From contig JABFGC010000001.1 in the NCBI GenBank assembly GCA_013112685.1, forward strand, positions 1 to 64,000: 64,000 nucleotides of DNA, written 5' to 3'. This document shows, piece after piece, positions 1-64,000 of this stretch. A model generated the notes under the pieces. That model had not been told where the DNA came from and made no database searches. It saw only the letters and a program-made list of their open reading frames with translations. The position numbers and the translations under genes were made by a program. Origin of the DNA: Chloroflexota bacterium. Lineage in GTDB: Bacteria > Chloroflexota > Anaerolineae > Anaerolineales > Villigracilaceae. Position 1 is the first letter of the stretch. Every line of letters begins with the position of its first letter.

Positions 1-1838
1 ATGGAGTCAGAGTGGCAGTCAATGTTGCCACCTCGGGGATCACGATCCTACCCGTATCCTGTCCACATAATCCATTCACATCACAGCTTCTGCCAGAACT
101 GGGTATTCCCCAACTGGCGCCAACGTTCCATCCCCAAAGCGCCGATCCCATTTCACGACATAGGAATTCCTGCCGGGATCAAAGTCCAACACCAACTCCT
201 TCCAACGCTTTCGCGGATCACGGATGGTCACCTGGATGCTGGCAATCGGAAAGTGATTGGGGAAACCTTCAGAGTTCCGTTTTCCCAAATCCACCACCGT
301 TCTGTGATGGACACGGCGGGCGGGGCATTGTCCACAGTCAACGCAATCGAAACCAAATCGCCAACATTGCCGGCGCGATCCCTGCCACGCATCTGGATGG
401 TGTACTCGCCATTGGGCACTTCACCGGAATGCCAGATATAAGACCAGCCATCTCCTGCGCTCATCGAGACTGCCTGCCAGGTATTTCCTCCGTCAACCGA
501 GACTTCACCTCCATCCGGACCGGACATGCCATCCACCAAACTTCCAGCGAAGCGTACATCACCCTGCACAACCTCTCCATTGGAATGGGATGTGATTTGA
601 GCGACCGGAGGAACCGTGTCTATGCGGATTACCTTGGATACCGTCACCTCATTTCCAGCCACATCCCTGGCATATATCAGGACAGCATGTGACCCATCTG
701 TGAAGTGCATCGGTGGAGTGATCCAACTTGCTCCACCATCAGCGCTTGCCAGCAGGGATGAAAGTCCAGAGATCACATCTGTTGCCGTTGCAGACAGATC
801 CACCTCCGAGACATACCATCCATTTCTGCCATCCACAGGCGGTAGGTTGACTTCAAGATCAGGTGGCGTCCAATCCCGCTGCCAGGTGGACGAACCACTC
901 GCAGCTCGCCCACTGGTGGATGTCACAGTGTAGTTGGCTGTACCAGTTCCTTCTGGCAAAGGCAAGTCACAGGAAGCGCCACAGGTAAACGGTTGACCGT
1001 TCAAATCACCAGTGATCGTCACATCTAATCCCTGTGGATCACTGGCGGTGAGTTCCAATGTTTCATCCCCCCTGCACCAACCAGCATCGCCCCATAGATC
1101 ACAAACTACCACGCCTGTAATTTGAGGCGGCAACGGAGTGGGTGTGGGCGACGGCGTATTGGTGAAGGTCGCCGTGGGCGTATACGTCATGGTCGGCGTG
1201 AAGGTCAACGTCGGCGTCAGACTGGGTGTAAAGGTTGCTGTCGGCGTGCGAGTTATGGTCGGTGTGAACGTGGGTGTCCGCGACGGGGTGGGTGTGGCAG
1301 TGGACGGTGGACCGATGTATTCCACGTCAATGGAACGAAAATCCACATATCCACCTGATGCGGTCAGGGACCAGGAACGACAGCCAGCTGGAACAGCAAT
1401 CGCCATACTCACAAACCCTGGGAGTCCAGAGCCTGTTTGCAAGTACCATGTATCCACAGAGGAACATGCCCGCAACACGGCATTGCCCACACTTGAGTCA
1501 GGCGTGAAGCCGACCATGATCTCGAAGTATGAAACATCGCGGTCAAAGGAACCGCTGGCAACCCCACCATTGCCCAGCCGTGTAACCCACTCGGAACAAT
1601 TGGAACCACAAAACGTACCACCTTCCTCGGGTGGAAGCGAGGATCCATCGCGATGGGTGATGTACACATACTGGGCAGAACCACTCCAGTCGATGTAGCC
1701 AGTATTGTGAGCCTGGTCATAAGTGCGTCCCTCCGGCAATGAATACGCCGCCAGAGGCGCTGCATGGGTGGACGCGGATGTCCACAAAAAGAGAATGGGA
1801 AGGAATAGGATTATCCCAATCCATTGAAAACGCTTCAT
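1..1838 (-). CDS. Secreted Thr-Pro-rich protein with Ig-like/FlgD-like domains, frameshifted, continues past left edge
   Basis: The start at 1838 follows an AGGAG ribosome site and begins a clear signal peptide (MKRF, hydrophobic core, cleavage near THAAP). After a beta-rich N-terminal domain comes a Thr-Pro-rich linker of about 60 residues (roughly 178-240), then Ig-like modules with GNEVTV and AGNVGDL turns typical of bacterial Ig folds. The open frame stops at 228. The reading continues in a shifted frame from the G4 run at 259-262 (a KWDRRFGDGTLAPVGEYPV stretch that resembles the FlgD Ig-like 'WDG...G.Y' motif), and after a second shift near 70-80 it runs open to base 1 with another TLT-type Thr-rich run. 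It is probably an extracellular or surface protein. Last gene of the virB4-virD4 operon; function unknown. The two frameshifts may be sequencing errors. Confidence 0.7.
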
Positions 1839-1847
1839 AACTAACTC

Positions 1848-2015
1848 CTAATATTCCTGGAAATCCCGGATGCCGAGATGGAAGAGGAAGAACAACAAAA
1901 TCACCAACGCCAGAAGCACAAGACAGGCGATCATGAACACCTGGATCGAAATCACGAGTCCCAGCAGATAGCCACTAAAGATGCCGACACCCAGGCCGGC
2001 AAGGAAGCGCATCAT
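1848..2015 (-). CDS. Small membrane protein, 55 aa
   Basis: Translation from ATG at 2015 gives MMRFLAGLGV... with two hydrophobic stretches (about residues 3-20 and 22-48) and a short polar tail ending RDFQEY. It begins 1 base after the stop of the 113-aa gene and ends 9 bases before the secreted-protein start, so it is positioned as an operon member. Both spans look membrane-embedded. No family recognised. Small polytopic proteins are common in conjugation operons, but a role in the transfer channel is inference. Confidence 0.6.
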   Translation of the reverse strand: MMRFLAGLGVGIFSGYLLGLVISIQVFMIACLVLLALVILLFFLFHLGIRDFQEY

Positions 2016-2016
2016 C

Positions 2017-2358
2017 TCACTGCCCAGTTTCCGATTCCACGATCATCTTCAACCGTACAGGGTCCAGGTTGCGCCACCAGGCAATTTCAAAGGAAATGGT
2101 GCGGTATTCCCAAAGCATGCCCTGCGCCGGCAGGGATTCCAGCCAGGTCTTCAGAGCCGACTTGAATCCTTCCTGCATGTCTGACCCGCGAAGAACGGCG
2201 ATGTCCATATCAAGGACATTGCCTGTGAGGACCTTCATGCTGCCACTATGAGCCGCCAGCCAATTCAGGAACATTCGCAAACGTGGATCATCGAGCTGAA
2301 AGACATGCGTCCCGATATCCAAAACCATTTGGTCGATCAATACATTTATCTCGCTCAT
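2017..2358 (-). CDS. Hypothetical protein, 113 aa
   Basis: ATG at 2358 (MSEINVLIDQM...) overlaps the stop of the upstream 48-aa gene in an ATGA arrangement. I chose this start over an in-frame ATG at 2523 because the longer form would read through the whole 48-aa gene. Soluble, no signal peptide, no cysteine motif. It has a helical N-terminal half and a beta-like C-terminal half (WEYRTISFEIAWW). Function unknown; it lies directly downstream of the coupling-ATPase gene. Confidence 0.6.
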   Translation of the reverse strand: MSEINVLIDQMVLDIGTHVFQLDDPRLRMFLNWLAAHSGSMKVLTGNVLDMDIAVLRGSDMQEGFKSALKTWLESLPAQGMLWEYRTISFEIAWWRNLDPVRLKMIVESETGQ

Positions 2359-2501
2359 CGATCCCATCCAATGCCCCCAGAATGGGGGTTGTCTCGCCGG
2401 GACATTCTCCAGGCGGAATAAATAACGCCAATACACGTCAATACGCAGGCAAGCGAACCGCCACACACCACCAATAGAAAACGCAACATCATCGCTGTCA
2501 T
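2355..2501 (-). CDS. Small single-pass membrane protein, 48 aa
   Basis: ATG at 2501 overlaps the TGA of the virD4-like gene by one base (TGATG), and its own TGA overlaps the next ATG. This couples translation through three genes. Residues 6-29 form one hydrophobic span (LRFLLVVCGGSLACVLTCIG), followed by a basic, polar tail (WRMSRRDN). The tight overlaps at both ends are the main evidence that it is real. Function unknown. Confidence 0.55.
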   Translation of the reverse strand: MTAMMLRFLLVVCGGSLACVLTCIGVIYSAWRMSRRDNPHSGGIGWDR

Positions 2502-4958
2502 CAGAAACCCAACCGCCTTTCATCTTCCTGTGGCGCTGGCTGCTGTATTTGGGTATTGTTTTGCTCCTCGATCCACGCCGCTAAAAATTCACCCAGGAGG
2601 GGCGCCAGAGCCTTGGGGAGCATGTCCTTCAGCGCACGTGATGCCTGCTCCTGCCAGCCGTTCGCTGGCAGATAATCACGGGGATGGACAGCGATCACTT
2701 CCTCGATCAATGCCCGGACTCTTGCGGTATCCGCACGCGGCAGAGGTTTGATCTGTGTCAGGGTCGGCGGGTTGCCAGCGCCCACCAATACGCGCCCGCA
2801 GCCAGCACTGCAACGAAGGCAGGTCAAGGGTCATGTTCCCGTAACGCACCGTGGAACTCAAGGTGGCGCGGATCAGGTCGGCATCCTCCGGGTCGGGGGA
2901 AAAGAACATCTGCGTGGAGGTATTGGCAAGCATTGCCTGTACGACCGGCTCCATGCCTTCCACCTTGCGCATCATGGATAAGGACTGCGCCAGCACGAAC
3001 ATGCGTGCGCCGAACTTGGCGCCTTCCGCCAGCATTGACTCCAGTCGCATGCCCGAACCGATCTCCTGCGCTTCATCGACGATGAAATAAAAGGGTACAG
3101 GTTTCTCCAAGGTCGCTTTGCGATAAGCAGCCTCGAAGACGTTGTAGAGAACGGAGGCGGTCAACCTTGCCCCTTCACGTCCCATTTCACCGGAAGGCAG
3201 ACGTAATACGATCCAGGCGCGTTCGTCGATCCATTGATTGAGGTCCACGAAACTTTCCTGGTGCATGGCGGAGAACAGCCACGGCGAGAGTTCCAAAGCC
3301 ATGACCTTCGAGAGCACCGGGCTGATCACCTCCGTGATCCAACTCTGACTCTTTTTATCCTCCTCCCCGATTTGACCCAATAAGGCATCCAGCGCCAGGG
3401 CGCCCATGCGTTCGCCGGGCGGCAGCAACGCCATTGCCGTGTGCCGCCATCTCTTATTGAAGGCCATGAAAACGATATGCAAGAGTCCCAGTCCCGCTTC
3501 CGGATGATGCTGGTTCCAGACATGAGCCAGACGAAACAGTCCAAGCAACGCTGCTTGCATACGCGGACCCCAGTAGTCATCCCAGATGCGTCGCCCGACT
3601 TGTACGATGGCGTTGCCGGCCCAGGTGAAGTCGGGGACAGCAAGAAGATTCAGGGGAATGACCTGTGGCTGATCCGGAGTGATTACCCGTAATCTCTTGA
3701 TTGCTTTTTGCTTTTGTTCCTCCGGCAATTGAGCAATCGCATCCGGGAAGGCATCTGCCGAGGAGACGTGCGGGTCAACGAGAAATATGCCTGGCGCATC
3801 ATCGCCACGGGCGATCAACTGTTCCAACATCGAATACACAAATGAAGATTTACCCGAACGGCTACCGCCTGTTGCAAGACCATGTCCATCCGGATCGACG
3901 CCCACCTTTTCGCCAGTGGCGACACTCTGTCCGATCTTGAAGCCCGCTTCGAGCAAGGGTTGAGATGGCGGCGGTGCTGGCACTTCCTGCCAAACGGCAC
4001 GATCCAACAAGCCCGATCCTTCACCTAATTGTAGGGGAGCGATGAGACCTGCAAGTTCACCGGCTGGCAAGGGGAATGTGTGTTTCTGGATTGCAGGCCA
4101 GACTGATTCAATGGGTTGCCAAGTCTGTTCTCCAGCCAATAACGGAAGTTGGATCGGTTCAGCGATGGAAAAGGCAACCTTCAACAACGGCTCCTGTATC
4201 CGTCTCTCTACAACTTCCTTAGGGATTGATCTCCAGGCAAGCCAGTCCCGAATGCCCAATGCAGAGGCAACACAGATCGTAATGCCAGCAATCACGAACA
4301 TGGATACCCCAAAGGGATTGAACCAACCTGCGAACAAAATTCCACTGCTGATGCCTGCCATGATCATCCCGAAGAACAGTCCTGCCCGCAGGAAATCCAA
4401 TTGCAAGCCCCAGGAGTTGGGTGTGTCATTGCCGACGCCGCCTTCGGTGCCATACGAATAGGAGGACAGGCTGCGCAACTTCTCCTGCAGTTGGTCTTCA
4501 TTCCCAAGCAACCATAAACGAAGACTCGCATCTTTCCCGTCACGGGCGGCACTGATCAACCGGCTGCCGATGGCAAGCAGGGGATCGCTGTCTTTCGCGG
4601 AGGCGATCAACGACGGCAAACGGTTCGATGTGTGTAGGGCATATCCATCGAATTGAATCTTTGCCACTCCCAAACTGCACCATCTGGAATGCTGTCCGGT
4701 CATGGCAGACCATGACTGGACGACTCCATCTGCCACATGGGGAGGCAGATACAGCCGCACGCGCAATCCTTTTGGTGATGCGATCCATTCCATGATCGAA
4801 GGGAACGGCAACTGCGCGATCCAACCCATGACCTGCGCACGCAGATCCTCCAAGGCGTGCGGCGCAAAGAGTAGCTCCCATCCCTGCCACTTCCCTTTGC
4901 ACAAGGGACAGTGATCTGGAGCGGTGGCGTGTTCATAACCGCAATTGATACAGATCAT
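2501..4958 (-). CDS. virD4-like: VirD4/TraG-type coupling ATPase (one frameshift)
   Basis: ATG at 4958 overlaps the virB4-like stop (ATGA) and opens with a zinc ribbon (CINCGYEHATAPDHCPLCKG). A longer in-frame start at 5003 would lie inside virB4. Two transmembrane spans follow near residues 190-240. The P-loop is GGSRSGKSS, and the Walker B-like motif is FIVDEAQE in the C-terminal half. This architecture fits FtsK/TraG/VirD4 coupling proteins that feed DNA or protein to a type IV channel. Near 2769-2771 one base too many in a short G/C run moves the last ~80 residues to another frame (IKPLPRADTARVRALIEE... to RRLGF). Removing that base joins the frames cleanly. Companion to the VirB4-like ATPase directly upstream. 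Confidence 0.75.
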
Positions 4959-6705
4959 CGCTGAACTCCCAATGCCCCAAGCTGTTTCCAGAACTGGATC
5001 CATGTCGGTGGAATGGAGACAAGGACAGGGAACAAAGCACCACGTCCCGCAGAAGGAGCTGCTAGAAAGACTCGCGGCGGTAAACGTGAGGTGGTCTCAG
5101 CATTCTTCCTGGCTTCGCTTTCAGGCACGCCCAGTGAGCGATAAAAGGCGAAAGCCTCATCCGGTCCGAGCCGACCGATGAAGGCGGTGGATGCCAGACT
5201 CAATGAAGTGGGGTTCTTCATCAGGCCGGCCGGCAGATGGGTGATGAGCGTCACGCCGACCCCACGTTTGCGGGCGCGTCTGCCCAGTTCATCCAGCAGA
5301 TCTGTGAAGGGGTCCACTGCGCAACAAGCGCCAACCTTCGTCGATGAAGATGTCCATCGGTTGTTTGCCGACCGTGACGGCATGATACAAAAACCAAGCC
5401 AGCACCGAATGCACGATGGCACGGTTTTCTTCACGCAATGAAGAAAGATCGAAATTCCACCACTGACCGGAGGGGAAGTGGGGGGAAAGCAGGGCTTTGG
5501 GTCTATCAAAGAAACCTTCGAAGAGTCCGCCGCGCATAAAGGGTCTAAGTAGTGCCAATGGCATGGCGGCTTCAGGAACATTGATCGTCCCCAAAGTCTC
5601 CACGAATTCCGCAATCGACATCGCGCCGGGTCTGCGATCCCAACGACGCTTTACCGCTTCATGCAGGGCGAAGCTTGCACAGCTGGCGATAGGACCCGAC
5701 TCACCGGCGAGGGAGGCGATTAGGAAACGGACAGCCAGCAACAACTCTGCCGGGTTTTCGCCTTGCAGGGGATGAATGAGGCAGGTTTCTGTGTCTTCGG
5801 GAATGCCAGCAGGTACAACCTTTCCGCCGACAGCTTCACAGAGTTTGTTGTTCTCGCCTTCGGGATCGATGGAGATGACCGTCCTGCCTTGTAATAAACG
5901 TTGCAACATGATCCAGCGCAACAGGCTGGTCTTACCAGCACCTGGTTCTCCAAGAATAAGAGTTGTTGCATGGGGTGGAGGCGGAACTGCCGGATCAAGC
6001 CCCTTGGTGAACGAGAAGTGGATGTCCCGTCCATCCCTGGCATGCGTGCCGATCCAGACGGAATCCTCGACCGGCATGACCTGTCTAGATGGTGCAGGCA
6101 ATAATAGAAGTGTTTCTTCCAGGAACAGCGTCGGCTCATCCAATCCGGGAAATAACTTTCCTCCGGGTTGGAAGTGATGCAGGGCACGTTCGGCAATATA
6201 GAAGAGTCTTTGGGCTGTGAGCCCACGCGCGCGAAGATTGGACTCAATGACTCGTCGTGCGGCTTCCGCTTCTTCGAAACGATTGCGCTCTACAAAGAGT
6301 GCTGACATCAGGGCGATCTTGAAGGCCGGCTTGCCGAAGGTCAGTTCCGACTCAGCAGCATCCATCGCGTGATCGGCGGAACGTTCTGCCATTGAAGGTC
6401 GGCGACCGGTCTTCTCTGCCAGCGCCATCATGAAACCTTCAGAACAAGGTGCGACGCGCACGCAAGGATCCGCGTAGCACATCCGGCGGTTCACGACGCA
6501 TGGATAAGGAATACATCACCGGCAGGTTGGGATAAAAGACATCGGCAGAAAGACGCGACCAGGGGCGATCTGTCATTCCCGGTACACCTGTGCCACGCGC
6601 GGAGAGCGGTAATAGATAGCCGCCCGGAAAGAGCAGCTGATCTTCCAGCACTTCCACAGCTTCCGAAGCAATGGAGGTAACGAATTGGTCTTGAGGTTCA
6701 GACAT
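4955..6705 (-). CDS. virB4-like: VirB4-like conjugation ATPase (two frameshifts)
   Basis: The start is MSEPQDQF at 6705 (MPSMSEP at 6714 is also possible). The N-terminal part (VEVLEDQLLFPGGYLLPL) is read until about 6443, where one extra base shifts frame into the long central section. That section carries the P-loop GEPGAGKTSLLRW, SIDPEGENNKL, and the Walker B region DIFIDEGWRLL. Another extra base in the G4 run at 5309-5312 shifts to the C-terminal part (TDLLDELGRRARKRGVGVTL...). Each join is seamless after removing one base. The motifs match VirB4/TraC-class ATPases that power assembly of type IV secretion machines. It precedes the VirD4-like gene with an ATGA overlap. A hairpin with a T-tract lies just upstream of the start. 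Confidence 0.75.
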
Positions 6706-6720
6706 GGACGGCATGATACA

Positions 6721-6752
6721 AAAAGACACGGACGGGTGTTCCGTCCGTGTCG
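6721..6752 (-). terminator. Hairpin with T-tract upstream of virB4-like start
   Basis: Read on the minus strand, an arm of about 10 bp (GACACGGACGG / CCGTCCGTGTC) is followed by TTTTT and then, within about 10 bases, the ATG of the VirB4-like gene. It is a good intrinsic terminator for the 183-aa membrane gene ending at 6774. A near-identical copy stands before luxC and a degraded one before the virB4 relic at 16.05 kb, so it may also act as an attenuator. Confidence 0.75.
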
Positions 6753-6773
6753 CTAAGGGGAGGCAGGATCGTT

Positions 6774-7325
6774 TTATCGGGCTTGATCCGGGATCGCAGG
6801 CGCGAAACGGCGATAGGCATACATCATGCCAGCGCTGGAGATCAGCAGGAAGGCGGAGGCGCTGCCATAGATGCCAAATGGCTTGAACGCGAGGATGCCT
6901 CCAATCAAAGCCAGAGTCAGGCTGGCAATCCGTACTACATGGAACGGGTTGTATGTGAAGTCGCTTTTGGAAGCCAATGCAATCGCTGTTGCCAATGCGC
7001 CTGCCAGTTCGAGCCCTGCCACCAGCAGCCATTGGGTTGGTGCAATGCCTAGTGGGATCATGACGGCAAACACCAGGAAGTTGATGATCCGCAAGGGCAC
7101 GCTCCATTGAAAAAAGATGCGTGTTTCGTTGACGGAAGCCAGAATGTAATACAGTCCCATCGCCAGCGATGCCTGGGAAGTCGCCATCAGAAATAGTTGA
7201 TTGGCAGAACCGCTGTCCGATATGCCCAACACATTCAGAAGGAGCTGTGGTGCGAGGAGTCCGGTCAGCCCCGATCCCACGATCACCATGCCGAAAACCA
7301 GCATGGTCAATGCGGCAAGGTCCAT
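6774..7325 (-). CDS. Polytopic membrane protein, 183 aa
   Basis: The protein is hydrophobic almost throughout, with about five or six predicted spans (for example MLVFGMVIVGSGLTGLL, FLVFAVMIPLGI, LVAGLELAGALATAIAL, SLTLALIGGIL) and a short basic C-terminus. It starts 5 bases after the LuxE-like stop, so it is probably cotranscribed with luxC and luxE, and the hairpin at 6721-6752 would end that unit. No transporter or enzyme motif is recognisable. It could anchor or partner the acyl-reductase enzymes; that is inference from position only. Confidence 0.7.
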   Translation of the reverse strand: MDLAALTMLVFGMVIVGSGLTGLLAPQLLLNVLGISDSGSANQLFLMATSQASLAMGLYYILASVNETRIFFQWSVPLRIINFLVFAVMIPLGIAPTQWLLVAGLELAGALATAIALASKSDFTYNPFHVVRIASLTLALIGGILAFKPFGIYGSASAFLLISSAGMMYAYRRFAPAIPDQAR

Positions 7326-7330
7326 ACTAC

Positions 7331-8725
7331 CTACGCTCCCTCCGGTACATCAGCGGCGATGTATTCCATGAAGTCACTGTATGCCGACTGCACCCCGGCG
7401 CAGGAGATGATGTCTTCGCCGCCCATCAGTTCGCTGAAGCGCTGCACGTTGTCTTCGATCCACGGACCCTTCCAACCGCAACCACATTCCTCATCGTAGT
7501 GAACCGTGATGCGGTCACCGGTCAGGATGCCGCCCCAATAGGTTTGAGCGAGCAGATCGAAATAGCCAGCACGTCCGGTCTGCACCCCGGTGCGCGGTAA
7601 AGGTGTGCCGTCCGGGTCTAATACCATTGGGATGTTCCAGGGGAAGACATGATATACGCCCTTGGAACAGGCGATGTTATAGGTGTTGAGTTCGGTCATT
7701 CCATAGGACATGAAGACCTGATCCACGCCGTAGAATTTCTTCAGGATGTCCTTCCAATCGGCTATTGTCTTGCGTCCTTTGAAACCACCGCCGGTCAAAA
7801 GAACCGAGTCGGACGCAAAGACTCTCTCCTGTCCGGCTGCCAAGCCCTCGACTGCCACATCCAGGAGATCCGTGGCGGAAGCCATCAGGAAGACCCGCCG
7901 ACCGCGATACTCGCGCACCATCTTGTCGAAGAAGGCTTTGGTGAGACCTGCTCTGCGTGCTTTCAGCGTGACGATCTCGCCCTTCGTTTTGAAGATGGCT
8001 TTGATCGTATCCATCGCCGTCAGGTCGCCGTGTTCCTGGGCATGTTTCATACGCATGGCCAGCGACATGAAATCCGCCGACATGGGTGCGTTGAACAGGC
8101 TGTGATATTCCGCCTCACTACCCGCGAGCGCCGGACCGAAATGTGTGATCAGGCGCATGGAAGCCTGCCGTCCGCTGCGATACGCGGGCCAGAAGACCGG
8201 CAGATGAAGATCGCGAATGCCCGGCATGAAGGCTTCCAGGAAGGTGTAGGTGCCTTCGACCCAGGCTTCCTTCTCGGTCTGGCTGCGCGGGAAGAAACTT
8301 AACTTGCCGCTCGTGCCGGTGGAATGAAAGACGAACATGCCAGCTTCATCCAGACGCGTGAGCCATTCATCGATGGTGTTCACGCCGCGCATATCGAGCG
8401 TGGAAAGATCATGCGCAGTCAGTTTGTTCAACCAGCGCGTCAACTCGGTGAATAGCTTGCGTTCGATGAACGCAAAGGGATAGTTCTTGTAGACCTGGTG
8501 TGTGAAGAGGATGGTTGCAAGAGTCTCGAAGTCGGCGATGATCTTCACACCCTGCTTTTCCGCCAAAGCATCCAAAGCGGGAATGCGCTCCTGCAATTGT
8601 TGAAAGCGGGTTTGCGCCCAATGCAATTGCAAATCATCCAATTCCGGTTTGGAAAGCGAGAACAAGGTCTGGACCGGCAGGCGGGTCCAGGATTCGGGCG
8701 TGCCCGAAAGAATAGAGTTGGTCAT
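7331..8725 (-). CDS. luxE-like: LuxE-like acyl-protein synthetase / AMP-forming ligase
   Basis: The 464-aa protein carries FHSTGTSGKLSFFPRS near residues 134-149, matching the nucleotide-binding loop of the LuxE/acyl-adenylating family, and FMSYGMTELN, a typical adenylate-forming motif. In the known family, LuxE activates a fatty acid as acyl-AMP and passes it to the reductase LuxC. It lies 12 bases downstream of luxC and is followed by a membrane protein. There is no luciferase (luxAB) in the window, so bioluminescence is not implied. The pair more likely makes an aldehyde or alcohol from an acyl group. Substrate unknown. Confidence 0.8.
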   Translation of the reverse strand: MTNSILSGTPESWTRLPVQTLFSLSKPELDDLQLHWAQTRFQQLQERIPALDALAEKQGVKIIADFETLATILFTHQVYKNYPFAFIERKLFTELTRWLNKLTAHDLSTLDMRGVNTIDEWLTRLDEAGMFVFHSTGTSGKLSFFPRSQTEKEAWVEGTYTFLEAFMPGIRDLHLPVFWPAYRSGRQASMRLITHFGPALAGSEAEYHSLFNAPMSADFMSLAMRMKHAQEHGDLTAMDTIKAIFKTKGEIVTLKARRAGLTKAFFDKMVREYRGRRVFLMASATDLLDVAVEGLAAGQERVFASDSVLLTGGGFKGRKTIADWKDILKKFYGVDQVFMSYGMTELNTYNIACSKGVYHVFPWNIPMVLDPDGTPLPRTGVQTGRAGYFDLLAQTYWGGILTGDRITVHYDEECGCGWKGPWIEDNVQRFSELMGGEDIISCAGVQSAYSDFMEYIAADVPEGA

Positions 8726-8737
8726 GAAATGAATCTC

Positions 8738-10219
8738 CTAAAAAATATGATGTTTGAAGATCTGCCAGGCTTTGCGTAGATAGAAACCGGGCAGTTCCCA
8801 TTTGGATGGAAAACGTTCATCCAGGATCCAGCGGCAGGCGCGCCGCATGATCTCGGTTGAATTGAAGGGACCGCCGATGGAATACTCCACAGTATGTCCG
8901 ATGGAAATGAAGCGGCACACGCCGCGCGCCACCAGGAGGTCGCGTAAGGGCTTCTTGAGAGTTTCGGGGTAGATGCCAACCGTCTGTGTGGAAGGATGGA
9001 TGCGATCCACGAGTTGCAGCGGATTTTCATAGGGGATGACCACCACAACCTTGTGCATTGGGAAGAAGTCGGGCAGGTTGCCGGTCAGACTTACCACTAC
9101 AGCGCCTTCGTTCCTATCCCCGCCGACCACATAATAGAAATCGTCCTGGGCGCGGGTAGCGTTGATCTCATCGCGCAGGTCAGCTGGGAAATTCTTCGGC
9201 ATGGCACTCAAGGATGGGTCCTGGTGCTGCATGTGATCGTACAAGCGCCGGGCATATTCCATCGCCTGATCCGGAGACGCCTGCACAAAATGGAAGCGCG
9301 ATGAACCGCAGGACTCCATGTTGAAGGAACCTGCATCTTTGGCGGTAAGCTTGGCGACCTTTTCGATCTCTGCACTGGATTGGAAGGCTTCACGTCCTAA
9401 AATGGAAATGCTGAACTTCGGACCGAGGGCGATCACATCGATGCCGGAGGCTTGCAGGTTTCCGTGATTGAGGGTCGAGTTGATCCCGCCCAGCGCGCCG
9501 CCCCAGGAGATGATCTTCTCCAAATAGCGCGGCTGGATCAGCTCGTGCTCGAAGTCCTGCAATTCCTTTGACCAATACACGACCGAGAAATGTTTGGTGA
9601 CCGGATGGTTCGGATCGACATCCATCATCGCGCCGACGATGGCAGCGGCGGTGAGCGGATCGTTGGGCGTGACCTTGATGATATTGTCCGATTTGATCAG
9701 CGCGGCGCGGGCGATGCTCAGGGCAGCCACCACCGGAACATTGCCGGAGATGAAATGCAGGGTGCGTGCGCCATAGGCTCGTCGTCTGGCGATCTTGTCC
9801 GCATACGGCATCTCGACCCAGCCGTCCAAATACTTTGAGCCGATCTCATTCTCGACCATTGTGCGCAACGCCAGTTTCGAGAACACCACCGGGATCAGGT
9901 CATAACTGCCGCGCACGATGGACTCCGGCAGGGCGCTGAACGGCATGCTGAAACGACAAGCCTGTTCCATGCGGGCATGATTAAGGGTCATGGCTTTGCC
10001 TGCTTCGGCAAGAAAGTCGATGATCTCGCTGACACGCACAGAGGCAAAGTCGCGCTGGAGTTGAACGGGATCGGAGAGTACGATCCGGTCCAGCAAGGGA
10101 CGCGGGTCAGGAAAATGAAACTGATTCTTTCCGTCCCGGCTTTGATACAACAGATCCTTTGCAGTGACTACTTGACCGCGCAGGATGAAGGGAATTTGGA
10201 TGGGGTGATCGGATGACAT
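8738..10219 (-). CDS. luxC-like: LuxC-like acyl-CoA/acyl-protein reductase
   Basis: The 493-aa protein (start MSSDHP at 10219) has ARTLHFISGNVPVVAAL and, near residue 300, NMESCGSSR, which holds the expected catalytic cysteine of the LuxC branch of the aldehyde dehydrogenase superfamily. I chose ATG 10219 because a longer in-frame start at 10273 would place the terminator-like hairpin inside the coding sequence. The family reduces an activated acyl group to aldehyde with NADPH. It is the first gene of a luxC-luxE-membrane protein unit. Its upstream neighbour on this strand is now separated by the oppositely oriented Qat cluster. Confidence 0.82.
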   Translation of the reverse strand: MSSDHPIQIPFILRGQVVTAKDLLYQSRDGKNQFHFPDPRPLLDRIVLSDPVQLQRDFASVRVSEIIDFLAEAGKAMTLNHARMEQACRFSMPFSALPESIVRGSYDLIPVVFSKLALRTMVENEIGSKYLDGWVEMPYADKIARRRAYGARTLHFISGNVPVVAALSIARAALIKSDNIIKVTPNDPLTAAAIVGAMMDVDPNHPVTKHFSVVYWSKELQDFEHELIQPRYLEKIISWGGALGGINSTLNHGNLQASGIDVIALGPKFSISILGREAFQSSAEIEKVAKLTAKDAGSFNMESCGSSRFHFVQASPDQAMEYARRLYDHMQHQDPSLSAMPKNFPADLRDEINATRAQDDFYYVVGGDRNEGAVVVSLTGNLPDFFPMHKVVVVIPYENPLQLVDRIHPSTQTVGIYPETLKKPLRDLLVARGVCRFISIGHTVEYSIGGPFNSTEIMRRACRWILDERFPSKWELPGFYLRKAWQIFKHHIF

Positions 10220-10233
10220 GCGCGGAATGATAT

Positions 10234-10265
10234 AAAAAAACACGGACGGGTGGTCCGTCCGTGTC
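10234..10265 (-). terminator. Hairpin with T7 tract directly upstream of luxC
   Basis: On the minus strand, CACGGACGG pairs with CCGTCCGTG and is followed by seven T and, about 15 bases later, the luxC ATG. It is nearly identical to 6721-6752. As a terminator it would serve a minus-strand gene that is no longer adjacent, because the region upstream now belongs to the Qat cluster. An attenuator role for luxC is the alternative. Confidence 0.7.
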
Positions 10266-10473
10266 GCTACCAACAGACATATTATTTTTTGGATAGCGGC
10301 ATATTAATGGAGTGTTTGCTAAATATTTCTTATAATCAACGTATTGTATTTTGTAGTACCGGGCTAATGTATCTATTTGAAAAAATAGAAAATCCAGCAG
10401 TGTATAAATAACAAGACTAAGGTAGAATCTTCGAACAGCCATGTTATTTAAACATAGAAAGTAGGGAATTGCG
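10266..10473 (+). promoter_or_regulatory. AT-rich leader with likely promoter of the qat operon
   Basis: The 208 bases before qatA are clearly more AT-rich than the lux side and hold no gene. A TATAAT hexamer lies at 10331-10336 with only a weak -35 (TGGAGT at 10308-10313, 17-bp spacing). The ribosome site before qatA is weak (AGGG at about 9 bases). The exact promoter is uncertain. Confidence 0.3.
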
Positions 10474-12339
10474 ATGTGGCATGATATTGAAACGACAAAA
10501 GATCTTCTTAATTTTTCTGTTGTCGCTGAAACTGCGGCTCAACTTATAAGAGAATCGAGTGGAGAGCCTATATCTATTGGCATCTCTGGAAAATGGGGGA
10601 CTGGGAAATCATCATTAGTAAAGATGATAGGTAACTCACTAAAAAACGCAGATGAACATAAAAAATATATCTTCCTTGAATTTAATGCGTGGTTATATCA
10701 AGGATATGACGATGCAAGGATGGCGTTACTCCAAAGCGTTGCAGACAAGCTGATTGCGGAATCAAAAAACCGGCAAAAAGCCGTGGACAAAGCGATTGAT
10801 TTTGCAAAACGAATAAATTGGTTGCGGCTTGGAAAGTTGATATTGCCTACAACTTACGGTGCAGTGGTTGGTGGCACTCTTGCCGGCCCTCTTGGAGCTT
10901 TGCTTGGAGCAGCGAGTGGATTAATTAAAGGAACAGGACAACCATCAGCAGAGGATATCGAAAAACTAAGGGTGGCATACGAATCTGTGCAACCAGAGTT
11001 GGTCGGCATTCTTAAGGATAAAGAACAGATCTCGCTCCCTGAAGAGATTTCTGCATTGCGAAATACATTTGAGGATTTACTTAAGACAATGGATATAACA
11101 TTAGTTGTCTTGGTAGATGATCTGGATCGATGCCTGCCTTCTACTGCCATTTCCACCTTGGAAGCAATGCGTTTGCTTCTCTTCCTTAAGCGGACCGCAT
11201 TCATAATTGCTGCTGACGAAGAAATGATTCGGGGGGCTGTTCGTGCTCATTTCAATGATATAGATTTGACAGATGATCTTGTAACCAGCTATTTTGACAA
11301 ACTCATCCAAGTTCCATTGCAGGTGCCTCGCTTGGGCGTCATTGAGGTCAAAGCATTTCTAATACTTCTGTTTTCAGATTTAGCAAAGCAACGTGGAGAA
11401 ATCACAGCTGAGGAACTGGCTGAGGCAGAGAAAGTCGTTTTGTTGGCTGCCCGCCAGCCTTGGGCAGGTGGTCTTACGCGAAAAAAGATGCAGGAAGCTT
11501 TCGGAGCCAAGGCTGCAAAACTAAGCAAGGAAATTGATCTTGCTGACCAGCTTGCCGGCATTATGGTGTCTGCCGAACGCATAGCAGGAAATCCACGCCT
11601 GATCAAGAGATTTCTTAATAACCTTTTGATTAGGGATGCAGTAGCAAAAGCCCAGGGAATGGCAATTTCGTTTGATCAACTTGTCAAATTACAGCTCTTT
11701 GAACGAAACGCATCATCGGCTGCTTTCGATTATCTGATTAAGCAACTTGCTGCTAGTGAAGACGGTAAAGCTGCATTCATTGCAAAGATAGAGGAGACTT
11801 TAACAAAAGATGAAGTCTACCAAGCACCGGATAAAAGCTGGGATTCCTCGTTTATTTTTGAGTGGCTCAAATTAAATCCGAAACTGGGAGAGGTTGATCT
11901 TCGTCCATTACTTTACTTAAGTCGAGATCGATCCTTGTCTCTTGCTCGTTTCGATGAAATCTCGCCGGAAGGAAAAGCGCTGCTTGAAGCAATATTGGAG
12001 GCGAAGAATTTCATGCAGCCTCTTGTCGATCAAATAAAGTCGCTTGATGAAATGGATGCCGAACGCATACTTACTCGTATACTTCGCCAAGCTCGATCTG
12101 ATCAATGGGATAGGACACGACTCATCCAAGCCTTGCACGTTCCAAAAGCATTTCCTAGTCTTGGATCTACTTTTGTCAATTTCCTTAACGAGATACCCAC
12201 AGACCATCGACCAGTTCCTCTCATCCCGTTAATTAAGGATGAAGCTTGGGCACAAGAAATGTTGCAACAATGGAGCGCCGATCAACGATCTTCTCAGCAA
12301 GTGAAGAAAGCGATTGGTAGTCTAAAAGGGGGAGCATAA
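10474..12339 (+). CDS. qatA: QatA, KAP-family P-loop ATPase
   Basis: The 621-aa protein has a Walker A at about residues 39-47 (GKWGTGKSS) and a Walker B VVLVDDLDRC near 210-219. Between them is a hydrophobic insert (AVVGGTLAGPLGALLGAASGLI, about 129-150). A membrane-like insertion between the Walker motifs is the hallmark of KAP NTPases. Followed by QatB, QueC-like and TatD-like genes, this matches the known Qat (QueC-associated ATPase) anti-phage system, in which all four genes are needed for defence. The gene is AT-richer than its neighbours, consistent with acquisition by transfer. It has no frameshift and looks intact. Confidence 0.9.
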   Translation: MWHDIETTKDLLNFSVVAETAAQLIRESSGEPISIGISGKWGTGKSSLVKMIGNSLKNADEHKKYIFLEFNAWLYQGYDDARMALLQSVADKLIAESKNRQKAVDKAIDFAKRINWLRLGKLILPTTYGAVVGGTLAGPLGALLGAASGLIKGTGQPSAEDIEKLRVAYESVQPELVGILKDKEQISLPEEISALRNTFEDLLKTMDITLVVLVDDLDRCLPSTAISTLEAMRLLLFLKRTAFIIAADEEMIRGAVRAHFNDIDLTDDLVTSYFDKLIQVPLQVPRLGVIEVKAFLILLFSDLAKQRGEITAEELAEAEKVVLLAARQPWAGGLTRKKMQEAFGAKAAKLSKEIDLADQLAGIMVSAERIAGNPRLIKRFLNNLLIRDAVAKAQGMAISFDQLVKLQLFERNASSAAFDYLIKQLAASEDGKAAFIAKIEETLTKDEVYQAPDKSWDSSFIFEWLKLNPKLGEVDLRPLLYLSRDRSLSLARFDEISPEGKALLEAILEAKNFMQPLVDQIKSLDEMDAERILTRILRQARSDQWDRTRLIQALHVPKAFPSLGSTFVNFLNEIPTDHRPVPLIPLIKDEAWAQEMLQQWSADQRSSQQVKKAIGSLKGGA

Positions 12340-12343
12340 GCAA

Positions 12344-13195
12344 ATGGGAACTTCGGCAGCTAGTTCCGGTGCAGGTTCGGGGGTTCCATTTGACCCTCCT
12401 TGGTTGGATGATGTATTGCCAGATATTCCGGGCGATGGCAAGCCTCCACTTCCCGAGAAACCAAATAATGATGGAGAGGATAAGCCACAACCAAACGAAC
12501 AACCCAACCGTTCTCCAGCGGTAGCCCCACGAGCACGTTTCAGTAATGCTCGTCGAAATCTCGGAGAATTTATACGTACTGGTGATAGAGAAGCGTTTCG
12601 TAGTGCGATTGGCCATTATTCACGATCGGGAATGGGTGGAGCACGCAGGGTTGCCAATCGTATGCGCGTCTCAACCAGATCCGCTGCCAACTTATTTCAT
12701 GTTTTGCAATCTACCCGCGATAATAGTGATCCAAATATCAGTGAGTGGGTTAGAACATTATTAGCTCGAAGCACGAGCGCGCAGGATATTGTCAACGAAA
12801 TAATTCGCTATGTCGCCCCAAATGGTGGGAGTGTTGAAGAAAACTCCTGTAGAGATTCTATGGCTTTTGCATTACAAGATTTATTAGCAAATGATCCGAA
12901 TGTAGACCTACTACAATTGGGTGATGAAAGCATTTGGACGTTGATTGAATCCTTTCTTGGATATGAAGCTTCCAGTCGCATATATTTTGACAACGGCGCG
13001 TATTTTGAGAATAAAGAATTTAGTGTCCAGACGGTTCTTCGAATGAATGAAATGTATGACTATTTGAGAGCCGACTTGAGTGCGCAAATTGGAAAGTTAC
13101 GACAAAAAACGCCAAATGCAACTCGGAAACAACTTCAAGAAATCTTGCAAAAGGCGGTGGAGAATACTTTTCAAGTCTACGAGGATTCCCTATGA
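12344..13195 (+). CDS. qatB: QatB, Qat system protein of unknown activity
   Basis: This 283-aa protein lies between qatA (4-base gap) and qatC (ATGA overlap at 13192-13195). It has a Gly/Ser/Pro-rich disordered start (GTSAASSGAGSGVP, then a PPLPEKPNN-type stretch, about 1-60), followed by an Arg-rich patch (SRSGMGGARRVANRMRVSTRS) and a helical C-terminal domain. No catalytic motif is visible. In described Qat operons the second gene is such a protein, so the assignment rests on position and this disordered-plus-helical layout. Confidence 0.8.
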   Translation: MGTSAASSGAGSGVPFDPPWLDDVLPDIPGDGKPPLPEKPNNDGEDKPQPNEQPNRSPAVAPRARFSNARRNLGEFIRTGDREAFRSAIGHYSRSGMGGARRVANRMRVSTRSAANLFHVLQSTRDNSDPNISEWVRTLLARSTSAQDIVNEIIRYVAPNGGSVEENSCRDSMAFALQDLLANDPNVDLLQLGDESIWTLIESFLGYEASSRIYFDNGAYFENKEFSVQTVLRMNEMYDYLRADLSAQIGKLRQKTPNATRKQLQEILQKAVENTFQVYEDSL

Positions 13196-14466
13196 AAAAG
13201 GTAATGTGTTATCCAACTTCTCTCTTGCCAACTCGACTAGACCGGCAAGTAGAGTATTTGAGCCTCTATTCGCATGCTCCCGCCGGCCGTCCATTGGTGG
13301 GTTCTATTGCGCCTACTTTACCATCTCTTGTCCAAAGAGCAGGGCTAATGCCCCCAGTACAAACTTGGGACTTCACTACAATCGCTCTTTCTGTTGCTGC
13401 GGCTGATCAAGTTGTTCTGAGAAAAGATAGTCCCGATGGGTGGACACGAATGATTGAGCTGAGTATTTGTCTCAATGAACCAGCTGTGTGGGAAGCCCAG
13501 CGCGAACTATTAGAGTCATGCCTTCAACACCTTACAGGCGATTTTTGGACACTGCGATTTATAGATGGAGGGCTTGAACCACCAAGGGCGAAGCAGGGGC
13601 GTCTAAATGATGCAGATTGTGTTTGCCTTCTTTCAGGGGGAGCCGATAGTTTGGTTGGAGGCATTGACCTCATAGCAGCAGGCAGAAAGCCGCTTTTTGT
13701 CTCTCGAATTGTTAGGGGAGATGCAGAGACACAACGAAGGTATGTGCGAGAATTAGGAGCCCAGGATCGGCATTACCAATGGAGCTTTACCGTGAATCAT
13801 GCTGGGGAATCAGAGCCATCAACAAGGGGTCGATCCATAATTTTCTTTGCCTTCGCAGCTCTGGCGGCTTCTGCCATTCAACCAGAGGAAAACCAACGTG
13901 TAGAAATTATTGTTCCTGAAAATGGGTTCGTAAGCCTTAATATCTCTCTTACGCCCGGTCGTTCTGGAAGTTTGAGTACAAAAACTACACATCCTCTTTA
14001 CATGGATGGAATTCAATCACTTTGGAATGCCTGCGGCATTAATGCTCAACTCTTGTTTCCATATCGTTATAAAACTAAAGGAGAATTATTTGCAGAATGT
14101 TCAGATCAGGCAATTCTCAAGGCACTGGTCAATGAATCAAAGAGTTGTGGAAAAATTCAGCGACACAACTTGACTCATTGTGGGGAATGCTTTCCATGTC
14201 TTGTGCGGCGGGCTGCATTTCTTGCAGCTGGTATTCCAGATAGAACAAAGAAAGGCTATCTTAGCAAAAAACTTAGGGATTCAACGTCTCGGGATCTCCT
14301 TGCTGTTGCGAGTGCATTTCTACGATATAAACGAAAAGGATTGCCTTATTTCATAGGCGGGGCTTTAGCGTTTGCATCTAATCAAGAGCGCGTATTGTAT
14401 GAAAGAGTTGTTGCCCGTGGTATGGATGAATTGGGGCAATTGCTTAAGAAACATGGCGTTTTATGA
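13192..14466 (+). CDS. qatC: QatC, QueC-like PP-loop protein
   Basis: The 424-aa protein has the PP-loop motif LLSGGADSLVGG at about residues 147-158 and a Cys cluster HCGECFPCLVRR near 327-338, like the zinc site of 7-cyano-7-deazaguanine synthase QueC. It is longer than housekeeping QueC (about 230 aa), with an extra N-terminal domain of about 140 residues, as in QatC. QueC enzymes build an amide or nitrile on 7-carboxy-7-deazaguanine using ATP. In defence systems related proteins are thought to modify protein or nucleotide targets. Overlaps qatB and qatD by ATGA junctions. Confidence 0.88.
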   Translation: MKKVMCYPTSLLPTRLDRQVEYLSLYSHAPAGRPLVGSIAPTLPSLVQRAGLMPPVQTWDFTTIALSVAAADQVVLRKDSPDGWTRMIELSICLNEPAVWEAQRELLESCLQHLTGDFWTLRFIDGGLEPPRAKQGRLNDADCVCLLSGGADSLVGGIDLIAAGRKPLFVSRIVRGDAETQRRYVRELGAQDRHYQWSFTVNHAGESEPSTRGRSIIFFAFAALAASAIQPEENQRVEIIVPENGFVSLNISLTPGRSGSLSTKTTHPLYMDGIQSLWNACGINAQLLFPYRYKTKGELFAECSDQAILKALVNESKSCGKIQRHNLTHCGECFPCLVRRAAFLAAGIPDRTKKGYLSKKLRDSTSRDLLAVASAFLRYKRKGLPYFIGGALAFASNQERVLYERVVARGMDELGQLLKKHGVL

Positions 14467-15224
14467 TCGATTTCCATTGTCATTTAGATCTTTATCCTGA
14501 TGCACTTAAGCTTCTTCCAATAGTTTCGGCGCGGAATCTTTTTACACTAGTAGTTACTACCAGCCCTAAAGCGTGGCTGGCTACATCCAACGTGTTTGCA
14601 GGTTATGAAAACATAAAAGTCGCTCTTGGGTTACACCCGGAAATTGCGGAACAAAAGGCAGGAGAGAGATTGCTTTTGTTATCTTGTATCCCGAAAGCAA
14701 AATACATAGGCGAGATTGGGATTGATGGCTCACCTAAATATAAAGAAACTATATCTTTGCAAGAATCAATTTTGAACGATACACTTACAGAATGTGAGCG
14801 GGCAGGCGGTAAAATACTCAGTATTCATTCAAGAAATGCATCAAGCCGCGTTCTTGATTTAGTTGAAAAGAATTGCCGAAAAAGCACTGTAGTTTTACAC
14901 TGGTTCTCAGGAAGCCTAACCGAAGCACAGCGGGCTCAAGATCTTGGGTGTTGGTTTAGTGTTGGACCTGCAATGCTACGTGGTGCAAACGGACGTTCTA
15001 TAGTTGCATCATTACCTATTAATAAAATTTTGCCGGAGACAGACGGACCATTCACTACGAATCGCTCGGCTCCTCTTATGCCTTGGGAAGCAATTGACAT
15101 AGTGAATACTTTAGTGCCAATATGGGGAATACCAAAAGAGGATGTAATTCTTCAAATTAGGAATAACCTTGCAGCTTTGATATCTGAAGAAAATTTTCAG
15201 CAAAATCACTCTGACACCAAATGA
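14463..15224 (+). CDS. qatD: QatD, TatD-like metal-dependent nuclease
   Basis: The 253-aa protein opens with IDFHCHLD (the HxH metal motif of TatD amidohydrolase-fold nucleases), then IGEIGIDG (Glu ligand), ILSIHSRNAS, VLHWFSG and LPETDGPF. Together these give the complete TatD metal-site set in the right order. Length matches TatD (about 260 aa). It is the last gene of the qat operon and starts in an ATGA overlap with qatC. TatD enzymes are Mg-dependent 3'-5' DNases; the role in Qat defence is known genetically but the substrate is not visible here. Confidence 0.88.
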   Translation: MIDFHCHLDLYPDALKLLPIVSARNLFTLVVTTSPKAWLATSNVFAGYENIKVALGLHPEIAEQKAGERLLLLSCIPKAKYIGEIGIDGSPKYKETISLQESILNDTLTECERAGGKILSIHSRNASSRVLDLVEKNCRKSTVVLHWFSGSLTEAQRAQDLGCWFSVGPAMLRGANGRSIVASLPINKILPETDGPFTTNRSAPLMPWEAIDIVNTLVPIWGIPKEDVILQIRNNLAALISEENFQQNHSDTK

Positions 15225-15299
15225 TGTAAATTTTATGAAGATTGCTCAATCTTTCGCACGACGCCGAGAAAAATTTAGGTAATTGAGCCAAGAGCGATA

Positions 15300-15930
15300 T
15301 TCCAATTCGAGATTGAGAACCCAGTGGGTTAATCCTTCAATTGCATTCTGATCCAAATACCATATCCAGAACCCAAAACCGGCACACAATCCACTTAGCC
15401 CTTCCCACCACTTCAAGACAGTTTACAGCACAAAAGGCAGTGGGAATTCCTGCACCGCAAGGGACAAACCTTGGGGAAGAATATTCAATGCTTCTGTATC
15501 GGGCCGCTTCTATTGAGTTACCTGTCACTGGAACTCCAACCTTGGATCCGGATCGGGCTAGAAAATTGCAGGAGCCGTAGCATCCAGCCTAGCTAGATAG
15601 AAGACAGCATTACCTGATACGCCTCGCGCTGCCGCACATTGGGACGAGCTGGGTCGGAGTAGGCTTCGGCATATAGACGCCTGATATCATACTCTCCGAT
15701 CAACGCTGAGTGATTGCTGACCCATACAAATCCCTTTGTCAAAACGAAGATTCTTGTAGAGCCAATGGTTTGCCCTGCCATTACAACCCTCCCTTGAATA
15801 TCGCTTCGGGGATGTTCAAGTCATTGGCGCGAAACCCGTGTCGCATGGGCGATTACCGGTTGGAAGGATACCCTTTCCAGGTCCATATTTGAACAACGTG
15901 GAAAGGGATGGATTAGTAGACAGCGACACA
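15300..15930 (-). pseudogene. Decayed copy of cpaF 3' end and the 174-aa gene
   Basis: The minus strand of this stretch aligns by eye to 28045-28720. Residues MAGQTIGSTRIFVLTKGFV... (15781 to 15593) match the start of the 174-aa gene at 28563. A shifted frame upstream (TLFKYGPGKGILPTGNRP, about 15830-15900) matches the C-terminus of the CpaF-like protein (PLFKYEAGKGLMPTGNRP). The remainder (15300-15590) matches the 174-aa gene's C-terminal half but is broken by indels and stops. This is a relic, not an active gene. Confidence 0.75.
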
Positions 15931-16070
15931 AAACTGCAGGAAGTAACCGCCCGGAAAGAGAAGATGACCTTCCAGTACTTCCACAGTTTCGGGCGCGATG
16001 GAGGTGACGAATCGTTCTTGAGGTCCAGCATTGGCGTATGATACAAAAACGCCCACTGGGTGGTCTGTGG
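15931..16070 (-). pseudogene. Relic of virB4-like 5' end with its hairpin leader
   Basis: Translated on the minus strand this gives QERFVTSIAPETVEVLEGHLLFPGGYFL, about 80% identical by eye to the N-terminus of the virB4-like gene (QDQFVTSIASEAVEVLEDQLLFPGGYLL). Upstream at 16041-16070 is a degraded form of the same hairpin, T-tract and GTATCAT sequence. It is fused directly to the cpaF-like relic at about 15930, so a deletion joined the two. Confidence 0.72.
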
Positions 16071-16185
16071 TCATTGGTAAAAAACGCAAATATTTTTTCA
16101 GAAAAAAATGGTTGATTGTTCGAGAAGTAATTCTTAAGATATTTTTATTAAATTTTAAACCTTTCACAACTGGAATCTTGTTTTA

Positions 16186-16214
16186 TTGACGATTCTATGA
16201 AGTGCCACTAAGAT
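16186..16214 (+). promoter_or_regulatory. Sigma-70-type promoter of the RHS gene
   Basis: TTGACG at 16186-16191 and TAAGAT at 16209-16214 are separated by 17 bp, about 90 bases upstream of the RHS start, in AT-rich sequence. A GGAGGG ribosome site precedes the ATG at 16302. Good match by eye; not tested. Confidence 0.55.
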
Positions 16215-16301
16215 GACAACAACGTAGGCGGGAGTTAAAAAGAATCACCTGCCATTCAAATACAAATTCAATATTTCGTTGAAGTTGGAGGGAACCCATT
16301 T

Positions 16302-19300
16302 ATGGCCACCAAACGTTATTTTGGCATGTTCACGCGCATCCTGTCTATTGCGATCGTGATGCTGAATGCATTTAATCCCACACCTGCATACGCAGGATCG
16401 TCGCATGAAAACATCTACCAGACCACAAGCTGCGCAACCAGCGGCGACCTGGTCATTGCCACAGGAGAGACGTGCAGTTTATCTACCGGCACTTATACAT
16501 ATAACACTGTAACCATTCAATCCGGGGGAACCTTGATCCTCCTTGGCAATACAACTCAGAACAAAGGCGTGACCATCATTGCCAACTCCATGACCGTGGA
16601 GACGGGTGGAAAGATCAACGCAGATGGGAAAGGATATACCAGCGGCGGACCCGGCGGTGGGTATGGACCCAATCCGACCTGGACGGGTGGAGGCGCCGGA
16701 CATGGCGGGGTAGGCGAGAATGGTGACGGGGCAGGTGGCATTGGTTATGGTTCCGTGACAACGCCGGTCATGCTTGGCAGTGCGGGCGGGGTTGGTCGAT
16801 GCGGGCTGATCTCCATATGTCCTGGCGGAGCGGGTGGCGGCGCTATCAGCTTCAAATCAGTGGAACCCTTTTGTTGGATGGGGATATTTCTGCCAACGGC
16901 TTGACAGGCGGTGGACGTGCAGGCGGCGGATCCGGTGGAAGCATTATGGTGGAAGCCGGAACCCTTTCCGGTTCCGGTACGATCCGCTCTATCGGTGGAG
17001 CCGGTTCGGATGGTGGTGGCGATGGAGCAGGTGGTCGCATTGCCATCTACTACGGAACCAGTACCTTCTCCCTTGATCCTCAACACCTTCAAGCCCGTGG
17101 TATGTATCTCAATGGCAATGGCGGTGGACCCGGAACGGTATATCTCAAAGATACAGGCAGCCAACAAAATAAACTGGTCGTAGATAACAACGGCAACAGC
17201 GTTACAACTTATGCCGTTCATCCGGCAGGCGGCTATAGTTACGATCAAATCGAAGTCCGGGGTAAGGCAAAATTACGCCTGATCGGGTCGTCTTCACAAT
17301 TCAACCTGACAGGCAACGATGTATTGGTGGGAGATGGCACAGGGCAATTGGAGATCGAAGGCACGATCACTACTTCACCAGACCTGACTTTATCGAGTGT
17401 ATCTCTCATAGTATTAGGAAATATCCAGGGGGCGGAGAACGTGACCATCCAATCCCCGGCAGTTCTTTCTCTTTATGCCACATCCCCTCTTCATTCCGGA
17501 ATCTATACCTTTACAAACCTCACCATAGAAAATGGCGGCACATTCAAAGCTGTTACGAGCGGGAATGGTGATACAAATTACACAAACGACCCTTATCTGC
17601 AACTAAACCTCACCAACTTAACTGTGGAAACTGGCGGCGTCCTCACTGCCGATGGAACGGGCTATCCCGGAAAACACGAATCAGGAAGCGGACCAGGAGC
17701 GGGGGGAAGCGCCTGGGCAACCGGCGGCGGTGGTGGACATGGTGGACCCGGACAGGCATCGGCGGGAGCTGGAGGCGTCACGTATGATTCGGTAAGCTAT
17801 CCGATTTTGCTTGGAAGTTCGGGTGGCGCAGGTCAGGATATTTATCACAGTACATTGCCTGGAGGGGCGGGAGGCGGTGCGATCCGATTGGTAGTCAGTG
17901 ATACTGCCACGATCAATGGAACTGTATCTGCAGACGGCGCAATCGGAGCGGGACGTTCTGGCGGCGGATCGGGTGGTAGCATCATCATCGAAGCCGGGAC
18001 CTTGACTGGGAACGGTTCGGTCCATGCCAATGGTGGACCGCAAAACGGTGGTGGAAATGGCGGCGGTGGAAGAATCGCCATCTATGCCACCACCTCCAAC
18101 CATACCTTGACCTTTACAGCGAACGGTGCTCCAAACTATGAAACAGCGGGCAAGGGCACAATCTTCCGGGACGTGTTGGATCTGACAAATTCCACGGTGG
18201 AGATTTCGCCCACCCAAGTCGCTGCCGATGGGAGCACAGCTGCAACCATCACCGTGACCCTGATCAATGCAGACGGTTATCCGATGGCAAATAAACCTGT
18301 GTCGGTCGCCGTGATCCAGGGGTTTGGCATAAAGATCAATGGGCAATCCGTCGCCCCCAATCAATTCTTCTCCATCGGAAACACGAACGAAAACGGCGTG
18401 GCAACCGCTTCGCTGACCACGAAACAAACCGGGACAAGAGTCTTCCAGGTGCGCGGCAACCAGGAAACGTTGCTAAACACAGCCTCCGTGGAATTTACGC
18501 AACCCGTGAGCGGACCTGTGATCGAAGACAAGTCTGTGGCATCTTCCGCCTCCGCTGGGGAGGAATGCACCGATTGTATTGGTTGTTCGGTTAACAATAC
18601 GCAAGGCAGTGTTGGAGGTCCAATCAATACCCGCACTGGTGGATATGATTACACCGAGACCGACCTGTCCTTTATCACGACTGCTGGTGAATTAGGCTTC
18701 GTACGCACGTATTCTTCACTAACACTCGACCTGCAAACGAACCTCTCGCCGGGTTGGACCCACAACCAGGATATGCGCCTGATCTTCGAGGACGATCCAG
18801 GTGGAGAAGCAGGCGTTGTCCTGCTCAAGTCACGTTCCGCCAACCAATATTCCTTCTACGAAAAGGCGGATGGCACGTATGAGGCTGCGCCTGGAATCCG
18901 CGCAACGCTGGTTCGGACCTCGTCAACCCGCTATACCGTGACGGATACCAACCAAAACGTGTATCTTTTCGATGAGAACGGACGGATCATCTCATTTGCC
19001 ATTTCACAGGGGCGTTCCTGGATTTACAGCTACAACAGCGACGGACACTTAGATCGCGTCACCGCTAACAACGGAACATCATATCTTCAATTTGGTTACG
19101 ATCTCCAAGGGCGGATTGTGTCTGTCTCCGACCATATATCGCGGGAAGTTTCCTTCGGGTATGACTCTGCCGGTGACCTGACGACCTTCATTGATGTGTT
19201 GGGACAAACCTGGACCTACACTTATGACAACACCCATCGCATCACGCAGGTGACCGCGCCAGATCAAAGCATCGTCGAGCACACCGAATACGATGCGCAG

Positions 19301-22300
19301 GGGCGGGCAGTAAGACAGTATGACGGGGAAAATAATCTAGTCGTTGAACTGATCTATAACACGGATGGCACGACCACCGTCAAAGACGGGATGGGAAACG
19401 AACAAACTCATAAATATGACGCGCGCGGCACACTGGTTGTGGAGACCAACGCTGTGGGCGCCGATATGAACACCGAATATGGGATGAACTTCCAACCCAC
19501 CAAGGTAACCAACGCCGCCGGGCACACCTTGTTCATGACCTGGAGCGCCGATGGAGTGGATCTGTTGACCAAGACCGACGCAGCAGGCAACACCACCCAT
19601 AATACCTATGATGCATTACATAATTTGACGTCCACGACAGATCCAGCGGGTAATACCACCCGATATACGTATGACGGCAAACTTCTGCTGAGTTCCATCG
19701 ATGCCCTGGGCGGCGAGACAAGATACACCTACACCCCGGAAGGGTATTTGGAGTCTGTGACCGACTCGAGCGGGCGAGTTACCCGCTATACATACACCAC
19801 CTTCGGACAGCGCGAGAGCATGACTGACCCGAGCGGTAATACCTGGCATTACACGTATGATGCCCTGGGACGCTTGACGGATACCACCGACCCGCGCGGA
19901 CGGGTTTCCCATACCGAATACAATGCAGCAGGACAGATCATCCGCTCCGTTCAGAATTATGCGCCTTCCCGCTCGCAGAACGACCAGAATCTGTACAACA
20001 TTGTCACACAGTATGAATACACTGCGCGCGGAAAACAATGGAAAGTGACCGATACCTATGGTCATGTCACCGAATATATGTACGACAACGCAGGACGGCT
20101 GATCAAAACCATTAATGCCGCAGGGAACTTTACCACCAACACGTACGATGCTTTGGGGCGCTTGATCTCGACCAAGGATGCCCTCGGCAACGAAACCAAG
20201 TACACCTACGATGAGACAGGCAGATTGCTCAGCACCACCAATGCGTTGGGTATCTCTTCCGGTACCACCACGTTTGATATCCCCACCAATACCTCCATCG
20301 TAACCAATATTGCGGGGGCAGCCACCACCTTCTACTACGACGAATTGGGACGCGTCATTCAGACCAGGGATGCGTTGGACAATTCCACCTACACCACATA
20401 CGACCTCAATGGGAATGTAGAAATACGTAAGGACGCCTTGGGACGTGAGACACATTATGAATATGATGAACTGAATCGCCTCATTCGCACCATTGACCCC
20501 AAAGGCGGTGTAACTGAGACCGTTTACAACGACAAAGGACAGCGGATCGCCAGCATTGATTCGCTTGGAAAGCGGACGGAATTCACCTACGATGAATACG
20601 GCAGGTTGATCGAGACCAAAGACCCGCTGGGCAGGATCACCCGAACAGAATATGACCAGTACGGACGGCGCATCGCCAGCGTGGATGCGGCAGGGAATCG
20701 CACCACCTACATCTATGATCTGCTGGATCGTGTCATCACAGTTCGAGACCCAATGGGCGGCGAAACCCACACCACATACGATGCTCTTGGGAATGCGCTG
20801 ATCCGCACAGATGCGAATGGCAATGACACCCAGTATGGATACGATGAACTCAACCGGGTCCACACGGTAACGAATGCTGACGGCAGCAGCACGACCAACA
20901 CCTACGATGCGGCAGGCAACCTGATCGCTACCGAAAACGCGCTCGGCGAAAAGACCCGCTATGAGTATGACCCGTTGAACCGACGTATCGCAGTGATAGA
21001 CCCTTTGGGAAATACCACCCGAACCTATTACAACTCATTAGGACAGGTCTCCGGTATATCGGATGCCAATGGTGTGGTGACTCATTTTGAATATGACGCG
21101 CTCGGCAGGCAGGTTGCCGTCGTCTTGAACTTCAAACCCACGGTCGCGGCGGATGCGGAAACGAACGTCCGTTATGAGTACGGTTATAACTCTGTGGGCA
21201 ACCGTGAGACGGTAAAAGACCCGAACGGGAACATCACCCGCTTCACGTACGATGAGTTAAACCGGGTAATGAGTAAACAGGACCCGCTTGGGAACATCTG
21301 GCAGTACGACTACGATGCTGCTGGCAACCAGATTTCCATGACGGATGGAAACCAGCAGACGACGAATTACACCTACGATGATGCGCGCCAGTTGGTGAAG
21401 ATCGAACGCCCAGATGAGGTCGTGCAGTTCGCCTACACCCAGACGGGGCAGCGCGAGTCCATGCAGGATGCGCTCGGCTCGACGAGTTGGATCTACGATG
21501 ACCTCAACCGTTTGGTGGAGACCCGTGATATCTTTGGCAACGTGGTGAAATATGGCTATGATGCCAATGGTAATCGCACGTCACTGACCTATCCTGACGG
21601 GCATATAGTGAGCTATGCATACACCTCTGGAGATCAGTTGGCGAATGTTGTCAATGAACAGTCAACAGTGATCAGTTATCAGTATGATGATGCGAATCGT
21701 TTGAGTGTGGTATCGCGTGTCAATGGTGTGACCTCCAATTACACCTACGATATTGCCGGGCGTTTGATCCAGTTGACGCATACCGCTCCGCAGGGATCAT
21801 TGGCAGACTACCAATACATTTATGACCCGTCCGGGAATTTGATCGAGGCAAGGGAGAATGTTGGGAAACCAATTCCTCCCACTACCACACCCACAAACAC
21901 CTCCACACCCACAGAGACTCCGACAGAAACTGCCACCAGCACGGCGACGATGACGTCCACACCCACGGAAACTTCTACTGCAACCGAAACTTCCGAACCG
22001 ACAGCGACAGAAACCGCCACGGCGACTTCGACTCCCGAGTTCACCCCCACTCCGGAAGCAACCCCAGCCGATCTGTTGGAAGCATTGCGAGCCAGTGTGG
22101 TGAGTTACGCTGAAAGCGGCAGCGTAGATAAAAAATCTGAGAAGAGTTTGTTAGCCAAAGTGGATGCTGCAATCCAAGGTTTAGCAGATGGAAGGATCAA
22201 TTCCACCATCAACCAGTTGGGCGCTTTCACGAATGAAGTCTCCGCCCAGCGCGGGAAAAAGATCGCAGAAGCCGCGTCAGATGACCTGATCGCGCAGGCG

Positions 22301-24302
22301 CAAACCATTATTGCATTGCTTTCTGCGACCCCCACTCCTGAATTGACCATGACCCCAGTGGAGGAAACGCCTACATTTGCAAATACGGAAACCCCGCTTC
22401 CAACGGATACCCCCACGGAACTTCCGACCCTCACGCCTACTCTTTTCCCCACGGAGACGATGACCGAGATTCCGTCTCCAACAATACCCTTTACTCCATC
22501 GTTGACGCCAACGGAAACGCTGATTCCTACAGAGACGTTTACTCCGCTTCCGACCGCGACCGAAATCCCACCTGCTGGACCGTTGACTATTTCCTACACT
22601 TACGATGCGTTGCACAGGTTGAAGAGCGCTGTATATAGCAATGGCAGGAGTTTCTCGTATGTTTACGATGGCGCTGGCAATACCTTGCAGGCAAGCGATG
22701 AGACGACATCCACGAACTACACCTATGATGTCGCCAACCAGCTTCTGACCGCAGAAATGGATGGTACGGTCTGGCAGTATGAATATGATGGTAACGGCAG
22801 TTTAATCAAGACACTGCCCAACGGTAATGAAACCAATGGTGCGAAACGCTACACCTACAATACAGCAGGCTACCTCGTGAAGGTAGAAACGCACAATCAG
22901 AGTGGTTGGTACGTCCAAGCCGAAATGACTTACAACGGGTTTGGCGTCCGCATGACTTCCAGCGCCTTGGGAGTAACGACCGAATATGCCTCCGATGGAC
23001 AAATGCCTCTGACAATTTATTCCGGTGGCAAGACCACAGAAGTGCTATATGGTTTGGGACCTGTTGCAGAGAAAACCGATGAATGGAATTACGTCCTGAG
23101 TGATGGCGTGAATGTTCCGCGCCAGTTGACGGATAATAGTGGACTGACTACCTTGGCGATACGATACAATCCGTGGGGCAAACCCATTGAGACCAGTGGT
23201 ACAGGCAACTTCGACGCCAGTTTCATTGGCACTTTGATTGATGCCACAACTGGCTTGATTTATGTTGGCAATGGACAATATTACGACCCCGAAACGGGAC
23301 GCTTCTTAACCAGAGGTGTGAATCCCAACAGTCCCAACCCATATGTGCCGTGGAATCCGATTGGGATGATTATTGGACCTTTAGGTTTAATTTCTGGAAA
23401 TTATGTAAGAAGAAAAACGAAAAAGCACCTTATAAAGTTAAGTTTTGTATCTATATTAGCTTTTAACTCTGCTTTCGTGTGCATGGGTATTTGTAATTGG
23501 TGGGTTATTACTTACTGCTTGTACAAGTTCGTCGCCAGCCCAAAACACAGAAACACCGCCTACAGGAACGCCAACTGCAGAGGGTGGAAACGACAATGGC
23601 AATGCCATTGCTAACCCGGGGTCAACCACGGAAGTACCGACATCAACTCCGACCTGTATCTACTGCACATTGGTTGATGAGTTTTTCATATCAGCCTATT
23701 ACATTCCTTTGGAAAGAGAATATGCTGATGATGTTATTAATGTAGAAATACCAGCCAATAGAGAAAGCAAAATAAATTCTGGATACTCTCCTGATCAGAT
23801 GAATGTATATTTGTCATCAAAAGGTCCTCACTATTATAATGATCAAGGCAATTGGCAGCTTGCTAATTGGAGATTCCTCAATGACGATGATGGTGTGTGC
23901 CTACAAGGTAGTGGAAAGCTTGAGAATGGCTGGTATATTAGTTGCACCACTCCTCCAGGAAGTCCTAAAGAATTTTCTTGGCAACTTGATGAAAAAGTAA
24001 ACAGATTGGAAAATTCTGTCTTGGAACTCGAAACAGTAGCGGTATGCCCCTCTTTAGCGGATGAAGGCGGTTCTCTAACCTTTGGCACAGAGATTAGTAT
24101 CCCAGACATGGCAGATTTTATGCAGAGCTATAGCAAAGATACAATTTTTACAGTAAGAGATGTGGGAGAAAAACTATGTCCTGAAGTCAGCAGAAGGTCA
24201 CATCAAACTTTAGACCTGTTCGTTGGTGAAGGGACAAATGCATACAGGATATATGAGAACGTTATAAGCGCCTTTCCAGTGCCAGTTAAGGTATACAAAT
24301 AA
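16302..24302 (+). CDS. RHS/YD-repeat secreted polymorphic toxin-like protein (two frameshifts), ~2,660 aa
   Basis: The ATG at 16302 begins a signal peptide (MATKRYFGMF...PTPAYAGS). In order: Gly-rich beta-helix-like repeats (about 16.4-18.2 kb), a Big_1/invasin-like domain (AATITVTLINADGYPMANKPV), an RHS N-terminal segment, about 30 YD repeats (YDALGRL type, 19.0-21.9 kb and 22.6-23.0 kb), two Thr-Pro-rich linkers with a helical insert (21.9-22.6 kb), and the RHS core end GQYYDPETGRF. After the core come a hydrophobic segment and LLTACTSSS, a Thr-Pro linker and a variable C-terminal tip. One base is missing from the A run at 16854-16856 and one is extra in the T run at 23461-23464; correcting both gives one open frame. 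The tip (GTEISIPD, FTVRDVG, LDLFVGEG) resembles a 3D domain of cell-wall lytic enzymes, tentatively. Confidence 0.82.
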
Positions 24303-24308
24303 TATTCT

Positions 24309-25412
24309 ATGGTAAATAAAATGATCAACTTAAAGTTCTTTACACCAATCGTAGATAAGATATCAAGGATAATAATAAAAACCAGCACTCTTTTGATTGT
24401 GGCGATTTTATTGACTTCAAGTTGTAATACTTTTCTTGGGAAACAGCCACAAGTACTGCTGGTAACTCCTATCGGTGAGTGGAAGTTATACGATGTTGAG
24501 AATATCACTTGGTCGATGGATAGTTTAAGTTTTGCAGTCCTTGGCAACGAAAAAGATGACAATGTCTTTGGTGTTTACATGTATAGGGCAAGTGATCCTG
24601 GAAAGGATTGGTTCCATAAAGTAGATATTTCTTTTGGATTAGCTTTCAGCCCCGACAATCAAGTTATCGCAATTCCTACTTTCCCGTTACTTATTCTTCT
24701 CGACCAAAATACAGGAGAACTTATCAAGGAAGTGGGGGATTACAAACTGCAGCCATGTTTTGGAATTGAGCAAATCAAATATAGTTCAGACGGAAAGAAA
24801 ATTTTCTCACTTAATACAGTTGCAGGAATTGGCAATGAATATTCTGAGATATTTGTGTGGGATTCGGAAGGAGAGCAGTGCCAAGGCTCCCTAATTCAGG
24901 AAAAAGGAACTGCTTTTAATTTTGAATTAAGCCAAGACGGAGAGTTTTTAGTTTTAGGGTTGAGTAAAATAGGAAAAGATGCTGAACAACAAGTACATGT
25001 ATGGGATATAGGAAAGAAAAAAATTATTTGTAGTTTCCCAGGGGGAGAACCTGTATCTTTCTCGTCCAGGGGAAATATAATTGCTGCCAAAAACTTGAAC
25101 AATCAAAAAGACATTGATTTGTGGGATTCTGAATCCTGTAACTTTATTGTCACTATACATTCCAAAATAATAACCAAGGTCTATAGTGCTGATATAAGCC
25201 CTGATGGTAAATTACTTGCAATTGGTGGCAGTGACGCATTTCAGATATGGGATGTTGTAAGCAGAAAGCTTATGTTTGAATCTGAAAAACTGCCAAATGC
25301 CGTGAAAATATTGGCTTTTAGCCCAAACGGCAATTTTCTGTTAACTGAAATGGATAGAATTTCAATGAATGACCAAGCAATAATTACCTTGTGGAGTGTA
25401 ACCAATAAATAA
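24309..25412 (+). CDS. Lipoprotein with WD40-like beta-propeller repeats
   Basis: The 367-aa protein starts 6 bases after the RHS stop. A hydrophobic stretch ends in the lipobox LLTSSC near residue 38, so it is probably an exported lipoprotein. The mature part has repeated blades such as LAFSPDNQVIAIP, ISPDGKLLAIGGSDAFQIWDV and LAFSPNGNFLLTEMD, typical of WD40/quinoprotein propellers. Its place directly behind a polymorphic RHS tip is where an immunity or accessory gene often sits. Immunity is inference only. Confidence 0.75.
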   Translation: MVNKMINLKFFTPIVDKISRIIIKTSTLLIVAILLTSSCNTFLGKQPQVLLVTPIGEWKLYDVENITWSMDSLSFAVLGNEKDDNVFGVYMYRASDPGKDWFHKVDISFGLAFSPDNQVIAIPTFPLLILLDQNTGELIKEVGDYKLQPCFGIEQIKYSSDGKKIFSLNTVAGIGNEYSEIFVWDSEGEQCQGSLIQEKGTAFNFELSQDGEFLVLGLSKIGKDAEQQVHVWDIGKKKIICSFPGGEPVSFSSRGNIIAAKNLNNQKDIDLWDSESCNFIVTIHSKIITKVYSADISPDGKLLAIGGSDAFQIWDVVSRKLMFESEKLPNAVKILAFSPNGNFLLTEMDRISMNDQAIITLWSVTNK

Positions 25413-25416
25413 CCTA

Positions 25417-25640
25417 TGCCAAAGTGGATGCCGCCATTCAGGGACTGGCAGATGGAAGGATCAATTCCACCATCAACCAGTTGGGTGCGTTCACAAACGA
25501 GGTGTCTGCTCAACACGACAAGAAAATCACGGAAGCCGCTGAGGATGACTCAATTATGTAAGCACAAGTCATTATTGATTTACTTTCCGTTACGCCAATT
25601 CCTGACTTGACCATGACACCGACGAAAGAAAATTCTATAT
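25417..25640 (+). pseudogene. Orphan RHS linker fragment
   Basis: The DNA matches the helical insert and Thr-Pro linker of the RHS gene at about 22155-22370. Translated, it reads KVDAAIQGLADGRINSTINQ... then a TAA, then LTMTPTKE. It lacks a start, is interrupted by a stop and ends abruptly. This is the debris expected when RHS tips are replaced by recombination. Confidence 0.75.
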
Positions 25641-25721
25641 CGGCAAAAATGGAGAACTTATTTCGAAAAATTGGGCATTGCTAGAGTGCTCAACGTCGAG
25701 TGCTGAAATCCAAGGTTGATT

Positions 25722-25753
25722 TTGCGAGAGAAGCAAATCAGCTTCTCTCGCAA
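25722..25753. terminator. Perfect inverted repeat
   Basis: TTGCGAGAGAAGC pairs with GCTTCTCTCGCAA around a short AAATCA loop. It lies between the RHS fragment and the small minus-strand reading frames. T-rich on one side and A-rich on the other, so a bidirectional terminator is plausible. Confidence 0.5.
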
Positions 25754-25770
25754 ATAATGTAGGAAAGAGT

Positions 25771-26219
25771 CTATCTAGCTCTTACGCCTCTATTGATCGA
25801 AGCGACGGTTTTGCTTGCCACAACGATGCCTTTCATATCGGGCGACGCAAAGTGACCGTGCATAGACACTGCATATTTAAAATTGACCGTGAAGGTCATC
25901 TCAAGCGGCAAGCGAGCTGTAAAAATGGGATGTGAGGTGTAACCATTCCCTCCGATTTCCAATCTTAAGTTGAGCAAACCTTGGGCAACGTCAGCCAGGT
26001 TCGAGGCTAACGGATTCATCGATATTGAAACAGGCGGCATGTCCATGTGCCCTCAGGTTTTAGGTATGCTGACCTGCCCCGGTGCGCGAGTCGTACAGTC
26101 CCGTGCGGACAACGACGTTCGTGTTTAGTGACAGATGCACGATCTCGCAAAACGAAAAGCAACAACATTTCAAATCCGAGCAGAGTAACTTGTAAAACGA
26201 ACCTCGAGATCTTACGCAT
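25771..26219 (-). pseudogene. Degraded small secreted-protein gene
   Basis: A start with GGAGG ribosome site at 26219 gives a hydrophobic leader (MRKISRFVLQVTLLGFEMLLLF) that loses frame. A second open stretch from 26046 to 25771 (MDMPPVSISMNPLASN...) is rich in beta-like segments. The two are in different frames, and no single correction joined them cleanly in my reading. Low confidence that this is a working gene. Confidence 0.3.
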
Positions 26220-26281
26220 TGCGTTACCTCCAAGGGGGGGATGAAATTTTAGAGACAGGAGCAGGCTCCTGAAACTCACAT

Positions 26282-26583
26282 AGAATTCCGCCATTACCAG
26301 TCTCACCGAAGAACGATTTATTGAGTTAGGCGCATTAGATGCCTTCGATATCACTACCTACCCAGCATACGATGATCCAAACAACCCACACGATGGACCA
26401 AACGATGGCAAAGTATTATATGAACAATCTGCATATTTTGAAAATGAATGTTACTGGATAGGAATATACTTTTTTTACAAAAATCAACATCATGCGCTTG
26501 TCGAATTTTCAAAAAATGTTGTGAACAATTATCCATACCAGACTGTAAATGATACAAACATGCTAAGTTGTCCCACCCAATAA
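26282..26583 (+). pseudogene. Start-less C-terminal fragment
   Basis: An open frame without a start codon reads LTEERFIELGALDAFDITT... to MLSCPTQ and a stop at 26583. Composition is normal for protein (YFENECYWIGIYFFYKN). It probably represents a displaced toxin tip or the end of a lost gene in this RHS-associated graveyard. No family recognised. Confidence 0.4.
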
Positions 26584-26598
26584 CGAGGTGCAAAATTC

Positions 26599-27980
26599 AT
26601 GGTTTCCAAAATTTATATCTACCTGATTGCGACTCTAGTGATTGTTTCATGTACTCAATCTGTTCAATATTCTACACCTGTCCCCGCAATTACTGGCGTA
26701 TCGCCGCAAGTAATCCAGGTTACAAGCGACCCAACAGATACTGAATTTGTATTTCCCGAAATGGCACCTCAACCCGGTTTAGTCTTTGTTCAAAACTGCA
26801 AGAGCGATTGTGGAAAAAATCTATGGATTACAGCCGCTCAGGGTAAATCAATTCAAATTCCAATCAATGGCGACAACCTATCTATTTCAAATAATAATCG
26901 TTTTGTTGCCTATGAAAAAGAACTTGATATTTGGCTGTTAGATTTGCAAAGCGGCGATCAGAAACCTGTAACCAGTACAGAAAAATGTTGGGAACGGGAT
27001 CCTTTTTGGTCGCCAGATGACAAGTTACTATCCTTTTTTGGTTGTGGAAATGACCAATTAGATGATGTGTTTGTATTTGATATTGAAAAGGAGGAGCTAA
27101 CCAACCTTTCGAAAACTCTTGATATTCACGAAACATGCATTGATATTTACCCTGGGAAGTGCATTTCAAATTGGCAAATGCCAAACTTTATGATTATTGG
27201 CTCCAGAAGGAATGAAGTACATCAAAACGCGTCCCTTCAAGCACAATGCCATACGGAAAATGGAAATTGTTCACTTTTTCCAACAATATTATTTATTAAT
27301 AACCAAAAGCAAGATTTTATAGATCAGGTAAGTGGTGTTCTGACGCCACCCGCAATTTCTCCTGATAAGCAACTTATTGCTTATGATGGGGGGCATATCT
27401 ATGACATAAAAACAAAAACAAATATTACTCTTTTCCCAGTCAATAACAGTGACTCGCCGTTATTGACTGAGATACCTGTACATGAAGATGGTCCAGAGTT
27501 GATAAATCCCAGATGGTCTCCAGATGGGAAACAAATTGCTTGGATAAGTCATATAGGAAAGGCTGGTGACATAGGTGTAATTGTCTTTGACCTTGAAATG
27601 AACTCATCAAAAATTTTCTATGTTTATAGCCCGGGAGCGTATATGGGGGCACTTCCGGCATGGGACAGATGGCCTGATTTTTTATGACTTGGAGTCCGGA
27701 CAGTAAATGGTTAGCATTTACAACAATTGAAAGTTCAGACGAAGATTTAACACCGCAACTTAGAACTTTTATCTTTAATCGGAATGGTGAAAAGATAGCA
27801 GAGTGGGATATTGGAGGGCAGAATCTTGCGTGGAGCCCGAATAGTAATTGGCTTGCTATAAATGCTTTTAAACCTGAAACTGCAATAAATACTATTCTGC
27901 TTGTAAATGTTGAGGATTTGCAAGTTTTCGATCTTAATATTTCAGGTGACCTAACAATCATAGATTGGTTAGCTGAATAA
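26599..27980 (+). CDS. TolB/WD40-like lipoprotein (one frameshift)
   Basis: It starts MVSKIYIYLIATLVIVSC with a lipobox-like VIVSC, so is probably an exported lipoprotein. Propeller blades include DPFWSPDDKLLSFFG, PAISPDKQLIAYDGG, PRWSPDGKQIAWISH and, after a shift, TWSPDSKWLAFTTIE and LAWSPNSNWLAI. The first frame stops at 27687. Adding one T to the run at 27678-27683 joins it to the 98-aa frame ending at 27980 and restores the WSPD blade spacing, for a product of about 460 aa. It is the second propeller lipoprotein in this RHS locus. Confidence 0.72.
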
Positions 27981-28038
27981 ATTATTAAGATAAAGACAAT
28001 TTATTAATCTCTTAATATGCATTAGCAAAAGAGTGTCA

Positions 28039-28563
28039 TCAAGGTTGATATTCCAAATTTGGATTGAGCACCCAGCGGGTCAAGCCTTCAATTGCATTTT
28101 GATCCAGATACCGAATCCGCAACCCAAAGCCGGCACATAATCCCACGAGTCCTTCCCACCAGGCGATGCCTTCATCGCCTGGTAATACAAATTCGAATAC
28201 AGTGCGACGTACAAAAGGGAGTGGATACTCCTGCACTGCCAAGGTCAGTCCCTGATACAGGATATCCAAGCCTTCCATCTCAGGTCGCTTCCATTGGCCT
28301 GCCTGTTTCTGGAACTCCAACCTCGGTTCGGGATCAGGCCAGAACAATTGCAAAACGCGCAGTGTCCAGCCTGGCTGCATGGAAGACAGGATCGCCTTGT
28401 ATGCCTCCTGCGTTCGCACATCGGGGCGATCCGGGTCGGCATACACTTCCGCAAATAAGCGCTTGGTATCATCTTCACCCATCAAAGCCGAGTGATTGCC
28501 GACCTGTATAAAGCCCTTTGCCAATACAAAGGTTCTCGTCGAACCAATGGTCTGCTCCGCCAT
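28039..28563 (-). CDS. Hypothetical protein, 174 aa, downstream of cpaF-like gene
   Basis: ATG at 28563 overlaps the cpaF-like stop by one base (TAATG). No signal peptide or clear membrane span. The sequence has a mixed alpha/beta look, with FVLAKGFIQVGNHSALMGEDD at the start and TVFEFVLPGDEGIAWWEGLVG later. A decayed second copy exists at 15300-15781, so the cpaF-174 aa gene pair was once duplicated here. Its tight linkage suggests a part in the same secretion or pilus machine. Function unknown. Confidence 0.75.
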   Translation of the reverse strand: MAEQTIGSTRTFVLAKGFIQVGNHSALMGEDDTKRLFAEVYADPDRPDVRTQEAYKAILSSMQPGWTLRVLQLFWPDPEPRLEFQKQAGQWKRPEMEGLDILYQGLTLAVQEYPLPFVRRTVFEFVLPGDEGIAWWEGLVGLCAGFGLRIRYLDQNAIEGLTRWVLNPNLEYQP

Positions 28564-30011
28564 TACAACCCTGCCTTGAAAATGGACTCAGGGATGTTCA
28601 AGTCATTGGCACGAAAGCCCGGTCGCATGGGACGGTTGCCTGTTGGCATCAACCCCTTGCCGGCTTCATACTTGAACAACGGGGAAAACGAAGGGCGCGC
28701 AGCCGAGCGTTCCACGATGGTGGATACCTCCACGATCTCACGCACAATCTGTCCATGTTGCGGATTGCGCTCGATATAGACTGCCGCTGTCACCGCTTCC
28801 GCAAAGGACTGCGCGATCTGGATCTCGGACATGCGTGCCGCATCAGGATGCGCCTGTACCACCTGCAAAAAGCGCGGCCAGACATGCTCGGCGCTGGTGG
28901 CATGGATCGTGAAGGCACTATGTCCATGACCTGTGGCTGCCGCACGAATGAGTTCCCATGCTTCCGCGCCACGCGCTTCACCGATCACGACGCCATGCGG
29001 ACGCGAACGTAAAGCAGAACGGATCAGGTCGTACATGGTGACGGGCGGTGGACCGCCCCGGATCTCCGGACGTGTCACGGTATAGATGATATTGCCGGTA
29101 TCCGTTTTGCCATCACCGTTCCAGCCGTTCAAGATAATCTCATTACTATCTTCCACAATAAACAAACGGATCGCACCTCGCGGATAATAGTCCAGCATCT
29201 CCTGCAAGATGCGCTGCCCCACAAAGGTCTTGCCCGAACCCGTTGTGCCGGCGATGACCAATGTCCCGCCATGCACCATCACGCTCAACAAGTAATTGGC
29301 AGCTTCGGGAGTGAGGATGCCATTCCCACGCGGGAAATCCTTTGGATCGAATTTGGGGCGCGGCACCGGCGGGAGTCGGTTCTGACACAGCAACGCCAGA
29401 CTGCCCTGGGTCAGATCGGAGGCGGTGCGGTAATTGGAGACACGCAAGGTGATCGTATCGCCATAAGGCGAAGCGGGTGGCATAACATAGTTGATACGCA
29501 CACCTTTTCTCCGCACTGTTCCATCCACCAGCGGAACCATGACCTGCAACATGGCATCCGCAATCGGGTAATCGGGAGTTGGTGCGCGTTGTCCGGCGCG
29601 GTCGATCATGACGCGCAATGCGTCGCCGATCCCATCCGGTGCAGGACCCGCATGTTCCCAACCATTTGATGTCGTGTACACATAGATATGTCCCAGGTTG
29701 ATGGCGATGTCTTCAATATCAGAACGGGCGATCAGTTCCAGCAAAGGACCCATGCCGGATAGTTCCCCGATCAGCCGCAGGATGTATTCCTTGGGTAAAG
29801 AGACGCCCGCATCGACGGCACGAAGACTCACTTCCTCGAAGACCTGACGAGCCAGCACTTCGATCTCTGTGGAGGTCAGACTCTTCTGCAACGACTCAAT
29901 TGCCTTCTTTGCACGTCCTTCCTCAGCAAGAACATTCCACCAGCGCTCCATCTCATCCGAGGATCGTACCTCCGAGACGGGCTTCATTGTTTTTCCAGCA
30001 ATATCGAACAT
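28563..30011 (-). CDS. cpaF-like: CpaF/TadA-like secretion ATPase (VirB11 superfamily)
   Basis: The 482-aa protein has the Walker A GTTGSGKTFVGQ near residue 260, an Asp box region IRLFIVEDSNEIIL, Walker B-like GVVIGEARGAEAWELI, and a His box FTIHATSAEH. These are the diagnostic motifs of type II/IV secretion (GspE/VirB11/TadA) ATPases. The N-terminal domain (about 1-150) matches CpaF. It would form a hexameric ring powering pilus or channel assembly. It lies 2 bases after the CpaE-like gene and before the 174-aa gene. No TadB or TadC gene is adjacent. Confidence 0.88.
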   Translation of the reverse strand: MFDIAGKTMKPVSEVRSSDEMERWWNVLAEEGRAKKAIESLQKSLTSTEIEVLARQVFEEVSLRAVDAGVSLPKEYILRLIGELSGMGPLLELIARSDIEDIAINLGHIYVYTTSNGWEHAGPAPDGIGDALRVMIDRAGQRAPTPDYPIADAMLQVMVPLVDGTVRRKGVRINYVMPPASPYGDTITLRVSNYRTASDLTQGSLALLCQNRLPPVPRPKFDPKDFPRGNGILTPEAANYLLSVMVHGGTLVIAGTTGSGKTFVGQRILQEMLDYYPRGAIRLFIVEDSNEIILNGWNGDGKTDTGNIIYTVTRPEIRGGPPPVTMYDLIRSALRSRPHGVVIGEARGAEAWELIRAAATGHGHSAFTIHATSAEHVWPRFLQVVQAHPDAARMSEIQIAQSFAEAVTAAVYIERNPQHGQIVREIVEVSTIVERSAARPSFSPLFKYEAGKGLMPTGNRPMRPGFRANDLNIPESIFKAGL

Positions 30012-30013
30012 GG

Positions 30014-31375
30014 CTATCCCTTCCCGAACCAGCCGCGCTTTTTGGGAGCGTTCGGCAATAACCCAATCCGGGATGCGCCTTCACGCACCGCTGGTACAAA
30101 ATGGGAGGCAAAGCCAAGTAATGAATCAGCGAACGGTCCGAGCTCCTCCAACTTCTCTTTCTTGTACCGCCAGATCAAAACATCCTCACGCCGATCCGAG
30201 TTCACAGCTTGGGCAGCGAGGCGTGGATCGACAATCGGAATGATGCCATTGGGGATTAATGCCAGTTCGATCTTGTCTTCACTTAGCGCTTGTTGCAACA
30301 TCTTATGCGCCGCCTTGAAGCCATCGCCAACCACCTGGTTGTAGCATAGCTTGACGCGGCTGCCGACGAATTCATGCGCGCTGCCCTTGCCGACCACACT
30401 TGCCAGTGAGTTGATCATCCTTGCGATCCAGCGGCGCGTTTCTGCAAGATCGGGAATTTCCGGCTTAATCACAATCGCAATGCCTTCGGCGGCTTTCAAG
30501 GCGGCACGATGCACGACATGCGCTGGGTTGATACCTACGTCCATGATGACCACACCACCCGCAGCAACGCCGGCTTCATACAAGCCTTGAATGACCTCGG
30601 CAACTTTCGCCTCCTGTTGCAGGACTTCATCACCCAGGTCATCGGTGATCAGTCCGGGCAGGACTCGCAGGGTCGGCAGATTTTCCAACGGTGTAAATGC
30701 ATTCAGATACGCCGCACCGGATGCCACATCACTCATGACTCCTTTACTGGCTTTGGCGATCTCACGCCGTAACAAGCCAATCATGGTGGTATTGACCCGC
30801 TCCATGCGCATGTGATATTGGAGCGCACCGGCGTTGCCATCGGCATCCACAAGATAAGTCGTAATTCCGCTGAGGGCTAATGCAACCGCAAGATTGACTG
30901 CCACAGTGGTCTTACCCGTGCCACCTTTTGGTGAAGTAATGGCAATCTTTCTCACCGCCATCCCGGATTGAATGCGAGCTGACATATCACTGCCAAGCAC
31001 CGCTCTGCGATACTGATCGTCCGCCGCGAGATTGCCGGCATCTGCCCTACGCATCTCTTCATACAACTTATTGATATCCACATCCGAGGGTGGATAGGCA
31101 ATCGAAGGCACGCCCACACCATTCGCCCAAGACGCCATGCCATCGCCGACCCCAGCGACCACGAAGATCAGTTTGCCACGTTCAGCAGCCTTGACCAGAC
31201 TCTCCGGCGAGACCGAAGACTCAGGCGAGACCACCACCAGGGCACGGAAATCGAACAGATCAATATGCTGCGGGGTAAAGGCTGCGATCTGAGCGATAAC
31301 AGAATGACCTTGTTCTGCGAGCTGCATGTTCAAACGCGAGGTGACTGTCCCTGCACCGAGTAACAATACTTGCAT
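30014..31375 (-). CDS. cpaE-like: CpaE/TadZ-like MinD/ParA-type ATPase
   Basis: ATG at 31375 overlaps the CpaB-like stop (TAATG). The N-terminal domain (1-125, MQVLLLGAGTVTSRLNMQL...) has a nucleotide-binding-like beta-alpha pattern in the place of the receiver-like domain of TadZ/CpaE. The deviant Walker A SPKGGTGKTTVAVNLA near residue 155 is the MinD/ParA type. In the Tad pilus family this protein sets the cellular position of the machine. It follows the CpaB-like gene and precedes the CpaF-like gene, as in tad operons. Confidence 0.82.
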   Translation of the reverse strand: MQVLLLGAGTVTSRLNMQLAEQGHSVIAQIAAFTPQHIDLFDFRALVVVSPESSVSPESLVKAAERGKLIFVVAGVGDGMASWANGVGVPSIAYPPSDVDINKLYEEMRRADAGNLAADDQYRRAVLGSDMSARIQSGMAVRKIAITSPKGGTGKTTVAVNLAVALALSGITTYLVDADGNAGALQYHMRMERVNTTMIGLLRREIAKASKGVMSDVASGAAYLNAFTPLENLPTLRVLPGLITDDLGDEVLQQEAKVAEVIQGLYEAGVAAGGVVIMDVGINPAHVVHRAALKAAEGIAIVIKPEIPDLAETRRWIARMINSLASVVGKGSAHEFVGSRVKLCYNQVVGDGFKAAHKMLQQALSEDKIELALIPNGIIPIVDPRLAAQAVNSDRREDVLIWRYKKEKLEELGPFADSLLGFASHFVPAVREGASRIGLLPNAPKKRGWFGKG

Positions 31376-32280
31376 TACTGTCCTCCTCCCAGGACTTCTT
31401 CGCGATCCTGTTTGAACAAGTCTTCGAAGTCCCAATAGGTAAAGCCGGCGGAGGGCGCTTCATCACCGCGCGCCATCAGCGACACCACCAAACGATCTCC
31501 CTGTTGCAGGGCAAGCGATAACACTTCGCGGCTTTCATTCGGCACGAGCAGGATCAACATCTTCGGCTGGGTGTCCAGATTGAAGGAGCCACTGTCTTCG
31601 GATGATTCTGTTTGTTGCGGCAACCCTTGCACTGCGATCACGCGCACTCCCATCGGGAACAAGTCCTTGGCAAGCGGCGGGAAGGAACGGTTGATGGAAT
31701 CCGCCTGTTCCAATTCAAGCGGGGAGGGCTGGGCGGTTGGTTCCACATACCCCGGATTGATGATGAGTTCTGGCATCGGTGTCGGTGTGCTCATCTGTTG
31801 CGGTCGAGTGCTGATCACGACTGTCACACCGATCAGGTCTCCGGGCAGAAAGGCTTCCGCATCCGGCGATACTAGGTTCATCGCATCCAATGGCAGGGGA
31901 AATAAACTATGCCCGGGAAATTGTGCCAGCACAGCAGATAGTCTTGTGCCTTCGGCTGCCTGCGCCAGGATCGCGGATCGAAAGATGGGCTGCCCATTGA
32001 AGATGGGTTGCGCGACCACTCCGCCGACCACCCCGGTCACTTCCTCACCGGGGATATACATACTGGCATTGTCATCCTGAAAGACCGTCTTGACCGCCAG
32101 GTCATTTGCCATAATGACATCGCCGATGTTTAAGTCACGTGTGGCGGACAACACAGAAATGGTGGGCGGCTTCTGTGCCGCACCCAGAGCGTTCAAAGCG
32201 ATGAACGCCACCAGAAAGATTCCAACCGACACGCCCAGTACCACCAGGTTCACACCGGTCGAAGCAATACGTTTCAACAT
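31375..32280 (-). CDS. cpaB-like: CpaB/RcpC-like SAF-domain protein
   Basis: One N-terminal transmembrane helix (LVVLGVSVGIFLVAFIALNAL) is followed by a SAF/antifreeze-like domain (ISVLSATRDLNIGDVIMANDL) and a second beta-rich domain with a Thr-Pro-rich insert (ISTRPQQMSTPTPMPELII). This matches CpaB/RcpC, a periplasm- or wall-side assembly protein of Tad-like pili. The start could be ATG 32280, just inside the preceding gene's end and 12 bases after GGAG, or ATG 32298. First of the cpaB-cpaE-cpaF set; all junctions overlap. Confidence 0.8.
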   Translation of the reverse strand: MLKRIASTGVNLVVLGVSVGIFLVAFIALNALGAAQKPPTISVLSATRDLNIGDVIMANDLAVKTVFQDDNASMYIPGEEVTGVVGGVVAQPIFNGQPIFRSAILAQAAEGTRLSAVLAQFPGHSLFPLPLDAMNLVSPDAEAFLPGDLIGVTVVISTRPQQMSTPTPMPELIINPGYVEPTAQPSPLELEQADSINRSFPPLAKDLFPMGVRVIAVQGLPQQTESSEDSGSFNLDTQPKMLILLVPNESREVLSLALQQGDRLVVSLMARGDEAPSAGFTYWDFEDLFKQDREEVLGGGQ

Positions 32281-32843
32281 GTTTCTTCTTTTCTCCATTC
32301 GTTGGTTTTTTCAAATGCCTGCCGCAGGGCAGGCGTTTCTTCGATGATCTCTTCGAGTTGTTCAAGTGTTTTGCACATCAGTCCATGCAGGGTCAGCATG
32401 ATGAAATCCGTCTTGATGTGATTGGACTTGAAGACCTGCTGATGGGTCTCTGCTACGGTGCGCACGACCTGCATCACGTCCGCATCTGCGAGCGCCTCCG
32501 CCGACACACGCGGCATATCCGGAAAGCACTCTTGGATCAAATCCGCTACATCCTGTCCAATGGATGCAGAGTGGGTCTGTGCAGGCAGTTCCGTTTCAGG
32601 TTGTGCAGGAGGGTCGAGCAGTTCTGCAACAGAAGTCTGCGGGTCGGCGCGTAATTGTTCAATGGCACGCGGCAATCGCTTGAGCCCGGCTTGAACGGCT
32701 TCCAGCAAACGAGTCTGTGCCTGTGGGGAAAGCGCTGCCACGGCTTCGATGTTGCGTACGGAGACGTGCGGACGAAGTCCCTCGGGCATTGACTCCAACA
32801 ACCGTTGCCGGCGTTCCTGTTTGGACTGGTACGACTCACTCAT
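32274..32843 (-). CDS. Hypothetical helical protein, 189 aa
   Basis: Start MSESYQSKQERRQRL at 32843. The protein is soluble and predicted largely helical, with an Ala/Leu/Gln-rich first half, a Pro-rich hinge (DPPAQPETELPAQ, near 78-90) and an acidic C-terminus. It overlaps the start of the CpaB-like gene, so translation is coupled. It could be an accessory or regulatory protein for the pilus operon. No family recognised. Confidence 0.7.
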   Translation of the reverse strand: MSESYQSKQERRQRLLESMPEGLRPHVSVRNIEAVAALSPQAQTRLLEAVQAGLKRLPRAIEQLRADPQTSVAELLDPPAQPETELPAQTHSASIGQDVADLIQECFPDMPRVSAEALADADVMQVVRTVAETHQQVFKSNHIKTDFIMLTLHGLMCKTLEQLEEIIEETPALRQAFEKTNEWRKEETC

Positions 32844-32904
32844 GGGCGTGACTATACTGTTCAGGAGGACAAGGTGGGTTGAATGTGTCGCTTACCATCC
32901 CCAC

Positions 32905-32935
32905 AAAAATACGCCCGGTTCACGACCGGGCGTAT
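32905..32935 (-). terminator. Intrinsic terminator of the 314-aa gene
   Basis: On the minus strand, ATACGCCCGGT / ACCGGGCGTAT is followed by TTTTTG, 15 bases beyond the stop of the 314-aa gene and about 60 before the next start. A classic strong GC stem. Confidence 0.8.
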
Positions 32936-32949
32936 TGATCATTGCCTGT

Positions 32950-33894
32950 TTATTCCTGAACCTCCTCAAAGATCCGAATGTCATCCAGATGAAACTCCTT
33001 GTTCCCGCCATCCTGAAAACCCAACTCCAGAACTGATGCGATCTGCCACCATCGCTGCGGCTGGGTGCTTACCAGGTAATTGTCGCTCCAGACCTGGATC
33101 TCCAGCGGTCCAAATGCCGGCATCGTCATCCGACACAGTTCCGACCCATCCACCGACACGGTTCCCATCCATTTGATCCTGCTGACTTGATGCAGACGGA
33201 TTTGATAAGTGTGCCACACTTCCGGGTCCACATTCATGGCTTTGACCTGAACAGGCGCCCAATTGAGCGCCAGATAACAAACCGAACCATTGGCGCCATT
33301 GAAGGAGGACTCATTACCGATCACTGAAAATCCGAACATATCGAATGGCTTGGCAAAGAGACCGTCTGCCTGAAGGGTCCCTTGCGGCTGAAGGACAACT
33401 CCCGCCGTTCCATAAAAATTCTCATCCACCCGGCTTTTGAATTCCACGATCACGTCGCTCGATGATGTGGGCTGGAAGCCACTGCCGCCGATCAACGTGA
33501 CGTTGTTGTATTGCTCGCTGGAGGGTTCGTGCCAGTCCGCGCTTTCCATCTCGAACTCCGGGTCCTGGACATGTCGGAGGGTGAGTTGATGATCGATCTC
33601 CAATTCCGCCGCGTGCCAGGCGGTTTCGTTTGATGCCTGTCCGGCGCCGTTGATGATCGTGAATTCCCAAAATGCCGTGGAAAGTCCAGCTTCGAAATCA
33701 TCTGTCAGCGACGCAGGATTTTGCAGACCCTCCGGCGCAAAGGCGGCTCGTCGTTCCAGTTGCCGGGTCTCATTCGAAACCGTCCAGGCGGAAACCAACT
33801 GCTGAAAGTTAAGTCCAGCGAATAAAACTGCCGGCGTCAAAACCAGAAGCGCAATCCATGTAAAGCGTTTTTTCCATTCTTGTTTGGTGTCCAT
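32950..33894 (-). CDS. Exported protein with concanavalin-like jelly-roll domain
   Basis: The 314-aa protein has a basic start and hydrophobic segment (FTWIALLVLTPAVLFAGL, residues 10-27), so is anchored or secreted. The rest is beta-rich, with a pattern (LTDDFEAGLSTAFWEF, ADGLFAKPFDMFGF, WHTYQIRLHQVSRIKWMGTVSVDG, IQVWSDNY, FHLDDIRIF) typical of LamG/GH16-like lectin folds that bind carbohydrate. No clear catalytic Glu pair is seen. Own terminator downstream. It diverges from the promoter region at 34.1 kb. Confidence 0.7.
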   Translation of the reverse strand: MDTKQEWKKRFTWIALLVLTPAVLFAGLNFQQLVSAWTVSNETRQLERRAAFAPEGLQNPASLTDDFEAGLSTAFWEFTIINGAGQASNETAWHAAELEIDHQLTLRHVQDPEFEMESADWHEPSSEQYNNVTLIGGSGFQPTSSSDVIVEFKSRVDENFYGTAGVVLQPQGTLQADGLFAKPFDMFGFSVIGNESSFNGANGSVCYLALNWAPVQVKAMNVDPEVWHTYQIRLHQVSRIKWMGTVSVDGSELCRMTMPAFGPLEIQVWSDNYLVSTQPQRWWQIASVLELGFQDGGNKEFHLDDIRIFEEVQE

Positions 33895-34119
33895 TTCGTA
33901 TCCTTTTTCGTTTTTTGCGCGATGATACGAAAGGCTGCCAGGGGGTATGAGGAACGTGTCGCCTCTGATTAATTCCCGGAATGGGGATTATTGATGTGTC
34001 CAATGGCATCCTATGGTTGCATTTCCCGGGTCCCACACACAAGTTCACCCGTAGGGAATAGGGGCGTTTTTACAGGTCGCATAATGATATGCAAGAGGAA
34101 TATCTGCCGCCTACGTACT

Positions 34120-34147
34120 TTGACAGTTTTCTCAAACTCCATATAAT
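34120..34147 (+). promoter_or_regulatory. Near-consensus sigma-70 promoter of the replication module
   Basis: TTGACA at 34120-34125 and TATAAT at 34142-34147 match both consensus hexamers exactly, with 16-bp spacing. It faces the plus-strand primase-ssb-dnaN gene set. The rest of 33895-34360 holds no convincing gene. Confidence 0.8.
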
Positions 34148-34187
34148 CCGCATTGTTCCTATTTTCCACAATCCATCCCTCTCTTCA

Positions 34188-34214
34188 AGAAGCCTGGCAA
34201 ACCGCCGGGCTTCT
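34188..34214 (+). promoter_or_regulatory. Stem-loop in the 5' leader
   Basis: AGAAGCC.GGC pairs with GCC.GGCTTCT around AAACC, about 35 bases after the predicted transcript start. No T-tract follows, so it is a structured leader element or weak attenuator and not a simple terminator. Confidence 0.45.
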
Positions 34215-34360
34215 GCTGTTGTATCCAATCCCCACCATCCATTCAACGAAAGGAGTCCAAGTTCACCATCCCCAAATCAATTCATCCGTATCATCCACTT
34301 TCCCATATACGAAACAGGCTTGTTTGGAAATTCGCATGAACCCACCGAAGGAAATCTCGA

Positions 34361-34495
34361 ATGTTTGGAAAATGGGAACCCATCGGAACAGGTTCAACCT
34401 TCCCCAACAAGCCCTACGTCAATACCGACACACTGCATGATTTTCATGGGTGTGTCGGTGAAAAATATTCCCTGGAGACCCTCATAGGAGGCTGA
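34361..34495 (+). CDS. Small protein, 44 aa
   Basis: ATG at 34361 with an AAGGAAA ribosome site opens MFGKWEPIGTGSTFPNKPYV... and ends ETLIGG. It is the first candidate gene after the promoter and is followed by a strong terminator at 34533. Composition is protein-like, but the evidence is short; function unknown. Confidence 0.4.
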   Translation: MFGKWEPIGTGSTFPNKPYVNTDTLHDFHGCVGEKYSLETLIGG

Positions 34496-34532
34496 TCGAA
34501 CCAAAACCAATACTGAATACTCCCCTCAACAC

Positions 34533-34574
34533 AAACGGGCGTTGTGCATGGACTTCCCATGCCAACGCCCGTTT
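34533..34574 (+). terminator. Strong hairpin with T-tract
   Basis: AAACGGGCGTT pairs with AACGCCCGTTTT, with a second inner stem (GCATGG / CCATGC). Transcription from the 34.1-kb promoter must pass this to reach the primase, so partial readthrough or attenuation is likely. Confidence 0.7.
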
Positions 34575-34692
34575 TCGTTTCTTACCGCACAAGCATGCGG
34601 CACAAGACAGCGAGGACTCGCCGGGGTGAGAGGCCCGGCAGATAAAAAGTGAAACCGCCCAGTTAGTGGCTGGACGGTTTCGGTATACAAAA

Positions 34693-34923
34693 ATGTACAA
34701 GCCTGATCATATCACAACCGTAAAAACCGTCAAGATTTACGCGCCTTTTCCGCTCCCAGCCAATGAACGTATGGTGATCGTAAACGGCAAGGCGATCAAT
34801 GTCGCCGCCTCCGCCGGACGACAGCAAGGGGACTACCTGTATACCGCCGATATTACACTGCTGCACGAAGATGCAGCCGTGTATACCACCGCGCCCAGTT
34901 GGGCGAGCGTGGAGGTGGAATGA
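34693..34923 (+). CDS. Hypothetical protein, 76 aa
   Basis: Start MYKPDHITTVKTVKIY at 34693, just after an inverted repeat (GAAACCG.CC / GG.CGGTTTC, 34651-34680). Short beta-like segments, no membrane span, acidic end (SVEVE). It precedes the 45-aa and primase genes. Function unknown. Confidence 0.5.
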   Translation: MYKPDHITTVKTVKIYAPFPLPANERMVIVNGKAINVAASAGRQQGDYLYTADITLLHEDAAVYTTAPSWASVEVE

Positions 34924-35004
34924 GCCGACACACTGGACTGCGCGGATGCGTGATCATGCCTTCTCCCTGGGACTATTTAATCCATTCAAACAAGGAGATA
35001 GATC

Positions 35005-35142
35005 ATGAGAACCTTCGCAATGCTTCTCATCCTGGTCGCCATCGCCGCCAGTCGCAGATCCCGCAGCGTTTTCCTGCGGGGCCAGCCTCATCACTGGCTC
35101 ACGGTCCTCATGGCTGCCATCGCACACTGTATCGGCAGATAA
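35005..35142 (+). CDS. Small hydrophobic protein, 45 aa
   Basis: ATG at 35005 has an excellent ribosome site (AAGGAGATAGATC). The product MRTFAMLLILVAIAAS then SRRSRS, and a second hydrophobic part (WLTVLMAAIAHCIG), looks like one or two short membrane segments with a basic loop. It ends 30 bases before the primase gene. Function unknown. Confidence 0.5.
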   Translation: MRTFAMLLILVAIAASRRSRSVFLRGQPHHWLTVLMAAIAHCIGR

Positions 35143-35172
35143 CCAGACGTAAAGGAGGTCGCAGAAAAGCAC

Positions 35173-36183
35173 ATGGAAAACATCCTGTCCGCCGCCGAAG
35201 AAATTTTGGGAACGGCGGTTCGAGTGGAGGATCATCGCAATTGGGCCATCTTCTGGTGTCCCTTCCATAACGACGCGAGTCGGGAGGGAACAGGCGGGCA
35301 ACCCAACTTCGGTGTCAATCTGCAGAGCGGATACTGGAAGTGTCTGCGCTGTGGCGCCAGTGGCGGTTCGTTGAAGTCATTACAAAAAAAGCTGGGTCAG
35401 GTCCCACAAGGGGATGCCAAATGGAAGCCAAGTGTATCGGCAACCACACCGACACGCCCCAAACGCCCGCCGACACAGGTGCAGTTGCTCGATGAAGCCG
35501 TGTCGGAAGCGCGTTCCATCGTCCAACGTTCGCCTGCCTGGGATTATCTGGCAGGGCGCGGCGTGACGCCCTATACCGCATTGGTCTACGGGCTAGGCTA
35601 TGGCATTCCTATTCCACGGGTTCATCGCGAGATCATTGAAGCCGCAAAACAATCGATGATGGTGCGCCGTGATGGGATCTGGTTGTGGGCCGGCGGTGTG
35701 GTGTATGCAGATCCGCCGACACAGCCAGCCGTGATGAACGTGCGCTATATCCCGGAGGAACAACTTCCCAAAGGCACACGCAACTTCACGCCGATCAAGA
35801 ATCACAAGACCTGGGGCAACCGTGTTCAACCTCTGGGAGGCTGGCGCATCACCAATAGCACACGCACGTTGATTGTGCTGGAAGGGCTGTTCGATATGCT
35901 TATCACCGCCCAAAAACTTCATCAGCTTGGACGCGAAACCGACACGGTTGCGGTCTACACCAACGGCGCCAGTCCCTCCGCCAAAATGCACCAGTGGTTC
36001 CGCGAACATCCGCAGTACGACTATCTTTTACTGCGTGACCCAGATAAAGCTGGTGTCGAATGGGCGCAAAGTGTATCGGCATCCATCCGACACGGCGGTG
36101 CGAAAGTACGCACCCTGCGACCTCCCGATCAACTGGACCCCGACGAAGCCATCCTAAGTGGATGGTGGCCGTCCATTCTGTAA
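35173..36183 (+). CDS. Plasmid/phage-type DNA primase (CHC2 zinc finger + Toprim)
   Basis: The 336-aa protein has an N-terminal zinc finger with Cys/His ligands FWCPFHND and WKCLRCGASGGSL (residues about 34-75), typical of DnaG-type CHC2 primases. The second half carries the Toprim-like LIVLEGLFDMLI near 235-246 and an acidic LLRDPDKAGVEWA near 288-300. It is shorter than chromosomal DnaG (about 600 aa), as in mobile-element primases, and lacks a helicase domain. Preceded by GGAGG and followed by an intrinsic terminator. Likely primes replication of the element. Confidence 0.82.
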   Translation: MENILSAAEEILGTAVRVEDHRNWAIFWCPFHNDASREGTGGQPNFGVNLQSGYWKCLRCGASGGSLKSLQKKLGQVPQGDAKWKPSVSATTPTRPKRPPTQVQLLDEAVSEARSIVQRSPAWDYLAGRGVTPYTALVYGLGYGIPIPRVHREIIEAAKQSMMVRRDGIWLWAGGVVYADPPTQPAVMNVRYIPEEQLPKGTRNFTPIKNHKTWGNRVQPLGGWRITNSTRTLIVLEGLFDMLITAQKLHQLGRETDTVAVYTNGASPSAKMHQWFREHPQYDYLLLRDPDKAGVEWAQSVSASIRHGGAKVRTLRPPDQLDPDEAILSGWWPSIL

Positions 36184-36206
36184 ATTCAAATGCAACCATT
36201 CCCTGA

Positions 36207-36240
36207 ATCGGGGAGCGATGAAACATCGCTCCCCGATTTT
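36207..36240 (+). terminator. Intrinsic terminator after primase gene
   Basis: ATCGGGGAGCGATG / CATCGCTCCCCGAT forms a near-perfect 14-bp stem followed by TTTT, 24 bases after the primase stop. Confidence 0.8.
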
Positions 36241-36263
36241 CATTTTCCTAAGGAGAAAACAAA

Positions 36264-36404
36264 ATGTCTGCTCTTACCATCTTCGCTTCCATCATCGCCA
36301 CCTTGATCCTGATCTGGGCGGTCTGGTTCGTTATCCGACTCATTCAATACATTGCCTCCGGCGAGTATGAGGTGGACCAGCGCCTGCACGACATCTGCAA
36401 GTAA
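36264..36404 (+). CDS. Small single-pass membrane protein, 46 aa
   Basis: ATG at 36264 follows AAGGAGAAAAC. Residues 4-30 (LTIFASIIATLILIWAVWFVIRLI) form a strong transmembrane helix, with a charged C-terminal tail (SGEYEVDQRLHDICK). It sits between the primase terminator and ssb. Function unknown. Confidence 0.6.
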   Translation: MSALTIFASIIATLILIWAVWFVIRLIQYIASGEYEVDQRLHDICK

Positions 36405-36438
36405 TTTCAAAAAACAAAATCAGAACAAGGAGACTCTC

Positions 36439-36849
36439 ATGTCAAAGCAATACAACAAATCAGTGTTCGTCGGTCACCTCGGCGGTGAACCGGAAATGCG
36501 TTACACCCCATCAGGCACAGCCGTGACAACCTTCAATGTCGCGACCAATGACCAGTACAACAATGAGAAGGGTGAGACCATCAAGATCACAACCTGGTTC
36601 CGTTGCACCGCCTGGGGCAAACTGGGCGAGGTCTGCAATCAGTACCTGAAAAAGGGCAGCAAGGTCCTGGTCGAAGGTCGTTTGACACCGGACAAAGCCA
36701 CGGGTCGTCCACGCATCTGGGTTCGTCAGGATGGCACAGCGGCTGCGGATTATGAACTCAAAGTCTTGGAGATTCATTTCCTGGACAACAAGAACAATGA
36801 GCCTGCTGTCGCGCAAGCAGATACCGCTGAGGATGACATTCCGTACTAG
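36439..36849 (+). CDS. ssb: Single-stranded DNA-binding protein
   Basis: The 136-aa protein starts at the ATG at 36439 behind AAGGAGACTCTC; a longer upstream reading is rejected. The OB-fold signature is clear: NKSVFVGHLGGEPEMRYTP, VTTFNVATND, WFRCTAWGKLGEVCNQYL and KGSKVLVEGRLTPD. It ends in an acidic tip EDDIPY, the conserved protein-interaction tail of bacterial SSB. Mobile-element SSB in a replication cluster with primase and DnaN. Confidence 0.93.
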   Translation: MSKQYNKSVFVGHLGGEPEMRYTPSGTAVTTFNVATNDQYNNEKGETIKITTWFRCTAWGKLGEVCNQYLKKGSKVLVEGRLTPDKATGRPRIWVRQDGTAAADYELKVLEIHFLDNKNNEPAVAQADTAEDDIPY

Positions 36850-36863
36850 CCCATCAAATCACA

Positions 36864-36897
36864 AGAGGCTGTCCTGTTGGGCAGCCTCTCGTTTTTT
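36864..36897 (+). terminator. Intrinsic terminator after ssb
   Basis: AGAGGCTGCC-type stem (AGAGGCTG / CAGCCTCT) with a short loop and a TTTTTT tail, 15 bases after the ssb stop. Confidence 0.8.
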
Positions 36898-36909
36898 GGA
36901 GATCACTGA

Positions 36910-37080
36910 ATGAACGCTGAACAACTTCGCTCACTTTCCCGCGTCCTCGATTATCTCGCGCAGGACGAAGGATCCCACTTTGAAAATGCTTCGCCTGACG
37001 AACGCACGAACCACATTTACCTGGATGTCCTGATCCTGCAGGACTATCTGGAACAGCAAAAAGGAGAACCCAACCCATGA
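36910..37080 (+). CDS. Small acidic protein, 56 aa
   Basis: MNAEQLRSLSRVLDYLAQDEGSH... ends EQQKGEPNP, with its TGA overlapping the dnaN ATG (ATGA). The product is predicted helical, acidic and soluble. Start supported by GGAG 9 bases upstream. It is translationally coupled to the sliding clamp; function unknown. Confidence 0.6.
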   Translation: MNAEQLRSLSRVLDYLAQDEGSHFENASPDERTNHIYLDVLILQDYLEQQKGEPNP

Positions 37081-38246
37081 TCACAATTCAACAAGATCTG
37101 CTTCACTCGGCATTGAATGCCGTCACCCGCGCCAGCACGAAGAGCACCCTGATGGCAGCCTTTTCCCTCGTTCGATTGGATGTGCATACGGACGGCATCC
37201 TACACCTCTCCTGCTTCAACGGTGAGACCGCCGCGCGTTCCACTGTGAATGTGGATTGCAGTGAAGAACTATCCATCTGTGTGGACGCCGCCACCCTGAA
37301 AGCCGTAGTGGAGACTCTGGCGGGGCAGATCCGCCTGCATGTGGATGGGACTTCCCTGGTCATTCAACAGGGAAACTCCAATCGCACCAGTCTGCGCATT
37401 GTGGATGAACCCCTGCCGGTGATCGGTGAGGAAAGTATTCAAACGGTTGCCACGTTTTCGGGAACCATCTTCCGCAGTCTGATGCGTGCGCTACCCTTCG
37501 CCTCCACAGATGACTCACGTGCCGTCCTGCAAGTCGTTCACCTGATCCTCAACTCCGACACAGTGATGGCCAAGACCGCCGATGGATATTCAGCGGGTCT
37601 TGTGCTGGAGAGCATCGAAGGTCCTACGGAACCAACCTCCGTATCTCTCCCTTTGAGCAGTGCGCGTCTGTTATCTACGTTGGTGGATGATCGCGACACG
37701 GTGTGCATGTGTACATCCGGTGAGAACCGTTACATTTTCCAGATCACCAACCCCAATGACTCCAAAGATCTGACTCTGGCAACTGTCACTGCAGACGGCA
37801 ACTTCCCGTCTGAGCAGATCAAGACCCTGATCGAGGATGCGCGAAAGAACGCTGTTGCCGTCCTTCAGATCCAGCAACCGAGCCTGATGCAATCCATTCG
37901 CATGGTCAATGCGATGGGGACCCAAAGCACTTTCATCAAGGCAATTAACGGCGTAGCCAAGATCGCGTCAGCGGAAACAGAGACCGGGCAAGGTCGCAAC
38001 ATTCTGGAAGGGACTGCCAGCGGTGAGGATGCCCAAGCCTGGTTGTCTGCCACCTTTTTGAAACGCGCGGTGGAAGCCTGCAAGGGTGAGCTGGTCATGC
38101 GTATCACGAATGGCACAAAGCCGATCCTGGTGGAAGCCGGCAGTTTCACGGCAGTCATCATGCCGATGATGGTGGAAGGTAGCAAAGATCCATTCCCCGA
38201 AGATGAAGCCATCGCCATCAGCCTGCCTGAAATGGCAATGGCATAA
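37077..38246 (+). CDS. dnaN: DNA polymerase III beta sliding clamp (DnaN-like)
   Basis: The 389-aa protein shows the three-domain clamp pattern: N-terminal LLHSALNAVTRASTKSTLMAAFSLVRLDV, middle TFSGTIFRSLMRALPFASTDDSRAVLQVVHLIL, and a C-terminal domain ending in EAGSFTAVIMPMMVEGS, where chromosomal clamps read 'VVMPM'. The family encircles DNA and tethers polymerase. Length is normal (about 370-390). Finding it beside ssb and a small primase, away from dnaA or recF, indicates an element-borne clamp. Divergent in the middle domain. Confidence 0.88.
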   Translation: MITIQQDLLHSALNAVTRASTKSTLMAAFSLVRLDVHTDGILHLSCFNGETAARSTVNVDCSEELSICVDAATLKAVVETLAGQIRLHVDGTSLVIQQGNSNRTSLRIVDEPLPVIGEESIQTVATFSGTIFRSLMRALPFASTDDSRAVLQVVHLILNSDTVMAKTADGYSAGLVLESIEGPTEPTSVSLPLSSARLLSTLVDDRDTVCMCTSGENRYIFQITNPNDSKDLTLATVTADGNFPSEQIKTLIEDARKNAVAVLQIQQPSLMQSIRMVNAMGTQSTFIKAINGVAKIASAETETGQGRNILEGTASGEDAQAWLSATFLKRAVEACKGELVMRITNGTKPILVEAGSFTAVIMPMMVEGSKDPFPEDEAIAISLPEMAMA

Positions 38247-38264
38247 CCGGAGAATCATTTCCAC

Positions 38265-38306
38265 ACAGACGGCATGGAGCCAATCGCTCCATGCCGTCTG
38301 TTATTT
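38265..38306 (+). terminator. Intrinsic terminator after dnaN
   Basis: ACAGACGGCATGGAGC pairs with GCTCCATGCCGTCTGT around a CAATC-type loop, followed by TATTT. A perfect 15-16-bp stem. Confidence 0.8.
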
Positions 38307-38318
38307 CCAAGGAGTCCC

Positions 38319-41300
38319 ATGAACGACAACAATTCCCTGCTGCTTCAACCTCCACCCACCTACGAGCAACCCATCCTCAAGACCATGCCTTTGCGTGAAC
38401 AGCCCGCCTACCGCATTACTCAAAATGCCAATGCCTGTAACATCACCGAACTCGTGGCGGCAGTGATCGGCGGGCAGAAACAGATCGAACTCTCGCAGGC
38501 GCTGCTGGCGCGTTTCGATGGCGATATCCGCCGTCTGTACCAGGCGCATCCCTCCGAACTCGCCAAAGTAAAAGGCATCCATCAGGCAACCGCCATCCGC
38601 ATCAAGGCGGCGCTCAATCTGGGGTTGCGTTTGAGTATGCCGGGTGATGAACGAACGGCAATCAACTCACCAGCCGATGCTGCTGCACTGGTGCAGGCTG
38701 AAATGTCGCTGCTCGAAAAGGAACATTTAAGAACGATCCTGCTGGACCGCCGCAACCGCGTGCTGGAGATCGTGGAGGTGTATCAGGGATCAGTTAATTC
38801 CTCCCAGGTGCGGGTGGGCGAGGTCTTTCAAGCCGCAATCAGCCGCCATGCCTCCGCCTTGATTTTGATTCATAACCATCCCTCGGGTGCGCCAAGAAGC
38901 ATGTAGGTAGAAAGTTCCAAGCGGAACCCTGCACGGAGTGTGCAGAGTGGCTAGAGGGACAGGGGCGAAGACCCGAAGCAGAATCGCTTCTGAAGCTCCC
39001 TCGACAATGTGGCAAGGGAAGCCCTACTCTTCCCGAGGCTGCTAGCCAGACTATCGCCACGGTTACGAAAAGAAATGGTTGTTTGAAGCGCCGCAGGTTG
39101 GAACACCCGCTTTACGTTAGGGCGAGGGTGTAGTCATCGGATTGTTCATCTCGCTAGGATGAACATAATCTCTGATGGATAGGAAGCCAGCACTCCAGAA
39201 TAATCTGGTCTTCCCCGATGACGAGCGAGGCAACGAGCCGAGCAAGGCGTACAGACCAAACCTACCGCGATAGGAAGACGCTATCTACATGAACTTGGGA
39301 ACCATGCGTAGTTCTCCCGCAAGGGAGTAGGTCAGCTTGCGACCACATGCCGCGCATGGGACGGAGCCTTCGTAGTAGTCAGAGGCAGGGAAAGCCTGCC
39401 ACATGGCGAAGGAAGGCAGTTGAATTTACATAGGCTAATGCAAACTAAGACGGAGAAAGGACGTATGAGCCAATCCAAGATGTCCCAAAAGCAAACAAGC
39501 CTGGCACTGGCAGCACAGGAAAATCCACAACACCGCTTCACTAATCTATACAGTCTCATGCATTGGGACTACTGGATTCAATGTGCAGCCGCAGCCGTTC
39601 TGGCGCGACCGGGCAGCTCAACGGCAGGTATCGATGGCACAACACGGGATACCTTCAAGAAGAACTATGAGCAGGAAATGGAGATGCTCATGGAGTCTCT
39701 CAAGAAGAAAACCTACCAGCCTCAACCTGTCCGAAGAGTGTACATCCCGAAGGCGAACGGGAAACAAAGACCGCTGGGGATACCGGTTCTCAGAGACCGC
39801 ATCGTGCAAGAAGCACTGAGAGCCATTCTCGACCCCATTTACGAAGCGGACTTCCAACCCTACTCCTTTGGATTTCGCAAAGGTCGTTGCACAATGGATG
39901 CCATTGCGGTCGTTATGTCACTGACGGGACCAACACAAAAGTATTACTACGCAATCGAGGGTGACATCAAGGGCTACTTCGATACGGTACATCATCGCAA
40001 GCTGCTCTCCATCCTCAAACAGCGCATCGCAGATAAAGACATCCTAGACCTAATCTGGAAGTTCCTCAAGGCTGGCGTCATGGAAGACGGACTCTTTGCA
40101 CGCACGGAAACGGGCGTACCGCAGGGAGGTGTCATCTCTCCACTGCTCGCCAATGTCTATTTGAACGAGTTCGACAAGTGGGCAGAGGCAAAGTGGAATC
40201 TGTCTCCCTATGAGAAAGCCAAAAGACGACAAGCTGGAAAAGGCAATTACCGTCTCGTCCGCTACGCGGACGATTTTGTTGTGATGAGCAATGACGGCAT
40301 CGCCGAAGTACAGCAAGCCAAAGAGGAAATCCGAGAGTATCTCAAGACCCAACTCCACCTCGAACTGTCCGAAGAAAAGACGCTGCTTACCCATGTCAAC
40401 GACGGGTTCAACTTTCTGGGATTTCACATTCAGAGAGCCAACCCCGAAGGACGCTGGGTGGTGCATCTGAGACCGGCAGAAAAGAGCAAGGAGCGAGTCA
40501 AGAAGAAACTCAAAGACCTGACTTCCAGAGGCTGGACATGGATGGACGAATACAGCAGGCTGACCACCCTGAATGCAATTGTGAAGGGTTGGGCAGAGTA
40601 TTACAAGTACACCAGCCTGCTCGCTGACATCGAAGACATCACCCGCCATACATGGTTCAGATACCTCGGCTGGCTCCTGAAGAAACACAAAGGCAGCCGG
40701 AAACATAATCTGATTACAACCAAGACCAAAGTCATTCACAACAGAACGCGCTGGACAGCCAGTATACGTGAAGGGGAGAAAATCCTCGAAGCGTACCAGT
40801 GGCTACCCTCCCCAAAGGAATTGCAGAGACGACGCTACTACCAAAAGGGAAAGGATGGGTTTCCTCATCCCTACCTGATGGAAGAAGAGTCAACTTTGCT
40901 GGATTATCCAATGGGAGAAACCGGGCCAGAGGAAGCCATTTACTTGGCGACCATCGGGGCAAGCAGCAATCGCGCCTCACGCAACGAGCCGCTTGAACTT
41001 GCGGAACTCAAATTGCGGGCAAAGATGCGGGATGACTTCAAGTGTGTACGCTGTGGCTCTTCCGAGAGTTTGCGCGTGCATCACAAGAAGGGTACGAAAT
41101 CCCACAGCCTCGATAACCTCGAAACTCTGTGCCTGAAATGCCACAAGGCTGAACACGGCTACCGCCAGACAGCAAATTAATTCAATGGAAAGCCGGATGA
41201 GGCGAAAGTCTCAAGTCCGGTTTGGAGAGAGGGGTGGGGAAAACCACACGGAGCAATCTGTGAATGGCGTCCCTGCCCCTACTCTACGTGACCCCACGCC

Positions 41301-41436
41301 TTCGCCGGATGATGTGGCGGTGACACGCGCCATCGTGCAGGCCGGCAAATTACTTGACATCGACCTCCTGGATCATCTCGTGATCGGTCAAGGCAAATGG
41401 GTCAGCCTCAAGGAACGCGGGTTGGGCTTCAACTAG
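38319..41436 (+). CDS. radC: RadC-family protein interrupted by a group II intron
   Basis: The 5' exon, 38319-38886, encodes [10 protein letters not shown]... to [10 protein letters not shown]; the 3' exon, 41288-41436, encodes [17 protein letters not shown]... to LKERGLGFN. Joined, they total 717 nt, an exact 238-codon frame. The joined site reads HNHPSGDPTPSP, the JAB/MPN metal-binding motif of RadC. The N-terminal part has the helix-hairpin-helix segment ([19 protein letters not shown]). RadC-type proteins are common on mobile elements, where they are proposed anti-restriction or repair accessories. Without splicing the protein stops at GAPRSM and loses part of the metal site. Confidence 0.85.
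39420..41180 (+). CDS. ltrA: Group II intron reverse transcriptase/maturase with HNH endonuclease
   Basis: The 586-aa reading starts with TTG at 39420 behind AAGGAAGG; ATG starts at 39438 and 39465 are alternatives. The RT palm motif is [10 protein letters not shown] near residue 280, with earlier [14 protein letters not shown] and [17 protein letters not shown]. The maturase (GIIM/X) domain follows, with [16 protein letters not shown]. The C-terminus is an HNH endonuclease: [17 protein letters not shown] and [12 protein letters not shown]. All modules are intact, so the intron may be mobile and splicing-competent. Confidence 0.93.
41189..41287 (+). ncRNA. Group II intron domains V and VI
   Basis: AGCCGGATGAGGCGAAAGT then CTCAAGTCCGGTTT forms the conserved domain V hairpin with a GAAA loop. 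The following GGGTGGGGAAAACCAC to CTCTAC segment fits domain VI and the 3' splice site. Located right after the maturase stop. Confidence 0.8.
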
Positions 41437-41444
41437 GAGGCAGG

Positions 41445-41822
41445 ATGAAACAACTGACACTCAATCTCACCTTTGCTGTTGCACCCGCTGTAAAAAGCAT
41501 CCTCACGAACACCACTTGGTTGAATGCGGGTTGGGCAACCGCCTGCCTCGGTTTCACCAAGAAGGTGGAGATCAGCCAGTCCCTGAGCGATGCCTTGATG
41601 CCCATCCATGCCGATGACGAGGATGACCACGACCAGCAACTCTATGATGCTCTCTGGATGGCGCATCACCATCTAGCGCTGGATCAGCGTCCGTCCTTCT
41701 CCTTCACGTTCGACTTCCTGCGCGATGACAAGATCAGCGGTCGTTTCATCGAGACCAGCCTGCGCCTGCATGTCGAGGAAAAGGAGCAATTGATTTTGCT
41801 GGGACTGATCCAGGATTTTTAG
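41445..41822 (+). CDS. Hypothetical protein, 126 aa
   Basis: ATG at 41445 with AGGAGGCAG starts MKQLTLNLTF...; a longer in-frame start inside radC is rejected. A beta-like N-terminus precedes an acidic/His patch (HADDEDDHDQQLYDALWMAHHHLALD) and a final beta hairpin (LRLHVEEKEQLILLGLIQDF). First gene after radC in a train of element-specific unknowns. Function unknown. Confidence 0.7.
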   Translation: MKQLTLNLTFAVAPAVKSILTNTTWLNAGWATACLGFTKKVEISQSLSDALMPIHADDEDDHDQQLYDALWMAHHHLALDQRPSFSFTFDFLRDDKISGRFIETSLRLHVEEKEQLILLGLIQDF

Positions 41823-41830
41823 GAGGGAAC

Positions 41831-42226
41831 ATGCCATTCTATCTCGGCAAGCGTGAAGAGGATGATCTGATCCTGTTTCACTCTGCCATGCCACCCACAA
41901 AACAGACTCACGGACATTTGTACAAGGCTGTGATCGGACCCTTCAAAAGCAAAGTCGGGGCAGGTTACTTCGCACGCTATGGAAGAAAAAATCCAGACAT
42001 CCGCACAGCCGCTGACGCCGAACGCCTGGCACGCGCCGACCCACGCATGGAACAGCTCATCGTCGAGGAAAACATGACGACTGAAGAACTCACCATTGCG
42101 TTGGAATGCGATGCGCAGGATCAAGCTGAATATTCACCAAACCCCACTCTGCCGGTTTTCAACCGGCAGGAAATTTTTAAAACACAAGGAGCAATCCCAT
42201 GCCTAATTGGAATGAAAACGAACTGA
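41831..42226 (+). CDS. Hypothetical protein, 131 aa
   Basis: Start MPFYLGKREEDDLILFHSAMPP with GGAGGGAAC upstream. The middle GHLYKAVIGPFKSKVGAGYFARYG looks like a compact beta fold. The C-terminal 25 residues run through the hairpin at 42149-42178 and overlap the next gene by 28 bases, so the natural end may be earlier if an indel is present. Function unknown. Confidence 0.65.
   Translation: MPFYLGKREEDDLILFHSAMPPTKQTHGHLYKAVIGPFKSKVGAGYFARYGRKNPDIRTAADAERLARADPRMEQLIVEENMTTEELTIALECDAQDQAEYSPNPTLPVFNRQEIFKTQGAIPCLIGMKTN
42149..42178 (+). terminator. Hairpin with T5 tract
   Basis: CTGCCGGTT / AACCGGCAG with a TTTTC-type loop, then GAAATTTTT, 21 bases before the next ATG. It lies inside the end of the preceding frame, which makes it an odd terminator. 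Confidence 0.55.
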
Positions 42227-42891
42227 CCATCACTGGTCCCGATGTCAACAAGGTGCTCGAAACCATCCGTTCCCAATCCGGGGAGGATGAAGATGTCCGC
42301 ATCCTGGACTTCAACACGATCATCCCTTATCCACAGATCTATCGCGATATGGATAAACGCGCGGAACAGTATCGGGAAAAATTAAATGCCATCGCAAACG
42401 ATGACCCGCAACGCAAACAAAAACTCGAAGCGCTCGGCGCGGAATATGGTGTGGAACCCGGCGCACCGTGGATCAAGGATGGCTACAACTCAGGCGGCTA
42501 CGAATGGTGCTGCGATTTTTGGCAGACAAAGTGGAATGCCTGTCATGTCCATCTCACCACACGCGCCGACTCCTCCAAACCTCTCCGCAAGACATCCAAG
42601 TGTGCCTACTGCCAGACGGTTCATAAGACCGAGACGATGGTCGTCCTGACTTGCCAGCAATGTGGCAGTCCATTGCCGGATGCCGAACCCATCCAGGCTT
42701 TCCTGGAATTCGATACCGCCTGGAGTCCGCCCATCCCCGTGGTCGAAAGGCTTGCCTCGATGTTTCCCGATCACACCTTCGAGTTGAAATACTTCGAAGG
42801 TGGCATGGGCTTCAGCGGACATGCCCGCTGGTCCGAGGGCATCGAGGAATTCCATCACCAGTACGACTACGACGGCCCGCGCGGCGGATAA
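42199..42891 (+). CDS. YubB/Api92-like ferredoxin-fold protein with zinc ribbon insert
   Basis: The 230-aa protein begins MPNWNENELTITGP and ends with FELKYFEGGMGFSGHARWSEG, a bipartite pattern of the plasmid YubB/phage Api92 family. Between these halves is a four-Cys zinc ribbon, SKCAYCQTVH...VLTCQQCGSPLP (residues about 133-160). The family is widespread on conjugative plasmids but its role is not established. Good ribosome site (AAGGAGCAA). Confidence 0.65.
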   Translation: MPNWNENELTITGPDVNKVLETIRSQSGEDEDVRILDFNTIIPYPQIYRDMDKRAEQYREKLNAIANDDPQRKQKLEALGAEYGVEPGAPWIKDGYNSGGYEWCCDFWQTKWNACHVHLTTRADSSKPLRKTSKCAYCQTVHKTETMVVLTCQQCGSPLPDAEPIQAFLEFDTAWSPPIPVVERLASMFPDHTFELKYFEGGMGFSGHARWSEGIEEFHHQYDYDGPRGG

Positions 42892-42920
42892 ATCCAATTC
42901 ACAACTACAAGGAGCAAAGC

Positions 42921-43685
42921 ATGTCCCACCATTCTGAACATCAAAAGATGAAACCCGTACTCGACCTGGCGCGCAAACTCGACATCGCCACCAATCCTCA
43001 TTCTGCCGCGATCTTCGAAGCAGGCAGCGGCGGCTTCCAGGTCTGGTGTACACCCAAGGATCATCCCAAAGGCTGGGATGGCATCGTGATGAATCCCGGC
43101 GTGTTTTCCAAGCCCTGCGAGTATGTCGGCAGTGTGAATTGGAAATGGGAGGAGGATGCCATTGTCGGTCTGGAGATCGAGACCTCCGCCTACGCCCTGG
43201 CAGATCAGAAGCCGGATGAGTATTGCAACCTGACCGACATCCCCCGTGATTTCCACCGCCGCACGATCTTCAATCGCGACGCCGATATTGAGTGGCTCAA
43301 GGAAAAGATCACCTGGCTGTTTGGAGAAGCCGGTGTGTCCTTACCGCCATTCGAATACAAACAGGCGGCGCTCTCCGAGATCGGACCGTATATTCTGGCA
43401 CACTACACCTCCGACTCCGATGAATATGTGGTGATCGTTTCTCCGGAACTCGACCCGCAGGAATTCTGCAAGCCCGGCTATGAAGTCGCGCGCACGCTCC
43501 CGATCTGGAAGGCAGGCGATTTCCCGGCGGATGTCATTCTGCGTCCCGATCACGAGTACCAGGAGGCGGACATCGAACCGGATGAAGGTCCACTCGTTGA
43601 ACAATACGAGAACGCCTCCCGCCTTGGGGATGACGGTTGGCTGGAAGCCGCAATGGAAGACAGCATCAGTGGCTGGGACGAATAG
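42921..43685 (+). CDS. Hypothetical protein, 254 aa
   Basis: Start MSHHSEHQKMKPVLDLARKLD at 42921 with AAGGAGCAAAGC. The first part resembles a small mixed domain (GGFQVWCTPKDHPKGWDGIVM), the second a more acidic alpha/beta region, and the C-terminus is very acidic (EGPLVEQYENASRLGDDGWLEAAMEDSISGWDE in segments). Soluble. A terminator follows directly. Function unknown. Confidence 0.7.
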   Translation: MSHHSEHQKMKPVLDLARKLDIATNPHSAAIFEAGSGGFQVWCTPKDHPKGWDGIVMNPGVFSKPCEYVGSVNWKWEEDAIVGLEIETSAYALADQKPDEYCNLTDIPRDFHRRTIFNRDADIEWLKEKITWLFGEAGVSLPPFEYKQAALSEIGPYILAHYTSDSDEYVVIVSPELDPQEFCKPGYEVARTLPIWKAGDFPADVILRPDHEYQEADIEPDEGPLVEQYENASRLGDDGWLEAAMEDSISGWDE

Positions 43686-43697
43686 ATCAATAGACAT

Positions 43698-43731
43698 TTG
43701 GAGGGCGACCACGTCGCCCTCCAATCTTTTT
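43698..43731 (+). terminator. Intrinsic terminator
   Basis: TTGGAGGGCGAC pairs with GTCGCCCTCCAA around a CAC-type loop and is followed by TCTTTTT, 12 bases after the 254-aa gene. Confidence 0.8.
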
Positions 43732-43745
43732 ATGGAGAAACCAAA

Positions 43746-44144
43746 ATGACCACACTCTTTCAAGAAACCATCGAACACCTGTTGAAGTCCCACAACCTGC
43801 TGGGTGATTTCCAAAACAAGGACTCCTTCCATGTGCGCTTTGAGAAGACCGGCTACCAGCCTTTGGTAATCGAACGCCACGGTGAGATGATCAGCGTCGC
43901 GCATTACTTCGAGCAGAACGGCGACCTGATCGCCGACCCGGATGTGGAATTGCATTATCCCTCCTGGGTGCCGACCGGCATCACCCAAGCCTTCTTTGGG
44001 TATCGCTCGAAGTTCATCGAGCGCGATGGAAAGACTTATGTGGATACCCGCTTCCACAAGCAGGTCTCCTCCTTCCTAAGCATGTGGGCGCGCAATATCA
44101 AGGCACAAGGCTGGGCGGAGGGAGGCAAGGTATCCCATGACTAA
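43746..44144 (+). CDS. DUF6908-like protein, 132 aa
   Basis: Start MTTLFQETIEHLLKSHNLLG at 43746, GGAG upstream. The core KTGYQPLVIERHGEMISVAHYFEQNGDLIADPDVEL resembles the small plasmid-borne DUF6908 family as I recall it. No catalytic residues evident. It overlaps the next gene by 8 bases. Function unknown. Confidence 0.65.
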   Translation: MTTLFQETIEHLLKSHNLLGDFQNKDSFHVRFEKTGYQPLVIERHGEMISVAHYFEQNGDLIADPDVELHYPSWVPTGITQAFFGYRSKFIERDGKTYVDTRFHKQVSSFLSMWARNIKAQGWAEGGKVSHD

Positions 44145-44565
44145 CATCCGCTTCGTATACATGTACCGCGATGCCAGCAATTACAAGCAGCATGGCGAAG
44201 TCATCCTCCCGAATGAAACACAACGGACCGTTGAGGAGGTTGATACACAAATACGTTCCCTTCTCTCCGATGGATTGTTCTTCATCGCCCGGCAGGTGCA
44301 GATCGAGGAACGCTTCTTCGCTGTCGTGAGCGAGGACGATCATCCCTGGCATGAGTATGTCTCGGTGGAGGCGACTGCCGATCCCACCTTTGATCCTGTC
44401 CCTGAGCAAAAACGCAACATTAGCAACTTCCTGAAGGAACTGGAACAGGCACATCATACCGGCTGGGATGAAACGCGGGTGCGTGATGATCTCATTCAGC
44501 AGATCGAAAAGGAAAGGCAGGAGCTAAAGCGCTGGCTCGATACACGAGGGGACGGGACACCATGA
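44137..44565 (+). CDS. Hypothetical protein, 142 aa
   Basis: It overlaps both neighbours (8 bases upstream, ATGATG junction downstream), so it is translationally coupled. A beta-alpha N-terminal half (IRFVYMYRDASNYKQHGEVIL) is followed by a C-terminal coiled helix (RDDLIQQIEKERQELKRWLDTR). No recognised domain. Confidence 0.65.
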   Translation: MTNIRFVYMYRDASNYKQHGEVILPNETQRTVEEVDTQIRSLLSDGLFFIARQVQIEERFFAVVSEDDHPWHEYVSVEATADPTFDPVPEQKRNISNFLKELEQAHHTGWDETRVRDDLIQQIEKERQELKRWLDTRGDGTP

Positions 44566-44879
44566 TGCCGACCAAACCGGACCTGGTCATCCTGCCCTTC
44601 AAGGCAACTCTGCCGGAGGCAGCGCTTCCGCTGACTCTGGAGCAGACCCTGTCCTTGTTGCGGAGCGGTGTACACGTCCAGATCGAGCGCAGTCAACCTG
44701 GCGCGCCGGATGCCATCGGCTGGACGATCTTCCGCCGTACATCTAGGAAGTATCTGTACGAGAACGAACCCCTCTTCCGCTTCGAACGCGGCGCACGCCG
44801 CTACATCCGCAAAGCTTATGCCATTCACTACTCGCAGCTTGGTGATGACGGCATGACGTATTCCCATCTACACCTGTAA
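44562..44879 (+). CDS. Hypothetical protein, 105 aa
   Basis: Begins MMPTKPDLVILPFKATLP. The C-terminal half is basic and aromatic (TIFRRTSRKYLYENEPLFRFERGARRYIRK), so nucleic-acid contact is conceivable. Coupled to the previous gene by overlap, 9 bases before the next. Function unknown. Confidence 0.6.
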   Translation: MMPTKPDLVILPFKATLPEAALPLTLEQTLSLLRSGVHVQIERSQPGAPDAIGWTIFRRTSRKYLYENEPLFRFERGARRYIRKAYAIHYSQLGDDGMTYSHLHL

Positions 44880-44888
44880 AGGAGAACC

Positions 44889-45455
44889 ATGTACGACTAC
44901 ATGATCGAAGAAATGGCGGATGCGATTGCCATCGAACTGCATATTGACAATAACGATGTGCTGCGTGTCCTGCACCGTTACTGGCAGGACAAGATCGCCC
45001 ATGTCTGGCGGGCGGATCACATCGTTCAGTGTGCCTTCAACATGGGCAAGCCGATCCTGATGGAACATGCGATTGGATTACTCGATGAAGTGTTCCAGTT
45101 TCACGACTCGGACGAGGGCATTCGCTGGAACATGATGGAGGATGTGCTTCGCGATTATCGGCTGGATTTCAACAGGCTGTCTGTGGAACAACACGATGAG
45201 GTGCGGGGCGTCTTCAAGGTTTGGCGACAGGGAAACATTATTGCTCACCAGATCGGCTTGTTCCCTGACGAAACTATAGGCAACCTGACCAAAGCTATCG
45301 CTCTTGCCAAAACGCTGGCAATGGAGACGCCTGATGTACCAATCATGCTTGGTTGTGAAGCCTGGCATACCCATGCGGTGGAGCCGTGGCTTACGGTTAC
45401 TCAAACCGATGAAGCTCTGCTCATCGAACAAAAGGAGTCAACATGCACGCCGTAA
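44889..45455 (+). CDS. Hypothetical protein, 188 aa
   Basis: MYDYMIEEMADAIAIELHID... with AAGGAGAACC upstream. Helical, soluble, acidic; segments such as DVLRVLHRYWQDKIAHVWRADHIV and LTKAIALAKTLAMETPDVPIML. It ends 13 bases inside the next gene. No family recognised. Confidence 0.65.
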   Translation: MYDYMIEEMADAIAIELHIDNNDVLRVLHRYWQDKIAHVWRADHIVQCAFNMGKPILMEHAIGLLDEVFQFHDSDEGIRWNMMEDVLRDYRLDFNRLSVEQHDEVRGVFKVWRQGNIIAHQIGLFPDETIGNLTKAIALAKTLAMETPDVPIMLGCEAWHTHAVEPWLTVTQTDEALLIEQKESTCTP

Positions 45456-45706
45456 GACCGAATCAGCAGGTTTGCATCCTGACTATTCAGATCGCGGTCG
45501 CTGCCGATGCCGACCCAGACTCGGTCGCCGATGAAATGTCCGCACTGCTATCCGAGAACGGCATCTGTTCGGATGACAGCCACATCCTGGATTGGCGTTA
45601 TCTCACCGAATACCAGCCTACGGTCACAGCCGGTGACGACCCCGAGGAAGGGGAAGTCTTCGGGCTGTTGGACTTCCATCTCACCATCACTACCCCGGAG
45701 GAATAA
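45443..45706 (+). CDS. Hypothetical protein, 87 aa
   Basis: MHAVRPNQQVCILTIQIAVAAD..., with AAGGAG 9 bases upstream inside the previous gene. Two beta strands flank a helix (DPDSVADEMSALLSENGIC), like a small ferredoxin-type fold. The stop overlaps the next ATG (TAATG). Function unknown. Confidence 0.65.
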   Translation: MHAVRPNQQVCILTIQIAVAADADPDSVADEMSALLSENGICSDDSHILDWRYLTEYQPTVTAGDDPEEGEVFGLLDFHLTITTPEE

Positions 45707-46782
45707 TGTTCGCATGGACCGAACCGTATGAAGATGAATACATCAAGGAACGGATTGAAGATTTGAGAACCGCTCAAAGAGAGACAGCCGCGAATGGCAA
45801 GATCCTCGTTTCCTCCTATGAGCAGTTCTGGCTGCCCGCGTTGAACGATCTGCCTGATGTGGAGTTTCAGGGCAGGGATCGGTATACCGCGCCGTATGGA
45901 AAATTCGAGTCGGTTCCCAATGTCCCGTTTCATGGGGCGTTGTGGTTTACCCCGTCTCCCGGTGCTGATCTGCCGCCTGTCTTGAAGAACATCAAGGAGT
46001 GGCTGCCGGGGAGCGCAACCGTGGATATGAACGCACGCACCGTTCGCATTCAGGTGGAGGAGATCGAGATCACCTTCACTGCCATCAACGTGGGCTTGAA
46101 CGCGCATGAACTGTTACGGGACATCAACCAGGAATTGGTACGGGTCAATGCCGGCGTGTACATCTATCGCATCGAACCGGTGGAGGATGTCGCTCCCGTT
46201 CAGCACCTTTACCCGGAAGGGCGCATTCCCGCCCTGACCAATGCCCATACGCGCGCTGATGTCACCGGCTTTGCGGTGATGCAGGATCGACCTTATCAGC
46301 ACACACTGGTGTATGTCGGGATCGCCGCTCACAAGACCAGCGTGGAGAGTCTCTGGGCGTCGCTGATCCGTGGCAAGGGCGGTTGTTCCATGCGCGGCAC
46401 TTCAGTGCTGGCAGACGGCGAAGTAAAGATGCTGACCCATCCCTTGCCGGAGTTCAACGTCCTGCACGCCGGGATACTCTGCCGCAAGGCCTTGCCCGGC
46501 AAGTGGGAGGCAAAGGACGATGCTGCCTATGCCCTGGTTTTTGAAGATGGGAATGTTGAAGCGCAATTGCAGGCGCTGGCATTGAAACGCCTGCAGGAGA
46601 CGCTTGCCTTTCCCATCCCGGATGCGTGGGCAAAGGCGCTCTGGGAGTATGCACTGGATGCGGAATACATCCAGCGGCTGGTCACGGGCGGGGATTGCCG
46701 TGGGGGAGTCAGGCTCGATCTGTCCAAACCCTGGCAGGACCTGGTGCAGAACCTGCTGGAGCAGGAAGTCTTGAAGATATAG
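45706..46782 (+). CDS. Hypothetical protein, 358 aa
   Basis: The largest unknown in this train. The N-terminal third holds a helical start (KERIEDLRTAQRETAANGKILVSSYEQFW). The middle has beta segments (VPFHGALWFTPSPGADLPPV), and the C-terminal third is helical with a Cys (TGGDCRGGVRLDLSKPWQDLVQNLLEQEV). No P-loop, nuclease or membrane signature. Good coupling on both sides. Confidence 0.65.
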   Translation: MFAWTEPYEDEYIKERIEDLRTAQRETAANGKILVSSYEQFWLPALNDLPDVEFQGRDRYTAPYGKFESVPNVPFHGALWFTPSPGADLPPVLKNIKEWLPGSATVDMNARTVRIQVEEIEITFTAINVGLNAHELLRDINQELVRVNAGVYIYRIEPVEDVAPVQHLYPEGRIPALTNAHTRADVTGFAVMQDRPYQHTLVYVGIAAHKTSVESLWASLIRGKGGCSMRGTSVLADGEVKMLTHPLPEFNVLHAGILCRKALPGKWEAKDDAAYALVFEDGNVEAQLQALALKRLQETLAFPIPDAWAKALWEYALDAEYIQRLVTGGDCRGGVRLDLSKPWQDLVQNLLEQEVLKI

Positions 46783-46792
46783 GAGGCAACCC

Positions 46793-47182
46793 ATGTTACG
46801 TTCCATTCCCGCAGAGGAGATCTTCGATATGAACAAAGCCTTGAATTCGAACGACCCCCTGGCATACTGGCTGGCGCAAATGCGTAAAGCCGACTGGCAG
46901 CATATGTTGAAATTCGTGGATGTGAAAATTCCAGCGAAGACAAGGAAACAACTTATGGCAGAAGCCGCACTCCAGCGCTTCGAGTTCACCATCTGTGATG
47001 GACGTGGAGAAGTCTGGCAATTGTGGACCGATCTCCGCAAAGAACATCGCACGCTGGTGATCCAGTTCCGTCATTCGGAGTCGGACTGGTCTCGCGGATT
47101 GCCAGAGTTCGTTGACCTGGAGAAGAATGAACCGCTCGGCTTTGTGAACATCGCCGGGCGGTTGTTCTGTAAGGCGAAGTAA
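46793..47182 (+). CDS. Hypothetical protein, 129 aa
   Basis: Start MLRSIPAEEIFDMNKALNSND with AGGAGGCAACCC. Basic helical middle (KIPAKTRKQLMAEAALQRFEF), followed by beta segments (VWQLWTDLRKEHRTLVIQF). Last of the unknown train, followed by an intrinsic terminator. Function unknown. Confidence 0.65.
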   Translation: MLRSIPAEEIFDMNKALNSNDPLAYWLAQMRKADWQHMLKFVDVKIPAKTRKQLMAEAALQRFEFTICDGRGEVWQLWTDLRKEHRTLVIQFRHSESDWSRGLPEFVDLEKNEPLGFVNIAGRLFCKAK

Positions 47183-47201
47183 GAAAACAAAAATCAACCT
47201 G

Positions 47202-47236
47202 ATCCCCCATGCCATTCGGTGTGGGGGATTTTATTT
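47202..47236 (+). terminator. Intrinsic terminator
   Basis: ATCCCCCAT pairs with ATGGGGG-type GTGGGGGAT around a GCCATTCG loop and is followed by TTTATTTT, about 20 bases after the preceding stop. Confidence 0.75.
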
Positions 47237-47253
47237 TCAAAAGGAGATTTGAT

Positions 47254-50200
47254 ATGCGTCCTCCCGCAATAGAAAAGTGCGGTTTCTATGAAACATCCCA
47301 AACCGTTGCTCAACTACTCACAAAATATTTCAAGCCTGCCGAGTCCGGCAGGCTGCTCGATCCTTGTGCCGGTGAAGGTACAGCAGCTTCCATTCTGGCA
47401 AAAGCATTTAACTGCCAGAGTTGGGGCGCGGAACTTTCCCCAGCCCTTGCCGCACTCGCTGCTGAAAAAATGGACCGCCTGTTCAATACACCCTGGAGTT
47501 CCTGCCATCTGACGAGTGAGTCCATCACGCTGTTGTTCCTCAATCCGCCCTATAGCCATGATCGTCTGGGTGACCAGAAACGCCTGGAATTGGAGTTTCT
47601 GAAATCCACCACACCCAAACTGATTCGCGGTGGGGTCTTAATCTACATCGTCCCGCATCCGTTGCTTCGTGATCTGGATGTGGCTTCCCACCTGGCTGGG
47701 TATTACGAGAACATCCGCATATACCGTTACCCTGACACCGGATTCAATCAGGTCATTGTGTTGGCGACCAAGCGGGTGAAATACAAGATCCCATCTCATG
47801 AGGAAGTCCATCAGGTGCAGGCTTGGGCAGATGTCGAACCGCCCATGTTGGTGGAAGTGGATGAACCGTTGTATGAACTACTTCCTGCAATTGACAAAGG
47901 ATCAGGTGGACAACCCATCCGCTTCTCCCGCCTGGATTGGCAGCCGGAAGAGATCGTGGATGCCACTCAGAAACGCGGATTGCATTCTTCAAAGGAATGG
48001 TTGGACCTGCTCAATCTTTCGCGCGGCTTGGGTGAATTGAAGCAACCGGTCATGCCGCTCAAGAAGGGACACATTGCGATGCTGATGGCATCCGGGATGA
48101 TGGGAACGTTGCGGTTGACCGATGAAGATGGCAAGCCAATGTTGGTAAAGGGACGGGTGGTGAAGGTTACAGAGAAGGTCGAAGAAAACACAGATAAGAA
48201 AGGACATGTGACCTCTGAAATCTTCCGCGACCGTTTCGTTTCCACAGTTGCCATCCTGCGCCAAAGCGGGATCGAGATCATTGATACCGTTGATCCGCTT
48301 TCCAAGTTCATGCATAAGTATGGGGATCAGATTGGCGCGCATATCCTGTCCGCGTACCGGCCTTTGTACAACTTCGATCCAACATCGGAAGAAACTGCTG
48401 TATTGGATACCCTTGGAACGAAGCGCAAGCCGTTGCCCGGACAGGAGAAGGCAGGGCTGTTGCCGGCACAACGGCATGCGGCAACAGCAATCGCTCGATC
48501 AATACGCAAGAATGGTGTGGGGAATATTCAAGGCGAAATGGGACTAGGAAAGACTCTTCTTGGCACAGCAACTCTCGAATTACTCAATGCCTACCCAGCC
48601 ATCGTGCTCTGCCCGCCGCATCTTGTTCCAAAGTGGATTCGGGAAATCGAAGAAACAATTCCTGGCTCGAAGGCGATGGAAATCACCCGCATCGGTCGTA
48701 ACGCAAATGATCCCGGCGATGTGAATGATGTACGCAGGTTCCTGCAACTTTACAAGAATGGAGAGCTTGGCAAAAAGCCCGTTGCCGTGATTGCCCATAC
48801 CTCTGCGAAATATGGCGCGGGCTGGGAGCATGCTGTGATACGCAAGAAGTTTGTGGATGATGAAGATGGACGGGTATTTGAAGCTCTCTGCTGCCCGACT
48901 TGTGGTTCACCGATACAGATCGATCTACCGGGTGGCTTCGTCAAGGTTTCAACCACGTTTGATGACTTAGGCGATAAACGACGTTTTTGCGAGGCGGAAA
49001 TTTCGGGCTATGAACTGGATGATCATAAACGTCTAGTGCGCGATGAGCATGGCAACCCTGTATGGGGTAAGCGAAAATGTGGAACGCCGCTCTTCCAATT
49101 CACAGGTCACCGTTGGGCAATTGCCGATTACATCGCCAAACATGCCAAGGGTGAATTCAAGTTATTGATCGCCGATGAACTGCACCAGTTCGCTGCGAAA
49201 GCCAGTGACCGGGGGGTTGCCTTCCATCAACTTGTTGAAGCCACAAAATATGCATTGACCCTGACTGGTACCTTCTTTGGAGGAAAGAGTACTTCCATCT
49301 TCTGGTTGCTCCATCGCTTGAACGCCGGCGTTCGCAAGGATTTTGCCTTCAATGATGAAAAACGCTGGGCGCGGTTATATGGTGTGTTGGAGATGACCCG
49401 CAAAAGCAAACGCGCCGAAGAAGATGTGGATGAAGATGGTTTTACAGGCAATCGACGGTATCAAAATCAGGCAAAGGAAAAGCCTGGCATTTCGCCTGCC
49501 ATTGTAAACCGCCTGTTGGACACCACGATATTTCTCTCCCTGAAGGATCTTGGGCTGGCGATGCCACATTATGCCGAGGAGGTAGTGACGTTGGAGATGA
49601 CCGACGAACAGAGCAGCCAATATCGTGTGATGGCAAAGAAATTGTATGACCTTGCCATCAAGAACAGGCGCTATCTCTCGACCTGGCTGCAGTGGACTCT
49701 GGCGCGCCCAAACTCTGCCTTCCGCGATGAGGTGGTTGAAGTGGATGAGGTCAATCAGAAAGGAGAAGTTGTACGCAGGAAACAATTGATGGAACTGCCG
49801 GCAGTCGTAAGCCATGAATCCATGCCCAAGGAGTCCTGGCTGGTGGATTTCTGTCGTACTGAACGTCAGCAAGGGCGTAAGGTGTTGATCTACCTGCGCC
49901 AGACAGGAACACGCGATATTCAGGATCGCATTTTGAAAGTCCTACGAGAAGGCGGGGTGCGTGCGGAAGTATTAACCAGTGGTGTCAACCCACGCAAACG
50001 AGAGGAATGGATTGCCAAGCGCGTGGTTGGTCTGGATGCGCTGGTGGTCAATCCACGATTGGTGGAGACGGGTCTCGACTTGATCGCCTTCTCATCAGTA
50101 GTCTTTGGAGAGATCGAGTATTCACTCTATACGTTATGGCAGGCTGTGCGCAGGGTGTGGCGGCTTGGACAAACCAAACCGGTGAAGGCAATCTTCTCGG

Positions 50201-50574
50201 TCTACGGCGAAGCGATGGAGGCAAGAGCACTGGCATTGATGGGCCAGAAAATGAAGGCAGCGCAACTCCTTTATGGGGACGAGGTCGGGGGCGCTATCGT
50301 TCCGGAAGAAGACGGCGACATCCTCATGAAGTTGGCACGTGAAGCCTTGGAGTCGGCTGATCTTCCAGATCTGCAATCGCTGTTTGCCGATGAAGTAGTG
50401 GTTTCCAATTCGCCAATGGGTTGCCCGACAGTTCCAAGTGCGCCGTTACCCGTTCCAGAAATACCTAAGACGGTTTCCTGGTCTGACTGGATGACCAACA
50501 AAGGTGTGGTGGGGAGGGCGGCAAGTCGAGTGCGTTCCAGGCAGGTGACACAAAATCAAGTGTCCCTTTTCTAA
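47254..50574 (+). CDS. DNA adenine methyltransferase fused to SNF2/DEAD-like helicase, 1,106 aa
   Basis: ATG at 47254 follows AAGGAGATTTG. The N-terminal domain has the SAM motif LLDPCAGEGTAASILAKAF (about 30-48) and the catalytic LLFLNPPYSHD (about 90-100), in the order of gamma/alpha-type N6-adenine methyltransferases. After a linker comes a helicase: Walker A QGEMGLGKTLLGTATL near 428, a Cys4 insertion (LCCPTCGSPI ... KRKCGTPL), a DExH-like LLIADELHQF near 635, and the C-terminal motif LVETGLDLIAFSSVVF with WQAVRRVWRLGQTKPV. The layout recalls phage P1 DarB, which protects incoming DNA from restriction. That function is inference. Confidence 0.85.
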   Translation: MRPPAIEKCGFYETSQTVAQLLTKYFKPAESGRLLDPCAGEGTAASILAKAFNCQSWGAELSPALAALAAEKMDRLFNTPWSSCHLTSESITLLFLNPPYSHDRLGDQKRLELEFLKSTTPKLIRGGVLIYIVPHPLLRDLDVASHLAGYYENIRIYRYPDTGFNQVIVLATKRVKYKIPSHEEVHQVQAWADVEPPMLVEVDEPLYELLPAIDKGSGGQPIRFSRLDWQPEEIVDATQKRGLHSSKEWLDLLNLSRGLGELKQPVMPLKKGHIAMLMASGMMGTLRLTDEDGKPMLVKGRVVKVTEKVEENTDKKGHVTSEIFRDRFVSTVAILRQSGIEIIDTVDPLSKFMHKYGDQIGAHILSAYRPLYNFDPTSEETAVLDTLGTKRKPLPGQEKAGLLPAQRHAATAIARSIRKNGVGNIQGEMGLGKTLLGTATLELLNAYPAIVLCPPHLVPKWIREIEETIPGSKAMEITRIGRNANDPGDVNDVRRFLQLYKNGELGKKPVAVIAHTSAKYGAGWEHAVIRKKFVDDEDGRVFEALCCPTCGSPIQIDLPGGFVKVSTTFDDLGDKRRFCEAEISGYELDDHKRLVRDEHGNPVWGKRKCGTPLFQFTGHRWAIADYIAKHAKGEFKLLIADELHQFAAKASDRGVAFHQLVEATKYALTLTGTFFGGKSTSIFWLLHRLNAGVRKDFAFNDEKRWARLYGVLEMTRKSKRAEEDVDEDGFTGNRRYQNQAKEKPGISPAIVNRLLDTTIFLSLKDLGLAMPHYAEEVVTLEMTDEQSSQYRVMAKKLYDLAIKNRRYLSTWLQWTLARPNSAFRDEVVEVDEVNQKGEVVRRKQLMELPAVVSHESMPKESWLVDFCRTERQQGRKVLIYLRQTGTRDIQDRILKVLREGGVRAEVLTSGVNPRKREEWIAKRVVGLDALVVNPRLVETGLDLIAFSSVVFGEIEYSLYTLWQAVRRVWRLGQTKPVKAIFSVYGEAMEARALALMGQKMKAAQLLYGDEVGGAIVPEEDGDILMKLAREALESADLPDLQSLFADEVVVSNSPMGCPTVPSAPLPVPEIPKTVSWSDWMTNKGVVGRAASRVRSRQVTQNQVSLF

Positions 50575-50625
50575 GCCCTGCATTCTACAGTCGCAATAAG
50601 ATATGGAGAATGCAGGGAAACGACA

Positions 50626-50652
50626 GCAGTCCGGGTGGGCAGCCCGGACTGC
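50626..50652 (+). promoter_or_regulatory. GC-rich hairpin before the zinc-finger gene
   Basis: GCAGTCCGGG pairs with CCCGGACTGC around TGGGCAG-type bases. No T-tract follows, and it ends 23 bases before the ATG at 50676, so it may shape mRNA stability or translation more than stop transcription. Confidence 0.5.
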
Positions 50653-50675
50653 GCTATCCTATGATGGAGGTCAAG

Positions 50676-51104
50676 ATGGAAAAACAACCAAGATGCAAAA
50701 AATGTGGTCGGCGGTTGAAATCTCCCCTGAGCATTGCTATCGGCATGGGTCCCAAGTGTGCAGGGATTAGGTCCACATCTGGGAGAAGTGTTCGCGTCCA
50801 GAGCAAACCAAGTTCTCGCACAGCTTATCCTGATAAGACGCTAGTCCAGGTGCAGTCACCCTTCTTCACGGGTGAACTGCCAAAGAAGGGATTGAGCAAG
50901 AGAGAGTTGTTCCGCAGACGCAGAGAGGAACGCCGACGCTTGTTCGAGACCAGATTGCCATTCCAATGCGGATTGGTGATGCCGGCGAGGAAGCCGCTGG
51001 TATACACACCACTGGAAGATGGCTCATGGCGGGAAGACTATAGTGGAAGGGTGATCTCGCATGAAAGGTTGCAACAATACTTGGTGAGGTATAGGTTTAT
51101 ATAG
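50676..51104 (+). CDS. Zinc-finger protein (CxxC...C) with basic body, 142 aa
   Basis: ATG at 50676 with GGAGG 5 bases upstream opens MEKQPRCKKCGRRLKSP. The motif CKKCGRRLKSPLSIAIGMG then PKCAG is a short zinc knuckle known in DUF6011-like proteins next to helicases. The middle is strongly basic (KRELFRRRREERRRLFETR), consistent with nucleic-acid binding. An intrinsic terminator follows and closes the plus-strand module. Confidence 0.7.
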   Translation: MEKQPRCKKCGRRLKSPLSIAIGMGPKCAGIRSTSGRSVRVQSKPSSRTAYPDKTLVQVQSPFFTGELPKKGLSKRELFRRRREERRRLFETRLPFQCGLVMPARKPLVYTPLEDGSWREDYSGRVISHERLQQYLVRYRFI

Positions 51105-51112
51105 ACAGTTTG

Positions 51113-51143
51113 CCCCTGATTTGTTGAAAATCAGGGGTTTTTT
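51113..51143 (+). terminator. Intrinsic terminator of the replication/maintenance module
   Basis: CCCCTGATTT / AAATCAGGGG with a GTTGA loop and TTTTTT, 9 bases after the last plus-strand stop. Confidence 0.85.
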
Positions 51144-51176
51144 GTTTTAACGTGCAGCCGGTAAATGGGGAAAAAT

Positions 51177-51311
51177 ATGATGCCTAATGAAAGTGACGCA
51201 ACGGGGTATAGTGTTTTGGATGGTGTATATAGCTCAAGAAATAAATATTGTCAGAATAGTTCGACAAAGAAAGACGATGCGCACCAATACACTACCGAAA
51301 CCTCCCTGTAA
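51177..51311 (+). CDS. Possible small protein, 44 aa
   Basis: MMPNESDATGYSVLDGVYSSR... with only a weak GGGG site upstream, in the gap between the convergent modules. Hydrophilic, Ser/Thr/Lys-rich. No other evidence; may be chance. Confidence 0.2.
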   Translation: MMPNESDATGYSVLDGVYSSRNKYCQNSSTKKDDAHQYTTETSL

Positions 51312-51370
51312 AAAGATTTAACAAGCCATCGATTGGAGATTGATTACTATTGTTATGATTTGCCTACAGT

Positions 51371-53791
51371 CTAGGAAATCACATTTTTCCGAGTCCACTC
51401 TTCATAGAGTTGAGCAGCCAGTGGGATATGAGATTTCATATATAAATAATCCTCACATTTTTTTGAAACAGACTCGCGTCCCCAATTTGCGTTACGTTGA
51501 TCACTTAGATGTGCCCCACACCACTTGATAGCTGCCGTTTGCGCGGTTTCATTCTGAATTTGACTTAGGGCACACATCGCAAGATAATCAATCGGAGTTC
51601 CCTGTTCAGAGGGGAAAGCTTCATATTTTTCTGTTTCATCGCTTTCAAGTTTTTTTATTAGCGACTGGACGGCAGCTGATGAACCGATGCTGCCAAGAGC
51701 GGAGACAGCTTTAGAAACGATAAAAACATTGTCAGAATAGAGCTTGCCAATCAACACAGGTACTGCTTCTGTCGATTTGATTGCACCCAACGCCTGGATC
51801 ACTGCCATTTGTATTTCGTCATTTGCATTTGTCAGCAACGCGATAAACATATCATTTGCTTCGCTACACTGGATTTCCGCTAACGCGTTTATCATCACGA
51901 TCTTGAAATGCTTGTTAGACGAGTTGGTAAATGCATCCAATAGAGACTTTTTCGTAGAACTGTTCTCTCTATGCTGCCTCAGTAAGGAATAAAATCTGAA
52001 AGGTGCATCGCCCCAGTTTGGTGTGCGCAGTGGTTTGGCGTTTTGATGCGAGAATTTGCGCACGCCATAACGAAATAGATTTATCAGTACAGGAACGATA
52101 GCTGGACCTGCAATCTGTGCATGCGACCAGAGTGTTTTACCGTCATCATGATCATGCTGAAAAAGCAGGGTGTCTCGCCACAGGGCATTGATCGTAGGTT
52201 CGCGGAATTGGAAAGCTGCTACCATCATGGCTATCAGCCTAATATCCCGATCGTTAACTTTCAAGAGGGACATCAATATGGGCAAGGCACGTTGATCTCC
52301 AATTTCACCAAGTGCCAATATGATATAGCGTTTCGAAGTTTGTGCGGTATCTAATTTCTTGATTAGAAGCTCGACCGCATTAGTGCCAAATTCCGCAATA
52401 ATCTTTACCAGATCGAGATTCACATTTTCAACATAGTTCTTTTCAATTGTTTCAAGTATCTCATCTATGCAAGATGGATCATCGCGGAGTTCGCGAAGGA
52501 GTTTGGCAGAATCCGCACTGCGTTCCTCACCTCCAGAATGGACATCCAGCATATTGGCGATAAGCCGGTTGTATGTGGCGAACCTGATCTCCTCCGATAT
52601 ATTGTCAATACCGCTTACGATGCATTGTGCTGCAAGGTATGGATCAACAAGAATCAATTTCTCAATATAAACAGACGGGTTTGGAATTAGACCACACAAG
52701 GTTGTGGAGATGGAATCCTTGCCGGGGTCCAGCCGATTCCAGTAGCTGGAGTGCCAACCAGTTTTTGATCCTTCGATGATCGTATCCACCGGATATCTCG
52801 AATTGTTCAATGCTGCAAAATAGTCAGACCAGACACCTGGTGTGAAACGGAATGCCTTGCCGTCACGCTTGATAATGTGTGCTTGTTCTGCTAGCCGCAG
52901 GACAGACTCTGCCCGGTTTCGGCGAATTTTCAGGAGCTTTTCAATCCTGTTGGATATCCAGTAAGGTGTGCTTATAATGTAATAAAGAATAGTAATTGGC
53001 AGGAGAACGAACCAGCGCAAGAAACTTGGAACTCTTTGTGCGCGATCAGATACATCAGCAAGTCGCGAGTAAAGCTTTAATTGAGACTTTCCCCACCAAC
53101 CCAACGGTTTACCCCACATGGTTTTTGTTCCCAAGATATCCAGCATTTCGGAGTAAGCAGCTTCCTCGCCATGTATTTCGCGATAAAAGGATTGAGCGGG
53201 ATATTCCTTTGACGGGTAATGGCTGCTCGCAAGCTGGGCAAATGCGAATTGGATCTGTTGCAAGTCAATCCAATTCTTATTTCCTAGTTTCTCCTGTGTC
53301 CACTGCACATTGATCAGTTTCTCTAATAGAGTTCCAATATTGCGAGGCAGTTGATCATTAGATTTCTCAAACACCTCGATAAGACCGTCGAACGAGAAGG
53401 GATCAGATACCAATTCGTTAAGCGAACTGGCATTTCTTCGATTAGAATGAATCTGTTCCCAGAATCGCAAACAACGTTCGTTTCCCAGCATCTCCCTCGC
53501 AAATTCATTCGCTTGTTCGCTTTCCAGACGAACGAGCGATTTGCGCATTTCCTTTCTCGCTAACTCTTTTTGACTTGGGCCTGGAGGATCAGGAAATAGC
53601 AGTTCGCTGACATATTTTCCTGCATCCAGGGCACCTCGAAGTGCAGTGAATAGACCAAGCACATAAAGAAAAATCGCCAAAATATGATTTGAGCCTTCGG
53701 GTAGGAATGCTATGTAATACCGATTAATACCCCAGATGATGAAGGTGGTAACAACAATGAGCAGGAGGATGTTGCGAAGCCGCTTTGACAT
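51371..53791 (-). CDS. Membrane-anchored HEAT-repeat protein, 806 aa
   Basis: ATG at 53791 (MSKRLRNILLL) with AGGA upstream is preferred; a longer start at 53845 overlaps the nuclease gene. Two transmembrane helices lie at residues about 7-25 and 34-52, and a third hydrophobic stretch at about 257-275 (FLRWFVLLPITILYYIIS). From about 430 to 780 are HEAT/PBS-lyase-like helical repeats, for example LDTAQTSKRYIILALGEIGD and VSKAVSALGSIGSSAAVQ. No ATP-binding motif is seen, although proteins with this repeat tail often carry an NTPase. Last gene of the AAA-DUF6414-nuclease operon; could be a membrane sensor or effector. Inference only. Confidence 0.8.
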   Translation of the reverse strand: MSKRLRNILLLIVVTTFIIWGINRYYIAFLPEGSNHILAIFLYVLGLFTALRGALDAGKYVSELLFPDPPGPSQKELARKEMRKSLVRLESEQANEFAREMLGNERCLRFWEQIHSNRRNASSLNELVSDPFSFDGLIEVFEKSNDQLPRNIGTLLEKLINVQWTQEKLGNKNWIDLQQIQFAFAQLASSHYPSKEYPAQSFYREIHGEEAAYSEMLDILGTKTMWGKPLGWWGKSQLKLYSRLADVSDRAQRVPSFLRWFVLLPITILYYIISTPYWISNRIEKLLKIRRNRAESVLRLAEQAHIIKRDGKAFRFTPGVWSDYFAALNNSRYPVDTIIEGSKTGWHSSYWNRLDPGKDSISTTLCGLIPNPSVYIEKLILVDPYLAAQCIVSGIDNISEEIRFATYNRLIANMLDVHSGGEERSADSAKLLRELRDDPSCIDEILETIEKNYVENVNLDLVKIIAEFGTNAVELLIKKLDTAQTSKRYIILALGEIGDQRALPILMSLLKVNDRDIRLIAMMVAAFQFREPTINALWRDTLLFQHDHDDGKTLWSHAQIAGPAIVPVLINLFRYGVRKFSHQNAKPLRTPNWGDAPFRFYSLLRQHRENSSTKKSLLDAFTNSSNKHFKIVMINALAEIQCSEANDMFIALLTNANDEIQMAVIQALGAIKSTEAVPVLIGKLYSDNVFIVSKAVSALGSIGSSAAVQSLIKKLESDETEKYEAFPSEQGTPIDYLAMCALSQIQNETAQTAAIKWCGAHLSDQRNANWGRESVSKKCEDYLYMKSHIPLAAQLYEEWTRKNVIS

Positions 53792-53801
53792 GGTCAATTT
53801 C

Positions 53802-55262
53802 CTATCTGACTTTTGATGCAGATATCTTGTTTTCCTTACTGGCATCTATAAGTATTATGTTGGGGGCACTTTTGATTCGTAGTTTTCTCAAAATATCGTA
53901 GACTTTACTTTTCTCTTTTTCGTTGAAATAGAGAATGACCTTTATAGCATTCTTCGTATTATTTGCTCTTTTATAAATCTCTACCTGGTTTTTGAGATTA
54001 GCCTCAAGTTTGGTATTCCTTGCAAGTTTAAATTCCACGACAGTCGTATCTTTGCTGCCTTTAGAAACTTTATAGTCAACAGGTCCGCGTCCGTTATTTA
54101 CTTCGCGATTTACATCCAAATCAGTGGCGAACCAGGTCAATCTGTATAAGATTTGCAGATCGTTTTCGTTCTCAATCGGTTTGCCTTCGTGATACAAATA
54201 TTTGTAACCATCCTTGTTCTCAATCACATCTTTCAGGAATTTGACTCTTTGCAGTGACTCTTCGTAGGTTCTGCCCTTACTATTGTAAAAACCTGACTTT
54301 TTCAGCAGGTCTTCAGAAAGCGCTTGTATTTGCTGGATGTATTGAAACTCTGCTTCCTTCACTTTATAAGTGCTACTAGTATTTGCGCTGTCTCCGTTTT
54401 GCTCTTTATATCGAATATAGTAATCTAATAGCTGAGGAAAGTTGTTAACAGTCTGAAGTTTTGCCTTATTGATATCTTTTTTTGTTGGATCTTCTGGGAG
54501 CAAGGACTTGAAATAATTATCGATTTGTGCTCGGAGCTGGGCATTAGGGATAGCTTCTGGTATATCCTCAAAGTCGTCAAATAGATCCTCCTTGTTTATC
54601 CACAGATCATGACGGGTTAATAGATTCTTAGGTGTCAGAATCACATAATCATTATTTATGTAGGGCAGGGTGAATGTTCTTCGCTCCCATGATTCTGTGT
54701 TGTAATTGAAGACTACTTTGTTGACTGCAATCCTTTTTTTATACTTTCGTGGAAGGTATTTAACTGCAAACTCTTGTGTATATTGCAGGAGAAAGTTCTT
54801 AATAAGGTTCGTGGTGAAGTCACTAATTTTGTCGCGCCCAACTCCTCCCTTGATGAGACATAATTTTTCAAGATGACTTCCCTTGGTGATCTTCTCGTTT
54901 CCAAAACCTGAAAATATCTTGTTTAGGTTGGCGTGTAATGAATAAGCAAAGTCATCTCTTAACCCGGCCCCCTTATTACCCGAAACTGAAAAACCGAGCC
55001 AATTTTGCTTTACTTCAGGGAAAAAATACCATGCTTGCAACAATCCGTCATCCAAGTTGATGTCTGTTGATTTGTCACGTAGAAATCTCACATACTTAAT
55101 GATCTGATTATGAAGCTCTTTATACTTAGGCTTTCGACTGTGAAAAAGCAGGAAGGGATCTATGAACAGGGGTAAATCATTAATAAGCGATATGTTGAAA
55201 GCACCATATTTTTCCAGCACTTTAGGCGAAATTTCGAAATAATCAGAAAAATAGATTTTCAT
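53802..55262 (-). CDS. PD-(D/E)XK-type nuclease, 486 aa
   Basis: The N-terminal 390 residues form an uncharacterised domain (SDYFEISPKVLEKYGAFNIS, LPLFIDPFLLFHS). The C-terminus carries a nuclease signature: GPVDYKV (Asp 396), VVEFKLA (Glu 410, Lys 412), and QVEIY (Gln 426, Tyr 430), which equals the D...ExK...QxxxY set of RecB-like PD-(D/E)XK enzymes. It therefore probably cuts DNA or RNA. It lies between the DUF6414-like gene (87-base gap) and the HEAT gene (10-base gap). AT-rich coding sequence, low GC relative to the replication module, fits transfer. Target specificity unknown. Confidence 0.8.
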   Translation of the reverse strand: MKIYFSDYFEISPKVLEKYGAFNISLINDLPLFIDPFLLFHSRKPKYKELHNQIIKYVRFLRDKSTDINLDDGLLQAWYFFPEVKQNWLGFSVSGNKGAGLRDDFAYSLHANLNKIFSGFGNEKITKGSHLEKLCLIKGGVGRDKISDFTTNLIKNFLLQYTQEFAVKYLPRKYKKRIAVNKVVFNYNTESWERRTFTLPYINNDYVILTPKNLLTRHDLWINKEDLFDDFEDIPEAIPNAQLRAQIDNYFKSLLPEDPTKKDINKAKLQTVNNFPQLLDYYIRYKEQNGDSANTSSTYKVKEAEFQYIQQIQALSEDLLKKSGFYNSKGRTYEESLQRVKFLKDVIENKDGYKYLYHEGKPIENENDLQILYRLTWFATDLDVNREVNNGRGPVDYKVSKGSKDTTVVEFKLARNTKLEANLKNQVEIYKRANNTKNAIKVILYFNEKEKSKVYDILRKLRIKSAPNIILIDASKENKISASKVR

Positions 55263-55349
55263 TTCATTCCCTGCTGCAATTTCCTGTGTTTCATGAAGTA
55301 TATGATAGACCTGTTCTCTGCATCTAGTATTCTCTGAGGTATGCGTGCC

Positions 55350-56738
55350 TTACCAATAGATTGCCACGAACTCAGAATCGATGAAACGATCCAGGGAAGT
55401 TGTATCAGCCGCGGCACTTTGGGTAGACGGAAACGGCGTACTATTGCCAGTTATATCGATCCCGGCATCTGCTAGTGCAGCCTGTCGAAATTTCGCAAAT
55501 AGAAGTGAATCCTGGTTAAAGTGAAAATTGCTGGCTAGATACGCAGAGATGGCTTTGAATGCTTGAAGTCTTACTTCCTGATTGCCGAATGAACTAGAAT
55601 GCTGATCTGCCAGCAGCCTGATTTCATCCTTGTGCTTTGTCGTGAGTTTAATTTGAAAGTGTTCGGCTATTAAGTCAGCATATTTGACCAATGCATTATG
55701 CATCAGTTGCTGTTTTGATCTAGCCGCCGGTTCTGTCTGATTCGAAGCATTGGTAGTAGCAAGCGCAAATATTCCTGCTATATCGACCTGCTTCGAAAAC
55801 CCGGGAATGACAGACTCAAGGATATGTGCCAACTTAACTGGAGTCCAAGTAGTCTGTAGCCCAGTCTGACCCATCCTGCAAAGAATACGGTAACGTGCAT
55901 TAGAAAATAGAATCCGCCTAATATCTTTCCAGAAAAGGGCTTGCTCTGCGACTCCCACCACGAAAACCGGGTGGGTAAGAGGCTGATCTTGAGAGGGTAA
56001 ATCCCGTAGGAGGAGGCGGTTTATGATCCACTCCTTATCATCAAGTTCTATTACACAATAATCAACAACCTTGCCGCGAATTGGGACAAGTCCAGCCAGA
56101 AGTTTCTCCAGAATACGACCGACAGATTTCATTTGAACGAGCTCGCCAGCCACATCTAATCCGAACAGGTCAGCATTTTCTTCCAGGATTTCCAAAATGG
56201 TAGAAGTAAAAGTACTTGCACGGAATATAGGATCTGCATCCAACTCGACTTCCAACTCAAACAATTTTCCCCGTGAAAGGTTTAATGGATCAATCACCCA
56301 ATAGCCGTCGGCAGATGTTTGGACAGTCGCAAGTAACTCATCCATATTATGGATCTTCGGATGCTCAAGATCTCCTGGTATAGGTCGGATACTAAGCGAC
56401 TCTAGTTCACTTTCATACAGTTGCTTAAATGTCGCTTGGACAATGGATTTCCGAACTACTTGAGTTCCACTGGTCTGATTATTCATGATCCGCGAATTCA
56501 ATTCAGCCTTTGCAACTCCAACCCCTGCGCCCACCGAACTCCCAACCTCGCTTTGCCATGAAGAAGTATCAGTATCTGTAAATTGTTCTGCAATAGGACC
56601 GAGTGTGGAAGCAACTAGACTATAAACACTTACCTCATCGAGGTAGACAAATTCCCTCAGGCTGCCCTTTTCAATATTGAGCTTATCCTTCTTTCTCCAT
56701 TGACGAATCCGAGCCGGAATGCGCTTAAGGAAGTTCAT
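55350..56738 (-). CDS. DUF6414-like protein, 462 aa
   Basis: The start overlaps the AAA+ stop (ATGA). The signature near residue 30, REFVYLDEVSVYSLVAST, then QFTDTDTSSWQSEVGSS and GVGVAKAELNSRI, agrees with the DUF6414 family as I recall it. A Gly/Ala-rich segment follows, then beta-rich domains (KVVDYCVIELDDKEWIINR) and a helical C-terminus. No catalytic motif visible. Its tight coupling to the AAA+ gene suggests it is a partner or substrate adaptor of that ATPase. Family function is not established. Confidence 0.75.
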   Translation of the reverse strand: MNFLKRIPARIRQWRKKDKLNIEKGSLREFVYLDEVSVYSLVASTLGPIAEQFTDTDTSSWQSEVGSSVGAGVGVAKAELNSRIMNNQTSGTQVVRKSIVQATFKQLYESELESLSIRPIPGDLEHPKIHNMDELLATVQTSADGYWVIDPLNLSRGKLFELEVELDADPIFRASTFTSTILEILEENADLFGLDVAGELVQMKSVGRILEKLLAGLVPIRGKVVDYCVIELDDKEWIINRLLLRDLPSQDQPLTHPVFVVGVAEQALFWKDIRRILFSNARYRILCRMGQTGLQTTWTPVKLAHILESVIPGFSKQVDIAGIFALATTNASNQTEPAARSKQQLMHNALVKYADLIAEHFQIKLTTKHKDEIRLLADQHSSSFGNQEVRLQAFKAISAYLASNFHFNQDSLLFAKFRQAALADAGIDITGNSTPFPSTQSAAADTTSLDRFIDSEFVAIYW

Positions 56739-57964
56739 TTTGAATTGCCTTTCGTTGAAAGTTTAGCGGTTCGGCGCCTTTGTGCTGCTACTAACTCGAA
56801 GCCTCCAATGTAGTCCTCAGGCAGAATGATAGACCTGTCGTCCGCTGCAGCCAACAAGCCCGCCTCGGTCCATATCGCGGCTAAATCTGCTGCCGACCAC
56901 CCTTCGGTTTTCTGTGCTACCCATGCGTGTGGAAGATTATCTGAAATATTGAATCGTTTGGTCGCAACCTGAAGAATCAACTCGCGATCAAGACGATTTG
57001 GAAGCGGAAAATTGATCTCCCAATCAAACCTGCCTGGACGACGTAAAGCGACATCAATATCTTGCGGTCTGTTGGATGTTGCAATCACAACAATGTTGTT
57101 TTTTGTAAATCCATCCATAAGGGTTAGAAGCTGGGCGACCACGCGACGTGAAGCCTCATGCGATTCGTCAGCACGCTGACCAGCAACACTGTCAATTTCA
57201 TCGAAAAAGATAATTGCCTGTTCCTGTTGTTCTGCATCTTCAAATATCTTGCGGAGTAGCTCCTCGCTTTGTCCATACCACTTGCTGAATATCTCAGGAC
57301 CACTAATTTCATAAAATGCTGACTGCGTGCTGTTCGCAATAATTCTTGCTAACATCGTTTTCCCAGTGCCGGGTTGCCCAGTAAACAGAACGCCTTTAAT
57401 TGGGCGCGTTCCAATAGTTGTCAGGGCAGCCTTATGCTTAAGTGGTACTTCTATAAGCTTCCGTGCCCGTTCAACTACATCATGGAGTCCACCAAAATCA
57501 TCGAACGTGACTTTGATTGCTTCCTTTTCCAGCCTGAATTTTGAAACAACCGCGTCGTCGATAGCAGGTAACTCAATATACTTAATGGGCTCTTTTGACA
57601 GAACACGCATGACGCCAGTTGAGATCATCGCCTCAACAGTGTTCCCTTCACTACAAACTGTTTGGCTTGTGGGAATCTTAATCCACCGACCGCCGGCATC
57701 AACAATAGTGATGTCTGGTAATCTCAAACGAACAACGCCAACAAATGACTGATCTGGCCAAAGACTATCTGGAGCAGAGTCAATAAAGTTCGTGTTGATG
57801 CCGACAAAAACAATGGACCCAACTGCATACTCAAATGGTTCTTCATTAACCACAGTAGTAAAAGTTCCGTTTGGAAATTCCAGATACAGGCGACATCCAC
57901 TGTCATCTATTGCACGAATCTTCGCTATATTGCTTACTGGGTTGGCTTGCTCGAAATTACTCAT
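56735..57964 (-). CDS. AAA+ ATPase (Cdc48/proteasome-ATPase-like), 409 aa
   Basis: Walker A GQPGTGKT (196-203), Walker B IIFFDEID (251-258), sensor AIATSNRP-type VVIATSN (about 292-298) and arginine finger RRPGRFD (about 308-314) define a single classical AAA domain. The N-terminal 150 residues include a small beta-barrel-like region (FPNGTFTTVVNEEPFEYAVGS) as in Cdc48/Rpt N-domains. The pore-like segment KWYGQSEELL is present. It would remodel or thread a protein. First gene of the putative four-gene system. Confidence 0.85.
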   Translation of the reverse strand: MSNFEQANPVSNIAKIRAIDDSGCRLYLEFPNGTFTTVVNEEPFEYAVGSIVFVGINTNFIDSAPDSLWPDQSFVGVVRLRLPDITIVDAGGRWIKIPTSQTVCSEGNTVEAMISTGVMRVLSKEPIKYIELPAIDDAVVSKFRLEKEAIKVTFDDFGGLHDVVERARKLIEVPLKHKAALTTIGTRPIKGVLFTGQPGTGKTMLARIIANSTQSAFYEISGPEIFSKWYGQSEELLRKIFEDAEQQEQAIIFFDEIDSVAGQRADESHEASRRVVAQLLTLMDGFTKNNIVVIATSNRPQDIDVALRRPGRFDWEINFPLPNRLDRELILQVATKRFNISDNLPHAWVAQKTEGWSAADLAAIWTEAGLLAAADDRSIILPEDYIGGFELVAAQRRRTAKLSTKGNSK

Positions 57965-58079
57965 ATAAAGTACCTGTAGTTGTCCAGCCCTATGGAAATA
58001 ATAGGATCAGAGACGTACTTTGGGTTGGAGTGCTTCCTGTTAGGAAATGGAAATACGTTGTTGGTTCAGATTTCTAAAC

Positions 58080-60674
58080 TTACTTGACCTTGTCCTCAAT
58101 CTGTCTGTATACATCCCTGCCTTTTTCATCATGTTTGATTGCCATGATAAACAGGGCTTTGTTATTGCTTGTTTCTTCCCATTTCTCGCCGATATTTTTC
58201 TTTTCCTGGGAGGCTTCTATAAGATGTTCGCCTTTATATTCGACGACCAATACTCGCCCATCATTTAGCAAGGCAACAAAATCGGGGTAGAAAAACTTCC
58301 CACTGGAGAGGGGGAAGCGGAAAGCCCAAGTGTCATGGACCAGGTTTCGTACCCAATATTTAACTTCATTGCTTTGGTCAATTGCTTTGGCACATTCTAA
58401 TTCCTCATCAGTGTCGAAGGAGCCAATAACGTTACCGTAATAGTGTTTATTGAATTGATAGCGCCCGTGGTAGAAATCGCTGGCAGGATAGCTATTCGGA
58501 TCAAACTTGAAGGAATAATCATAGGTTGTTTCTGCGGTGGTGTTATCGCCAAACAGGAGCGCCTGATAGTTGGATTTGCTGTCTTTGACTTGGTATTCCT
58601 TGATCTTGGCAGCCATAGCTTTGATCAGTTGGAAACGGGCACGCACCAACGTGACAAGCGGGATACTTCGCTCATCAAGCAATTGTTTTAGGGTTTTGCG
58701 GGTAAATTCCAGAAGGTTTTCGGGGCGGATGTTTGGCTGTCTCAAACGTGGTTCAAGCCAACGGGTGAGTTGCAAATCAGTTAGCCCGCTTTCGGTATCG
58801 CTGAAATCAAGCGGAAGTTGTTTGCCTAAAAACTTATAGGTGAGTCTTTCACCTTTGATGTCAAATTCATAGGTAGAAGCTTTTTCTTCGATCTTGAAAT
58901 CGTCTTCGGTGAGTTCGGCGGGATAGTCGAGAATATTCCAGAGATGATCGTCCAAAACGTATTCAGCTAGTTCTGGTTCGCCATCCTGAAACAGAGTCAA
59001 TTGGGGAACAAGGAATGGTTCACCCCGTTCCGCTGGGGAGAGAGGGCGTTTTGGAAGCTGGCGATATTGCGCTATGGTTTGAGCGACTTTGGGACGATCT
59101 TCTTCCTGGACAGATGCAATAATCTTCTTTTCCAGTTCGGGAGTGACATTTCCTGAAACGCGAAGAAGAAGGCGGTTGTCGCTGCCTGTTTCGATCTTGA
59201 GTTGTGATTGTTCCACCAAATCAAACTTCGAGAGATCAGGTTCTTCGGTGAGGATGAATACAACGGGTTCCTGCGGTTTGAATGTGACAGGCTCGGTACT
59301 GACCGGGAGTTGTACCTGTGTGTACTGTTCAGCTTCCAGTTTGTCGAAGCCCATATCCACAAGACAGTCTTCCATCTGTTCAGCGGCTTTTGTCCAACTG
59401 GTGGAGGAAACATGTGCATAGGCGCGGTTCAATTCGGTGTGGACTCTTTCACGGGCGTAGGGCATACGCAGCACTCGTCCTAATAATTGTTCCACATCCT
59501 TTTTGGAATGGACCGTTGCAACCGAACAAAATACATAGGCGAAGGAACAATCCCAGCCTTCTTTTAGAGCTTCAATGGTGATAACGGCTTCGATCTTGTT
59601 GTTGGGATCGAAGAGATTGACACCATCCAACTCGCGCTGTGTACCTGTAGCAATGGCAATACGTTCACGTGGAATATGGCAGGTTTCCATCAGGAATTTT
59701 TCCACCACATCCACGGTGACTTCACGACCTTTTTCCTCTGCCTGGATCAGGACAATCGGGCGGACAAAATCGGGTTCTTTGGCGGCGATTTCTGCAAGTT
59801 TGTTGCGGGTGAGGATTGCATCCTGAATGGCTTCACCCCAGGTTTGATGTTCGGTCAACACGATTGGCAGTTTGATCATTTGCTCGTGTTTGAGTTGAGA
59901 GGCAGATACGTTATATAGAATATTACTGTTTGGTGTTGGTGTGGCGGTGAACTCAAAAACACAGGCAGGCTGGATGCGCTCAAACACTTCGTGCATGAGT
60001 TTTGACGCAGCGTTCTGCGACTCATCGATGATGACCAGTGGACGGTGAACCGTCAGAAGATTGCGGAAGGAATATTTTGGTTTTCCTTTTTCTGCGCCTT
60101 CCTCAATGGTATCCAATCCTTCAATCCCTGCTGGCAGGTTAACGAAGTGCGGTTCAAGGTGTTCGTTATGGGCATAGACCTTGCGACCGTCTGTGTCTTT
60201 GACGCGAAGGCTGGCAAATGTGCCGACAACAACACAGGCGCGGTCACGTAAATCCTGCGGGCGGATCTGGGTGAACTCGCTTATATCCAACACCTTAACC
60301 TGCCCTTTGAAAGCATCCATCAAGGCTTCACGGTTGGGATGGTTGGGTTTCTTGAGGGTTTCAAGCGTCTGTTGGCGGATGACGTTGGTTGGAACCAGCC
60401 ACAGGATTACAGGATATTCATCTTCAAGGTAGACATTCGAGGCGATGGAAGCGCTACGGGCTGCCATGTAGGTTTTGCCACCACCTGTTGGGATGCGAAG
60501 ACAGAGATAGGGAGTCTCTGGCAGAGGAGGCAAAGGCTTGTAGGTGCGAGTCAACCCCAAGTCGCGAATGATGCGGGCGAAGCCATCCGCTGCTCCATGA
60601 ACGCGGGCTACTTCGAGGTAGTCCTTCAAAATTCCTAAAGCGGTTTCCTGATATTCTTTGCGTTGGAAGGTCAT
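58080..60674 (-). CDS. res: Type III restriction enzyme Res subunit (helicase-nuclease)
   Basis: The 864-aa protein has Walker A PTGGGKT (62-68), Walker B IIDESQNA near 216, the SF2 motif FEFTATPTPN, and VEQLLGRVLRMP. The C-terminal nuclease signature YPDFVALLNDGRVLVVEYKG is the PD...ExK site of Type III Res. Starts 1 base after the mod stop (TAA T ATG). Slightly shorter than EcoP15I Res (about 970 aa). With Mod it would translocate and cut unmodified DNA. Intact. Confidence 0.88.
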   Translation of the reverse strand: MTFQRKEYQETALGILKDYLEVARVHGAADGFARIIRDLGLTRTYKPLPPLPETPYLCLRIPTGGGKTYMAARSASIASNVYLEDEYPVILWLVPTNVIRQQTLETLKKPNHPNREALMDAFKGQVKVLDISEFTQIRPQDLRDRACVVVGTFASLRVKDTDGRKVYAHNEHLEPHFVNLPAGIEGLDTIEEGAEKGKPKYSFRNLLTVHRPLVIIDESQNAASKLMHEVFERIQPACVFEFTATPTPNSNILYNVSASQLKHEQMIKLPIVLTEHQTWGEAIQDAILTRNKLAEIAAKEPDFVRPIVLIQAEEKGREVTVDVVEKFLMETCHIPRERIAIATGTQRELDGVNLFDPNNKIEAVITIEALKEGWDCSFAYVFCSVATVHSKKDVEQLLGRVLRMPYARERVHTELNRAYAHVSSTSWTKAAEQMEDCLVDMGFDKLEAEQYTQVQLPVSTEPVTFKPQEPVVFILTEEPDLSKFDLVEQSQLKIETGSDNRLLLRVSGNVTPELEKKIIASVQEEDRPKVAQTIAQYRQLPKRPLSPAERGEPFLVPQLTLFQDGEPELAEYVLDDHLWNILDYPAELTEDDFKIEEKASTYEFDIKGERLTYKFLGKQLPLDFSDTESGLTDLQLTRWLEPRLRQPNIRPENLLEFTRKTLKQLLDERSIPLVTLVRARFQLIKAMAAKIKEYQVKDSKSNYQALLFGDNTTAETTYDYSFKFDPNSYPASDFYHGRYQFNKHYYGNVIGSFDTDEELECAKAIDQSNEVKYWVRNLVHDTWAFRFPLSSGKFFYPDFVALLNDGRVLVVEYKGEHLIEASQEKKNIGEKWEETSNNKALFIMAIKHDEKGRDVYRQIEDKVK

Positions 60675-60675
60675 A

Positions 60676-62196
60676 TTAGCGCGCCTTTATATCGTATGGG
60701 ACTTGCTTGAAGATGATGTTTTCGCGTGCCAGTCGTTGTGAATTGAAGGTGGTCAGTTCGCCATAGATCACCTTTTGTCCTTGATACGGCGGAAGACTGG
60801 CGAGGATCTTGCCCGTGAGGACATTTCCACCGTCTTTGGATTTATCGCCAAGGATACCGTTATAGAGCAGGTAATAGGCAATGCCATTGTGAACGCCAAG
60901 CAGGGGAGATGCCTTTTTGCTTCGGATTTCCAGCGGTGTATGGGTCTCTGTAAACCAGACATGTGCCGCCAAAGTGCGGAACCTGACAGAGGGGTTGATC
61001 TTGCCCTCTTCGTCAAAGATGGATTCACCAAGTTTGTAGAAATGGAACCCGCCTCCGCCTTGCCAGTTGACATCTTCGGTGATGCCGCCTTGTTCGCCGT
61101 CCACTACTTTTTTCAAGCGGGGTACACAATGGGTTATGGCATGATCTCCCATTTCAATTCCGATATATCGTCTTCCCATTTTGTGGGCGACAGCGGCAGT
61201 TGTACCTGAACCAAGAAAAGAGTCTAGAACTAAATCGCCTGGATTGGTTGCAATCGCGATAACACGTTGCAACAATCTTTCCGGTTTAGGAGTTTCAAAT
61301 GCGCTTTCTTTACCAAACAAAGAGTGCATTTCTTTTTTTGATTCATCGGTATGTCCCACTTCATCACTTGTCCACCAAGTCCAAGGAACAAAACCTTCTA
61401 TTTCATTAGCATACCGAATAACGTTTGGTTGTGAATTTCCGTCTTTTCCAAAATAAATACGTCCAGCACTTAGTAATTTTTGGTATTCGGACTCAATCAT
61501 GCTCCAACAACGCCCCTCAGGTGGATAATGTACGACTCCGGTTGGTGTGGTAATTGGATACATCTGATTAGGTCTATACCCTTGTGCTGTCATTGGAATA
61601 CCGCGCCAAGGACCATTAGGGTCGTTATTTGGATTTTTATAGACTTTCAATTGTTCTGATGTAGGTGGAATCTTATTTCTGGTAATTTTGAAAACATCCG
61701 GGTCTTTTGCGTAAACCACGACATATTCATGAACATCGCCAATAGCACCACGATTTTCTCTTGAATAGCGTTTTTGCCACACGTTACTGGCAATAAAATT
61801 CTCTCTTCCAAAAACTTCGTCCAATAATATTTTCAAATAATGAGCTTCAGAGTCGTCGATTGAAATCCAAATCGAACCATCATTTGCCAATAAGTCACGC
61901 AACATTTCCAATCGCGGGTACATTGTACTTAGCCAAATTGAATGTTCTAAGTTGTCATCGTAATGTTCAAAAGCACTTCGGGTATTGTAGGGAGGATCAA
62001 TATAAATACACTTTATCCGTCCTGCAAAGTAAGGTAGCAAGGCTTTCAAGGCTTCAAGGTTGTCACCTCGAATGAGCATATTTTCAGCATTTGGGTCGCC
62101 GTAGGAAAGCGTTTCGTCCGCTTCAAGGAGACGATAGGGTACTCGGCTTGATGTTTTGCGTGCTTCTTCGTCATTGAGCCAGTGCAGAATGGGCAT
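60676..62196 (-). CDS. mod: Type III restriction system Mod methyltransferase
   Basis: The 506-aa protein has the catalytic DPPYNTRSAF (about 67-76) before the SAM motif LDSFLGSGTTAAVAHKMG (about 323-340). This is the beta-class order of adenine methyltransferases. The middle region is the variable target-recognition domain. The first residues match Mod (LIRGDNLEALKALLPYFAGRIKCIYI). It lies between the ParB-like gene (4-base gap) and res. Confidence 0.9.
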   Translation of the reverse strand: MPILHWLNDEEARKTSSRVPYRLLEADETLSYGDPNAENMLIRGDNLEALKALLPYFAGRIKCIYIDPPYNTRSAFEHYDDNLEHSIWLSTMYPRLEMLRDLLANDGSIWISIDDSEAHYLKILLDEVFGRENFIASNVWQKRYSRENRGAIGDVHEYVVVYAKDPDVFKITRNKIPPTSEQLKVYKNPNNDPNGPWRGIPMTAQGYRPNQMYPITTPTGVVHYPPEGRCWSMIESEYQKLLSAGRIYFGKDGNSQPNVIRYANEIEGFVPWTWWTSDEVGHTDESKKEMHSLFGKESAFETPKPERLLQRVIAIATNPGDLVLDSFLGSGTTAAVAHKMGRRYIGIEMGDHAITHCVPRLKKVVDGEQGGITEDVNWQGGGGFHFYKLGESIFDEEGKINPSVRFRTLAAHVWFTETHTPLEIRSKKASPLLGVHNGIAYYLLYNGILGDKSKDGGNVLTGKILASLPPYQGQKVIYGELTTFNSQRLARENIIFKQVPYDIKAR

Positions 62197-62200
62197 TCCG

Positions 62201-62536
62201 TTATCTATCCTTTTGAGTTGCGGATTGTTCGCCGTTATCTACGACTACATCCAGATATTTTAATTTCATTTTTTGGGCGGCGGCCAGCCTGTGTTGACCG
62301 TCAAGTAAAAAGAAGTCGGGGTTCACCATAATGGGGAACCAGGCACCGATTTCAAAATTCTCAATGATGAAAATGACGTCAGCCCAGTTGATTTCGTTTT
62401 GATGGGAAAACAAGGCTTTATCAACCTTGATTTTATCAATTGGGACTTTGGGCATGATAACCCATCTGCCATTGAATTCAGGCTTGGCGTACATGGATGT
62501 CAGGTATTCAGGAGAAGGAATATAGGTCTTTTTCAT
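62201..62536 (-). CDS. Small ParB/Srx-like fold protein, 111 aa
   Basis: The key segment FFLLDGQHRLAAAQKMKLKYLDVVV resembles the ParB/sulfiredoxin N-terminal core (GxHR with hydrophobic strands). It lacks the DNA-binding domain of ParB. Position 4 bases before mod suggests a companion of the restriction system. It could hydrolyse nucleotides or act as an anti-toxin-like partner; unknown. Confidence 0.65.
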   Translation of the reverse strand: MKKTYIPSPEYLTSMYAKPEFNGRWVIMPKVPIDKIKVDKALFSHQNEINWADVIFIIENFEIGAWFPIMVNPDFFLLDGQHRLAAAQKMKLKYLDVVVDNGEQSATQKDR

Positions 62537-62553
62537 TTCCCTGCCGACAGGGT

Positions 62554-62748
62554 TTATTCTTCCAGCATGTCCGCTATGAATTGGATGACATCGGGCTTGT
62601 CTTTGTTGTCTCTTAGAAGTTGAACCAGGGCGTTTCCGATGTAGTATCCCTCTTCAATTCCATACTCGTTTTCAGGGATAAAGCACTGGAAGCGAAGCAC
62701 CAAGGGTTCCTGTTCAGAGTCGTCAAAATCATTCTTGGGTTCGTCCAT
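62554..62748 (-). CDS. Small acidic protein, 64 aa
   Basis: MDEPKNDFDDSEQEPLVLR... is highly acidic, with hydrophobic face segments (YYIGNALVQLLRDNK, VIQFIADMLEE). GAGGAACAAATG-type ribosome site. Operon position between the 108-aa gene and the ParB-like gene. Function unknown. Confidence 0.55.
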   Translation of the reverse strand: MDEPKNDFDDSEQEPLVLRFQCFIPENEYGIEEGYYIGNALVQLLRDNKDKPDVIQFIADMLEE

Positions 62749-62892
62749 TTGTTCCTCGTTTGGTCTCCAGAAAGCAAGTATAAAGGTAAATTGGCAACTG
62801 GAATAATGGTTTTTGAGGAAAATATTTTAAAGTATCCCGCTACTTGAAAAGAATGTAATCTTATACAAATACCCCCTTGAAAATAAGGGATA

Positions 62893-63219
62893 TCAATCTT
62901 TGTTTATATCCACAAAACAATACCCCTCCATAAAATATCCCTCCAGGATTTCCCCGTTATCTGTTGGAAGGGGTGTTGATTCAATAATCTCCTCGCGATC
63001 ATCAAAGTAGATCAACAAAACAGGATAATCCCTTTTGTTCATTTTTGTATTTGCTTCAAGGAACCTATAGTCATATGGCGAGGCATCCAGCCATGCTGAA
63101 ACCTGCTCACGCGTGAAGCAGACATTAGCCCACCCATTCCAAAGAGTACCATCCGTATATCCTTCAACGATATTTTCCGGGTCTTCGTCGCCATCGATGC
63201 TGAATTTTGATTTATACAT
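62893..63219 (-). CDS. Hypothetical protein, 108 aa
   Basis: Start MYKSKFSIDGDEDPENIVEGYTDG with AAGGAGATTGCACA upstream. Acidic, compact, with aromatic segments (LWNGWANVCFTREQVSAWLDASPYDYRF). It lies between vsr and the 64-aa gene. No family recognised. Confidence 0.6.
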   Translation of the reverse strand: MYKSKFSIDGDEDPENIVEGYTDGTLWNGWANVCFTREQVSAWLDASPYDYRFLEANTKMNKRDYPVLLIYFDDREEIIESTPLPTDNGEILEGYFMEGYCFVDINKD

Positions 63220-63315
63220 TGTGCAATCTCCTTTCCCCAGGATACCAGGGTGATTACTGTTTGTCCAGGGAAATTCGGAAAATCATAAATCCCTTGGGGA
63301 TGTGTTGGATAACAA

Positions 63316-63723
63316 TTAAGTTTGTAAAGACTTTACTAACTTCTTCACAACCTGCTCCGGGCTGGCAAGCTCGTGTTCCCAAATACGAAGAACTTTCCAA
63401 TGCTCCCGTCTAAGCGTTTTTACGACAACACCATCACGCACCTTGTTGCCCAAAAGTTTCTTCTCCCAAAACGCCTTATTATTTTGTGGCATATTGAAAT
63501 GTTTTGGACACATATGCCAAAAGCAACCATCCACAAACAGGGCAACCTTTTGTTTTGGGAACACAAAGTCCGGCTTTCCAAATAAATCATAGTTTCTGCG
63601 CCAGCCCGAAATATGATGTTTTTTCATGATGCGAATCAAAGCAAGTTCCGTGTCCTTGTTTCCCCTGCCCCTGATACGGGACATTACCTCTGAGCGTTTT
63701 TGCTTTGTGAAAACATCAGGCAT
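63316..63723 (-). CDS. vsr: Vsr-type very-short-patch repair endonuclease
   Basis: ATG at 63723 overlaps the dcm stop; this gives 135 aa, the usual Vsr length. The signature is clear: [19 protein letters not shown], then [27 protein letters not shown] and [11 protein letters not shown]. The family nicks next to T:G mismatches created when methylcytosine deaminates, or is part of MutH/Vsr-like restriction. Partner of the cytosine methyltransferase. Confidence 0.9.
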
Positions 63724-64000
63724 GATTTTTCTTGCGCATTTTCTGCAGAGCATCGTAAACAATCCCTGCAATTTGCTTTGCCAGAAGTGGAGGAACGGCG
63801 TTACCAACCTGGTGGTATTGTTGGGTTCTGGTTCCCTCGAAAAAATAGTTGTCTGGGAATGTTTGCAGGCGTGCAGCTTCTCTAACTGTCAGGGAACGAC
63901 ATTGAAGAGGGTCATAATGAATGTAGTAGTGTCCATCTTTACTGATGTGAGAAACTACAGTTGTGGAAGGCTTCCCTTTGACCTGAACTCTAAAGCGGTC
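63716..64000 (-). CDS. dcm: DNA cytosine-5 methyltransferase, C-terminal part (runs off right edge)
   Basis: Ninety-four codons are present up to the stop at 63716. [19 protein letters not shown] and [19 protein letters not shown] match motifs IX-X of C5-cytosine methyltransferases (ARLQxFPD..., QxGNxVPP). The N-terminal catalytic Cys motif lies beyond the window. Overlaps the vsr start by 8 bases, the usual dcm-vsr linkage. Confidence 0.88.

Follow-up and report, generated by a model that had tools for sequence, protein, structure and literature searches.

A conserved AAA+/DUF6414 gene pair on mobile DNA, a candidate two-gene defence cassette, in a Chloroflexota genome

Organization of the locus

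The window, which is the whole 64,000-nucleotide stretch of DNA analysed here, carries four open reading frames (ORFs) on the minus strand at positions 51371-57964, which encode an AAA+ ATPase, a DUF6414 protein, a nuclease and a HEAT-repeat protein. The AAA+ and DUF6414 ORFs overlap by 4 bases, the gap between the DUF6414 and nuclease ORFs is 87 bases, and the one between the nuclease and HEAT ORFs is 10 bases if the HEAT protein starts at Met19. These coordinates confirm the arrangement reported in the initial annotation, which described four co-oriented genes with an overlapping first pair and small gaps. Its domain calls also hold, with Pfam matches to AAA (PF00004, 8e-44), DUF6414 (PF19952, 1e-46) and HEAT_2 (2e-21) and a conserved nuclease motif, and so does the defence-like setting that it noted: a type III restriction-modification (RM) pair (REase_III, 7e-174; MTase_III, 1e-189) lies directly upstream of the AAA+ gene, and beyond it are found Vsr (4e-19) and, at the window edge, the end of a cytosine-methylase-like ORF, which was assigned by eye. 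SSB, DnaG-like, polymerase-beta-like, RadC and ParA-like genes are present elsewhere in the window.

The AAA+ ATPase

The first gene of the conserved unit (56735..57964, minus strand) encodes an AAA+ ATPase of 409 aa, whose residues 132-397 match the PAN-type model PRK03992 (5e-70, below the model's own cut-off). The N-terminal domain (residues 1-145; 57530..57964) is predicted to be tandem OB-like from its profile, A7, which at E<=10 matches, weakly (E 0.071-0.72), six PDB sequences: four belong to PAN, one belongs to ARC/Mpa, and the sixth is a designed protein labelled OB. The Walker A motif GQPGTGKT (residues 196-203; 57356..57379) is conserved in an alignment of 53 proteins, in which G196, G199, T200, G201, K202 and T203 each reach at least 98%, and D255/E256 and R309/R312 are conserved in the same alignment. 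The pore loop K228-W229-x-G231 is conserved at 100, 92 and 94%, respectively. The penultimate tyrosine of an HbYX end is found in none of 60 AAA+ ORFs, a few of which are fragments; one paired AAA+ gene (L049) is split into two separated pieces. The ATPase is predicted to be an OB-ring unfoldase resembling PAN and ARC.

The DUF6414 protein

The second gene of the unit (55350..56738, minus strand) encodes a long-form DUF6414 protein of 462 aa, which scores 160.5 bits against PF19952 (curated cut-off, 25) and is thus a full member of the family to which it had been called similar. The paired proteins contain a predicted helical domain (about residues 320-446; 55401..55781), with predicted helices at 321-330, 336-360, 367-379, 387-405 and 411-425, which is missing from short solo DUF6414 proteins in an alignment of nine paired and six solo sequences. 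The six solo proteins (271-364 aa) are those readable among eight loci requested (L079 and L083 were left out, as were the fragments L082 and L086-L089). They share with the window protein the core domain, an N-terminal Y-[LF]-[DN] and a similar final strand, which in several of them runs on past the tyrosine, but are without the helical segment, and the regions next to their genes gave no AAA+ match. The existence of solo DUF6414 genes without an ATPase implies that the core domain can act without one.

The protein ends in AIYW (residues 459-462; 55353..55364), and Tyr-Trp at the exact C-terminus is a conserved feature, the consensus being nearly always A-[IMLV]-Y-W. It is present in 118 of the best 120 of 603 DUF6414 proteins, which were chosen for their resemblance to the entire window protein and not for the C-terminal motif, in 9/9 plasmid records, and in 56/60 genome loci, a count that is partly selected, the motif being one of three patterns by which these loci were retrieved. 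L060 and L065 are excluded from the latter count, as their ORFs run off contigs. The four exceptions are L024, which ends early, L063 and L069, in which the frame is broken, and L071. A structure model places the C-terminus within a confident beta-strand. Fold searches gave no match for DUF6414, so that any role given to it is conjecture, and no toxin fold or catalytic motif was recognised in it. No PADLOC 2023 model matches the protein, in agreement with the initial statement that no named system fits, and the name DUF6414 is absent from the literature searched.

The nuclease and HEAT-repeat neighbours

The nuclease gene (53802..55262, minus strand) lies outside the conserved unit and encodes a PD-(D/E)XK-type protein of 486 aa. 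Its predicted core, D396...E410-x-K412 (54027..54077), and the residues Q426 and Y430 are invariant in 42/42 aligned proteins, including that of the window, which bears out the D396/E410xK412 and QxxxY motifs initially read in it. No family in the Pfam copy used matches it above chance, although the protein database assigns PF28130 and PF28123 to its relatives. The PADLOC candidate PDC-M36A matches its N-terminal half only (residues 5-232, 5e-22), and no other part of PDC-M36 was identified here. It is a member of a very large and likely stand-alone family. The HEAT gene (51371..53845, minus strand) encodes 824 aa from the first ATG, or 806 aa from the likely start, Met19 at 53791, which is also the length of P0241, its sole close homologue. 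It is a predicted membrane protein, in line with the initial description of N-terminal membrane helices, HEAT repeats and no NTPase: hydrophobic segments lie near the N-terminus at about 22-45 and about 51-74, a third and weaker one spans 274-297, and a Walker A pattern is absent. The protein is almost an orphan.

The initial annotation proposed that the four genes form one defence system, with sensing or remodelling by the AAA+ and DUF6414 proteins, the nuclease as the cutting effector and the HEAT protein as the part that holds the complex at the membrane. Co-orientation and short gaps agree with such a single machine, and so do the same gene order in G005 and a second lineage in which the nuclease lies beside the pair, convergent in L058 and reduced to a remnant of its last codons in L061. 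However, the G005 copies are identical to those of the window and hence no independent case, and the neighbourhood survey upheld the AAA+/DUF6414 association alone: the nuclease is near 1/62 DUF6414 loci (L058, on the opposite strand) and the HEAT gene is near 0/62. Only the genomes of the window and G005, among 400 phylum genomes, contain both nuclease and DUF6414, and the nuclease occurs anywhere in 2/50 genomes that carry the pair. Outside the species of the window, 10/11 nuclease loci lack the pair, and the 23 plasmid records with DUF6414 have no accession in common with the 19 that carry the nuclease. A single four-gene machine is thus largely refuted by the 62 loci, 400 phylum genomes and 50 pair-bearing genomes and is highly improbable, and the initial annotation had itself named a lack of joint occurrence of the four homologues in other genomes as grounds for rejection; the effector and anchor roles are unsupported. 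The real system here is likely one of two genes, and the nuclease and the HEAT protein would each be separate cargo on the same island, neither of them obligatory.

A conserved and mobile two-gene cassette

The AAA+ and DUF6414 genes are a conserved two-gene unit found in bacteria and haloarchaea, including on plasmids. The AAA+ gene is directly upstream of DUF6414, on the same strand, in 60/62 genome loci, and likewise upstream on the same strand in all nine plasmid records opened among the 23 found (4 haloarchaeal). The distances of the two proteins are correlated (r=0.874), the maximum in 1000 permutations being 0.178.

The limits of the unit are marked by two loci of different genera, Microbacterium L058 and Agromyces L061, which share 96% identity over 2,864 bp (8615-11478) of their 21-kb loci, a stretch that covers only the pair and its edges and so shows where the cassette starts and stops; no other ORF of at least 150 aa matches between them outside the pair. 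Ten of 11 other locus pairs compared have a single aligned block of 2.1-3.2 kb, and the remaining one (L050/L052) has a longer common stretch that includes a type I RM system; in most of the pairs compared, a contig end truncates one or both loci close to the cassette, and only L058/L061, L050/L052 and L054/L055 have full flanks on both sides of the comparison. The window pair clusters with two Rubrobacter pairs and an Acidobacterium (98/97) and not with Chloroflexota pairs, a grouping that suggests transfer between lineages. The AAA+-linked long form is sporadic, being present in 5/400 sampled phylum genomes, and no DUF6414 match was obtained in the phage records and viral contigs searched.

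Genes around the pair

Type I RM systems adjoin the pair in L044 and L050, a SIR2 protein (PDC-S65) is found in L012, and an integrase-like family is near the pair in 7/60 loci. Among the matches listed, 13 different PADLOC names occur for 137 neighbour proteins and 3 for 137 control proteins, a comparison made by family name and not by protein, with one member each and 25/29 families listed; Fisher p is 0.01-0.03 for assumed counts of 11-13 versus 2-4. The neighbours derive from the 212 nearest ORFs (two on each side), of which 187 could be used and 145 were picked; 137 of these went into the scan, so that their number matched that of the controls, which come from contig starts or mid-chromosome stretches of 40 of the same genomes (37/40 gave proteins). 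Of the 13 names, PDC-M36A most probably stands for the L058 nuclease, and mad3 is also the commonest control match. Three of ten neighbour proteins examined singly have no PADLOC match, and several neighbours of the pair are ordinary metabolic genes. This gene content suggests mobile defence islands.

Possible functions of the pair

From these neighbourhoods we infer a defence role for the cassette, and protection of the host against phages or plasmids has about an even chance of being its function. In such a mechanism, the AAA+ ring would grip and unfold a target protein, while DUF6414 would dock on the ring with either the additional helical domain or the conserved C-terminal end, and would select the target or release a harmful response.

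The pair could instead serve plasmids or integrative elements in maintenance, transfer or stress and ride along with defence genes on mobile DNA, which we consider unlikely, although less so than the other alternatives. Its presence on plasmids, the integrase-like family that recurs beside it more than any other, the sporadic distribution of the long form in the phylum and the SSB, DnaG-like, polymerase-beta-like, RadC and ParA-like genes of the window are all in line with such a function, but the top 14 neighbour clusters show no conspicuous family for replication, partition or transfer apart from the integrase, and the names found beside the pair include RM, Gabija, CBASS-effector and TIR. 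DUF6414 as a toxin that the AAA+ protein restrains or sets free, in a toxin-antitoxin-like or abortive two-gene unit, would explain the strict pairing with the ATPase gene first, the gene overlap and the co-variation, and a few DUF6414 frames are broken or short (L063, L069 and L024); the lack of a recognised toxin fold or catalytic motif and the solo genes without an ATPase make this rather improbable.

Activation of the proteasome, in which the C-terminal Hb-Y-W of DUF6414 would dock a PAN-like ring onto 20S, is very unlikely. The HbYX-like end of nearly all of the best 120 of 603 DUF6414 proteins, the predicted PAN/ARC-like OB domain and a 20S alpha match in 17/50 host genomes are in its favour. 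Against it, the other 33, some of them incomplete bins, have no 20S alpha match, PF00227 is not matched in the genome of the window (78% complete), and no proteasome-family match was obtained in the four other pair-bearing phylum genomes (G005 is 99% complete). The confident beta-strand that holds the C-terminus in the model and the similar last strand of solo proteins, several of which extend past the tyrosine, also oppose it. Hosts without 20S refute proteasome activation as a general function; it could survive for a subset.

For the defence reading itself, a more elaborate form is speculative and rather improbable: a free-standing "split" proteasome-type unfoldase that serves immunity in two domains of life. 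The tandem-OB AAA+ ring would lack a C-terminal key of its own, and the HbYX-like key would be carried by DUF6414, a protein of new fold, and would insert into the ring of its own system as a plug; an encounter with a viral or plasmid protein would turn the docked and silent DUF6414 into an active effector, and neither protease nor nuclease would be needed. A bounded two-gene unit, which can be cloned directly, takes the place of the four-part proposal. If it is defensive, bacteria and haloarchaea would have in common an AAA+ pair in which the partner protein has no recognised fold, and this pair would make it possible to study how proteasome-like unfoldases function when no protease is involved.

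Comparison with known systems

McrBC combines an AAA+ motor with a PD-(D/E)XK nuclease. The window resembles it in having an AAA+ motor near a nuclease of this type, but the association of motor and nuclease is not conserved here. PAN and ARC/Mpa resemble the ATPase in the AAA core and, to judge from the weak matches given above, may do so in the N-terminal domain; they differ in that the ATPase here has no HbYX end, 20S was not found in the host, and the partner is DUF6414. IetAS is a defence pair of an AAA+ ATPase and a subtilase, with a two-gene layout that includes an ATPase. The present pair shares this layout, and PADLOC IetA models match its ATPase (2e-32), with matches confined to the AAA core; the match to the NCBIfam model IteA_antiphage (2e-27) scores 96.7 bits and stays below the cut-off of 510. 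No subtilase or peptidase family of Pfam is matched, within the window, by the three downstream proteins or the upstream RM pair. The partner is DUF6414 and not a subtilase. The AAA+/DUF6414 cassette is supported as an undescribed one.

Gene organization of the window

The genes encoding an AAA+ ATPase (56735-57964), a DUF6414 protein (PF19952; 55350-56738), a PD-(D/E)XK-type nuclease (53802-55262) and a HEAT protein (51371-53845) lie co-oriented on the minus strand, as the initial annotation described, and form the end of a same-strand run of defence-like genes. This run comprises, in order, the end of a cytosine-methylase-like ORF at the window edge (identified by eye), Vsr, small ORFs, the paired type III modification and restriction genes, and the AAA+, DUF6414, nuclease and HEAT genes. 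The restriction gene is separated from the AAA+ gene by 115 bases, the AAA+ and DUF6414 genes overlap by 4, and gaps of 87 and 10 bases precede the nuclease and HEAT genes, the last assuming that HEAT starts at Met19.

The opposite strand carries a 1121-aa fusion of a DUF6094 methyltransferase and a SNF2/DEAD-like helicase (47209-50574), which is followed by a small DUF6011 protein. The region 28563-38906 resembles an integrated plasmid or conjugative element: it encodes an SSB, a DnaG-like primase, a DNA polymerase III beta-like protein, RadC, a ParA-like ATPase and a T2SSE ATPase. A group II intron reverse transcriptase that carries maturase and HNH domains is found at 39420-41180, and a 2271-aa RHS-repeat protein with Ig-like domains at 16799-23614.

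Distribution of the nuclease and HEAT genes

The four genes are not a single system. The initial annotation proposed that they form one candidate defence system, which does not survive the test of co-occurrence that it set for itself, as the nuclease and HEAT genes are rarely near DUF6414 elsewhere. Among 62 DUF6414 loci from genome contigs, with flanks of up to 10 kb (shorter where the contig ends), 60 have an AAA+ gene upstream in the same orientation; the other two are L070, where the match starts 54 bases from the contig start, and L069, where one gene is fragmented. The nuclease is near DUF6414 in one of these loci (Microbacterium L058) and the HEAT gene in none. In a sample of 400 genomes of the phylum, DUF6414 is found in 16, the nuclease in 7 and the HEAT protein in 2 (E<=1e-20). 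DUF6414 and the nuclease share only the window's genome (G000) and G005, which is not an independent case because its four genes are 100% identical to those of the window. A nuclease match occurs anywhere in 2 of 50 pair-carrying genomes, one of them weak (E 2e-11), and no accession is common to the 23 DUF6414 and 19 nuclease plasmid records.

The counter-evidence is that the nuclease adjoins the pair in a second lineage, L058, where a full-length nuclease gene is convergent with it. In L061, a related locus from Agromyces, a stump of the last nuclease codons (L061:11374-11478, minus strand) remains beside the AAA+/DUF6414 cassette. Nuclease and pair have thus come together on at least two occasions, which is consistent with a shared island and not with an obligate partnership.

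The nuclease gene is also found on two viral contigs (L158 and L159) beside neighbours common to both, one of which we take to be terminase-like, so prophages can carry the nuclease as cargo. The HEAT protein has a 'FRFTPGVWSDYFAA' segment, presumably reminiscent of NACHT/STAND proteins, and its two distant relatives bear a NACHT accession; it may be a NACHT-HEAT protein that lacks the NTPase.

The AAA+/DUF6414 cassette

In both bacteria and haloarchaea, AAA+ and DUF6414 are strictly paired. The pair is present in all nine plasmid records opened of the 23 found (Rubrobacter, Streptomyces, Novosphingobium, Tsukamurella, Corynebacterium, Halorientalis, Haloarcula, Salinigranum and Halobacterium). 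Over 53 rows, one of them the window, the distance matrices of the two proteins correlate at 0.874; 1000 permutations reach at most 0.178. The best evidence that two genes would suffice is the natural case of L058 and L061, which belong to different genera and are 96% identical across 2,864 bases, comprising the pair and about 130 bases on each side, with the nuclease stump as downstream edge. No other nucleotide match was found between these loci over 21 kb, and no further matching ORF of at least 150 aa. In eleven of the 12 locus pairs compared, one block of 2.1-3.2 kb is shared; L050/L052 share a longer stretch including type I RM. Full 10-kb flanks in both loci were available only for L058/L061, L050/L052 and L054/L055, so more sharing can be hidden in the other nine comparisons, where a contig end cuts the flanks. 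In the concatenated-pair tree the window clusters with two Rubrobacter pairs and an Acidobacterium (98/97), outside the Chloroflexota pairs, a pattern that is no proof of transfer. The remaining unit is an AAA+/DUF6414 cassette that is undescribed and apparently mobile.

This cassette likely has a defence role. Among its neighbours, the 25 families listed out of 29 carry 13 PADLOC names, each with a single member; they include Gabija GajB, an effector endonuclease, RM of types II, IIG and IV, AbiEi and PycTIR. Neighbours tested singly include type I RM (L044, L050) and a SIR2-type PDC-S65 protein (L012), and three of the ten had no PADLOC match. A control set of equal size gave a cyclase, a JAB and two mad3 proteins; the comparison yields rough p-values of only 0.01-0.03, on counts of family names. 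Ordinary metabolic genes are also among the neighbours. The commonest neighbour family, tyrosine integrase-like by eye, occurs in 7 of 60 loci, and Phage_integrase in 3 of 137 neighbours. L044, L050 and L052 have a type I RM operon (checked in the first two) and a YgjP-like metallopeptidase upstream of the pair; PF01863 matches two neighbours.

The DUF6414 partner

PF19952 includes short solo proteins besides the paired form. In the phylum sample, the long form with AAA+ is found in 4 of 16 fetched regions (L092-L095), and the remaining 12 (11 genomes) have neither an AAA+ nor a paired-form match. An alignment of six solo (271-364 aa) and nine paired proteins places about 100-130 extra residues of the paired form ahead of the last strand, predicted by AlphaFold as helices. 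The C-terminus is almost always A-[IMLV]-Y-W. The YW end is present in 118 of 120 proteins (one ATYW) and in 56 of 60 loci; all nine plasmid records have it, among them four from haloarchaea whose proteins share 20-25% identity with the window protein. In the AlphaFold model (mean pLDDT 75, pTM 0.58), for which no fold match was found, this end is a confident strand, and solo proteins have a similar last strand, running beyond the tyrosine in several; the end may therefore have a structural role, act as a docking key, or do both.

Short solo genes in Chloroflexota (L077-L085) have no AAA+ match beside them, and one (L078) is flanked, by eye, by an ABC-type ATPase and a carboxyltransferase-like gene. 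Haloferax volcanii gave the sole PF19952 match among 14 control genomes.

The AAA+ ATPase and proteasomal ATPases

Conserved features of the AAA+ protein are Walker A, Walker B (D255/E256), R309/R312 and a pore loop of the form K-W-x-G, as expected of a threading motor, which the protein would probably be. Its N-terminal 145 residues form, by eye, two beta-rich, mutually similar halves. At E<=10, the profile of this region matches six PDB sequences. Four of them are PAN, and the other two are a proteasome-associated ATPase (ARC/Mpa) and a designed protein named OB; the E-values are weak (0.07-0.7), yet the matches agree. An HbYX end was found in none of 60 ORFs. Judged from its sequence, the protein can be read as a proteasomal-type ring ATPase with tandem OB domains that lacks the HbYX end.
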